Of a stretch of DNA of 64,000 nt, positions 1-64,000 are shown piece after piece. Origin of the DNA: Nymphaea colorata (lineage: Eukaryota; Streptophyta; Magnoliopsida; Nymphaeales; Nymphaeaceae). Numbering within the stretch: position 1 is the first letter of the stretch; each line of letters opens with the position of its first letter. The notes under the pieces were generated by a model. The model saw only the letters and a program-made list of their open reading frames with translations. It searched no databases and had not been told where the DNA came from. The position numbers and the translations under genes are program-made. The stretch lies in contig NC_045140.1 in assembly GCF_008831285.2 (NCBI RefSeq), positions 7,622,505-7,686,504 on the forward strand, written 5' to 3'.

Positions 1-43
1 CATATCTTGTGACCTGTCTAGAATCCTTTCCATTATATGTTAC

Positions 44-172
44 CTGCCTCGATCCACCGTGTCTAGTCCAGCTTGAATGTTGTCCTTTTCATTAAGATTG
101 GTAAATGACTTGCAAGCATCAGCTTCAACATCATCAACCTTATCAGCATTTTCCGATTTGAAATTGCCTCCA
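44..172 (-). CDS. Possible internal exon of an unidentified gene at the left edge
   Basis: Read on the minus strand, this 129-nt block is open in one frame (one leading base, then about 42 codons) and gives an acidic, coding-like peptide with runs such as ENADKVDDVEADACKSF and NLNEKDNIQAGLDTVDRG. It is bounded by an AG acceptor (CTCTAG) at the high side and a plausible GT donor (CAG|GTAACA) at the low side; the frame stops right after the donor, as expected for an intron. I do not recognise the protein, and no second exon is visible to the right up to the LINE relic. It may instead be a stray open stretch or a pseudo-exon. If real, the gene lies to the left of the window. Confidence 0.25.
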
Positions 173-2600
173 CTAGAGCATTAACAAGTACCCCATGCTT
201 TTTTACTTATTTATATATGGGTGCCCCTTGAATTTTAAGATTTATAATGTCAGTGCCACTTACATAGAAATTTATGTCTCCACCACTGTGAATTGCATTG
301 TTTTTCTATTTTCTTCTTTTTGCTTTTGTACTATATAAGCTTTGCCAACGATATACTTAGTGACTTCTCACATGGTGTCTTACTTTAATATAATTTCCAT
401 CACATTCTCTTTCCTCTTCTTCCCCTTCCCAAAATGCCTTCCACCAAGCATTTGATGGTAAAACATCTTTCAAATTTATAATTAAGTGCAACAGATATCA
501 AATGGAATCAAACTATAAAGAGTTAGGTTGGAACTTGGAACTTTCTAATTACATGACAAAAATATCAATTGACTAAAATGTCAACATGCATGTGCTTATA
601 AGTGAGGCCATACGTCAACATGATTATAAGTGAAAAAATACCTGTAAAATATAAAATTTGCTCCAGTTTCTAACCTCTTAGCCACAGGTTTCGCCTTGTT
701 TCAAAAAACAACATATTGCAATAAAATCTTCATTTGTAGCTCAATGCATTCAGAAAAAAAAAGATAAGAATAAAAATCACATTGTTTCAAGGCTAGCAAG
801 TTTCTTTGGTTAAAAGGTTCAAACTCTGGCCATTTCAATAAGGATGTAAAAAGGAATCATAAATTCATAATTAATAAAAAATCTAAATATGCAATATATT
901 ATACATACATTGAATGTATAGTGAAAGATGCAGGATAAAAATTATGAATTCATGACCAAGATCTTTTACTTGCCTATGCGTGGAAAAAAAGGGTTGCTGG
1001 CCAACTTGGTAATCATCATGTTCTACCACCCCATTCACACATGAAAGCACAGGTGAAAGTGAACATGTTTACTCCTGAATATGTCTTGAGAAATAACACA
1101 ATAAGATACATAAGAAAGCAAGAATAAAGTAATAAATAAAGGTCAATGCAGATTTAGAACATTAGTAACGACGTTAGTGGCTGACATTAATAAAAAAATT
1201 CCCAACATGCTCCAATATTTCAACTATTTCTGGTAGGATATACAAGATCCATTTTATGCACACAAATTTGTGCCCTCAACTCATATCATGACAACACCTT
1301 AAAGTTTGTTTTAGTTAATACAAGATTTAATCATAACACAACATAATCGAATATTCTGAACTTGAAGCCACATAAATAACCATAGAAAATATTTATGTGC
1401 CTCTAGCTAGTAGTAGCCTATAAAGTTGACAAAAAATGAAATGAATAAAATTAGAAAAAGGGTAAATAAGGAAGTGAAATCAAATTGCCAAAGAGTATTT
1501 ATGCCTGGAATTTGGAGCAAGAAATTAATTGGTTGTGTGATAAAGACAGGCAGAAGCGACAGAGTTCATTAACAAGTAGCATTTAAATCTTATGAATTAG
1601 TATTTCAACTTAATATATTTGTTGTGCATTTTTCTTTAATTTCTAAGAATACATTTAAGAGTACTGGTGAGATAAGGTTACAGGTTGGTCATCAAACGTT
1701 ATCAATTGGAAGTGTTTGCTCAATGTCATAAGAAAAGGGAAGGGTATTACAGTCACTTCGTTCAATTGACTATTGTTTCACCTAAACTAGGAGATAGTGG
1801 TAAATATAGGTCCTTGCTGCTTCATTAGATTGACCATTTAAATAAGCTAAACATAAGGCTTCTTGAGCAAGAGATTCATCTATTCCTCTTAAGATGTATA
1901 ACAAAGGAAAAAGTTAGGTACCTAACTTCAAACCTAGAAGAGACAAGATCAGATGAATTATTAACTTGCAAGGCATATAGGCAAAATAGAAAGATAGAAG
2001 GAGGTTAATTGCTGGAAAAATGTTGAGGGTTGACAAGGGTTGACGTGTACTAATGATGCCCAAGACAAAGTATGTTGATGGTGGAGAAGTTAGCTTACCT
2101 AAGCAAGTTAGTTCCCAAGATGATTTTTAGCATAGCCTATGGAACTTGTTGTGTTTATAACTCATCACTCAAATTGAACTGCCTGGATATCAATTTTGTT
2201 GAAAAATGGCTTCTAGATGTAAAAAAAAAAAATTGTTACTAGTAGTACATTATAGATCTTCGATCACTTAACTATAACATACAAACTTGGTTGAAAATTC
2301 TTTTGAGAATCTAAGTGACTAGCTTGTTTAGTAGCTAGCTAGTAGAATGAGACATGTTATACTATTTCAGCTATCTTATAAGGATGAAGACATATCAACA
2401 TTTGTTATATATGTGTGTTTTCTATGTATAAGCCTATGTGTGTATAATATATGATTGCAGACTATTATTGTGTCATTTTCACTGCACAATTGTAGCTTGT
2501 GGCTTGAACATATCTACAAGACATGAGTTCCTTGAGAGGCAACAATCAAAATCTGAGGCATTAATTAAAAATGTGTTTGCATATTCAATATTGTAGAGGA
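173..2600. other. AT-rich intergenic stretch, no gene seen
   Basis: Dense stops in all frames, many short A/T runs, no recognisable protein motif, no long repeat and no RNA gene that I can identify. Confidence 0.6.
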
Positions 2601-2639
2601 TTTGAGAGTTAAAAACTACAATTTTGCATAACAATATGA

Positions 2640-5600
2640 TTGTTCCTTTTCACTTGGCTTGTTAAACCTAGTTTGATAATGACCAAATCAAGTTATACGA
2701 ATGAAATGAGTCTTATTTTCAAAAAGTTTAATCCCTCAATTGGGTTTGTTCTTGACTCGATGATTACCACTCACAGCATGAAGGTAATCATGGACAGGTA
2801 CCACAATTATAGATATGTGTCTAATGCTGAGGGTTCAAATGGTGTAGTTAGAGTCTTATGTATGTGGAAAGAAGAGGAGATGGAAGCTTCTTATGTGGCT
2901 GCTGATCAGAACTGGGTTGGTGTCTCCTTTCATATATTAGCGGACAATAAGTTTTTGGTTGTGTTTGGTGTCTACCTGACACTAAAGTTTGGGGAAAGGA
3001 TGCAAAGCTTTTAGCAGCTAGAGGCTCATTTGTCTAGAGTTCAAGGGCCGGTGATGTTAATTGGTGATTTTAACACCATGTTGAGCAGTTGTAACAAATC
3101 GGGGTCAACACCTTCAGCTCGTTCCTATATATCCTTTAGTTGCTTCATTTATGCTTGCAGGTTAAAAGAGGTTGAAGACAGAAATAAGAGGCTCACATGG
3201 TCGAACCATAGACAAGGACAAGATTAAGTGCAATGTAAACTGGATTGGTGCCTTGTCAATGACGATTGGTAGACCATTTTTGGAGGTGAGGGCAGCCTTA
3301 AGGTTCAAACGTCGGCTAGTTCAAAACCACTATGCGCTTATCTACCAGACTAGGGACATTAGGGATGATTTTAGGGGTAAGAAGCCGTTTATATTCTTTA
3401 AGCCTTGGTTGATGGACAAAGAACGCAAGGCAGTGATTTTTGAAGCTTGGAAAGGTGAGGTCAGGGGGTGCTCCATGATGTGTCTTCTAGTTAAGCTTAA
3501 TTGATTGAGAATGACGCTTTTAGATTGGAATAAGAATTCCTTTGGCAACCTTAGTGGTAACATTGATAACCTACAAAGCAGTTTGGAGGTTTACAGGGAG
3601 CATGTGAAACAAGTAATTGAAGGTGTACTAGATGATGAACATAGTGAAGAGTATCAATGAAATTATGATTTGCCTAATCCCTAAGAAAGTTGAAGATTTT
3701 AGACTTATCTCTTTATGCAACACTATACATATGCAAAGGTTATTGTTAACAGAAAGAGGGGTTCTGGTACAAAGCAGGCTTTTCTTAAGCTGGATTTGAA
3801 GAAAGCTTATGATAGAGTTTCCTGAGCCTTCTTAGCTAATAATATGCAGTTTTTGGGGTTTCATTCCAGATGGATTGCTAGAATGATGAAGTGTGTAACC
3901 TCTGTGGCTTATGAAATTCTTGTGAATGGAAGGATGGGAGAGTAATTCGATGGGAGGCATAGGCTACGACAAAGTGATCCTTTGTCCTCTATCTCTTTCT
4001 TATTGTCATGGAAATGTTCAATAGACGGCTCATGAAGGAAACAATTAACAAAAACGTCCTTGTTCCTAAAATCCAGCATGTGCTATGTTGCTTGCTGACA
4101 ATGTGATTATGGTGGTTAAGGTCACCAAGAGAACTATTACTACGGGTGGTTAAGGTCACCAAGATAACTATTATTACTATAAAAGTTATTTTGCATGATT
4201 TTGAAAGCCCTGCTGGCATGAAGGTGAACAAACAAAAGTTTGAGATTTTTGCTAGAACCATGGTTAACTGCCACACGTTGAAAATTCAGAGGATCTTACA
4301 ATGGTCTAGTGGGGACCACCCTTTGGAGTATCTTGCGCTTCCTCTGTTCTTGGGAAGCCTAACAGAAGATCTTTGTTTGCCACTCCTCACTAAAGTGAAA
4401 AAGAGGTTGGCTGGATGGAAGGCTCGGATCTTGTCCTACGCAAGTCGGTTATGCCTCATCTGGTATGTGTTGATGACCTTGCCTTATTGTTGGATGATGG
4501 CATTTAGATTGATAAAGGTTGTCTTAAAGGGAATAAAATAAGCTTGTATCAAATTTTTGTGGACTGAGGAAGCTGGTTCAATACACATGCATCTTGTTAA
4601 ATGGGACCGACTGCGTATGCCTCTAGAGGAAGGAGGAGTTGGAATAAGAAGGCTGGAGGAAATGAGCAATGCGATGCTAGCCAGCAGATGTTATCAGCTT
4701 TTGACCAGTGGTGACCCTTGGAAAACATGTTAAAGGAGAGTATTTGAGCTTTCACAGTCTTTGGACCCCCAAGAGATCCCCTAATCAAAGCTGGGGCTGG
4801 AAAAGATTGCGATGGGAATGAAGCTGGATCCAAAACAAAGTTTGGGTGGAAAGTTGGGAATGGAGAACAAATTAGGCTTTGGATTGATCACTGGTCGGGG
4901 CAAGTCCTCATCAATAGAGTTGATGGGAATTGGTATGTGTTGCTTTGTAGTGAGTTAATATCAGTATTTGAGAGCTAACTCGTGTTAATCAAGAAAGTCT
5001 GTCCCTTGCCATTGCTATGCATCTTGGAGTGTCTATTGCTAACAGTAGGCTAAGGGATAATGAGGATGGTTTAGTTTGGAGTGATGATGGTAAGGCGAGT
5101 TTCAAGACAGGAGAGATTCTCAAGAAGTGTCAAATTCATGGTGCTATAGAGTGGTGGAAAAAGAAGATTTGGACTAGCCACACCCCGGCCAAGAGCTAGT
5201 GGCACTCCTACATTGCTTGTGAAGGTAGAGTACTCACACTTGATAGAATTCAAAAGGCTGGGACTCAACTAGCAAATTGTTGTTCATTTTATCTTTGTGC
5301 TAAGGAAACTAATGCCTATGTCTTAATAAAATGTAAAATAGCTAAGGAAGTTTGGAGGTGTATTGCTGCAAAGTTTGGTAGAGTGAAGTTTCCCCAAGGT
5401 GAGATTGCAGCTGATTTCAAAAGATGGCTACAAGCTAGGATATCGGAGAAGTGGAGGTGTCGGTGCTGGAGGATGACTTTCTTAATTGTTTGCTAGAATA
5501 TGTGGTGCCTCAGAAACAAATGTTTCCGTGACCGTCTTGAACCCCAGATTAGTATGTTCAAAAGAGAAATTTGGAGGAACTACATGGATAGCTTTTCCTC

Positions 5601-6230
5601 TGTCAAATGTCCTCCTCAAACAGAAATTAAATTGAGAATTTTGATGAAAATTGGGCTCTACAATGTTGACACCATCGGCTTGGATAGAAATGGAATGTTA
5701 ATTAACACTGTTAGAGCTCAAACCGAGCATAGACTGAAAATAGCTGTATTAAGCTATGTGGATAATGGGCAAATGGGATGTGTGGTGATTATCAAGGATC
5801 GTAGAAGGATTCATGAAGGAGAAATGAAAGTATTGGAGCACATTCTTAGATTCCATAAAGAATATGGTGGCGACTATGTAATCATTTTCCCTACTAAAGA
5901 TTGGGTGAGGAATACTAGACAAAAACTGGAAGGAAGAAGGTCAAATGCAGGCTGGACTGGGTGTCTTGACCAAATTCAGATGAGAATTTTTGTGGAGCAG
6001 GGTGCTGCTACAGTTGACTTTGGACGTCTGATCATAGATTATGCCAATGCTCCTCATGACTATTTTGCTAACTTGAATATGTATAGGCATAGTTTGTAGG
6101 TTATGTTTGTTATCAAATTTTTTTGGTAAAGGGTTAGGTCAATTCTTTGTGCTCATTGTAAAGGTCTGTTTTGGACTTCCCTTGTATATATCTATTTTGT
6201 TGGAATGAAGGTAAAGGGCCTAACCCCCAA
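2640..6230 (+). mobile_element. Decayed LINE (L1-type) retrotransposon
   Basis: Frame-broken remains of a plant non-LTR retrotransposon in the usual order. An endonuclease piece carries GPVMLIGDFN (about 3045-3074) and further on KRLTWSNHR. The reverse transcriptase fingers/palm piece LDLKKAYDRVS lies at about 3790-3822. The second palm motif reads LADN (about 4090-4101) where LINEs have F/YADD, so the catalytic aspartate pair is broken. Thumb-like KKRLAGWKARILSYASRLCLI follows at 4400-4460. A zf-RVT-like segment lies near 5220-5370 (RVLTLDRIQKAGTQLANCC). The last block, 5500-6099, is an open frame of 199 codons that may be the C-terminal RNase H-like region of plant L1 elements; I rate that weaker. 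Many stops and frameshifts make the element inactive. The ends are approximate; I saw no clear poly(A) tail or target-site duplication. Confidence 0.8.
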
Positions 6231-6839
6231 GCAAACTCTTTACTTTAAGTTATACCAACACTATTTCTTTTTTGAGAAATGCATTCCAATCTCAAAGTTG
6301 CTCTAGGTTGAATTGTTTTCCTAAACACAAAATGGCTGGTTGAAATAGATATTAGTATATACAAATGAATTTGTATATGAGAGTTTTCTAGTGGTTTTTT
6401 TTTAAACATATCCTCTAATGTATGCCTAGCACTTTATCTTCACATTCATTCATTATTTTATGTTAATTACTAGAAATGGTAAGAAAGAGAGAGAGAGAGG
6501 TTCTGTGTAAGCACCTACCTCTATAGTTGCTCCATTCTCACTTACATTTGTGGGAGAGAGTTTTTCTTATATATTCAGAAATTCAAATTTTGGGCACATA
6601 TTTAGAAGGATGTGATCATTTAATGCCATGCACTATTTTCATCATCTTAATATTGTGTCCAAATAAAAACAGATCATTGACTTTTGCCACATGATTCTCT
6701 CTTTTATTAATTGAACAACCATATATTCTTTTATGTCACTATGCAGTGAATCTAAATTATCGTGCTGAAAATCCAACCTTCCAATTATTGTCTTCTTTAA
6801 CTTCTAATCGCCATCCTTGATAGTATTTTCAACACCCCC

Positions 6840-7240
6840 ATCCTAACCCAACTTTGTAGCAAAATGTTGAGCTTGGACCATAATAAATTGAAGTTACTAA
6901 TTGGTAAAGCCTTGGTAAGCACGTCAGCAATTTGGTGGGATGATGGCAAGTATTGCACCTAAAGTTCTTGTTTGGTAGTCTAGTCGCAAACAAAGTGGAC
7001 ATCTAATTCAACATGTTTGTTCCTATTATGAAGCATAGGGTGCACAACCATATAGGTGCACTAATATTCTCATACTATATTGTAGGAATGGTAGATGAAG
7101 CAAGAGACAATTCATCTAATAAAAATTGTACCCAAAATCATCTGTTCATGAGCATCTATAGGAAAAATGAGAATTCTTCTTCCCTCAACTTCATGAACTG
7201 CCATATCTTAAAGCTCTAAGGGTCTTTCCAACCAACTTCA
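6840..7240 (-). mobile_element. Fragment of a copia retrotransposon (RNase H, 3' end of pol)
   Basis: On the minus strand the stretch 6870-7060 reads like the end of copia RNase H: NRNKHVELDVHFVCD, then TTKQEL.VQYLPSSHQIADVLTKALP. This matches the family's usual 'NKTKHIELDxHFVR...ADxLTKALP' ending, with two stop codons inside. Upstream on that strand (7060-7110) comes YENISAPIWLCTP, a decayed version of the preceding 'DNxSAxxLAxNP' motif. It faces the opposite way to the copia relic that begins about 600 bases to the right, so the two are separate insertions or an inverted rearrangement. No LTR was recognised for this piece. Confidence 0.65.
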
Positions 7241-7896
7241 TCATGGTGGGGGAGTTGTCCACTATTGACACCCAAAAACTATCATTCAATAAAAAAAGAG
7301 GTGTGAAACCAACTGTCTACACCACCTACCTTATCCACCACTCCAAAACCGGTCTCGTTGTGCCAACCCCTAATGCTAGTGATCAAAGGAAAATCTGATG
7401 AGGGTTGCCAAGAATCTTGGGGTGGAGGCCCTGCCTTTAAACCCTCTCTCGAAGCTTCTCTCAGACCCTCTCTCTACTGGTGCATCAAATCTAAATCATG
7501 TGGAAGATCCAAATAATCTAAGAAAACTGAAATCAAGTCTAACGGTTTCAAATCCAAATGGTAGCTGTGCAAGTTCTCTTAGATCATGATAATGCCTGAG
7601 GCTCATCTAGATAATGATAATGCATGAGCCAAGATCGACTAGCAAGTTAGCTGCTTTAAATGTGGAGCCAATAACATTAAATGTGAAGATCATTCTAGGC
7701 AACAAAATCATATTGCCATATCTTGTGGAGATCAGTATTGTAAATTGAAAGAGCATAATAAGAGGAAAGATTCATTCTCTAGTGTGTGTGTGTAATCCCT
7801 CAACAATTTTAGTGGATTTCTCTCTCTAACTGAGTTTATAGAGCCATAGATGTTGGAGTGTTCAATTTCAAACCCCATAACATTGTTCTTGTTCAC

Positions 7897-7913
7897 TCTC
7901 TCTTTCTCTCTCC

Positions 7914-7948
<35 letters not shown>
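7897..7948. repeat. CT microsatellite
   Basis: Imperfect (CT)n run inside the presumed LTR of the copia relic, immediately before the primer-binding site. Confidence 0.9.
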
Positions 7949-8411
7949 CCCTGTTACAATCATGGTATCAGAGCAATAGGACAGGATCTTGGATTCTTCA
8001 TTTGATTAAGTAGTATTGCTCGATTGGCCTTTCGGTTCCTGGTTTTCTTTCAGCACCATGGCTGCTTTAGATTTTAAACACATCACCATTTTAGATAGGA
8101 GTCACTTCCTTTTTACAAGAAATGCCTACCCCCAAGATTTTCCTAATGTGAAGTTGAATGCGACAACTTATTGTGGGAGTTTCAGTTTACTCTTCTTTCA
8201 AAAACTTAGTTAAGGTTTTATTGATCGGTTGAAGTTGTGTCCCTGTAAAATGTGTTACAAAAATAATGTTTATAAACTAAACCCTGAGTATGAAAACTGG
8301 GTATGCCATGACCAACTTCTCCTAACTTGGCTCATTTCATCTCTCAAAATCTATCCATGCCAAAGTCGTGATACTCAACAACTCATACGAGGTACGAAAG
8401 GGTCCTAAGAG

Positions 8412-8609
8412 AAGAGGTGAAGCCAGAATTTTTCATTTGGGGGGTGGGGTGTGGGCGGGGGTGGGGGGTGAATTATGGTTTCAAAAATTTAACAGGCACC
8501 GAAATATTACTTTTCGAAATTTTTATATGGGATGATAATAACATTTTTTAAAGTTATATGTAAATTTTTTTGTCTTTTTAGGGGTGCCAGGCCCTTGGCT
8601 CTGCCCTTG
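8412..8609. mobile_element. hAT-like MITE, family B, inserted in copia gag
   Basis: A 198-bp non-autonomous element flanked by a perfect 8-bp target-site duplication, CCTAAGAG (8404-8411 and 8610-8617). The right terminus, read inward, is CAAGGGCAGAGCCAAGG; the left is a decayed version, AAGAGGTGAAGCCAG. Size, termini and interior (a G-rich block next to the left end, AT-rich middle) match the second copy at 16998-17194, in opposite orientation. An 8-bp duplication and CAxGGGC termini are typical of plant hAT-derived MITEs. It splits the copia gag reading frame and is therefore younger than that copia copy. Confidence 0.8.
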
Positions 8610-9261
8610 CCTAAGAGGACCTATGTTGTGCACCAATGGTCCAGAGTTATGTAGTTGAAGGAGCAACTACATGGTCTCAAGAAGGAGAAGATATATATTG
8701 ATTAGTACTTCTACAAGCATAAAATGATATAACATCAACTTGCTATGGGCTCTAAATCTATGACAAAGAAGACATGATAGTTCATATTTCTTGTGGGCTC
8801 TCAATTGAGTATGCTACCTTTAAGACATCTATTTCTACATGCACTAATCCACCAATACTCTCTGAACTTCATGGGCTCCTTCTATCTCAAAAGGCTCCAA
8901 TTAGAGACTTAGAGAGTGGCTCTAATGCTACTGTTCTTCCTTATGAAGATTTCAGGAGGAGCTAAAAGTGTTTCTTGAGAATAATTTTTATTGTAAAAAA
9001 ACTTGAATTTCTAAAGCCCTGCACAATCCCGTGGGCCCACCACCGCTGGTTGTTCATTCTTTATCACAAGTTACGAAAAGAACATGCCAACAAAAAAGCT
9101 TTATGCAATTGTCCAATGGGTCCAAGTTAACACATTTGATCAAGTTATTGAAGGTTATGAGTTTCATTACTTAATTATTTAATCTGAATTGGTATAGTTT
9201 CCACCTAACCCTGACCCAACGACAACCACAAAGGGGAGATCTAAAAATCATGTGCCAGGAG

Positions 9262-9284
9262 TTTTTTTTTTTTTTTTTTTTTTT
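9262..9284. repeat. Poly-T run
   Basis: Run of 23 T, possibly the tail of a minus-strand retrotransposed sequence, but no parent element was recognised next to it. Confidence 0.8.
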
Positions 9285-9594
9285 ATAGAAGTTGAAAAAT
9301 CTCATTCGGATGCGCACTTACCCGAGTAAAAAGAGTCCTAAAAAAAAAAAAGAAAACTGCTTTAAGCATTAAATTATGAAGAACACAAACTTCCTAATTC
9401 TGAAATCATAAACGCGGATTGACACGGAGTATCTTTTTGGCTTTCTTAAAAGTAATTGGAAAGACCCTGAGGGGGCAAGCAAAATTCTTACCAACATGAT
9501 ATTCTTGACATATTTCCAAATGGAAGAGTTTCATTATTTTTTTCCTATTAATTAGGTAAATAAATTTTTATAAACGAGCAAAGTGTCATTAGAG

Positions 9595-9619
9595 TATATA
9601 TATATATATATATATATAT
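9595..9619. repeat. TA microsatellite
   Basis: Uninterrupted (TA)n run of about 25 bp. Confidence 0.9.
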
Positions 9620-11292
9620 CATCAGTCTGCAAGTATTTAGATTCTCATACATATAACTACATGATGAAAACACAGTGAAAGTAACAATTTAATTTGTCGT
9701 GTTTTCTTTTATTAATCCTTTTCCATTTTTCTCGCTGTATTCAAGCTCGGTCTTGCGGACGGCCGACGCGGGGTCTCTAATTTGCTACGAGGAGGTGTCC
9801 AAGGACAAGGATGTAAACCGTTTGGGTGCAGATCAGATCCCACTGTTGCCGAATTCAATTTAATCGGATGCTATGTAATTGGATTTGGATGTGAATCTTA
9901 TTTTGTAAAACTAATTTCAGTTCCAACTGGCATATGATCCAAGATTTATTTGTAATCGGATCCTTGTTGGGGCCTAATTCAAAATTAATCAGACTTGGTT
10001 ATGAAACTGCGTACCAATTTTTGAGTGTGATTAACAATCAGATCCAGATTTGTTTATCAAAATCCGCTAAAATGTATTTCAAAGAATATAGATAATAATC
10101 GTATATATCCGATCCGTTACTTTTCTGTCCCTACCAAGCGAAAAGCGGATTCCATCACCTGCAGAATGAGGTCGTAGATGGTTGGTGATGATTTAGCGGC
10201 GGGACCCAAGAATTGACAACCGAGAAAATTCCTACCCTTGGTTTTGGAAATCCAACGGTCGAATTAAGGCCTTATCCACATTAACCGTCCAAAATGGAGC
10301 TCCAACCTCCTTTATTCATGGTGGGCCTCGCCCCGCTTCGTTCAGGGCCATCCATTTACACCAACAAAAATTAAAATAGAATTAAAAAAGACAATTAAGC
10401 CCTCAGACACATAACGTCCTTATCTTGTTCCGCAAGACGATGGAGAGAGTACGGCTCATGACCCCAGTTTCTTAGGAGGTGTTAGTCTCTTATAATTAAA
10501 AAGTATTTCATCGAATGGAAACCCCAACCCGAGTTTTGGTTTTTCAAGCCTCCAATGCTTGGCATTTTAACAACCACATTTTCTAAGAGGTCGTGTAGTC
10601 GTGCGTACATGCTCAATTCAATTGGAGCATTTCTTAATTTTCTAGATCACTCCTCCGTTGTTAGTTAATCATGACCAGAAAGTAAAGCCAACCTCGACCC
10701 CGGACAAGCTGCAGAGCACCTTGTTAGCTGGTTGACCGAAGAATTTTAAATCTCTAAATAATAGTTGCAAATACTATAATAGAGCCATTGTGTTGCTTAT
10801 ATTTTGAATTCAGTGGCTTTAATAAATCACCCATAATCGTTTTGAGTTTGCCCATATATGAAAATGTGTATTCTTAGAGTATTATAAGCACAACAACAAG
10901 TAACGTTATCACTAGTATTATAAGCACAAACATGACTGCTTGTGATGAATAGGATTGTCAGTACCATCGAAGGTGCTGGCCGAGAGATCAAGTCCAAACA
11001 TGACTGTAGTGAATGACACAGCCGCTCATTGTGCCAATCCACATATGGAACATAGTGGACAAATGGCCATTTCATGGTCAGGATCCAAAATTTAGAGAAT
11101 CCTCTTTTCATAATAATTCTATCTTCCCTGTATCGGGAGAGGTGGAGTTTTAAGACCCTTTCCAGCATCTTCTTTCTCTCTTCCTTTAATAATGGTTTCC
11201 GCAAATGTTGGCTTGATGTCGATTTTCATTTCCATTGACGTTGTAACCCTTAAATAAAGTTGTTACTTTTTTTCCAGCCTGCTCCACCCCGA

Positions 11293-11512
11293 TCAATGAA
11301 AAGAAATTATATGAAAAAAATAAATTTTTTTAATTACATTATGTATTTTTTAGATTTGAATTCAATTGGTCTAATTTAGAGTTTGAATTGGATCATAAAA
11401 AAATCAATAAAAAAAATTATATGAAAAAAATAAATTTTTTTAATTACTTTATGTATTTTTTAGATTTGAATTCAATGGGTCTAATTCAGAGTTTGAATTG
11501 GATCATAAAAAA
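11293..11512. repeat. Tandem duplication, 110-bp unit, two copies
   Basis: Two head-to-tail copies with a period of exactly 110 bp (for example ATGTATTTTTTAGATTTGAA starts at 11341 and again at 11451). The copies differ at only a few positions, so the duplication is fairly recent. It lies about 1.1 kb upstream of the INT1-like start codon. Confidence 0.9.
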
Positions 11513-12654
11513 AAAAAATTTTGTGACTCTCCTTATGTCCCTCCTCAATTGATGTGTCCAACAGTCAAAAGTAGAATAAAGTTAAAATTCAACGAATATA
11601 TATATATTAATTTTATTATTTTTTGGGGGCTAAAATTAATTAGTCAACAGACACCCTTTAAACCCGATTTGATTGGTGGCCCTTGCAGCCAGCGCCACGA
11701 ATCGAAAATATGGCAGTTGGTGGGTCACTGAGCATGGTCACGGGCATTTATGGAAATTAACTGAGTCTACTTGACAGTCTCCGGGAACCATTCTCCACAT
11801 CTGCCAAATCACTCCCAATTGCTGGTGCAGTTCCTTCGTGCAGTTTGGCTCTTCTTCCTTTTATTTGGAGCCTGTAAATTCCCCCCATCTCCTTGTGTAC
11901 TTCATCCAAGCCCTTCTCTTGTCATCATCAGTTGTTGCAATGTTGATACTCGGAAAAAGAGTCTTGTTCCGTTCATGATCACGTTTGTTGAGGCTTTCTC
12001 CTTCTTTGTCGGTTGTTTTTCTTCCTCGTGACACGCGATTTTAAGTCTCTTGTTTTTTTATCAATCGACGGCCCTTTTTTGGTGGTCTAGCTGTTCTCTG
12101 GGAAGTCCCGACCTGTCCCCTTTCCCCCTTTGTTTGTTGTCTTCCCGTTTGGGGTTGCTGTCTCTTTCCTGGCTCTTGATTAATTAAAGGCCATTTCTGT
12201 GCAAACTTGTGATCTTTTTTTCATTTTAATCAGTTGGGAGTTTCTTTCGATGCAAATCACCCTTTTGAATGTTTTAATGAATCGAAGCAAGGACTTGGGG
12301 AAGCGAAGCTCCTACCAATTGGGTACCTTATTGGTGGAAAGACCAATTTAGTTTCCTCTTTTTTAATTTTTTTTTCCTGGAAATGAACTCCTATTTTCGA
12401 GTGGAGGGGCCTTCGTTGAGTTCATCACATTCCTATTGTTTACCTATCTAAACAATTTCGCAGTTTTCTTGTCTCTCTCTGAGCCAATCATTTTCTCCAA
12501 GAGTTCAAATATTTCTTTAGAATCTTCGATGGGTAGCAACGTGGTGATAGTTTTCTGAGATTTTTGAGCTTAGCTGTGAAAATCTCCATTAACAGTGGAT
12601 TTGTGAACAAGCAAAGCAAAGAGTTTCAGAAGGCAGGATCAGGGAAAACACAAA
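11513..12654 (+). other. Presumed promoter and leader region of the INT1-like gene
   Basis: No coding exon is visible between the tandem repeat and the ATG at 12655. The last 800 bases are pyrimidine-rich, as plant leaders often are, but I cannot place a TATA box or transcription start with confidence, and a leader intron cannot be excluded. Confidence 0.35.
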
Positions 12655-15600
12655 ATGACAATTGCATCTCTTCCTGGTAGTTCAGGCTTGCTGGATCCTC
12701 CTCCTCCTCCTCGGGAGGGTGTGTCAGTTTTTAGTAATCGTTATGTCCTTGGCTTGACACTTACTGCTGGTATAGGTGGTCTGTTGTTTGGGTATGATAC
12801 AGGTATGTATCCAAAACGATGATTTAGTTTTCTGGTTTTCCTGTCTTATACAATTTATGCATTTTTAATTTAAGACATAGTAAAGTTATGAAATCTTTAG
12901 TATTACGAGGAACATATCTTCTCCATTTTGAATTTTGAGCTTATAAGCTTATAGGTTAACAGTAAAAGGTACTGTCTACCACATCAAAAGCAAAAAGTCA
13001 TTCTTCTCGTTTGATGTGATAGGCTGTAGGTGTAAGCCATTCAATTAAAATGACTGGGGAGATTTGGGGATTGAAAATGGTTCTCACTTCTCATGGTTTT
13101 TAGTTTGCACGAAAAGATTTGTGAAAAAAAAAAATCAGACATTTAAATCAAATTTGAGTGGAGAAACCGAAAAAGGTATGACCCTAATTTAAGATGCCTA
13201 CAGATTCTGAAGTGTAAATCGGATTTTTATGATTTTTTTTTAATATCTAAATTTTAGAGATTCCTTATTCGATCGATTATGGGCGGATTTGTGAAAAGCA
13301 ACCAGGAAATGATTGAAATGGTTGGATTATCATCTGGATAGCGGATCGGTTAGTGGCAGGACACACGCATTCAAATAGAATAATTTCTTAGGCCAAAGTT
13401 AATGTATACGTTAGTCTTATTTGCTGAAAGTTTTAGGTCGAGCTAATTTTGATGATTTTCTCCCTGTTCAGGAGCAATAAGGCATTGGTTAGACTACAGT
13501 AAACTAATGTGTCGTTTCAGATTGAATAAAAATTGTTCATAAGAATATTCTTTTTGTTGAAAGGACTTAACAAGAATGCATTATAAGGACAGTTTGTCTA
13601 TAGATTCATGATACTAATGTGCTCATTTTACATAAATCTGCTTTACATGACCAAAGAAAAACATAAATTTTGTGTTTTCTGCAAAGAAAACTCTGCAGTT
13701 TGCTGTTGATTTCGCATATGCTTCCAGGAAGTTACATGTTTCTTTCCTTTTTTCCTTGACATGGGATAAAGGGTTGGCTGCTAAATTCAATTTCCATTCG
13801 TGGCATTTGGTACGTGGAGAGATCAACTTGGCAGGCTAATTGGGCTTCATCTCTTGATTTTTAGTGGCTTGTCATGCTCCAATGAGTGTCTTGGTCTAAA
13901 ATGCCAATACATAATTATTTCCTGAGTTCAACAGTTTCGTGCAGTTTGGAAAAGTTAGTTACTTTTATATCTTAGCTTGATGCTTTGCAGTTCGCACAAG
14001 TGCTAAAAGGTGGCATAAGTCTCACCTCAGAAAATCGAAAGTCGTGGTAGTTTGGGTTTCAGCTGTCTGAATTGCTAACCCGAAAAATTGCTGTTGTTAC
14101 ATCTAATATATTTGTAGCATGTCTTTCTCTTAAGTGAATGAGTCCTGGGTTAGTAGTCTCTTCTTCTATTTTCTAAGTCTCTATGCGTAATTGGTGTCTA
14201 TCTTTTTGCTGAATGTACCTTCTTTTTATTGATTACATGTGCATGAAAATGACGTTTTAGATTCTGAATTGCAACAGCAGTTTATCATCTATTTGATCAT
14301 CCAACAAAGTGATTGAAAAATTTTCAACTGAATGGCGAACATATGTTGAGCATGTATTACATGCCTTGCTCTTTCTCTTTTTCTTTTTCTTTTCAAAGCT
14401 TATGTTTTCTGTCATCAATTTTTTTTTTGTTTTACTTAATGTCAAATATTTAATACTGTTCAAACTATCTTGAAGGTGTCATCTCCGGGGCACTCCTTTA
14501 CATCCGTGATGAGTTTGAATTGGTGAATGATAGCACCCTTTTACAGGTTGAACTTATTTTTCTTCTTTTCTTTCACATGAATGTTGTATTGAACCAGTTT
14601 CTCTTTCCTGACCTCTTTGTCTCTAAACTGTTCAGGAAACGATTGTAAGCATGGCCTTGGTTGGTGCGTTCATAGGTTCAGCCATGGGGGATGGATAAAT
14701 GATGCTTATGGCCGTAAAAAGGCAACTCTTCTTGCTGATATGGTCTTTATAGTAGGTGCAATATTCATGGCAGCTGCACCAAATCCATACGTTCTTATTT
14801 TTGGAAGGTTGCTCGTTGGCTTGGGTGTTGGCATTGCTTCTGTTACTGCTCCAGTATATATAGCAGAAGCTTCTCCTTCTGAAATAAGAGGAGGCCTTGT
14901 CAGTATGAATGTGCTGATGATTACTGGTGGACAGTTTGTTTCTTATGTTGTGAACTTTGCTTTCACTGAGGTTAGATTAACATATGATTTGCTTCCTTAT
15001 CTTTTGTTATATGCAACAAACGTGCTTGTCCTTGTGTGCTAGCTTTTCTCTCTCATTTTTTTGACCCTTTCTTATTAACAATAAGGGTTTCCTGTAAATC
15101 CATAAAAAAAAAGAACTCTTAGCTTGATTATAATGCATGATGATTGCTTGGAAGTATATCTTTTTTTTTTTTAGCCTGTTGACCTGGGTACTCCATTTAA
15201 TTTGCAGTTCCCTGAATAGGTCGGTTAGTAGTTCGCGTGGCAAATGCAAACCCAGTAGGGAAATTAGATGTACTTATTGGGCAATATTTTTTGCATAGGC
15301 TACATTCTGGACGTGTTGACATTGAAGATTTGTCAACTTGATATCATCTTTTTGAAGATCTTGTTCTGAAAAAAAATTATTGAACACTGAAAATTTTCAT
15401 ATTATTTCAGCAATAAGAAGCAGCCCTCTGGCCAATCAATATAAAATACTTTATATTTGCTTTTAGGATTCATGTTAACCAATCAATACAATTTTGCACA
15501 TCTAGTTCAAAGTAGAAGTTTATTCATGGTATCTTATGTATACCTGGGTAGAAGTAGTATTTTGCTTTATGTCAGCTTTATTGTTTTCCTCTTTCTAATT

Positions 15601-16997
15601 AACAAACCATTAAAAACTCATATAGGAACTTGAGTCCATGAGTTAACTTTACAAAATTTGAGCATCTCACTGTTTTCGGCATTTTCTCAATGCCTATTAC
15701 TATTAGTTGAAGCCTCCAACTGTGCCCAGTGGAGCTCTCTATCTCCTTAAGCTGTCCATGGCAATTGACACAAACATAGGTAAGCTTGTCTTGACACTCA
15801 GTGTAAAGCTGGAAAGCAAGGGCAGCTTGAAGGAACTGTAAGAGGATCTTGCCTAGTGGAAATCACTTTTGGGTGAAAGTTTCATGAAAATTGTAGAATT
15901 TAAATTGAATAATTTACAAAATGTTTGTTAACTTTTGAAGGAATAACAGAAACATACTCATGATTGAATATTTTATTTAGCTACTTGTACTGAGGTACAC
16001 ATAACACTAACTAAGCAGTTAACTGAAAATTTTTCAAATTTGAGCATCCACTCCGTTATTTTTTTGGAAGCTAATATCCTTTTTTTTTTTAATACTCAGT
16101 TTCAATATGACATGATGTTCTATATATATAATATAGTTTATATTAACTCAAATCGTTTCAAATTTCTCAGGTCACTGGAACATGGCGTTGGATGCTTGGG
16201 GTATCTGCTGTTCCAGCTGTCTTACAACTTTTTCTGATGCTCTTCTTGCCTGAGTCCCCACGATGGCTTTTCCTGAAGGTAAATCTCAAGCCAGTTTAGA
16301 TACATGGGTATTGATCTCTACACCCTTATCTGAGCGACTTGTAGTGGTTATGGGCTTCTGGTTTTTTGGCGATTGCATTGGATCAGTGGAAATTCCATAC
16401 TTTTATGTAAGTTATACTGGTTCATTCCATGGTTTCAGCTCTAAGAGAGCCTGATCATGGTCCTCAATTCATGTATGTTTGAAAGAAAACTCCAGAGGTT
16501 CATTTAGAAGAATATCTGTGCTTAACTGAGGAAGAGCAAGTTATGGATCTTAGACTCTGGTTGGTCTTGTTTGACTATTAGAGTGTAAACAGAGTTAAGG
16601 ATGGTGATGGAATGATAACAAGATTGGAGATAGAAAACTGATATGGGACAGGCTTCATTGGCATCTGTTCTAGGAAGGGCTTTCTCCATCATCATTTCCA
16701 CTTCCTACTTAACCCCCCTATCCATTCCTCCAAATAGTTAGAGCAATAGAGTGGACGAATGGTATTAAATACTTATTTGTACCTTCTCAAACCCTAATCT
16801 CCCTCAAACCTGTGTCATATAGAAAGCATTGATAATAACTGTTTCAGAGGAAGAGCTATTCTGAAGGAGCCAGACTCACCTCTTTAAAAACATAAATTTG
16901 CTTAACAAGAAAAAAGTAACAACTATGAAGCTGTATAAGCACCTGTTGCCTTTTCTTTTCATCATTCTTCAATTCATTATTGCATTCATGTGGCTTT

Positions 16998-17194
16998 CAA
17001 GGGCAGAGCCAAGGTAGGGCCTGCATGGGCCATGGCCCCAGCTCAAAAAAGTTTTTTTAAAAAATTTACATGTAAATTTTAGAAAACTTTACTTGTTTTA
17101 TATAAAAAATTTGAAAAATGATATTTTGGTCCTAGTCAAAATTTAGAAACTTTAATTCAGCCCCCCTCATGAAAAATTTCTGGCTCTGCCCCTG
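16998..17194. mobile_element. hAT-like MITE, family B, in INT1 intron 4
   Basis: A 197-bp element with inverted ends CAAGGGCAGAGCCA (left) and CAGGGGCAGAGCCA (right, read inward), flanked by an 8-bp duplication with one change: GTGGCTTT (16990-16997) and ATGGCTTT (17195-17202). Same size and ends as the copy at 8412-8609. Confidence 0.85.
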
Positions 17195-17282
17195 ATGGCT
17201 TTGTTCATGATTTAATGTATTTTTAGGGAATTTTACATTATTTTAAGCATGCATGAACACACACAGACACACATCCTCTCAC

Positions 17283-17563
17283 CTATGTCACATGGGCGCT
17301 TAGTGCGGATGGGGCAATTTTTCAAAAATATATGTGTGAATATATGTATATAAATCGTTTGTTACATAGTTCTTTAACTATTTAGTAGTCATATTTATCT
17401 ACATTTATATTAAACTTTTTGTATTAGAGATAGTTTAGTTATGTGCACATTACAATGGTCGGTTTTGATTCGATTCAGCTGACTGAATGGCACTTGCTGT
17501 GTCAGAGAAATGCCAGCGTTAAGACAGGTGCAACAGCCGTTTAGAAGTACCCATGTGACATAG
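17283..17563. mobile_element. hAT-like MITE, family A, in INT1 intron 4
   Basis: A 281-bp element with inverted ends CTATGTCACATGGGCGCT (left) and CTATGTCACATGGGTACT (right, read inward). The 8-bp flanks are CCTCTCAC (17275-17282) and CCTCACAC (17564-17571), one mismatch. The ends match those of the 442-bp copy in the VPS3-like gene at 56249-56690. It lies 88 bp after the family B element and about 240 bp before exon 5. Confidence 0.8.
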
Positions 17564-19524
17564 CCTCACACACACTCATATATAATGAAAATTTAGGAAG
17601 TTAATAATTTATGTCTGTCTTTTTGGTCTGGTGTAAGTGCACCAGCACACTACTAGTACTCACTATGGCTCCTAAATAGAGCCTTAGGTGGTACATCTGA
17701 TGCAGTTAGTGGATCTTTTCTCTACTAGTCTGGACCTTGTTCAAATTAATTGGTTGTACTACATATAGCCTCTGTTCTAGTTCTGAATTGCTCTACTTAC
17801 ACAGAATAAGAAAGAGGAAGCTGCTGTGGTACTTCGGAAGATATACAGTCCAGATCGTTTGGAAGAGGAGATGGATGAATTGTCTGCTTCAGCTGATGCT
17901 TGTCGGCAAAAGAATTCCATAGGCTACCTGGAAGTTTTCAGGACAAAGGAGGTGAGACTTGCACTCTTTGCTGGCGCGGGACTTCAGGTATGAATTCAAT
18001 TTCTTTTTCTTGATGATGTCCCAATGTCCCATAGGGGAGAAAAAAATAAGGAGATATATTGAAAGGAAAAGGTTTCTCTGGAGATGTTTTATGGTGTGAG
18101 ATGTTTTGTGGTGTTGCTGTTGCTTTCTAATCATGTAGCTTATAGAAGTTTGGCGTGAAGGATGAAGTGAGTACGTAAGAGTTTTTAGAAACCCATACAT
18201 TGTTATCTTGTGTTTTACAACATTTTTCTTTTCTGAGCTTTTTCACCCAATAACCCAAAGAATTCGAGTCCCTTAGAGCTTTCTTGCAACATTCACTTTC
18301 ACAGATACAAGGTTGGCTTCTCGGTTTTATCATGTCACCGTAAATGGAAACAAACAGGATGAAGAGGGTTTCCTCTCTTCAACAAAACCTTACAAGGGGA
18401 ATATGCAAATATCTGATAATTCTTTCTGCACAAAACCTTGGCAGTTCTATGCTCACAGTTTTTTGATATGGCCGTTTAATCAAATGTTTTAGAATGACAA
18501 GCACATTGTACTAAGTCCATGAGAAGTAATCTTTCTAGGTCCAGAATTATGGTTGTGCCTGTGCATGATGAGTATTCTTTGGTGATGCTGTTTGTTACTT
18601 GAATTCCACGCACAAAATTAGCACCAAAAATTTCTTATACCTGATCAAGTTCAAGAGAAGATAGTCCGAAAAAAGTTGCACAAAAGAGATACTTTAATGC
18701 TGTTGCATAATCATTTCTTTAGTTTCCAAATCAAGGAAAAAAACAATTAGAGAGAATGAAAGAGGTTTATCCACGTACTTAATCTCACCTTTGATTCTTC
18801 TGCAGGCTTTTCAGCAATTCACAGGAATTAATACTGTGATGTACTACAGCCCAACCATTGTGAAGATGGCTGGATTTTATTCTAATAGATTGGCATTGTT
18901 CCTCTCAATGATTGTTGCTGGAATGAATGCAGCAGGAACAGTTCTTGGAATATATCTGATTGACCGTGCTGGAAGGAGAAAGTTGGCTCTAGTTAGTTTA
19001 GCTGGTGTATTTATATCACTTTGTCTGCTCTCGGGTGCATTCTTCTTTCAGTCAGATGGGCTATCCGCTAATCCTACCATGACAAGTAGTGGTGGCTGGT
19101 TTGCAATCATTGGTTTAGTTCTCTATATTGCTTTCTTTGCGCCTGGAATGGGTCCAGTTCCTTGGGCAGTAAACTCCGAGATCTATCCAGAAAAATATAG
19201 AGGTACCTGTGGTGGAATATCAGCAACTGTCAACTGGATCTCAAACTTGATTGTATCAGAAACCTTTTTGTCAGTTGTTGAAGCGATCGGGGCATCTGGA
19301 ACATTTCTGCTGCTTGCAGGAATTGCAGTGCTCGCACTCATTTTTGTTGCCATCTTCGTGCCAGAGACTAAAGGTCTAAGTTTTGAGCAGGTGGAGAGGC
19401 TATGGAAAGCAAGGGCAACTGATAGCTCTAGCCATCTGCAATGCCTTCTGGAAGCAGGCCAGGAAGCGTAAATGGTAAATACTGGAGGTATCTCTCTCTC
19501 TCTCTCTTCATGCACAAACGAATG

Positions 19525-19662
19525 CATGTGCAGGGACACCAGTTGACCGATTGAATTGGAAACACTTTTCAAGTTTTAAGCCAAAAAACAATGTTGAAAC
19601 TTGGAAAAGAAAACTTGAAAAGTGTGACCAATTCAATCAGTCAACTGGTGTCCCTGCACATG
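19525..19662. repeat. Foldback (hairpin) repeat just 3' of INT1
   Basis: Arms 19525-19577 and 19610-19662 are inverted copies of 53 bp matching at 50 positions, with a 32-bp loop. The hairpin starts 54 bp after the stop codon, so it is probably transcribed in the 3' UTR. A third, degraded direct copy of the left-arm interior follows at about 19675-19702. No clear flanking duplication was seen. Could be a foldback/MITE remnant. Confidence 0.85.
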
Positions 19663-19810
19663 ACTAGTTCACTGATTGAATTGGTCACATTTATCAAGTT
19701 TTCTTTTGCAACAATGGTTTTTGGCTTCAATTGGTCAGATCAGTATAAAATACCAACATCTCCTATGCATTTATATATGTTTGCATATAGATATATACAC
19801 CATAGGGGCA

Positions 19811-20509
19811 CGGGCTATGTTGCACGGGTACTGCTCAAATGGAGCAGAACCATACCGACCCGGTATTTATATTGGTATGCTGTTGGGTACGGTTTTGGTA
19901 CAGTCAAAATCGTATCGGGTATGGTCAACGTACTCAAAACCGTACCCATTCATTTTCAGACTTGGTCAAAGTTGAGCGAGTCTTTTTTGGTCTTAAATTT
20001 ATGGTTTTTTTACCCAGTGCATATAGTCTGGCTATGCATGATATTTAATAGTTACAAAGGTTAATTGTATATTTAATGCTATAATAATGAAGATGCTGTG
20101 ATAGTGAATGTCAACTGTATATTTAATGCTATAATAATAAAGATTAACTGAGAAGAGGTGTGATAAAGGGAAGAGAGAGGGATGGACATCCCAGTTGTCG
20201 AACCTACTACATAAAGACTCATGAAGGGGTTTAATGAAAATTTCTATAGCTTGATTTTTAAATAACTTCAATATGACTTCTAAATAATATTTTCATCATA
20301 AAGACTAATTTTTTCATAAGTTATGAACAACTAAACAAATAAAAATCAAGATACATAAAAAGAACCACTAATAACATGTGGTAGTTATATTGAAGTTATA
20401 TATATGTACACACGCACGCACACACAACAATCCCCAATACCTATGTTTTTTTCAAAAATGTTTTGTACCTGTACACGAATCAGTACCCGAACTGGTACCT
20501 ATGTGACAG
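19811..20509. mobile_element. Possible decayed family A-related element (GTAC-rich)
   Basis: The left edge reads CTATGTTGCACGGGTACTG, close to the family A end, and the interior is rich in GGGTAC/GTACCC words as in the 56.2-kb copy. The right edge (…GGTACCTATGTGACAG) is only a partial match and the flanks (GGCACGGG versus TGCACAGG) agree at 6 of 8 positions. An internal direct duplication of about 35 bp lies near 20060-20150. Limits uncertain. Confidence 0.35.
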
Positions 20510-21368
20510 TGCACAGGCAGACACACATTTAAAGAACAACAATGACAGAAAATGATCAGTCAATTATGTTTTTTTTTGTTAAATTGTGAAATTTATATAT
20601 GAATTTGTTGTAACGTAAAAGCATAGTGTAGGTGATTCATATGATCTCCAGAAGAACGGGCGTCTCTCCTCTCTGTGTTCTGTGTAAATTTCATAAGGCA
20701 TGTCTTTGACTAAATCATATGGGTGCGGCAGGCTGCACCTGAGCCGGTTGCACTGTTAATGTCTGATGGTAATTCTATTGTAATGCAAATATATATATAT
20801 ATATTGATATTGTACATTTATATTGCAGCCGTACTTATGTGTGAGATTGGTCTATGCAGTGTAGAAAGTACGACTGAAATGACAAATTGCTTAAGAATTG
20901 CAGTCATTTCAGATTTCTTTATTACATGTGAAGGTCCGTCTGATGCATTATGTATAAACTCATCCAGATACGTTATGTATAAACTCATCCAGAATAATAT
21001 TTGGAGTATCAGTAACATGCCTAAATATTTAAGCTGAAATTTGCAGAGCATTAAAGATTTTCTTCGTAACTTGTTTCTCCTTGATGAAGCCCCAAGACTT
21101 ACCTGTCAATGGGCCATTGGAACCCTCCAGGGGTTCTACCATTTGACGTTTATATTGTCAGGTCTTGCAGTCACCAGGCAGATCAACATAATTCAAAAAA
21201 CTTTAGCTGCTCATTTCCTTAATTTGGATGAATTAATATAAGAAACAGTTCCAGAACATGAGTTCCCGTTTTACATCTTTCTTCCTACTTTCTCCATCAT
21301 TAGGATCTATGTCACATAGCGTGCTGCCGGTTAGAAATTTCTAATTTTTATGGTTGCTACCTTGCAGC
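20510..21368. other. Intergenic, no gene resolved
   Basis: Short local duplications (for example TATGTATAAACTCATCCAGA twice at 20949-20992). Several AG-preceded stretches look coding-like for 20-30 codons (near 20730 and 21049-21141), but I could not join them into a gene. Confidence 0.5.
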
Positions 21369-21446
21369 TTTTTAGGACAAAATCAGGAGGATGGAAGTGC
21401 CAAAACCTTGGGCGCTGTAGAAGAATCCGTTCAGCAGATCAAGTAG
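21369..21446 (+). CDS. Coding-like tail of an unidentified protein (possible pseudo-exon)
   Basis: After a TTGCAG acceptor-like site this frame (one leading base) reads about 25 hydrophilic residues (core NQEDGSAKTLGAVEESVQQIK) and ends at TAG. The composition looks like a genuine C-terminus, but I do not recognise the family, and no upstream exon joins in phase. It may be a gene fragment left by a transposon or chance. Confidence 0.2.
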   Translation, partial: FLGQNQEDGSAKTLGAVEESVQQIK

Positions 21447-21583
21447 CGCGTTATTTTCTGCACACATGAATTAAGGAAGCTTTTTCTTCCATATTTTTTT
21501 ATTGTTAAATACAACATTCGTGGCTGGATTCATCCAGACAAGTACAGTGCATGAAATATTTCATTGCTGCTCAGAACTCTATG

Positions 21584-21589
<6 letters not shown>

Positions 21590-21618
<29 letters not shown>
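21590..21618. repeat. CT microsatellite
   Basis: (CT)n run of about 29 bp. Confidence 0.9.
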
Positions 21619-21621
<3 letters not shown>

Positions 21622-23480
21622 TCCCGAAATCCTTGACTATACCGTCCGTAGCCTTGGATTATAGTGGTTTTCGAGTTCTTTTGGGTTTTCTCATGTGGCC
21701 TTGATACATTTTGCTCAAATGATGTTCGTGTCAGTTATCCTTTTTTTTCAGCCAGCAATCATGGCTGCTCAAATATAACACTCGAAGACGTGAAATAACA
21801 GAACCTTCTCTGCAATCATAGGAACTAGCGACATGCATGGCGAAAATGAGTTGTTAATTCCAGAATGCTGCACCAGAGCTGAGTTAATTTCCATTATGTC
21901 TTTGTATTGACAGAATTTAGTTGTGCTTCCCTAAGAAAAAGTTTCGGGTGTAATATGAATATTGTAATTTTTGTGCTGCTAAAATGCTGTAAAAAAATGA
22001 TTTTGTTAAACTATTCTTACCATGTTTTAAGTGGCAACTAAGAAGTCAATTTGAGCTGTTGAGGTTTGCCTGACTCTGTTAGAGGTCACTGAAGTATACT
22101 AGTGCTGAATTTGATCAATGGTAGGGAGCCTAATACTAGTGCTGAATTTGATCAAAGGTAGGGAGCCTAACTCCCAGCAACCTCTCATTGGAACTAGTGC
22201 AGAATTTGATGCTTCGCACATAGAAGTTTAAAGTGGATGGCACAATAAAGCTCTTGCTTTGTTCCTCTATCTTCACTAAACCCGTAACTTGGTGTAAATG
22301 CTGGCATGAATAACACGAAAATTATTCAATCATTTCACTCTTCTCATAACCCATGGTTTTATACAATTTTAGAATTTAGTGCCATCAAATTGTCAACTGA
22401 AATCTCATATGACATGGAAAATGACATCGACATCCACTTATTCAGATGATGAGCTTGCTTGATCCAGTCAAGTGTGAATTGCTTTATATGGCTGGTGGTA
22501 AGTGATAACTGAAATGGTGAATTATGACCTTGTAACAGTTGAGACAAAATTTGATGCAAAAGAGGGCTCCCGATCGGTTTCCGCTCCACATGCTTATCAT
22601 GTGGCATAAAGAATATCAAAATGGTAACAATCCCGGCTGGAGCTTCATATATGCCCATGGACATAGCAATGTGTTATTGCATTGCAGTGTTGATATGATG
22701 CTACAACGTAAGTTTAGAGGATCCACCTGCAAACAATTCCAAACAGAAGGAAAGTAAGAGGACAAATTATCCACAGATGCACATGAACACATTACAGTTC
22801 AACATAGACACAAGAGAACCAGGTACCACAAGCAATAACAACTGCTTGTGCCTGACAGCCTGGCAATGGCCAGCTGACGTAAGCGCGAGTAAGAGAGGGA
22901 GAGATAGTGAGGTGCTTGCCGAAAAGAGTGCACCGTTCGAACAGTAGATGTTGTCAGAGTAAAAAGAGGGTTAGGCAGATATCGTGTCGAAATAGTAGAA
23001 TGGACCAAAAAAAAATCTGGAACAAAAGAAGCGTTCTTTTTTTTTTTTTCCCTCCAACCTCACACAGTCTCTCTCCCTATTCCATTTCCGTGGCCCTATT
23101 CTTGTGGCATTGAGATTGAGTAGCGGTGTAGCCAATAGGATACTCTCTTCCCCTCTCTCATTCTCTACATATATGAGGACCGTCAAGCCTGCCACACATT
23201 TTGATCTTGCAGCCTGTGTGCCTTGGCTTCAACATTATATGTGTTCCTTTTCACAAATCTTACCATACTGCCTGAATACATATGTCCAAATTTGTAAGAT
23301 TCAAAATTGAAATCACCAAATATTGGAAGTGCAAAGTGAATTTTGTAAGGGATTTAATTAATGTTTTAGTTATTCAGCTCTAAGATCAAATCTAAGCATC
23401 AAACTTTTTTGATATTTTGCGTCCAAGATTTGGGAAAAAAGGGAACTTAAAACACCAGAAGTATAATCTTACATGTGAGA
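21619..23480. other. Intergenic, no gene seen
   Basis: No recognisable coding sequence. It contains one two-copy tandem repeat (about 22098-22172) and a pyrimidine-rich stretch near 23035-23080. Confidence 0.6.
22098..22172. repeat. Two-copy tandem repeat, about 37-bp unit
   Basis: Two adjacent near-identical copies containing TACTAGTGCTGAATTTGATC and GGTAGGGAGCCTAA, with a weaker third piece (ACTAGTGCAGAATTTGAT) near 22194. Confidence 0.85.
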
Positions 23481-23750
23481 ATAAATAAATTAGTCCCATT
23501 TTGCAACCGGACTTCCAGGTTTTCTCTCCTTTGTAATTAGATTTGAAAAGGGAAATAAAGAACTGAAAACACCAGAAGCATATTTGGAGAGAGATGATTT
23601 ACATGTAAAATGGTTAAACTAGTCCCATTTTGCAACTGGTATTTCAAACTGATAAGAACAAATACAACACTTGATCTTCGCCAAAAGCCTGTCAGGTGAT
23701 ACTACACTAGTCTTATTTTGCAAGTGGTCTTCCAGGATTCTCCCCTTTCG
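23445..23750. repeat. Three diverged direct repeats around a U2-like fragment
   Basis: The word TAGTCCCATTTTGCAA (or a close variant) occurs at 23491, 23620 and 23708. The first two copies are each preceded by AAAACACCAGAAG, and the first and third are followed by CTTCCAGG and TTCTC. The U2-like fragment sits between copies two and three. Confidence 0.75.
23646..23689 (-). pseudogene. Truncated U2 snRNA-like fragment
   Basis: On the minus strand this 44-nt piece matches the 5' part of U2 snRNA, including the region that carries the branch-point recognition sequence: the spacing and order GGCxAAGATCAAGTG…TATxTGTTCTTATCAG are kept with about four changes. The branch-site pairing word GTAGTA is mutated (GTTGTA). 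The very 5' end and everything downstream of stem-loop I / the branch-pairing region (Sm site, later stem-loops) are absent, so this is not a functional snRNA gene. No upstream promoter element (USE) was seen. Confidence 0.65.
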
Positions 23751-25051
23751 AGTTCCACCATCTTAAGTGGAGAAATTGGCTGTGGAGAAGAAAAATAATA
23801 AAAAGTGGAGGAGAGAGAGAGAGAGAGAAAAAAAAGGTGACAGAATGAGGGAGAAAGGAAGGGATGAAATTACTCACATGCACACGTATACAAGCTTCTC
23901 AACTGCGAAATTTTATGTGCTTCCTTTGAAGAATGGATGCAATTGATCAAACCTCAACTTTTAGTCATGGTTCAGTCTAGCTTGAAAGTGCCAAGCGTCC
24001 AGATATGTCTCTCTGCCACTAAGTTCCATGAATGAAGGACACATTAAAGAAGTATTTAATGGAGATGAAAGGTTTGTCTATGCAAATTTAACTCACCAGC
24101 TGGCTTCAAATAGCTGCATGAGCTTTCTTGCTTTCTAATCCCATTATCGCAAGAACTGCATAAAATGAAAAATGATACTCAAGGCGCAGCTGATAGTCAC
24201 TGTATCTTGGATGCCTGGGCAATCACATTGTATCAGGCATTTTGCTTGGCAACGTTCCAAGAACTAACTCCTATCGACTAGTCTCTTGGATGTCCGAAGA
24301 CATTTTCGTGCATATCATCTTGCAATTTTTCTAAAGACGCACACACACAAACACACATGGGTTTGGGTGGAGAGACAGTAAAAGCCTCACCTGCTGGATG
24401 GTTGATGATGTTGATTACGTCATGCACTTAAGGCTTCCCCCATCAATGGCCTTCCCTTGAAAGAATCATAGCTGTAGCTGTTCCAGTTTCTCCAACTAGA
24501 AATTGAAAGAATGATGACTGAGGCACTGGCAGGCTGGCAGTTCTCTTTTCATCACAGACATGCACATCCAAGATAGGCTGAGAACAAGTTCTGGCTTTCT
24601 GATCCGGACCTTAACTCAACAAAATTAAATAAAGAAAGAAATAAGCATTGATTTTCTAGGGATTAAACTGGAACAACATGTCTAATCTAACCCATTCGTG
24701 AAAGCAACAATAAATCATAAGACCTGTACCCAAAAAAATCAGGCTCTAGTTTCCACTTGGTCGCAGAACCAACCTGCTCTTTAAAAGGGGATAACACCAT
24801 GTTCTTGATCCAGACAGAATTAAGGGCGTTGGTGGTCTAGAAGCTGCAGATATTTTCCTCTCCAGATATGTAGCATCTAATGCAGTGGCTCCATATATTA
24901 CATGCACGAAGAGAAAGAGAGCTACGTCCATTTTGATCAGAGATGGCTTTTGTGTATATGACTTGTATATTTGTTGCTTCCGTAGTTGAAAAGGATATTC
25001 CATAATATTTTCATGGTTTAAGAAGAAATATCTCTCTGACGCTCTCTCACG
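23751..25051. other. Intergenic, no gene seen
   Basis: Some GA-rich sequence (23810-23835) and no recognisable protein or RNA gene. The part next to 25051 is probably the 3' UTR of the PPR gene. Confidence 0.55.
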
Positions 25052-27262
25052 TCAGAACCTGCCATCGTCAACCACATGAATTGAGCTTGATCCTGGAGTG
25101 CGTTGGCCTCCCCTGAGCTCCTTCATCCTCTTCCTTACATTTACAGCTCTCTCCCATTTCCCAGCTTCGGCATAGATGTTAGCCAGTAGCAATTGACAAT
25201 CAGTATTCCCTGGATCAAGCTCCAGTATCTGCTGAACTATGCGCTCTCCGACCTCAACATTTCTATGGCTCCTGCATGCAAATAAAAGTGCTCCCCATGT
25301 TGAGATTGCAGGCTTCATTGGCATATTGAGAATCAGCTCCTCTGCCTCAATCAAATTGCCAGCTTGACCAAGAAGGACTACCATGCATCCATAGTGAGCA
25401 AGACTTGGCTTAATTCGATGGACTGTCCTCATGCAATTGAAAAAGTGCCATGCAGCATCCAACCAGCCTGCATGGCGACATGCAGTAAGCAAAGCAAGGA
25501 ACGTGAAACTATCTGGTGCGACCTGTAACTGCTGCATCTCTGTAAACACGTTCAATGCCTCCTTCTCACATCCATTGAGGGCCAGTCCACGGATCAAAGC
25601 ATTCCACGCAGAACTGCTTTTTGTTTTCATCCCATGGAAGATGCCAAATGCAGTGTCCATGCTTCCACAACGAGCATACATGTCCACAACCGCAGCACCA
25701 AGACTGCACTTCAGCTCAATCCCTTTCTTGTGCATGTACGCATGAAGTGATTCGCCCTGACGTAATGCTGCAAAGTCTGCACACCCCACCATCAAGCTTA
25801 ACAAAGTGGCATCATCTGGCTCAGCCTCTGTCATTTGCATCTCGGCGAAGAGTTCAAAAGCCTCTTTAAGTCTCCTGCTCTGCGAGTACCCAAAAACCAT
25901 AGCATTCCAAGAAACCAGGTCCCTTTCAGTCATTCTGTTAAATAATCTTCGGGCATGGTCCACCGATCCGCACCTACAGAAACCCACTACCAAAGAACAA
26001 CATCCCACAACTGTTTCATTCTCCTTAAACAGTCTCAATGCCTTATCCATCAGCCCGCACCCAGAGTAAAAATGAACCAAACTGTTATGCAGTTTATCGT
26101 CTTCCAAACCACACTTGATAACATAAGCATGGATTTTCTCGCCTTCAAGAACTTCCATCAATCTAGTGCATGATGACAACACACTGGCAATGGTAATCTC
26201 GTTTGGTCGGATACTAGTGGTTCTCATCTCTCTGTATACCATCAGCGCTTCCTGGTAAAACCCAGCTTGCAGACAAGCTGAAATCAAGGCAGACCATGAG
26301 ATCACGTCTTTGTCAGGCATTTCGTTTAGAAGCCTTTCTGCCTTTTCCAGGAAGCCTAATCTTACATATCCAGCGATCAACGCGTTCCAAGAAACAGCAT
26401 GTCGATGGAGTAGACCATCAAATATTATGCAAGCAACGTGTATGCTTCCACAATTGGCATACATATGAACAATTCCGTTTAGGACAAAGGCATCAAAAGC
26501 AAGATGTTCAAACTTAATAACATGACAATGAATCTGCCTACCAGATTCAAGAGAGCACATACTTGCACAGGCAGACAAGGCAATGGCCACAATGTATGCA
26601 TCTGGCTGTCCAATCTTGAGAAGGTCGGAAAAAAGCGCCAAAACTTCTACATGGCATCCCAATTGCTTGTAACCATTTAATACTGTGCTCCACGAGATCA
26701 AATTCCTCGTGGGCATTTCTTCAAAAAGTTGACGCGAACGCTCGACAAAGCCTTCGGCAAAACACCCATGAATAAGGGTGTTGTAGCTCACGACGTCGGG
26801 CTGAGGTATTTCCACAAACACTTTGAGTGCAACTTCCGCTCCTTCGCAATTGACGTACAACTGGAGCAAATTGTTCATCACGAAAACATCGGACACAAAG
26901 CCAAGCTTCAAAACCTGTCCGTGCATTACTCGTCCAGGTTTGAGTTGCTTGGTAGTAGCACATGCGCTCAGGATAAACGAGAAGGTGAAGGAATCGGGCA
27001 CACCCGATTGACGGATCATCCGACGATAGAAGAGAAGGGCATCCTTCAGGTGAAGAGATTGCGTGCAGCCACGGATCATGGAATTCCAAGTGAAGGTAGA
27101 ATTAACATCATTATCTGCAGCTGCAGCAGTGGAAGCATGAGAAGAGCAGAAGAGGGTGGAACTGCAAGTGCAAGGGTAGATGACACGGCGAAGGATCACA
27201 TAGTTGGCTCGGTTGGGGTGGTTGGCGAAGGTGAGGCCGCATGTTTGTGTGAACCGTCTCAT
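25052..27262 (-). CDS. PLS-class pentatricopeptide repeat protein, E type
   Basis: A single intronless frame of 736 residues, ATG at 27262 and TGA at 25054-25052. The first 55 or so residues are rich in Arg, Ser and Thr with few acids (MRRFTQTCG…), fitting a mitochondrial or plastid targeting peptide. From about residue 57 there are back-to-back PPR repeats of 31-36 residues with typical signatures: TWNSMIRGC, VVSYNTLIHGCF, LISWSTVLNGY, AVSWNALIAGY, VISWSALISACL, LVSWNAMVFGYSQ, SSAWNALIRGLALNG. The C-terminus (about 640-736) is an E motif (STWGALLFACRSHRNVEVGERI, LELDPGNTDCQLLLANIYAEAGKW) and ends at IHVVDDGRF. No DYW deaminase domain follows. PLS proteins bind single-stranded organellar RNA and mostly specify C-to-U editing sites; E-type members need a deaminase partner in trans. 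The RNA target cannot be read from here. Confidence 0.93.
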   Translation of the reverse strand: MRRFTQTCGLTFANHPNRANYVILRRVIYPCTCSSTLFCSSHASTAAAADNDVNSTFTWNSMIRGCTQSLHLKDALLFYRRMIRQSGVPDSFTFSFILSACATTKQLKPGRVMHGQVLKLGFVSDVFVMNNLLQLYVNCEGAEVALKVFVEIPQPDVVSYNTLIHGCFAEGFVERSRQLFEEMPTRNLISWSTVLNGYKQLGCHVEVLALFSDLLKIGQPDAYIVAIALSACASMCSLESGRQIHCHVIKFEHLAFDAFVLNGIVHMYANCGSIHVACIIFDGLLHRHAVSWNALIAGYVRLGFLEKAERLLNEMPDKDVISWSALISACLQAGFYQEALMVYREMRTTSIRPNEITIASVLSSCTRLMEVLEGEKIHAYVIKCGLEDDKLHNSLVHFYSGCGLMDKALRLFKENETVVGCCSLVVGFCRCGSVDHARRLFNRMTERDLVSWNAMVFGYSQSRRLKEAFELFAEMQMTEAEPDDATLLSLMVGCADFAALRQGESLHAYMHKKGIELKCSLGAAVVDMYARCGSMDTAFGIFHGMKTKSSSAWNALIRGLALNGCEKEALNVFTEMQQLQVAPDSFTFLALLTACRHAGWLDAAWHFFNCMRTVHRIKPSLAHYGCMVVLLGQAGNLIEAEELILNMPMKPAISTWGALLFACRSHRNVEVGERIVQQILELDPGNTDCQLLLANIYAEAGKWERAVNVRKRMKELRGGQRTPGSSSIHVVDDGRF

Positions 27263-28370
27263 GCCTCTGCACCTCCATGCAGTGTGGCAAACTCTTCGCC
27301 ATATCGATGCATTGTGAAAAGTGACGCGAGTACCTCAACATATTGGTTCATGAGATTTCATGATTCAATCGTTAACTACAAATCGAAAATTAAACTAAGA
27401 AAAACAGAGACAAACTGCAATCAGTACATAACAAAAACACCAAGTAATTTGTAACAATCATGCGATCAAAGAAAATTGAAGTGGTTATCTGTGTGAGGCA
27501 TACGATCTAAGAAAATGAAGGTTTTAAAAATAGATTTCCAACTTTTGAAGGGGTAACAAAAACATGCTCCAAGTTAGTTTTACTACATTAGGTTAAATGA
27601 AAGAATTTTAAATTTAAGCATGTCGTTGTTATACCATCAAAAGTTGAACGCGCTTTTGTAAAACTTCCAAACATGTTAAAATCAAATTAAATAATGAAAG
27701 TATCAGTTAAATTCTTATAGGCATACAATCACAGAAGAATACAATGAAAGTAACATGACTTTTACAAACATATGCTGACTTAAGGGCGTAACCATATGTC
27801 ATTGCTGCAATTCTATCAAAATTTCACGGGAACTGAACAAAATCATATTATTTAGGGTACGAGCGTAATATGATAATCAAATTGTAGATAGCATCTAAGG
27901 AATGTCAATGGATTGAATTTATATCAGATATCCAACGAACTGCTTCAAAGAATTTGTATATAGGAAAAAAAATTGAAATCTGATTAACAAATCCAAGTAA
28001 CTTGGGATTTAAGATCAACATCCAATTGCATTCAGAACTTTTTTTTTTTTTCACTGCAAACGGGCAGGGGAATGACCTCATCCTTTTATTCGAAGGAAGA
28101 AAAAATACAAAAACTAACAACCGAATAAACAAGAACATGAAAAAAAAACAATAGCTCAGAGGAGCCCAGAAACATATGAAGAAAACTAATTACAGTAAAA
28201 AATTCTTTGATCTGCGAATAGTGAGACGATCTCAGCTGACAAAAAGCCATATGAAATTCTCAGGTCTGCTATTCTCCTCAGTGAAAGAAATTTAGCCATT
28301 GAAATATTAGATCAATTGCTCATCTTGCGGCCATATCTTCCACCTTTTATTGTTGGAAACAAGTGAAATG
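27263..28370. other. Intergenic / PPR promoter side, no gene seen
   Basis: AT-rich, stops in all frames, one poly-T run near 28041. The first few hundred bases should hold the PPR promoter and leader, but no defined element can be placed. Confidence 0.5.
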
Positions 28371-28375
28371 TGCCC

Positions 28376-30240
28376 ACTATGAAAGGCAGTTGTCCAACTG
28401 AGAGGTTTCACTCATGATCAAACAGCCTTGTGATAACTCACAAGAACTTTGAACCATAACTCCATCAAACCGGATAATAACGACAGTAACAAAAGAATCA
28501 TTCCAAACTGAGGAGGCCATCTCGATTAACCAACCAGAAACATAGTCACAAAGCCAGAAGGGACTGAAAACCTTAGTCTTTACCCACCAACAAACCATTT
28601 TTGCAACATGTTCTACCCATTCTTTGTTTAAATAGACTCAAAAACATGCTTGCCAAACTTCTCTCTTGGCCTTATCTATAGATCGATATTTATCTTTATG
28701 CACAACCTGATTACGAATGAACCATATTTTCCAAACCACTACATTGAATGGTAAAGCCAACATTTGTTGAGTTCTCTACAACTAGATTTCCTGTTTGCCC
28801 ACCATAAGAAAATAGAGTAGAAGCCTCCTGCTGGAAATCTAGAAATACCAAACCAATATAGAACAAGCAACCAAGTGCCTTTAGAAAAGGAGCAGGAAAA
28901 AAGAAGGTGGTCTTGGTCTTCAACTGCACCCTTACAAAAACTGCATCTTGAAGCTAGAACAAGACCAAATCTTTGTGCTCTAGCCTCAGTTGGATGTCTA
29001 CCAAAGCTTCCAATGTAAGAGAACCAAGTAGCTCGAAGAATGGAACTTGCTGAACAGAGTCTGTGTCTCCATCCCTACCAAACCTTTAATTCTAATTTTC
29101 TCTCATGTTTGAGATCGAGAATTAATTGGTCTACCATCATCTTTCCAAATTAGAAAGTCGTCACCTACAATGAGGCGAGTCTTCAATTTCTCTACAATCA
29201 TAGTGTGATTAATCCATATTGGATCGTCAACCTAGTAAGTTGAGATAGCCTCTTTAACTGATGACCCTTCTTAAGAATCAATTAGAGTGTACAACTAACA
29301 TGAGATGGAAGGGAATGTAGCACAGATTCAGTTAAGCAAATCATACAAACACAGGATAAAAGTCTGGCCTTCAAAAGACCCAATTTTTTCTTAATCTTTA
29401 GAGGAATTTCATCCCAGGCTGAGAAAGGAAGCTGAAAAGGAAAAAATGGGAACCCAAGGCATCTTGAGGGGAAAGTGCCTTTAGTCCAACCGTTGAATAT
29501 TTTTTAGTTTCCTGCACCACTAGTTAGTGACATCAAATGGAAAGCAGACTAACTTGTCAAAATCAATCATCATACTAGAACCATTAAAAAGGTCAGCCAA
29601 CATGGTCCCCAAAATCTTCAACTTCTTCATTGTAGCCTTGAGAAAAGCAAAACATCATCTACATAAATGATGGTCATAGGCCCTTCAATATTTCACCCCA
29701 AATCTGGAGTAAAAATCTGCTTACTAATTACTTTAAATTGAAGTCTTCAATAGAAAATTTCCATTACAATTAAGAACAAATAAAGAGGGAGAGGGTCCCC
29801 GTATTTTAAACCCCTTCCACTGTATAAAAAAAAAAAAAAAAAGCAATCAACAAATCATAAGAAGGTATAGACATGCTGAACATGACCCGATCCATGCACC
29901 AGGAGTGAAAACCAAGAAAAGTCAAGTCTGATTTCAAAAGATACCAATTTATCATAGGCTTTAGATAAATCAATCATTGCACAAAAGCTAAGGGATGAGG
30001 AGCGAACATAGAATGAGGCACTTCATGAGCCAACAAATAAGAATGACGAATCATCCTTTCAGGTAAGAAAGCCCCTTGAACATTAAAAATTTTCCTATTC
30101 AAAATATTCTTTATGCGAAAGACCATTACTCTTTTCCTAATGTAGTAGACCTAAAATTAGAAATATGTCTCGAGTCCACCTTTTTAAGCAGCAATGCAAT
30201 ATGCTTTTAATCAACCTTCCTCATCATATTGGTATTTGGA
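28376..30240 (-). mobile_element. Decayed LINE retrotransposon, second copy
   Basis: Minus-strand remains of a non-LTR reverse transcriptase. ERMIRHSYLLAHEV and AMIDLSKAYDKLVSFE (about 29930-30080) correspond to the conserved 'DLSKAYDxV' palm motif. IIYVDDVLLFSR (about 29645-29680) is the catalytic YVDD box, still intact here. Further down are a thumb-like region and a zf-RVT-like segment near 28880-29030. Many stops and frameshifts; 5' part with the endonuclease not seen. The wording differs from the LINE at 2.6-6.2 kb, so it is probably another family. Confidence 0.75.
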
Positions 30241-30830
30241 AAATGATCATAATGTCTCGATACTTCGATTGATATGATCTATGACTTATATTTGGATCTA
30301 AAAATGGATCTAGCTCTCAGATTTGGGGTTGGATCTGGATCAAAAGCTTAGAATGGATCAAAAATAATATATTTGGATTTGGATCTCGAATTTTGATCTA
30401 AAAGTCATACTTGGTTGTGAATCTCAGATTTAGTTCTGGATTAAGGTAAAAACATAAAATTGGACCTAAATTTGGATCTAGATCAAGAATTTGAAACTGG
30501 ATAAGGATATGAATCTAGACTTTGGATCTTGGGTTCGGATTGGGTCCGAATTGATATGAAGGCACTGGGATTAAACAAGTCCAGAATTGAGATTTGGATC
30601 AGGTTTAGATCTAAAGTTTTGTTGTGGATCCAGTTTTAGAATTTGGATTTGGATATGAATCCATTTTGTATGTGGTTTGAGTCTAGGGATCTATTTTAGA
30701 TCTGGGGCTAGTATTTGGATCTAGGGCTCTGTTTTGGATCTAGGGCTACCTTTGGATCTAAGGCTGGGCTTTGGATCTAGATTTGGATCTTGGGGTTTGT
30801 TTTAGGCCTATATATGATTTTTTGAACTGG
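30241..30830. repeat. Degenerate GGATCT-rich stretch
   Basis: About 590 bp in which GGATCT, GGATCA or TTTGGAT recurs dozens of times at irregular 12-25 bp spacing, most densely at 30590-30790 (TTTGGATCTAGGGCT-like units). It looks like an old short-unit satellite; no fixed period is left. Confidence 0.7.
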
Positions 30831-33574
30831 ATCCCAGTTTAAATAATAGAATTAGTCTAAATTGAGATTGGGCTTTGTGTCCAAAGTCTGAATTACATCC
30901 AAATAAGTCCCAAATATCGTTGATAGTCAAATAAAAGAAGAAATTGACCATAATTAAGAGAAATTGAGGTGGTTGAAGCCGAAGATCCTTCAAGGTTGTT
31001 GTAAAGTTATCACAAAATGTTTGATAAAGTCTAAATATAGAATCTTTGAAAAATTTGGGGCGATTACAGTCGTTGATGCTTTTCAGGAGAAGCCCTCGAC
31101 AAAAACCCTATCTCGATGTTTCCAGCTATGGATTTAGATTTAATCCATTTTCAAATAAATATTCAATTGAATTGGGATTCAGTTTCGGTTCAAACAAATA
31201 TCTCATATCAAATATCTAGTTCTTTAACATATGCAATTCAAGTTTGCTTGTATTTTAAAAAGTGAAATTTGGATTTTGTGGTAAAATTAACAGTCAGTTT
31301 TCGATTGAATTGAAATTATGAATTTAAAAGTCTGATTCATATATGGTACTATATGTGTTATTCATTTGTATTTGAATCCAAACATGTGAACATATTATAC
31401 ATTAGACATGGCAAATCGATTTGCATTCAATCCACTAACGTTTCTACTTGAGCATGCTAAATGGAGAGGATGTTGCAAAGGTGGATGAATTCAAAGTGCC
31501 AAAGTGAGGATTTTGAACATTATGTCATATATTAGTGTGGATGAGGGTGTTAAAAAAATAATTGCTGTGAAAAGAGAAATAAAAGTGTGAACTCAAACAG
31601 CGACCCAAACAGATGAGTCAAAGATTCTATAAATGGAGAACTCCGTGACGGAAAGTCGTTGAATGTAATATGGTTTCATAACCATTCCTCAGTGCGGTTA
31701 ATTCATTACCACAGACTTCTTGATCTCCAACAATAGTATCCACCAGTCTTCTCTGAAATACAGAAATATAAATTAAAGAAAAAAGTTGCTAAGGTGTCAA
31801 CGTGTTGTAAGGCCTAGAAGGTGCAGCTGGACTACCCCATCTTCAGACACTTTCTTCTTGTTTCTACTACACTTTGTTTTGGCATCATAAGACAAGCCTA
31901 AGCAAAGGCTGACGTTCCCTGCACTAATTGTCTGCCACCTACTCGCTCTGCCGAAATTTAGAGCCCCTCTCCCTAAACAACTTAAGTTGCAGAACTATTT
32001 AGAAAATGACGCTTTCATATTCCTCTCTCAGATGTGATTCCCAAAAAAGCCTCATGCAAGGATTGGATAAGAACATATCTACTGAAATGCACAACCATAC
32101 CTCTACCAAAGTCCAACCAGACATTTGGATCTTACATAAAGCAGCGTAGTTGGAGTTCATTTGCTTCGAGAAATGGGGCAAAGGCAAGAAAAAATTGCTT
32201 TTAACAGCACATTCAACAACATAATCTTTACTATGTTTGACATGTTTCATGTAGACGACTCTGCCATCTCCAACCACTACTCTAAAATTTCCATATCAAA
32301 CTATAGGTACCCGGATCTAAACCCAGAACTAGCAACCACATATGCTAATGAAGCATCAAGCAACAGGTGCCGCACATTCGCAATGCTAGCACCAACACAT
32401 ATTAACGGTGCATCAAGCATGACTCACATGGGCCTAATAGTGCCATACATTTCCAACAGGCATCACTTGGCGAACCAATCTGAATGCGCAAGCATTGCTC
32501 ACAAATCGACTATTTAGGTAGTGAACATTGACCAACCTAAAAAATGAACTTGCGACAGGTAATGTTCCTCTTGCCATCAGATGCACAGAACTCTACCTTC
32601 GCAGGTAATCGTTATCAGATACGACTCGAACAGAGAGTGTCCATGTTAGGGTTTCCAGAGTTCAAAGTGGCCTCCCGTACCAATTACGACAGTTGTTCAA
32701 CAATGTCACCAGAGGGGCCTCCTTGGGCATAGGTGGGTATCAGTGATTCTAGTCAGCAACGGATCCCATGTGATGCAAGCGGGACAAGTTGTTTATCAAG
32801 CATTGTCAATTGTCATCAGGTGGTAGGCTTCCCCGGCCCACGATATCTTTCAAAGACTATGGTGGAGAGCGAGATTCCTCCATCGCTCAGCAGGAAGGCA
32901 AATGCTCATTGGTGTCCATAGTAGCAGGTCAACGAAAACTGGAAAGAGCAGATGCACAGATTGAAGGCTGTGAAAGTCGGATCCGTTACTCATGAACCCA
33001 GAATGTGAAAGCGTCTTCCAACGAAGCAGATTCCGAAAAGGATGGCCGTCTGAGCAACTGATTCATCTTTTTTTTGTTGTGAGCCTAATCTAGTCTGAAT
33101 ACTGGTCTCAACCTAGTGAGGGCTGGAATACAGTCCAGGAACGCAAAAAGTAGTAGAGTCGTTTCACGACTCCCATTTTGTTTATATACATATCCTCTTC
33201 TTTTTTGTCAATAAAATCAGGGGGGTAAGCCCCCAGCAAGCGTTTACCGGCAAGCATATAAATATACAGCATCCTGTAGAAGAACAAAATTAACTTAAAC
33301 TTTTGTCCGCGCAAAATCTCATTCAAGCTCGCTGATCCTTGGTAGGGGTAAGTCTAATGGCCGCCACGGAATTCATGAGAAAGGCCAAGAAGTCTCAAAA
33401 TTTTGGCTGCTCGTACTACCACAGCAGCATCCAAAAATTATCTGCCAATTGACGTTCGCCACAATTATAATGGAGAAAAATCTCTCCACTTCTTGCTTCA
33501 AACGCTTTCTGGCAATTACACCAAATCAAAACATCAAAAATCAAATAGAATAAATATAGATACAGAAAACTCAT
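30831..33574. other. Intergenic, no gene seen; 3' side of UBP23-like gene
   Basis: No domain recognised in any frame. The last few hundred bases before 33575 are likely the 3' UTR of the UBP23-like gene. The short open stretches at 32161-32517 and 32544-32995 show no family signature. Confidence 0.5.
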
Positions 33575-36376
33575 TCATATCCTCAATGGTTGGTGACCGG
33601 GCCTTGTTTGTTCCAGGTTGGTATGTTTCAATTTTGCTTTCTTGGTTGCAATTTCTTGGAATGGGTTGCCCATGCCAGCTAGATGTTGGGACTTCTTTAT
33701 CTTCTTTCTTTTACCCTGATCATACTCCTCATCCCTGAAAGTTCGCAAAATGATAAAATATGTAATTGGATTTTCGTTCAAACATCAACCATTACTGGCT
33801 ACAACTTTACAATCTCTTACCATTCATCAAGCACATAACCAATGCTTGTTAGCAGTTTACCCTGGAACTGCTTGGCCCGATCACATCCTGATGCTTGTCC
33901 ATCATCCCAGCGAGCAACTGCAAAGTAGGAATAAATCAGCTCTGTCCATACATATATATATGCAATGCATGATCTCAGAAATTTCACTTTTTGTCCACAT
34001 GCATTTTTCACAAATCTAACCCCATGGGAGGATCCTCTGCGTGAAAAAACCTAGCGATTATAAAAGAACCCTACTCCTGAATGCAGAAGAGGAAAAGAAA
34101 ATAAAAACTGGATTCGATAATAAAGAAAAAAAGGTTGCCGAGCATCTACACAATGGCCTAGGCATTTTGAAATGGCAGGTTGCTTAGAAAACAGCCAGCT
34201 TAAGCAACCAGGCAAGCCTAGGAGCTTACGTAAGCAGTCTGTCACAACAATTAAATGCTACTATTTGGTGAAAGATCTTGTTTGTTCAAAGCAACTCCAA
34301 CAGATCTCCCTATATTTTTCCTTATTCTCAGAACTAAAGAGCTGATTAAGGTGCCCAACATTGAGTTGTCAATAACTAATCTCTACGCACACAATCACAG
34401 TCAAAGACTTGTTTTGGAGAAAATTAGTCCCCAGGAGCCCATGAAGTTCGCTTCTGCTAATAGTTGGCTCCAAACAGTAACCCAATATTATTGGAGGGCT
34501 AGAGACTCCAATTTGCAGTTGGACATGTTTCCTTTCTCCTTCATGTCCCCAGCCTCCTGGATTACCAAAAGCAATTTTCCAAAGACAACTGCCTTTCTTA
34601 GCTCAGACATCTGATATCATTCTATCAGACACACTACCCCTCCACTTTCCGTCATTTCAAAATTACTTGTTATGAAACTAACGGCAATCTAACCACATGG
34701 TTTTTTAGAGAACTTACATAAAAAATATAGGATTTGAAGAACTCATGAATAGATCAGATATTACAAACACATTAAAATCAATGGCCTTGGCTTTGTCACC
34801 TAATAAAATCTGATCCACATTGTGTTTCTACATTTTTGTGTATGTAGAATCCATCTGTCCAATTAGATTCTAACTTCCAAGTCGTTAAAATTGGAAATCA
34901 AACACAGACTGCTCGCGGTCCTAAAAAGGCTACTCTGGACTAATCCGTCTGAGCTGGTCCAAGTTGGTTGACTAAAATAAAACAAATAGGGAGGTGAAAA
35001 AAAAATTAAAGTGATAAAAGTAGTAAAAAGACAATATATTACTATGAATCAAAATCAAATAAACCATGTAGTTCACCTGTGACAGCCATAGGAGGATATC
35101 AATTGCAACACCTCATAAATCTGATCTGTGTTGTGCTTCTACATTTCTAATACACAGAATCTATCTATCCAATTAGATTCTCCGTCGTTAAAAATTAAAC
35201 TTGGAATACAGGCTGCTCACAGTACTAAAAGGCCAGTCTAGACCACTGAACTGGTCCCAGTTGGCTGACTGAAATAACACAATAGGAAGGCAAACACAGA
35301 CTGCAGCTTATGTATATAACGCTACTTTGTGTGTGTGCGTGTCCGTGCTTCTGAAAACATGTATGTCTCTGTTGACTAAAAAAAAATAGTAAGAAGTCCA
35401 GCAATATAATGTTTAAAATGGTTAAAGAACTAAACATAAAATAATCATACTAGTCAACTAAACCACATCGTTCAGCCAATGCACAGATGACAGAACATTA
35501 TGCAATATATCCTGCTACCAATATATATGTGCACAAATGTATGAATGTGTGTGTGTATATGCATGAAGAGAGAGAGACTGACACAAGCTTAATAAAATTG
35601 AAAATTTTCAGTAAACCATAGGGAGAGAAATTTAAAAAAAAGGAAAGAAAAAGAAAAACTAACCTGCAATTGGTGACAATCCTCTTGAAAGCAAGTCCAT
35701 GAACTTATTCTGAACTGCTCCCTTGTGCTGACCATTTGCCTCTCTTACACAAGCTAGATCCCCAGACTCATTTGTTTCTGCAGTTTTCTGCATATTTCTC
35801 TCTCTATTCATTCTTTTTCTTATACTTGTACTGCCATTATCACATTGACTTTGATCTCCCAGGTTGGCATAGCCATTTTCCTTGTATGCTACTCCAACCT
35901 GGCAAGACATACCCTGTGCATGAACAGGATCTCTGTGGACTTGTTCAGGAACACCAGTTTGACTTCTCAATTTAGTGCCTAAAATATCCTTTGCAATACT
36001 TTGCCTGATCTGGCTCCTGGCCTTGTGTTTATAATCTTTTTGTACTTTTAACGCTGCCAAAAACATTCTTCCACGAGAAGTAGGCATCATAGGAAGATAT
36101 TTTCTCTTCCTGATCTGCTTGGAAGTGGTCCTTTTCTGGTCAAGAACAGCACAAATTGTGTTCTGGTTGGTAAGAGCCTCCTCAGAACAACCATTCGTCA
36201 CAGTGGCCTGTGCGTCAATTGAAAGTTGTGCCTCACTATTCTGTGTTGATATTCTTGGCAGATCAACAGTCTTTTCTTCTCCAACAGAGCCACCAGGCTG
36301 TAAGTATAAAACATATTCATATCATTTTCCACTAACAATGAACACATTCCCGTGAGCATTTAACATAGCCAGAAGA

Positions 36377-36445
<69 letters not shown>

Positions 36446-37038
36446 CGAGAAAGAGAGAGAGAGTGTGTAAATAAGATGGATTTTGATTTTAAACATTTTC
36501 CACTTTTTGAGGGGTAAATGCATCTTTCCAGATTTAACTTACAGAGTTTATATGGTGGATATCAGTTTTTGGAAGACAATCTCAAAAAGCAAGTTTCTTC
36601 TTGTTATTCAAAAAACACAATGGTAAAGTGCATTAAATTCATAGGCTCATAGAACAGTTTTTGGGTTGTGAATTGTGAGTACTTTATAAGTTTATAGGTC
36701 TCTGGTTACAGTTTACACCACACATCTTCAATGGGGGTCAAAGAAACTCGAATTGTGAAACAGAAAAACATGTTTATTGCATGCACACATGCACATGTGC
36801 ACACACAAGTAAATTTGTCGACAAATAGCCAATATATAATCAACATCATTTTACAAAAAGTTCATAGCCAAAAGAAAGAAAAGAGAGAAAGTTGGCCGAT
36901 GCATTGCATTGGGCAGTTGAGAGTGGATTCCCATGTACAATGAAAATTCTCTCTCCCCCCCACCCCCACTATTTTTTCTCGGGGTGTGTATTCTCATTTC
37001 GATATTCTCTAACCAAAACCTAGCCGAAGGAATCAAAT

Positions 37039-37084
<46 letters not shown>

Positions 37085-40000
37085 CGCTAGATTATGACTT
37101 CCAAAAATACGATCATTAGGGTGCCATTTGACTTTTCCAGCAAATTAATGATGCTTTTTACAAGTCTAACCATATAGATAAAATTGGATTGGCCCAAAAC
37201 TGTAGTTTCTAGAAAATCAAAAAACTCCAATTAAAACTGATAATTAAACTTATGTACAAAATTTAATCTATATATTGGATTTTCACTTTTCAATCCTATT
37301 TTGGAGATTCCAAGTATATCCGTATGATAAGATTCAAAGAAACAATTTCAAGTCACAAGAAAGGACTGGCACCAGACATCACATTTGGAGATGCTTATTT
37401 CACTCGTTTGGAGGATCATGCTCCTAAATTCGTTAGATTTAATAGCGATATTGATGAACATGGAATAGCATGTCCATGAGCAGTTTCTTAGCAAGAAGCA
37501 GAATTTACCTGACAACCAACTGAGCCATTTGGAGCAAGCAGCTTCTTAGGAGAAGGAATGTGGGAGTCAGTGTCCCCAGTTGACAGAATTGCTGACTTAT
37601 GGACATAATCCACATGGGCTGTTCCAGTCTTTGATACATCCGGGCTATTATCATACACAGTGCAAGAATTGGTAACACATGATTCGCTGTCACCATTAGA
37701 GGGAGTAGCCAATTTCTCTTCACAAGCCTGCTTCGAGATTCTGTTGTTAGATGCATGTTTATTGATTGCATCATTAAGTGCCGCCTTCGCAGAACCTGCT
37801 GAACTAATAGTGGCATTTGAACTAACTTTTATTGATTCAGCTGACTGATGCGAACATCCAAAGGCTGTGTCCATATTTGTTTTCAAGTTTGATAACTCTG
37901 ATACAGCATGTTTGGAGTTATTCAAAGAGTTAACAGCTGGACTAGAAGAACCCATCTTATGCAGTTTGACTTCCCTCACCATAGATGCAGCAGATAGTGA
38001 AATACCATTTTTTACTCCTATATTATGATTCCAACTGTTTTCAACGGCCCTATTGACAGATCCAGGAATAACACCATTCTGAAGAATGCTTTTTTTCATA
38101 TTAGAGTTTTTCCTATCAAATACATAGAACAACATGTAGGCCTTCTGCTCCATCACAGACTTTTCGCTGACTTGACTAACCTGCAAGACATATTAAATCA
38201 ATAAAAACTTGAAAAGAATAGATATTATCATTCCAAACAATAATAAAAAGTTTCTCAAGAGATTCTCATATGAAGAGACATCATTGCAAGGCCTAGAATT
38301 TATAAGCCAAAGCATGTAAACCCATGCATCAAGCAAAAAGTTACATCTATTCTCTAATCATTGTATACAACTTCTCTGAAAGATCTCTATCAAGTTAAAT
38401 TGATAATTTTGCCTAAACATTCTTGCTTACTGTCAGCAACCGGATGTAGCATATGTGGACAAGTGCATACCCGATTATCATCAAGTGCATGCCAAACTCC
38501 ACTTGAGGTGCGAACAAAGCAGTAATAGTGACCAGAATGAGTACTCCAACCAGCATGAACCAAAACTCCATAAAGAGAGTATTTTAGGTCTCCTTCCTTC
38601 ATAAACAAATAAAAATGAAAAATGATAAGATAGAGCAAGCCTTCAAAAGTTTGACGAAGCGGAAATCTGTGAAGAGAACTTACATATGGTCCACTGACAT
38701 ATGGCTTTAGATTCAGTGTTGTCCCAAACTCAACCTTCTTGTCTATTTTGCGTCCAGGCTCACCTGAGCCAAATCTTTTTAAATGAATTGTAAGGACATA
38801 TGGAGCCTTATGAATAGTAAGTTGTTTGCGAGCTCGAACTTTCTCTTTGCAACGTGCACATTGGTATTGCTTTTGTCCCCCATCCAGCTCTTCCACGGCA
38901 GTAAAATGTGCAAGTGCCTTGGGTAGTGAATCTGCTTTCACTATTTGCAAGCTCAAGTCCAAGAAGGGATCAAAAGTATTTGAACAATGAGAACATTGTG
39001 TGCATTTCACCTGCTTATTATGCAACAATTTTTCAACAAAAGAAATTTGTTGCTAGAGGTTTCAGAGATCATAAGTTCAATTTAGTATTTTGGCTAGAAT
39101 AGCTGTACCTGACTCCTAAGTTTTCCACCAAAGATTTTGTGAACTAAGCTTTTTTCATATGCACTAGGTGTCTCACTCGATACTCCTGAAGGCAAGCAGC
39201 ATCTATGCATTGATTCCATTAAATTAACCATGTATTCATGGGCATCCTCCTGTCTTGAAGCACGAAAACTGTGTGATATGCCTGATTGAGCAGTCAAGGA
39301 CTCAAATGCATTTCTATTTATCCAACATTCTGGACTGCAATACCAAAAATTCCGTTTGCACAATCTCACAATTTGGTTTTTGAAGTTATATGAGTTGCCA
39401 CTTTACATCACATAAAAGGATAACGAAGTATAAAAAATTAGTAGATGCCAGCAAAATTGTTCCTTGATCTCTTGATGATATGAATCCCTCCATAAAACAA
39501 CATTCTGAGTGCATTTCTAAGTACATGCACTCTACAACATACTTCTTGGTGACAAAAACAGTAAGTAGAAACCGGTGTCCACACGATCTTAATATGAATA
39601 CTAAATTTTGGCAATTCACCAACTTTTGTTACTTCTGAACGTAATATGCATAACGTCATATTTTGCTTTCAGCAAATAACAAGAGTTAACACGCTTAAGC
39701 CTACATTGTGCACATGCTGTTGTGACCTTTCCACACTCAGCTACGTGTCTCTTAGGCTGCTATGTAGCAACTATGCACCATTGATCCCACAAACATGAAT
39801 ATACCTATTTATGAATTTGAAGAAAAATGAACACAATAGAATCAGATAAATGTTCTGGATGGTGATCTGTTAACGTGAATGCTGTGTCTATATCTATGCA
39901 AACCTATGCGGACTTATGCAACACATTATTAGGACCACATTTCACCTAAAGAATAATTTAAACAACAAAACTGGGGAAGAAAAAAAAAATACTTGATAAG

Positions 40001-43000
40001 ATTTTGAAGCTACAATTATCTTTCACTGTGCATGCAACTTGTGTTGACCACTAGAAGTTGATTTGTCTTAATGAACAACAAAATAATGTGAAGACCAAAA
40101 CTTCTTCCCAATGCATTGCACATTGTCTAACCCTACTAGGCAAGCATACATACTGAAACATTCACAAAATAAATGATTAAACATAATAATCAAATATTAT
40201 AATAAATTTCATAAAATGTAGAGCTTCCAGAAAGGTTCTATATGAGTTGGAAGCCACACAACATGCATATAAACACTAACACAATGCTGCTTAATATATA
40301 AGACATGCAGAGACAGCAGAATAGTGGGGAGGAACAGTTGTGGATATTTAGATGGTCTGTTTCCCCCATTCTATGAAAGCAAAGCACGAAGTTGATAAAT
40401 GAACAAGCAAAATAAAAGGATACTCCTCAAGTTTCTGACGAGATGCATGGGTGATAGAATTTTCCCAGATGACTGCAGAGCAGATCTAACATGGTTCTGA
40501 ATTGCACACATTGCACAGAATCCAGCAATATGACCTTTATTGATTGAAATTATATTAGCAAAGGAAAAAAGGATGCTCCGACAAGAAGACAACTTATTGC
40601 TTCCTAGAATGTAACAATAAACAAATAAAATCAAGACATCTGATCTAAGGAAAGGAAACAGAAATACATGTAAATAACATACACAAACTCTAAGTTTTGC
40701 GAGATAAAAATAACAAGCTACTCAAAAAGAGCAGAGAAGAACAGGGAAAAAAAGAAGAATAATCAAAACATTCGTGTAAGAAATAAGGGCTAATCAATAA
40801 CCATTTAATACTCAAAAGAACTGTCAAATAAATCAGAGTATTAGAGTGGAATACCTAGATAAAGTTGGACCTCTAATGGTATTTTAACAAGGGAATTGTC
40901 ATCGTGGCTAGAAAAAAATCCAAAACCAAGCGCTGAATAGACCATAACAATCCCTAGAATCTACGGACAGCTTTGGAAATTATGCACACATCGGGTGTTT
41001 TTATGAATATGCATACGTGCAAAGAAAGAAGGTCCAGAGCAGAATGGATCATCCCACAAACCTTTATCAAGTAATTGCCAAGACATTTATGAAAATAGAA
41101 AAACAGAGATGAACAGTTCCCTTTGTCACTAAAATTTGTTAGAAAGCACTGAAAAGTAACCAAGTTAAACAGGCATTTATGCATTTTTCTGAGGAATTAA
41201 GTTTTGGAACAAAGTACTTTCTATAATTTTAAAACTATCCCAAGCTTTCTTGATAGTTGATATCATTGTGGATTTTCTTTTCAAAAACTTCAAAATATTT
41301 CAAAAAAGCGCTGATCAAACAGATTGATTAGCTTCATGACAGTTGAATATTTGTATATACAATACGGAAGAACATGTAAGAAAAGCTAAACAAGAGCAAG
41401 TAATCAAGCATAGTGTAACACTGGCAACAAAGACACCCTCAACTAAGAAGGCTTATCCATGTTAAGTACCCTTTGCTAGAAATGGTACAAATAAACACTT
41501 TATGCTTGAAAAAGAGGAAATGAATAAATAAGAACTAAACAAAGGTCCCAAAACTGGTGGTAACTGCTATCTAGCTTTTATGTTTTTCCCTTTCAAAATA
41601 CAACTAATAAACATGAAGCCAAAAGAAGTAGCAATAACCAAGCACAATATTCCCTTCATTTGTTTATTTAAGAAATAGCATTAGATTCCACGAAAATCTA
41701 TTTTTAAGGATTTGAAGCAAATTGAAACTGTGAAGCCAACATAAGTAAACAAAATAGAAAAGGGGGCTCAAACAAAATAATCATTCCAAGAAGACATAAT
41801 TTCATCATCTTCAAACAAAAGTCTAGCAAAAGCAGGTGGAGAGTATTTAGGCATTCTATTGAAATTACAAAACACCGTAAACGTCAATGACAAACGTACC
41901 TCTTATTATAAAGGAATCAAACAACTTGACCCCAAGACACATAAAAGTCTCACCACATCAACAGAAAGAACACCATTAACAAAAAAAATATAAAGGAAAG
42001 AGATGAACAACGACACAACTGAGTGTTGGACGTTACCAAATTGTATTTAAAATTGAAAACTTTTTTTTATTCGGCAGTTGTATCTCCTACGATTTTGGTC
42101 TGTTACAGATTGTGATATAGTTTCCTTTTCTTTTGGAAGAGATAATGCTGAAACGTTATCGTGCAGTGTATATTATATAACACTCTTTTGTAAAGAAATC
42201 AAGTAGTCGATTAACCTCCTTTCAAGCTTTTTACCGCTTAACATGGTACCAAGCCCATGGAAACTTGATCCTTGTCAACTACGGCTGAGAATCAGTCACC
42301 GCATGCACCATCAACCGGTGGAAATTACTCTCAGCGTCCATCTGATGAAGACAATCCATTCTACCTTCATCACTCGGACAATCCTGGTATGGTTCTAGTT
42401 TCTCAGCCCTTAACCTGTGACAATTATGAAGTCTGGTGCTGTGCTATGTCTATGGCTCTAGCAGCCAAGAATAAACACGGGTTCGTCGATGGCTCTATTC
42501 CTAAGCCAACTGGTCCCAAGTCTCTGGTTATCTCTTGGGAGCATTGCAATAATATGGTTCTCTCATGGTTGCTTAATATTCTCTGCACAAGACTCTATCG
42601 TCTACTGTTGATTATGCCAATAATGCAGCACTTGTTTGGCAAGAACTGAGAACTAGCTTTCCACCTTCCAATGCTCCACGGTTGTACAAAAAATAGTTAC
42701 TTGTAAACAGTTTCAGTCCTCTATTGGTGTTTATTACTCTCAAATTAAAGCCTTGTGGGATGAATATGATTCTCATGTGACGTTACCTACTTGTGACTGC
42801 GGCACCATGGCAAAAGTTGCTGTGATTCTTCATCGGCAACGTCTCATTGAATTTTTAATATGCCTAAATGACAGCTACAGTGCTATTCGTAGCCAAATAT
42901 TACTCATGGATCCAACTCCTACCACTCCACGAGCTTATTTTCTTCCCATTCAAGAGGAAAGTCAGCAACAGTTCATATTACTTTTCCCCTTGAAAATACT

Positions 43001-46000
43001 ACTGCTGTCCAACATCCAAATGTTAATAATGTCAGACGATGCAGCAAATCTCGCCTGCAATGTGAGCACTGTGAGCGTACAAGACACACTAAAGTCCGAT
43101 GCTATCACATTCATGGTTTTCCAAGCACGTTTGGCTCTAATGCCCCTAATCAGCAAACCAAGGTAAACCCCACCTCTGTTGATGCTTTGTCGCAAAGTCA
43201 TACACCATCTTCCTCTACCTTTGGTGCAATCTCTCTCAATCCATACATGTATCATCAGTTTATGGACTTCTTAACCAACCAAACCCCAAAAGTGAACATT
43301 GTAGGTATGTCTCCTCAATCCATTGCTTGCCTACCTACCTCTTCTAAGTGGATCATAGATATTGGCGCCCCCCATCATATGGCCAGTTTAATATCTCTTC
43401 TTCTTTCTCCATCATTAGCCATTTTTAATCCAGTTTGCCCAATGGATCAACCACACCTGTGACTCACACATGGCAGGTTCGACTGACCCCTACTCTTACA
43501 TTGTTGAATGTCCTTCTCATTTAACCTTATTTCTGTTCCTAAACTTGCCATAGAAAATCACTGTGATGTTATCTTTTCTAACTCATATTGTATTGTTCAA
43601 GACCGAGCCTCGAAGAGGACGATTGGGCGGGGTAGGTTGGAGAATGCCGGTATGTTTCGGAGCTTGACAAACTAGCTGCTGCTCATGTGACGCCAGACCC
43701 ATCTCATATATGGCACTGCCGCGTTGGTCACCCATGTTATTCTAGACTTAAGATTTTATTTAATTCTTTGGATTTGTCCTATGTTGATGAACATTGTTCT
43801 ATTTGTCATCTTGCTAAACAGGCTTGTGTGCCTTTTCTCAATACTTTCATCTCCACTACTTGTTTTCAATTGATTCACTGTGATATTTAGGGAAGTTATC
43901 AAACGGGATCACTTTTGGCGGTGCACTATTTTTTTTAACCATTGTCACAGAAAACGCATTTTATTAAAAAAAAATGTGTATAAAATGTGAAAAACAAGTC
44001 AGCCACATAAAACGTAAAAAAACGAATTTTAAAAAAACACCAAAAAATAAAAAAACAGGTATAATATGCATTTTTTGCGTTTTTTCGTATTTTTATTAAT
44101 TTTTATTTTTTTATAATTTTCAGGATGTATTAAATGTTTTAAATTTTTTAAAAATTCGCTGAGATTTTCCTGAGATATACAATTTTGCCGTATTATACCC
44201 GAGAAATGTCTCGCCGTATAATACCCATACATGTTTTTTGTGACAATGTTTTTAACTATAGTAGTTGATTTTTCACACTCCACCTGGGTTTATTTGATGT
44301 GGCATAAGCATGAAACCTTTTACATCATCCAAAACTTCATTTCCATGGTGAAAAATCAGTTTCAAACTTGAGTTAAAAAAATTCGTAGTGATAATGGGTC
44401 AGAATTTTTTTTTCACAATATGATAGAATTTTGACAAAGTAAAGGTATTGAAAGACAACACTGTTGCGTTGGCACTCCACAACAAAATGGAGTCATTGAA
44501 CGCAAGCACAAGGATCTTCTAAATATGGTCTGTGTGTTACGTTTTCAAGCTCAAGTCCCACTTAAATCTTGCGGTGATTGTGTTTTACTGCAGCCTATTT
44601 ATTAAATCAGCTCTCAACAAAACCATTGGAAAATAAGACCCCTTTTGAGATTCTACATAAAAAGAGGCCTAAATATGATCACATCCGAACCTTTGGATGG
44701 TTATGTTATGCTTATAACATATCCAAATTCCAAATACCATAAGTTTGATGCAAGATCGCAAAAATGTTTTTTCATTGGATACCCAATTGGCCAAAGTGCT
44801 TATAAACTATATGACTTAGAATCTCATGAAGTTTATACAAGTAGTGTTGTACATTTTGTAGAGCATGAGTTTCCTTTTTCCAGCATCCAAGAAAGCGATG
44901 GACAACTTGTCTTACCTATCCCATCGCATGAATCTCTTTAATATGAGTAGCATGGACCCATATCTGATTCTTCCCATACTCCATATCTACCACCCACCAT
45001 CATAGATCATCCCAACCCACCGTCAAGTTCCTCCACACCCACTCCACCTCCATCTAATAACATCACTACTCAGCCTGACAACCAAACTTTACGGTGCTCT
45101 ACACTACAGCGCATGGTTTCATCTCATCTCCAAGATTATCGGTGTTTCCACACCTCCTCAATCTAGCCGTCCCAATAGGTAATAGCCCTCTTGTTACATT
45201 GCTTACTCAACATCCCATGCATCATTTTCTTCACCTTGATAACTTCTCCACACGACACCAAGCCTTCTTATCAACCATTCGTAATACCCATGGGCCATTA
45301 ACTTTTGATGAAGCAATGTAGTGTCAACAGTGGATAGATGCCATGGATGTTGAGTTTCGACTTTTGGGCATTAGAAGCTAACTCTACTTGAGAAATTGTT
45401 CTTCTTCCACCATGCAAAAAAATTCATTGGATGTCGTTGGGTCTACAAAATCAAGTATCATGTTGATAGTTCCATTGAACGCTATAAGACACATCTTAAT
45501 CGAAAGGTTATACACAAACCGAAGGCATAGACTACACAGAGACATTTTCTCCCGTCACCAAAATCACTACTCTTTGATGCCTTCTTTCCATAGTAGCCAC
45601 TAATGGCTGGTCTTTATGTCAAGTTGATGTTAATAATGCTTTTCTTCATGGGAAATTGCATGAAGAGGTCAACATGACACTACCATTGGGTTTTACCTGA
45701 GGAGAACACAGTTTGTCTGTTACAAAAATCTCTTTACGGCTTGAAGTAGTCCTCCTATAATTTCAAACTTACCGATTTCCTTGATCAACTTGGATTCCAT
45801 CAATCAAAGGCAGATTACATTATTCTCTAAAAAAGATCAACATGGCAGCATACTTGTTGTATATGTCGATGACATCGTCAATTTGAGGAGATAAAAAACA
45901 TGCATTCAACAATCGAAGGTGGTCATCAATGTGAAATTTCAACTCAAGGACTTGGGTGAACTAAAATGTTTCCTAGGCATTGAAATAGCAAGATCAAAGC

Positions 46001-47604
46001 AAAAAACTTTTCTATCTCACAAGAAATATATCCTAGATATATTACATGAAACCAGGTATAGTGGAGCAAAGCCCAACGACACCCCAATCGAACATCTCAA
46101 GGTTGATAATAAAAAGGGCCAGCCTTTAAAGGATCCAACATTTTTTAGAAAAATTATTGGTCGACTATTCTACTTGACAATAACTCGTCTGGACATCCTA
46201 CATAGTGTGCATATTATAAGTCAATTCATGGCACAACCAAGGACGACGCATTTGGAGATGGCATTTCGCATATCGTAAAGTCTTCTCCTGGTTATGGCAT
46301 TTTATTATCATCCAATAGTGAAGTTCTTGTTAAAGGGCTTTGTGACTCCAATTGGGCAGCATGCCCAATGACTAGAAGATCGACTTCTGGTTTTTGTGTT
46401 TTCATTGACAATAGCCCAATATCTTGGAAAGTCAAAAAGCAAGCCACCATGTCAAAGTCTTCAGTAGAAGCAGAATATAGACCGATGGCATCGGCATCAT
46501 CTGAAATGACATGAATCAAATATATTCTTAAGAATCTTGGAATTATTCACGGTCAAGCTATGGAACTATATTGTGACAACAAAGCAGCCATCCATATAGC
46601 AGCCAATCCCGTCTTCTATGAAAGAACACAAAACACATAGAGATTGATTGCCACATTGTTAGAGAAAAAATCCAAAATAAGGAGATATGCACAAGACACG
46701 TGGAATTTGAAAAGAAAATTGCAGACATTTTTACCACGTTCAAGCTAAGAGGCATATTGGCACTTATTGATCCAGGAGCTCCAACTTGACGGGGAGAAAA
46801 TTGTCATTTAAATTTAAATTTTTTTTATTAGGCGAGTTGTATCTCCCACGATTTTGGTCTGTTACAGATTGTGATATAATTTCCTTTTCTTTTGGAATAG
46901 CTAGAATCTAAACATTATCGTGCAGTGCATATTATATAATACTCTTTTGTAAAGAAATCATGTAGTCGATTATCCTCCTTCCAAGCTTTTTACAGTTTAA
47001 CACTGAGACACCGACACGAAGATTTAATGTTCAATAACTGCAGGAAGCTCAAAATTTCTACCAGAACGAACAAAAAAAAAACTGGGTCGGGAAGAAATAG
47101 AGCCAATGAAACACTCACAGGAAGACTTGTGCTTCCCGCTCTGCAGATACGCCGCCAACGGCTCCGTGTAAGTCAGGCATTGAAGAACAGAATTGAGATA
47201 GCAGGTATTTCCGAGATTAGCCAAACCAGCGCCCTGTTTCATGGAGAATATCCCACAAATATCGATAAGTAAGAGAAGAAAATAGAACAATGAAATAACT
47301 AAAGTTCACTAAAACTTACTATTCTCTTAAACCCAATCCCCAAGGTGAGTTCAGGGTCCAAAACAATTTCCTGCGCGTCCACTGCCTCAGACGTCTTGGC
47401 TAGAGCCGAAAAACTGGGGTTCAGAGAGATCTTCTGAGAATTGAACCCGGGGTTCAAGGTCTCCAACTTGAAATCTCCAGTCAGGAATGAATCTGATAGC
47501 TTCCGCGCAGGATGAAAAGCGATTCTCCTCGGCAAAACGAGATCTAAAGAAGGATGAGAAGAACCATTTCCCGATTTTTCTAGATTCGGGGCGAATCCAG
47601 CCAT
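33575..47604 (-). CDS. UBP23: Ubiquitin-specific protease, UBP23-like, ten exons
   Basis: Exons on the minus strand: 47604-47320, 47233-47119, 40534-40424, 39281-39109, 39010-38684, 38596-38471, 38180-37509, 36297-35664, 33917-33821, 33734-33575 (TGA). All introns are GT-AG and phases join without a break: 2,700 nt, 899 residues (Arabidopsis UBP23 is about 859). It is a C19 cysteine protease that removes ubiquitin from proteins. The Cys box [15 protein letters not shown] gives catalytic C106; the His box [11 protein letters not shown] gives H360, followed by HALDDNR (D376/D377). The zinc-finger cysteines are CTQCSHC and CARC in exon 5. The start at 47604 (MAGFAPNLE) is the first ATG giving the family's N-terminus; an upstream in-frame ATG at 47760 would add 52 residues of low-complexity leader. 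Residues about 400-800 are a Ser/Asn-rich, poorly conserved spacer, then AVARWDD…[21 protein letters not shown], a conserved C-terminal block with a basic cluster that could be a nuclear signal. Intron 2 (6.6 kb) holds a copia element. Confidence 0.93.
34750..35490. repeat. Diverged tandem duplication in UBP23 intron 8
   Basis: Two direct copies offset by roughly 300-320 bp. Shared blocks include AATCTGATC…TTCTACATTT, CCAATTAGATTCT, ACAGACTGCTC-like and CTGGTCC(A/C)AGTTGG. Copies are near 34795-35090 and 35113-35480 with many indels. Confidence 0.65.
36379..36465. repeat. AT then GA microsatellite in UBP23 intron 7
   Basis: (AT)n from 36379 to about 36413, followed directly by (GA)n with a few interruptions to about 36463. 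Confidence 0.9.
37042..37082. repeat. AT microsatellite in UBP23 intron 7
   Basis: Uninterrupted (AT)n of about 41 bp. Confidence 0.9.
42024..42243 (+). repeat. 5' LTR of the copia element
   Basis: 220 bp starting TGTTGG and ending TTAACA. By eye about nine in ten positions agree with the 3' LTR, so the insertion is old. Confidence 0.88.
43940..44248. mobile_element. 309-bp MITE inserted in the copia integrase
   Basis: Inverted ends CATTGTCACAGAAAAC (left) and CATTGTCACAAAAAAC (right, read inward), flanked by a perfect 8-bp duplication TTTTTAAC (43932-43939 and 44249-44256). Removing the element and one duplication restores the copia reading [15 protein letters not shown] (the left T run also has extra T). 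The 8-bp duplication points to hAT, though Mutator-type (9 bp) is not excluded because the flank is a T run. The interior is AT-rich, with GCCGTATTATACCC and GCCGTATAATACCC repeated near the right end. Ends differ from families A and B. Confidence 0.85.
46797..47002 (+). repeat. 3' LTR of the copia element, lacking its first bases
   Basis: Ends TTTAACA like the 5' LTR, but the polypurine tract runs straight into AAAATTGT, so about 14 bp including the terminal TGTTGG are missing compared with the 5' LTR. Confidence 0.8.
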
Positions 47605-49147
47605 CGCATCCCCAGGAGGAAGGAAAAGGACGCTAGACCCTACAGCCGCCTCCTTCCTCCTTCCCTCTCCCCTAAAACCCTTCAAACACACCCCTTCTCT
47701 CTCCCTCTCCACCAGCCACACCTTTATTAACTTATTTAGTACAATTACAAGAAAACGCACTTCATTTATTTAAAAGGACAGAATCAACCCTAAATTAGGA
47801 AAAACATCATTTGACGCGCAACAATCTGAATAAGCTAATTTAACTGGCACTGTTTTTTATTTTGACTGCGAAGCCTTAGAATGACAGTACCATGAAAAAG
47901 CTCAGGCAGTATGATGCCAGGCCAAATCTTCTATTTGACACCCTTCACATTTCCTTCTCACCAACCGGACGAGTTGAAACCTGCCTGCCGTATGTAGTGA
48001 TTTGCAACAAATTGACATAAATTTTTAAGCCACCGATTTTGGACCGAACGAGATTTAATTGAAACACATTTGAAGTCTATTCGTGTTTCATCAAATTATA
48101 TTCAATCCGAACTCGGATTTGATTTTTACAGCTTGGTTTTTTCATATAAGTGCATGACCCCGTCACAACTTCTTGGAAAGATGAAGGTGTAATCAGACTT
48201 TGCCTTTAATCAGCAGGCAAATAGTCCCAAGGAAGCAAATTTGAAGGTTTTGAAGATATTTGAAGGTTTTGAAGATATGAAGTCGTGTATAACTACAATT
48301 GGAGATGTAGGTTGCATTTGGATGTACAGGTCAGGTCAGCATAGACACTAAATGCTTGTTGGCGTATTCCATGAATTTGTCCCAAAAATTATTTTACTGC
48401 CAACTGACCCCTAACATGTAGCAAACGCATCTCATAGATGGAAAATGTCTCATGCCATTCTGCTGTGGCTGTTCTAAGGTGGAGGAGCTTGCACAAGTTA
48501 GTGAGCCCTATCTATGCTTAAAATAAGCTCTTACACCCACAAATGATTCTAAGTATAAATTCTTAATGTTCGACCGATTTATAATAGGACTGAACATTTA
48601 TTCTGGTTCAAACATGATCCAACTTAAAACAGATACTTGAGTGTCAAATGAGTCCCAATGACTCAGCACGCTCCAATCCTAGGCAAAAATCAATCCTAAA
48701 AGGTTTGAGATCGAGTCGTCTACGATCAGTTTTCCGAGCTCATCTGCCTTATTTTTTACCACATGGCCTGGATTTTCTTGCTTGCATCTCATCAGCCCTT
48801 CAGAGGGTGAAAATAAATCAAATGTATCCCAGCAGCTTACCAGAGTTGCCATTTTAACTTACAAAAATGTTGTTCAAGTAATTATCTGGGTTTTCATTTT
48901 GACAATACCGAATGCTTACATTCATTTTACTACCACTCATGTCTAAGTGAAGTATCAGTTATTTTGCATCCCCTTCACATGTAAAAGGGTCATCATTCAA
49001 AAGGTTCCCAAAACTTTGGTTGCTTTGCTTTTTCATTTGCTATAATTAATCAAACACAAAAAAATGCACTGACGTAGTGCAAAAGCCACATTATCCTTTG
49101 GCTTTCTTGCTTCATGAGTTTTGATGTTGTTGCAGACAAGACCTTAA
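47605..49147. other. Upstream region of UBP23-like gene, no other gene seen
   Basis: The first few hundred bases are the presumed UBP23 leader and promoter, with a CT-rich stretch at 47640-47720. Farther on there is a 20-bp unit repeated twice (TTGAAGGTTTTGAAGATAT, about 48240-48280) and no coding signal. Confidence 0.45.
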
Positions 49148-49314
49148 GGCCCTATTTAACAACCATAACAAGTTGTTACTGTTCCCATGAACCTACCCTA
49201 AAAATTGGAACAGATTTATGAAACATTATAACACTGTACTTCTATGAATATGCCCTAATTTTGGAGGTAGGTTCATGGAAAGTAACATCTTGTCACTGTT
49301 GCTAAATGGGGCCC
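49148..49314. mobile_element. Tourist-like (PIF/Harbinger) foldback MITE
   Basis: A 167-bp element made mostly of two inverted arms of about 60 bp: left end GGCCCTATTTAACAACC, right end read inward GGGCCCCATTTAGCAAC, continuing through a shared CCATGAACCTACC. It is flanked on both sides by TAA (49145-49147, 49315-49317), the 3-bp duplication typical of PIF/Harbinger elements. Confidence 0.8.
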
Positions 49315-49317
49315 TAA

Positions 49318-52300
49318 ATTTCCGGTGCTATTGTTGCAGCAACAAGTGGGTCAAATAAGAATAGCTTTCATATACATTTCATCAGTTCACTCTCACTGAA
49401 AAGGAAAAGCGTTTGTGTACTTAGAGTTGGCAGGTGGATGCAAAAGTGAATCAAGTAGAAGTTTCATTTCCCATTTCTTGTTCAGCATACATCCACCCTC
49501 TTAGCTCTGACCTTAAATCCAGATCAAACTTGTAGCTTTCATGTTTATGACGATTAGCATTGAACGTGCTAGTCATCCTAATTTCTGAACTAAATAAAGA
49601 AAGCAACAAATGTTTTACCTATCTGGTAAATGGATCTATTGTACTAAACCCAAAACCAACAACTTATGTAATCACATGTTTGAAGGTCCCAGCATGAATC
49701 AAGGTTCAAACATGGTCTAGTTGAATAGGAATCAATGTCCACTTGTTCAATGGTTTAGCTAGAAGACGTAAAGGGCCATCATAAATTGGTGCCATTGTTC
49801 AGTTGGTAAATGCATGTCATGAATAGGTGCAATAGTTTAGTTGAAAGTAAGTGCAGGCATCAACTTAGCCTAGTTGAAAGTAAGTGTAGGCATTGAGTCA
49901 GGCCCCCAGCAGTAGCTAGTGACTGGGTCCCTAATGAGCCAAGCCCTAGTTTTTAGATATGACCTACGGGCCGAGACCAGAATAGCTTACTCCAACCTGA
50001 CATCTTTTTTGGTCAAGCGGGCCGGATATCTGGAATTTATAAGCATGTACAAAAAAAAACCCTAAAGGGAGGGGGGATGCAGCCTTTCATGTTTTATTTC
50101 CTTCCCTGAGCACCCGTTTCTCCTACACTATACAGTAAATTTCATATGATTATTGACTGATTCCTACCGTCGTGCTTTAACTTATAGTTGTTAGCAATGA
50201 GGATAAAGCTCTTTGCTAAAATGAATTGTGAACTGACTGGCAGTTTGTGCAATGCATATTGTATGAAGCTACGTAAGTAGCAGAATACACAAGTTATATT
50301 AGTTTCCACCAAGTAATTGCAAACTTCAACAACAGTGATTCCCATGGCTTAGTTTTCATTATAGTTGGGAAATGTAGGGGTGCACATCCTTCTTCCATTG
50401 CTTGTTCACAGACAATGTCTCCCATTCTTCTTTTGCAACACCCCCTAGTGGGTTTGCTTATTTTGCAAGTGGAAAACACAAATGCTTAGGAAGTATGCAT
50501 GCAGACTTGATCTAGAGTTTGGAATCAAGCCAAAAATGCATAATGGGAAGTTGATCGTGCCATTTGCTCTATGTAAACATCAATGTGACTCTAAGTGGTA
50601 TATTAATTATCATGAATCTTATGGTTAAATCATGCAACTGCACACATGTATAAATAACGAAACCGAAGTGAAATGATGGAAAAGAGTGGCAAGAATGGAT
50701 TAATACAAATTTGTAAAGTAACAATATGAAATAAAGAGATGGTGAAAACGGACAACTTGCCAGCTTTAAATTGTTGGGAATTATAGTTTAATTAAATGGT
50801 GAGAATAATTGGGAATAGTTCAAATATGCTATGTATTATTTTAGAAAGTGTATAAATTTGTTAGAGATAGACAACTGGCTATGCTTAGTTGTTGGGAAAA
50901 GTTAGTCATTGATCCGTGCTGCTAAATCCTGCATAGCTTAATTCTACCTACATTCGTCGTGGTTAGTATAAAATGTTATCTTTTTCTCCTTCACTAGACA
51001 AAATTGAGATTGGAGCATTTCACATTGTATTCATTACGTCCATGCGGTTGATTGCAATGACTTTTTGCATTCTTCATATGATTATTGATTTATTTACTTG
51101 TTTTTCTAGTATAATGTTAAATGATCTTAACTACATGCAGTGAAGTCATGGGAAGGTTCGCATGGATGAGTGTAATTGGACCAATTTGTGCATTACAATT
51201 AGATTGAACTGCATGCATGTACTTAACTTACTACACTTAGTATGAACAATGTCAATGCATGAAATGAGGAAAGCATACTTCAAACTTCATAAATAAAGGT
51301 GAATGCTGTTACATTTGATACACAATTAATACGTGATATGTTCATCAACCTCATCTAAGTTACTCAATTTAGTCACCAATGGATAACTAGTTATTGCATA
51401 CTTTAGTTATACCTACATTTGTCACAGTTTGTTAATCCCTTTTCTTCCAAGCCGTAGAGTTGGCATTGAAGTATGTCACTTTATATTAGTCTAACTACAC
51501 CAATGACTATGCTTCCAATTAAATGAATTGATGCATGCTTTACATGATTATCGACTTTCTTATTTTCAAATTTTATAGTTCACGATAATTTACCTTGATA
51601 AAGACTCCTCATTTTCACAATTCAACAGATAATGATATGTCAGTATCACGATAAAGATTTGTTTTCACAATTCATTGGTTCATGACAAACATGGTACTTT
51701 GGTTTACAGTCAATCAGACATGTATAAATCATACCAAAATAAAGTCAGTGTAATCAATGGTTCATGATAGTTGATACTCCAGTTTACAAAGACATCTTGC
51801 TTCATTGGGGTTAATAGAATCCCCCTCATCGAGCCTCTTGGAAGGTAGTGGATTGTCATAGTCTATCTCTTTTGCCCTGGCTTACTCAATACTCTTTGAA
51901 AAATCAACACCCTTGTATGCTCAACAACATGATGATGAAGGAGATTTGAGTTAAGCAACACACACAAATATTTGTGAAAAAGGCATGAATCAGTTCAAAG
52001 GTTGAATAATGTGCAGAAGTTTTTCACCCTACTGCTATTTATATGCACCCATTCTTTGAAGTAGGTATAACCTTAGGATTCAAAAATTGGAAATGTAAAA
52101 AGTTCGTATATGGACTAGGAAACTTATAGGTGATGAAGGAAAACCTCTGTAACACCATCTGGTTGCATTCTCGAGTTTTATCCAACTTGGATAGCTTAAC
52201 AGATCCTAGAGCTTCCTAGAGTGTGTAAGCCTCATGAGATGGAAAAAACTGGTTGTTTCTTTCAAATTATACAAAATACCTTGCTTAGGATTTTCTTGAT

Positions 52301-53317
52301 ATGAATTTCTATTGTTTGGAATGCTTTACTACCCTTGCTCAGATTTACGAACTTATCTGACTTATCGAGATACTTTGAAGGCTCAGCCTTCCGTTTATTC
52401 TTTTTAGGACTCAGCAGACCATGACAATGGATTGACCGGAAAGCGAACTCACATTCTATAGAAAATTTTGTGTATTATTATGTCGGTACATCATGTCTTA
52501 ATTTTGTGGTCCATAGATGACATTGTTTTGCTTTGGTCTGGGGTCATTTATAATAAAATAAAGTAGTTTTGTATGGACGGATTTTGTATGCACAAATGAA
52601 AGGTTCAACCTCGGTATTATTTTGAAATTTATGGTATACTTTGATTGTTGTATTTGTCGCACACCAATGTCTTGCGTTTTGGTTTGAAATGGAAAAAAAG
52701 ACAAAAAAAGTAAAAAAAAAAAAAAATTGGGGCGTGACACAGCTGTTCCATATATATGAATACGAGTCCCATAGTGGTGCTCCTTGCTTGTTTTATGTTT
52801 ATCAAAATAACATGATTTCAAATGTAATATTTAACTGGACATGATATTTAATTTTCCCCACCAAATCGCAGGCAACCTGAGTAGTATGTACACTCAAAAG
52901 ACAGCTACAAGTCAAATAGCGATGCAGCAGCAGTCCAGACAGTAGCGGTCTGCCATCTATGTTCGGATGAATTAAAAGCGAGCAGCCATATAAAAAATCT
53001 CTGCTCTCATTTGACAGGCATCAGAAACTACCGCAAATTCGATTACATGAGAAACTTAAACTGTTATGCACATTGTGAAATGCGAGGTTCATCTTATACA
53101 AGTGACAAAGCACCTCCCAAAAATGATGCTGGCCAACAGCCAGCTTGCAGAAATACATACAAGTCCAACTATGGGATCTGTACATGCTAGGCAATGATTT
53201 TCCGGGCACGATCTCTCCAACTCCTTCTGGGTGGCACTTGTGCTCTTTCAGACCTCGTTCACCAATAGACTATCTGCTTCTTAATTTAGAACAAATGGAT
53301 GATCAGACTATCAGTCA
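49318..53317. other. Gene-poor intergenic stretch
   Basis: No domain recognised in any frame. It contains short direct repeats (TAGTTGAAAGTAAGTG twice near 49830-49890) and a poly-A run near 52706. Two regions near 50945-51110 and 51412-51580 share words such as TACCTACATT(C/T)GTC and ATGATTAT(T/C)GA in the same order and may be a very old duplication. The part next to 53317 is probably the 3' UTR of the VPS3-like gene. Confidence 0.5.
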
Positions 53318-56300
53318 TCAGAGCTTCTTCACTAGCCAACCAGGCTTGAACACAAAATCCCGCTGAAAATCACGCCCATTGACCGGACAAATGTGCTCAG
53401 GTTGCCGACGGAAACACTGCAACAGACAAAATCTCTTGGGTGAAAATATATTGCCAAACATATGCACAAGTTTTTGTTTTGTATATTTGCCCGTCAAGGC
53501 ATGATTTTTGGAGAACATATCACAATGAGAAGAATCTGCAGTCATACAACTGCAATTTGTAATATTACCAACATATATCCATTAAAAGCGGGGATCAAAC
53601 AGACGCAAACTGAAATTCAAACCTTGTAGCAGACCACTGAATCATCGGGATACATGGCAAAAAGTTTTGTGCCAAGACGTGTGTGGCAAGAGTCACATAG
53701 GCTCTCATCATTGATCTGCACATGCCTTGTTCTTTCCTCAAATCTTGCCAGCCTGGTATCAAGATTTATAGCTCGTGACAGATTATATACAATCTGCAAA
53801 TGAGCAAGACAAATAATAAGAAACAGTTGCATTAAGTTTATTAACCATGATCACAGCTAATCATTTACAAACTTCATAGCTAAACGAGGATGTAGTGGAG
53901 AATTGAATAGATGCTCATAAAAATAGCAGCATGTGCTCAGGAACAAAAAGCAATAACCTATTGCCTGATGAGTAGTTACAGAAAAGAATTCTTGCAAGAA
54001 GTTTGATTGCAGATAAACAATATTATCATCCACAAAGCATGGGATGCACCATGGTTATCAATCCTGCAAAACAAAACAAGTGAAACAGATCCTATCTGTT
54101 GCACTGTGCCGTGCAGGTGTTCTGCCAGAAGCAGGATGCCTAGGCACCATTGAGATTGACTAGGTGGCCCACCTAAAAGCCACCTAAGCACCTTAGTTAT
54201 TGTTGCAAAATTTAATAATAAAATAAAACCATGAAGACTAAAAGTGGATAAAAAGAAAAAAGAAAAAGTCTCTCTCTCTCTCTCTGTGCTGCGTCCTCCC
54301 TGCTCTCATTACCTTTGCTACTGCTGCTGCTGCTGCTGTTACTGTCACGCTAATGCTGCCATGGCAAGGCCTTAGGGTTCTTCCTCCTTTTCGTTCTTTT
54401 TTTAATGCACTTTTTTCTTCTTCTTCCTTTTCATTCTTTTTTTCATTGCACTTTTTTCTTTCTTCTTCTTGCTGTTTAGCTCACCCTTTTGCTACATATA
54501 GTGTTAGCATTGTGTCTGTATGCATGCATCATGCATGTGTGTGTGCATGTGTGTGTGTATATGCTTTGTGTGTTCCTTGAGCTTCACAGATGCTTAATTT
54601 CATCTCTTTTTTTTTACATTTTTCTTGGGTCATATTTATTTTTTGGGTCAACCAAAGGCCTGCTTCAGCCTCCTTTTCACTGGTCCATCTGCCTAGGACC
54701 ACGTAATGCTTTTGAATACAGAGAGAACAAAAACATTGAGGTCTTTTCTCACCCCACTCATGTGCTTCACTCCAATCATGAGTTCAGGCCACGAAGCTAC
54801 CACCACCAATGTCCACCTGACTCTGCAGCCAGCAAGTCCCCTCCTGGTCTTCTTCTTCTACTTCCACTTCTGCTGTTATTCATCTCTGATTCCCTTTTTC
54901 CTTTCTCTCTAGGTCATCTTCTGTCTGCCAATGATTATGTCCTCACCATTGGTAGGCTTCCCAATTCTTCTTCTTCTTTCTTGTCCCTTTTTTTGTGATT
55001 TTTTAGCCTTCTGCTTCAAAGTCCTAGGCTAGAGGTGAAAGCTGCTAGAGGATCACTTCCTGGTTGTCTCGACACCATCAATCTTAGTCACCAGTGTGTT
55101 CTTGAGCAAGAGATTAGGTTCTGAGAAGACAACATTATCCTAACTTCAGATTTTTGTTCTTGACAGTCCTAATCTAATGAAAATTTGCTTTATTTTTTCC
55201 TTCCTTTTTCCTCATTTCTTGAAGTTTACAGATAGACCACTTTCTTTATTATCATAAAAGATTGAGCTTTCAAGTTTTGCTTTTGATTTATCTGTAGCTG
55301 ATTTGATGGAAAGCCTGTAGCAGCTTATTGAAGAATCAAACGAAGGTGAAAAAAAATTGAAACCAATTTGGCTTTAGTCCTCATATGGGCTCAATTTTGA
55401 TACAGTTAAATGAGATTGCAGCTCATCATATTTGAAGTTCAGAATAGGCATCAGGCTGCGTACCCGTCCCATTGTCAGGAACTCAATCCAAAACAGGTTG
55501 GGCTCAAATATTTTATAAGTGATTTCTAATCCAACTTAAATGCCCAAAATGCTCAAATTGTGAACTGAAGCTTCTTGCTAGTGAATGAAATATGAATAGT
55601 AGCTGGTTGCTAGTGTGTATATATAGCCCGACCCATCTAGCCTATGCAATCAAACGTCAGATGATCTCTTCAGGCACTTTGAACCATATGAATCACCAGA
55701 CTAAAGAACAGGCTGTCTGTCAGAATACTGCTATGATCTAAATGGCACCTACAGGTCCTTGGCAAAAATTTTAAGACAACCTATCGGTCTCAAAACATCA
55801 TGTAGCAGACATGAACAAGCCAAGGTCTTACAAAATTAAGGCACAAGCAGTAGTGTTGACAGAAATCTATAAAGTTATAAACGCATTCATATACAACATT
55901 CAATCAAATTTGGTAAGAAAAAGGCACAACTCTGCAAGAGAACAGTTTAATCCTTTCGCATGCCTCTCCAAATTTCCAAAAGTAGGCAAAAAGAATTTGT
56001 TCAAAAGACAACTGAAAAAACTAGAAAGTAGAAACTTCAGTCAAACAAAAAATTACCTGCCCCTGGTGGTAATGATGAACTCGAGCTCTCAGCATTCGTA
56101 ACAGTGTCTCTGAAGCAAGCTGGAGTGGCATATTTGGGGACAACTTCTGCAAATCAACGTTACAGAATACACATGGCTATAACTTTAATTTACAAAATTG
56201 ACACCCGTTAACAAGAACAGACCAAAACAAGAAAAAAAGACTTGGAAGCTATGTGACACGGGTACGCCACTTTTGCCCAAGTACCCGTGCCGATACATGG

Positions 56301-57888
56301 GTACGGTGACAAGGGTACGGGTACAGCTGGGGTACGCAACTTTTGCCCAAGTACCCGTGCCGATACGTGGGTACGGTGACACGGGTACGGGTACAGCTGG
56401 GGTACGGCTGCATTTTAAACTTTTAAAATTATATTTTCAACTTATTTTTTTCTCTATTTTTTTATTTTCCCTTCTTTTATATTTCCCTTCCAATAAGATT
56501 CTATATTTTCCTCTCGTTTTCTCTTTAATTTTGAGATTTTTTGTAGATTATAAGACTATTAATGCTTTTTTTTTCATTTTTGAAAATATAAAATTTGCAT
56601 ATCCGCATACCCACAATTTTGAAACTTGCCGTGTACGAACCCGTACCGCCGTACCTGCACCCTTACCATACCCGCACCCATGTGACATAGCTTGGAAGAT
56701 GTTGCTATTACCATCCGAATGAAACGTCAAGAAATTGGAGAAAAAGAAAAAACAAGACTGATTAATATCAGTGACATTAAGACCAATCATGGTAGCAACT
56801 AGCGAGCTATGCTTCTCCAAAGGTGCTCAAAATTTTGATACATGGCTTAGTCATACAATACTCAGGCCACTCACCAAGCTGAGTAATATCATTGAAATTA
56901 AATACAACCTAGTGTCAAACATACATGCTCACTCAAAACAGTAATTTACAATTTTAGACAAATTAATGGCGACTTTACCTCCAACACTTGCAGAGGATCT
57001 AGAGATTCGCCGTGATTATGAAGAAGACGTACAGCAGCATTAAACATAGGTTCCTTCCCATCTTGTGGATCCAGATACATGTCAAGCAGCCTGTCATGTG
57101 GAGATTGCTAAATATGGAACAACACAAATAACACAATGCACACTGTTGTACCCAAGAAAAAAGAATGAAACCTACTGCATATATGCATCTGGTCTCCCAA
57201 TCTCAGCACAATATCGTTCTGCAGCTTCACCATCTTCCAGTTTTCTACATAAATTCCCAAGGAACTAGTTATACAAACTAAGCTGGTTACTTTCCTAAGA
57301 TCCTATGAAATGCCATTAGATCAACATGTATAGGAACTTCAGAATACATAACGTTTATAGTAACTCACAGGGCCAAAATTTGGAGAACCAGGGCTTCATG
57401 TCCCAATTTCCTATGCAAAATTGCCTGAAACAGGTAAATGAAAAGGCAAGCACTTTAGAACTGCAACTAAGTCTTGTTTCCTGACAGGATGAACTGTAGA
57501 ATTTTTGTGGAGGTCATGCAGTAGAGATAATCCAATAGGCATTTTAAAGACATATATACAAGCATTAAATCAGAAAGAAAATAAACTGCCCAATGATATG
57601 AAGATAGAAATATTAGGTGGAATTCAAGTTTTACAATTTTGTCCCTAATAACAAGTTTTTTAAATTCATCAGACGGCAGAACTGTGTGATGTTTTTTTTT
57701 TCCAGGAACAAAATACACACAAATAGTTGTTTCATTATCAATAAATGGTTATTGCTATGTTAAAAGAAACTGACAAAACCAAAAGATAATCGAATATGGT
57801 CTTTTTGGAGAAACTTGGAAAATAACATAAAATTATTGTGATAAGAAAAAATATTTTCATTGTGACGATATATTGAAAATATGACAAC

Positions 57889-57935
<47 letters not shown>

Positions 57936-58022
57936 AGAGAGAGAGAGAAAGAGTACTGACTACTACAAACATCCAACCCAAAGTCCCCTTCTCATTAGAA
58001 ACATAGAAAGAAAGAGAAGGTC

Positions 58023-58082
<60 letters not shown>

Positions 58083-58855
58083 CATCATTCCAAACCTTAA
58101 TTGACTCAGGAAGTCTTGTGTGAATATGAGAATATTCACAAGACCAAGTAAATTGCAGGCCTGGGGTTCAGCCAAAACGAGTTCAACCATTTTGCCAAGC
58201 CTCAGTTGACTCAGAACCTTTTTTGTGGATAAGGATATTCATTGAATCAGTAAATCCAGTGAATGGCAGGTATGGGCTTATTCAGTCAATCCACTAAGCC
58301 AAGGAAAGCTTTAAACATTATTCTGGGCTTTTGTTCAAGCATCCTAAATTTTTTGCGACTAAGATCAATCTGCCCTGTTCTAAAAATGCTATGTTCTTAT
58401 AATGCAAGTTGCAGCTGGTGCCCTCTTGGTTTTTCAATATGCACACACATATACAGAACGGTGTGAATATATCAATTATGTTTTGGTACTTCAGCCCAGT
58501 TTATGATCACATTGATAATACCACACAATGCAAACAAAAAACACCAAACAGGTGAGGAAATCAAACCTTTTCTAGCCATAACTCTGATCCTTCTATCAAA
58601 TCAAGAACCACTTCTGCATCATACAAATCTGAAGAGTCCAAGAAAAACTGCAATTTCTCCCTAACAAGAAATCCAATATCCATGCTAGTTATCGTGTCAG
58701 AGACATTGTCCGCTCTGAGCATAGCAGCACTTGGATCATGCTTAGCAACGTCCGTTCCAATGGTTTCCACCACAGGTTTTGCAAGTGAAAGTGCATACAG
58801 AGTGTGGAATTGACTGTCTTCCAAACCTTGGTCTTCAATTAACCATTGCAAGTAT
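53318..58855 (-). CDS. VPS3: VPS3/TGFBRAP1-like CORVET subunit, C-terminal third (partial)
   Basis: Seven exons on the minus strand: 58855-58567, 57424-57369, 57244-57176, 57090-56979, 56146-56057, 53793-53623, 53416-53318 (TGA). All GT-AG, phases consistent, 886 nt giving the last 295 residues; the family is about 980 residues, so the 5' exons lie beyond the right edge. VPS3 is the CORVET-specific subunit of the vacuolar tethering complexes and acts with Rab5-type GTPases on endosomes. Visible: the clathrin-repeat-like helical region YLQWLIEDQGLEDSQFHTLYALSL, then VLDLIEGSELWLEKAILHRKLGHEALVLQILAL, RYCAEIGRPDAYM, LDMYLDPQDGKEPMFNAAVRLLHNHG and LRARVHHYHQGQIVYNLSRA. The end is the VPS39-type zinc-finger region RHVQINDESLCDSCHTRLGTKLFAMYPDDSVVCYKC and GRDFQRDFVFKPGWLV, which distinguishes VPS3 from VPS39. 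The exon at 58855 begins mid-codon, so an upstream exon must exist. No frameshift or stop in the part seen. Confidence 0.92.
54265..54350. repeat. CT and CTG repeats in a VPS3 intron
   Basis: (CT)n near 54267-54287 followed by six CTG units near 54320-54338, inside the 2.3-kb intron 53794-56056. Open stretches downstream (54489-54998) are low-complexity and not coding. Confidence 0.8.
56249..56690. mobile_element. hAT-like MITE, family A, in a VPS3 intron
   Basis: A 442-bp element with a perfect 8-bp duplication CTTGGAAG (56241-56248, 56691-56698) and inverted ends CTATGTGACACGGGTACG (left) and CTATGTCACATGGGTGCG (right, read inward). The left part holds a 70-bp unit in tandem (56261-56330, 56331-56400, then a partial third). 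It lies 103 bp upstream, in gene sense, of the exon at 56146-56057. The host intron is 832 bp, more than half of it this element. Confidence 0.9.
57892..57955. repeat. AT then GA microsatellite in a VPS3 intron
   Basis: (AT)n 57892-57932 followed by (GA)n to about 57949, the same AT-GA junction as at 36.4 kb. Confidence 0.9.
58026..58077. repeat. CT microsatellite in a VPS3 intron
   Basis: (CT)n of about 52 bp, uninterrupted, 75 bp from the AT/GA run. Confidence 0.95.
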
Positions 58856-60370
58856 CTGTACATGTTATGTAGCATAAGACAGTGCAAAGAATAATGCTAG
58901 ATGTAACCACTCTATAGGAAAGCACAGATAGCACTAGGCAACATGTATAAGAAGAAAGAAGATAAATACAAACAGCATATGAGGCATTAATTTTAAGACA
59001 TGATATTTCATACATTTTCTTACAGGCATGGACCAACCATGGATCTCACCAATTATGTCTACTTGGGGGCATTTAAACTTCAGAGACCAACATCAGTTTT
59101 ATACTATTTAAGTAGTAAGAAGAATTCTCCTGCACAAAGATAAGCTGTTGAATCACCCAAGAGCTAGATGCTCCCCTACCATCTCCAAAGTGCTCAGCCC
59201 TAAGTAACATAGATGCACCTAAAGAGGCATCAAAACTAAGTAACATGGACTCTTCGAAGAGGTTATCCCACCTGATTGTACCTAAGTAACATAGATGCGT
59301 GTAAAGAGGCATCGCAGTGATTGTGTCCACGTCAATGTGATGCAGGTGCACCTGTTGGTATGGCATAACATGTGGTCAACACAAGTCTAGTGTGATCAGA
59401 TGTGTCAGAGCATTTTTGTCCAAAGTTGGTGTGCACTTGACTCTAGTGATCAAAGAGTGACTCAGTTTGAGCCGGATGCACACTGGCATGTTTCCGTCCA
59501 ACTTCCAGACCTGAATGTTGACAAGTCTATATTTCTCCTTTTTTTAGCAATTAAAATAAAGGTTGTTAAAAAGTGGTTAGAGCACATCAACCCTGCCCCT
59601 TTCTCGAGTTTACTCCTGCCATAGAGTCAAAAGAAGGTGAAAGTAATAGTGTAAATGTGTACATCATTTGTAGGTCTTATCATGTCTCTTCTGTTGGGGC
59701 TTAGGAATTCATGTAGGTAAAGAAATTGCTGCAGAAAATGTTAAAGAATCTAAAAAACTACAGCAAGGTATGAAATCATTCAAAGAAAGAGGTTAGAGTA
59801 TTCGAGTGCAGTAAATGCTTTCATCTCTCTTCAAGATGATGAGTTTCATAAGGAAAGAGACAGGAGGAAAAGCACAATAGGCATGTTATAATACTTGTGG
59901 ATGCACAAGCATGCATTGAAAGGTGTATAGATTTTTTTATTTTACCAGTTGTGTTACTTCCAATGTAGCTAAAATCCTTATTAGAAAGATTTAGCCACCT
60001 CACTTGCAAACTGCCAATCATCTAGATATCTGCCTCCAACAAAGCTACATACTAAGTAAGAGAAAAATCGTTTATTCATCTAAACTAATGAATTTGTGAC
60101 TCACTTAACAACACCAAACTCAAACCAAGTTTCATGTGCACATATGTAGCTGATTGCACTTGCAGTTGACAATTGAATTGGTGAACCAAAGCAACACCAG
60201 CACCTGGTGTGTGTACATCATATAACTTTGTGGTAGGTGAACCACAGTCTCAGCCACCCAATTGCAAGGAGGAAAAAGTACAGAAGAAAAGGAAAGGAAG
60301 AAGAAAGGGGAAATTTTTCCTTCACTTCGAAGGGAGGGCATCCAAAAGTTTCTTACATCGAATCATGCCC
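58856..60370. other. VPS3 intron sequence, short repeats
   Basis: Starts with the acceptor of the exon at 58855. No exon recognised. Two direct copies of CCTAAGTAACATAGATGC with a following AAAGAGGCATC, 81 bp apart (59199 and 59280). The part nearest 60370 may contain the 3' LTR of the gypsy element, but its limits could not be set. Confidence 0.45.
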
Positions 60371-63300
60371 TCAAACTCGACCTTCTAAACCTTCGAACAT
60401 GTAAACTGGATGATAGCAGTTGACCTGCCCCAGCCCCAGACAATATGATGGGCATTTACAAGATTACATGTATGTACACACACAATTTACAATTTTTTTA
60501 CAACTATGTAATTCCTAAGCTAAACACCCTCATTATTTTGTGATTCCTATGAATTTCTTTGTGATGTACTTTGTGTCTTCCAAGGTGGCCAATTGTTCCA
60601 AGTCTCTGGCCCACTCTATAAACCTTGAGTTTTCAAGGCCCCTTACAAACCCTTCAGGGCTCCAAAACACAGAAGAGTAAAGTCCTCCGAAGCCAGTAAA
60701 ACCAGGAGTGGATTGAGTTCACATGAGTGGCCATATCCCTTGATGATTTTCAGTGGGGAAATGTGGAACATAGACTGCATCATGGAGGTAGAGCAAAGAT
60801 TCAGATGGCAAGCTACACACCCTACTCTGGCTTCCACTATATATAGCACATAGAAACATAGAGATAATTTGTGATGAACTATGGCTCCTGTGGTTTTTGA
60901 CTTATTTCTGCTATAATAGAGCCTCTAGTCAAACCTAATCACAAACATGAAATTCTCTATCTGTATGGTGCTTGCCCTACTGTTGCTTCAGCCGGTTGTG
61001 AGCAGTCCGTCAATTAGCTTTAAGGTGCTTGTGAACTTCATCTTTGTTATGGAGCTGCATATCTAGTCGTTCATTAAGTGTCATTCCTTGCTGATAGCAC
61101 AGACGTTGAGATGGAGGTCTCCCATATAGGACCTTGAAGGGAGTCATCCCCATGGATGAATGACTTCTAATATAGGAAAACAACACCCATGCTATATCCT
61201 GTGGCCAATATGCGGTTGCTAAACAGCATTAATGACTCCAAGCATAGATCTGAAACTCTGGTTGTCTGTGGGTGGTATCCAGTGCTTATTCATAGTCAGA
61301 TATCCTGCAAAAAGTATTCTTAGAAATATAATGTCTCAACCACTTAAATGAACCATGCTTTGCAACTTTCCCATGACTTAGAGGAATGTTTATGCAACTG
61401 TTTTGGCATTGTAAGAATATGGTCAGTGCAGTGAAACATGTATACATAGACAACATGTCAACAATGACTAAAACTAATGGATTTTCCTTTTGTGCTAAGA
61501 AATCTGGGGACATGTCCTCCCAAATTCTGTCCGAGTCTCTGTCATCGGTAATGGCTGGAGAAGTCCAGATGGGCTCATAGATTAGTATTTGTTCTGGCAT
61601 ATGCTACATGTTTTGTTGAAAGTTGAAACTCTTCACATGCTCCTCTCATTCCCTTCCAACAGAGCAAAATCTTGGGGCATCGATGGGTAAGCCCTTGTCC
61701 TCCATAACATGCAGATGGAGTTTAGAAATAATATTCCAAAATGGAATTGAATAAGAGTCAACCATGTAAATTTGGTTGTCGCCATCATATCTCATACACT
61801 GAACTGAGGCAGTTCACAGACAAGAATGCAATTTTCTCTTGATCTCAAGGAGTTCAAGCAATCTACTATCCTTTTTCAAATTTGCCCCCATAAGTCAAAC
61901 CATGGCATTTTCATTGTACATAATATCCAATCCCAGCCATATCAACCAACTGCAACAAAGTGTCTCTATCACAACAGCCGCCACCATGCAATGTGCATTT
62001 TCAAAGGCAAACCCCATAAGTTAGGAAATCCTATGCTGAGCAGGGGTGCTTACATTGTGTTGCAGAAACTGCAGGCTGTGATGATCCAACTGCACTAAAA
62101 GTTGCCTTCCAATCAAGTTTGCAGCATCCATTTGTGAGCTGTCAGAGCAATAGATACTAATTTGCATTTATCAGCTGTGAGTTGGCAGAGCCAGTATAGA
62201 TAACTTCATTTGATCAAGCAGGGGGTGCTCCTCTTGTCACAGCATAACTCATACTCCGAAAACGGAAGCATCAGTCTTCAGAACAAATGATTTTAAGAAG
62301 TCTAGTGGGATCGAGGTTCAAAGTGGTAGTGGCACGGCAAGTTTGACAAGTTCAAATGCCTTCTTTGCTACCAAATCCTAGTGAAATTAGTCATGCTTAG
62401 TGAAATTAGTCATGCTTAAGCAATAACGTAAGAGACTTGGCCCATCCTTACCTTCCAACGTTTTTTCTTTTCCCTTTTTTTTTTTAGGTGGGATATACCT
62501 GCACACTGATCTGTAAAAATGTATCCAAGGGTAGACACCTTTTGTCGACTGAAAGCATGCTTAGAAAATTTTTTATGAAGCTGTTTGATTAGCAAAGTCA
62601 GTTCATTACAGTGGCAGCTGCAGAAGGTCAAATCAAGTATTGAATCAAAATGTCATTGAGAAAACAAGGATGACCTCCCTTAGGAATGGTTGGAAATTTG
62701 GAATATCTAGTTCATCAGATTCTCATAGGTGGAAGGAGCATTGATTAGCCTTAACCTGGAACTCGTATAATCTCTAATGTATATGAAATGTTGTTTTGGA
62801 CTCATATTCATTAGCAAACCAAGTCTAGCCACCCAAGGTCTAGCTTGGAGAAAACACAAGCAACTTGCAACTCATCCAGCAAATATTCTATTAAGAGAAT
62901 CAGGTTCTTGGCCTCAACTGTAATGACATAGAGTACAGTACTAGAGATGCATATGGACTACATGACACATCGGCACTGGATCACCCCTTATTGCAACATG
63001 TTTCTCACCAACTTTCGAGTCTCCACTTTTCAAGACTGCCAGCATCTATAAGGCCTGATTTTGGAATGCTTGATTCTTGCTCCTGAATGAATAGTATAAT
63101 AAAAAATCTCAAAGGAGGCATAACTATCGCTTTGTCAAACATTTGTTTGGTAGCATATGAGTACTTGCCTCAAGTGATCAGGGTGTTCTTCTCACACCAC
63201 ATGCTATTTGTATAATATTTGCAAAATTAGGCAATGTCTACCTTTGCCTTGATGTTTTGTTATGTTAGGGAAGTCATATGTGTTTTGGACAAGGGAAAAT

Positions 63301-64000
63301 AGCCACTGCACCTCTAACACCATATCAGCTCCTCACATCACCAAAATGAATAAGTCAACTATGAATTTCCTACCTTGTAATTCCATGTCTATGTTCAGAA
63401 AAGACCCTTTGCTTTAGAGGGTGCTACCGCCTATCAAGATGCTTATAGGCCGCCATCTAAATGCCTAACATTTGCATGACATGGAGAATGGTTGCCCCTG
63501 GAAGTACGTGACAAGGCCTCCAGCATCTCCCATTCAATGACATTCAGCAATCTGGAGCTTCCTAGTATTCCTCATCCGAATTTATGATGTACATAGGGAA
63601 CAACACATTGAAGTGCCAGAGTCCAAATGCACATTTGTCATCACAATTGCAATATAATCCCTGTTTCCTACACTCTTATCTTTATTGGAGTGATCATCTC
63701 CAGTGCCACTACCTGACTGCCTTCAGAAGCCGCATCCTTTTCACAGGATGCAGTCTTTTCCATGGCCTACATTGACCCTTTCATTATCTCCATTCCATGA
63801 TCAGGAACACAACATGTGCAAATGCTTTCCTTGAATTGGATCCAATGACATTTTTTCTTCTAGGCAAATTTGAAGCACTCAAGGAGGGATCAGGTTTGAG
63901 ATGCCTGAACTTCAAATAATCCATCTTCCATCCCCCAGCAAACGCCTCCATCAAAGCATCTAAGGACGAGCAAGAAACCATATTGCTCATACTTTCGAAA
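60371..64000 (-). mobile_element. Decayed Ty3/gypsy retrotransposon, runs off the right edge
   Basis: Minus-strand pol in gypsy order, from right to left. A gag zinc-knuckle-like GLYCNCDDKCAFG lies near 63650. Reverse transcriptase LLDELQVACVFSKLDLG lies near 62830-62875 and FSKHAFSRQKVSTLGYIF near 62525-62580. RNase H AKKAFELVKLAVPL and VLKTDASVFGV lie near 62250-62375. Integrase end HSSMGMTPFKVLYGRPP lies near 61114-61162, and a chromodomain-like EWARDLEQLATLEDTKYI near 60560-60620. RT and RNase H before integrase defines Ty3/gypsy. Many stops and frameshifts. A polypurine-like GAGTTTGAGGGCA just before TGATTC may mark the 3' LTR start near 60370. The 5' end and LTR are outside the window. 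It appears to sit in an intron of the VPS3-like gene. Confidence 0.8.

Follow-up and report, generated by a model that had tools for sequence, protein, structure and literature searches.

Structure of the INT1-like gene

The window, that is, the whole stretch of 64,000 nucleotides analyzed (G000:C3:7622505-7686504), carries on its forward strand an INT1-like inositol transporter gene with six coding exons. Exon limits were drawn from exon joins and reading frames, and the gene was identified by Sugar_tr and TIGR00879 matches of the two pieces into which a one-base break divides its protein.

12655..19471, + strand, INT1-like inositol transporter gene, six coding exons
12655..12802, + strand, exon 1, start codon at 12655
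14476..14546, + strand, exon 2
14636..14970, + strand, exon 3, 335 nt, containing the break
14686..14690, + strand, run of five G; the missing base lies here or at a neighboring position (letters, paralogue proteins, DNA alignment, insertion trials)
14696..14698, + strand, premature TAA after 93 codons (translation from the ATG at 12655)
16171..16278, + strand, exon 4, 108 nt
17805..17987, + strand, exon 5, 183 nt
18806..19471, + strand, exon 6, terminal stop at 19469-19471, LLE in the C-terminal tail

All five introns (1673, 89, 1200, 1526, and 818 nt) are GT-AG. Exactly one lesion was found in the 1511-nt coding sequence, and every splice site is intact. Starting at 14534 in exon 2, the downstream frame runs open through 434 residues until the stop at 19469-19471. 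Rebuilding the gene in this way bore out what an earlier note had read from the letters: the positions of the G run and the premature stop, an exon 3 put out of phase by one base, and an otherwise intact gene. The first Met past the break in the downstream frame is residue 17 of 411, and a protein starting there would be predicted to lack the first two helices.

Several other features were seen in the window. A tandem duplication of 110 bp (two copies, 95% match) occupies 11292-11513, ~1.1 kb upstream of the INT1 start codon, and a foldback element with the look of a MITE-type insertion lies at 19525-19730, ~50 bp past the INT1 stop; its arms (19525-19577 and 19610-19662) are 53 nt long and 94% complementary, with further overlapping arms. 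On the minus strand, an unbroken PPR frame of 760 codons with PPR repeats and an E motif extends over 25052-27334, and pieces of a ubiquitin hydrolase gene are spread over 35659-47769, with PF00443 in 38390-39052 and 39094-39402. Between the apparent first exons and the rest of the latter gene, plus-strand stretches in 42269-46514 read, by eye, like a Ty1-copia element. Scans of the window for tRNA genes and Rfam families found nothing.

One base is missing at the Gly-Gly codons

Both pieces of the INT1-like protein fall in register on the same protein profiles. On Pfam Sugar_tr the upstream piece covers positions 2-65 (E 2.5e-07), its residue 90 falling on position 65, and positions 67-452 are covered by the downstream piece (E 1.2e-117); on TIGR00879 they cover 51-118 and 120-510, respectively. 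The downstream piece alone scores 363.6 bits on TIGR00879 (cut-off 237.8), and together the pieces span the profile, as members of the sugar porter MFS family (PF00083/TIGR00879) do. These registers show that the split of the protein into two pieces is not due to chance. The single profile position left between them is the first glycine, the codon of which shares a base with the next codon.

Paralogues in the same genome agree with this register. Four of them (L001-L004) read G[KR]T[SA]D in the register where the window protein has GWIND, and the two INT-like loci described below, L038 and L039, both have Gly-Gly at the break site, which L038 crosses in one uninterrupted frame. A BLASTN alignment of the exon-3 region with L038 (67% identity) has a one-base gap at the break site; its two other single-base gaps are close together, of opposite sign, and cancel each other. 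Profile registers, paralogue proteins, and the DNA alignment thus agree in indicating that one base is missing at the Gly-Gly codons.

Which base was lost is less tightly constrained. According to the earlier note, the conserved Met-Gly-Gly-Trp needs six G, which is too specific, since four different one-base-longer DNA strings read Met-Gly-Gly-Trp and the missing base need not be G. These came from 24 one-base insertions tried in an 11-base stretch, which together encoded 12 distinct peptides, including one interrupted by a stop. The deletion may have produced the G run rather than having been caused by it, and if the lost base was not G, the break is not a homopolymer error. Eight runs of five or more occur in the coding sequence, and no tandem repeat overlapping the break site was found.

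Family and subtype of the encoded protein

The downstream piece is 48-69% identical to L038 and L039, which are provisionally termed INT by a loop, versus 23-50% for the other 55 matches in the genome. A long Cys-rich loop is present in L038 and absent from the window protein. Absence of this loop defines INT1. We take the loop of L038 to be INT2/4-type and, in part from general background, presume that the window gene is INT1 and not another INT. The window protein and L038 share a QETIVSMA...GG..ND..GRKK segment and are 48-63% identical in four pieces; L038 differs in having the Cys-rich loop and in reading through the break site.

Likened by description and not by sequence, the window protein resembles plant INT1, a tonoplast H+/myo-inositol symporter (Arabidopsis At2g43330, sugar beet BvINT1;1): it is a sugar-porter MFS protein of ~503 residues without the long Cys-rich loop and with a C-terminal di-leucine followed by Glu. 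It differs in its frame, broken in the assembly, and in the acidic spacing before LL. The earlier note had counted LLE as a tonoplast motif; the letters are there, but seven residues separate LL from the nearest upstream acidic residue, too far for the published acidic-dileucine consensus [DE]X3-5L[LI] (PMC11963481), and the claim was overstated. The same source describes two INT1 proteins at the tonoplast in sugar beet (PMC11963481). The literature searched yielded no publication joining Nymphaea colorata with an inositol transporter, and a search for bacterial relatives of the gene gave 130 pattern matches, none of them a relative.

Copy number in the genome

The genome searched comprises 407,766,735 bases in 783 contigs. 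Second copies were sought with two queries, the downstream protein piece, for which 101 of 102 candidates were scored, and a DNA stretch of 501 bp covering exon 3, for which two of two were scored; a Sugar_tr search of the genome was not used for copy number (9 of 189 candidates scored, the window gene not among them). Among the scored candidates, the protein query gave 68 matches: four were the window gene's own exons (82-100% identity), four lay in the INT-like gene L038 on C12 (48-63%), five lay in the INT-like locus L039 on C2 (54-69%), and the remaining 55 lay elsewhere. The DNA query matched only itself and the C12 gene. With these two queries, no second INT1 and no alternate-haplotype copy was found in the assembly. 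The check for a second INT1 locus that had been proposed earlier thus turned up only two more distant INT-like loci, and a real break would leave the genome without INT1.

The matched pieces of L038 are in open frames. L039 (G000:C2:24915500-24921500, minus strand) looks decayed, with a stop and two or more changes of frame within its exons. It may be the relic of an older duplication, and part of its damage could itself be assembly error.

Selection on the gene

Over the 452 codons common to the window gene and L038, pN is 0.34 and pS 0.76, which shows that the window gene has been under purifying selection for most of its history. Synonymous sites are saturated against the relatives compared (pS 0.73-0.81), so a recent relaxation of constraint cannot be told from these values. 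The window protein keeps 51 of 67 residues that are invariant in five transporter paralogues (L001-L005) and differs at 16, a count that says little because those paralogues belong to other subfamilies. A pseudogene is expected to carry several lesions or to show relaxed constraint; L039 has several lesions, the window gene just one.

Rescue by splicing or recoding

Rescue of the break at the RNA level is unlikely. We translated splice choices using the three exon 3 AGs before the break and four of the five exon 2 GTs, as well as transcripts that skip exon 3, skip both exons 2 and 3, or retain intron 2. Three left an open frame: a cryptic acceptor AG ending at 14649 (498 residues), a cryptic donor GT at 14506 (489 residues), and skipping of exon 3 (391 residues). 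None restores the normal protein, and all lack the normal second helix. The acceptor at 14649, which by eye has no clear pyrimidine tract, would replace the start of that helix with an unrelated segment, and the other two choices lose more. The seven other combinations (two acceptors, three donors, the joint skipping of exons 2 and 3, and a retained intron 2) stop early. That a real break is passed in an open transcript through any of these routes is highly improbable. A wrong exon boundary as the cause of the break was rejected, since no translated exonic choice restores the normal protein.

Alternatively, a real break might be bypassed, with production of normal protein, if ribosomes slipped by -1 on GGG or if RNA polymerase slipped within the G run. 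A ribosome that moved back by one base could re-pair the glycine codon in its P site, and its product would read Met-Gly-Gly-Trp; the 60 nt from the stop fold more stably than most shuffled versions (z of -2.19, with 5 of 200 shuffles as good). Programmed -1 frameshifting uses a slippery heptamer of the form X XXY YYZ, however, and GGGGGAT is not one. Three other folded stretches gave z values of -0.98 (83 nt), 0.08, and 0.45, and a single stretch at -2.2 among four is weak evidence. L038, moreover, reads through this region in one frame. Slippage of either kind is scarcely to be expected here.

Origin of the break

A residual single-base assembly indel is probably the best explanation of the break. 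The earlier note had left the choice between a null or fresh pseudogene and an assembly error; the one-base break and the intact remainder behind both held, error is favored, and a null remains a serious rival. Error is favored because there is a single lesion, no second copy, long-term constraint, and a likely indel-prone type of assembly. The gene would then be an ordinary INT1-type gene in which the reference carries one deleted base left over from long-read assembly and polishing. In the plant itself, intact Gly-Gly codons would give a protein of ~503 residues, predicted to export inositol from the vacuole by a proton-coupled mechanism.

The N. colorata assembly is described as a Canu assembly of PacBio RSII reads, polished with Arrow and with Illumina reads and Pilon; it comprises 409 Mb in 804 scaffolds, with 14 pseudochromosomes (PMC7015852). 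For older long reads, error rates of 5-15% are given, with indels especially frequent (PMC9985148). The break has the marks of a residual long-read indel, in that one base is missing from a gene that is otherwise intact, constrained, and apparently single-copy, and of the eight coding-sequence runs of five or more it sits at the only one made of G or C. We infer a data error as the probable source of the missing base. Against it weigh the polishing with Illumina reads, which removes many errors of this kind where the sequence is unique, the chance that a base other than G was lost, and the unbroken 760-codon PPR frame in the same window.

A genuine and recent loss-of-function allele (fixed, or heterozygous with the assembler choosing the broken copy) is possible, if less probable than an assembly indel. 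The sequence as given says as much. Nonsense-mediated decay is predicted from the distance of a stop to the exon junctions. It would be expected here because the stop is followed by the next junction after 272 nt and by the last one after 563 nt; the mRNA would be a decay target, yielding no more than a stub with the first two helices, and without a substitute carrier inositol would stay trapped in the vacuole. Arabidopsis INT1 knockout lines are reported to be growable, so such a loss is tolerable (PMC6250803), what we presume to be the assembly used was described as including Illumina polishing (PMC7015852), and L039 points to decay of an INT gene in this lineage. Against a null, the absence of any other lesion means that the loss would have to be very recent, and the saturation of synonymous sites places so recent a relaxation beyond the reach of the test. 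A null would also be costly because the searched assembly holds no second INT1 to take over.

What is at stake can be judged from Arabidopsis, in which INT1 is described as the only known protein bringing inositol from the vacuole to the cytoplasm, and in which knockouts have shorter roots and hypocotyls through reduced elongation, more strongly with sucrose (PMC6250803). We consider it unlikely that the plant has truly and recently lost its only INT1 and lives without the known vacuolar inositol exporter, trapping inositol or using another tonoplast carrier. If the break is an assembly error, as we favor, the only INT1 found in the genome may end up truncated or split in automatic annotation, and a gene loss that never happened could enter comparative studies. 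A real break would make the plant a natural INT1 null for testing vacuolar inositol storage and sucrose-dependent elongation.
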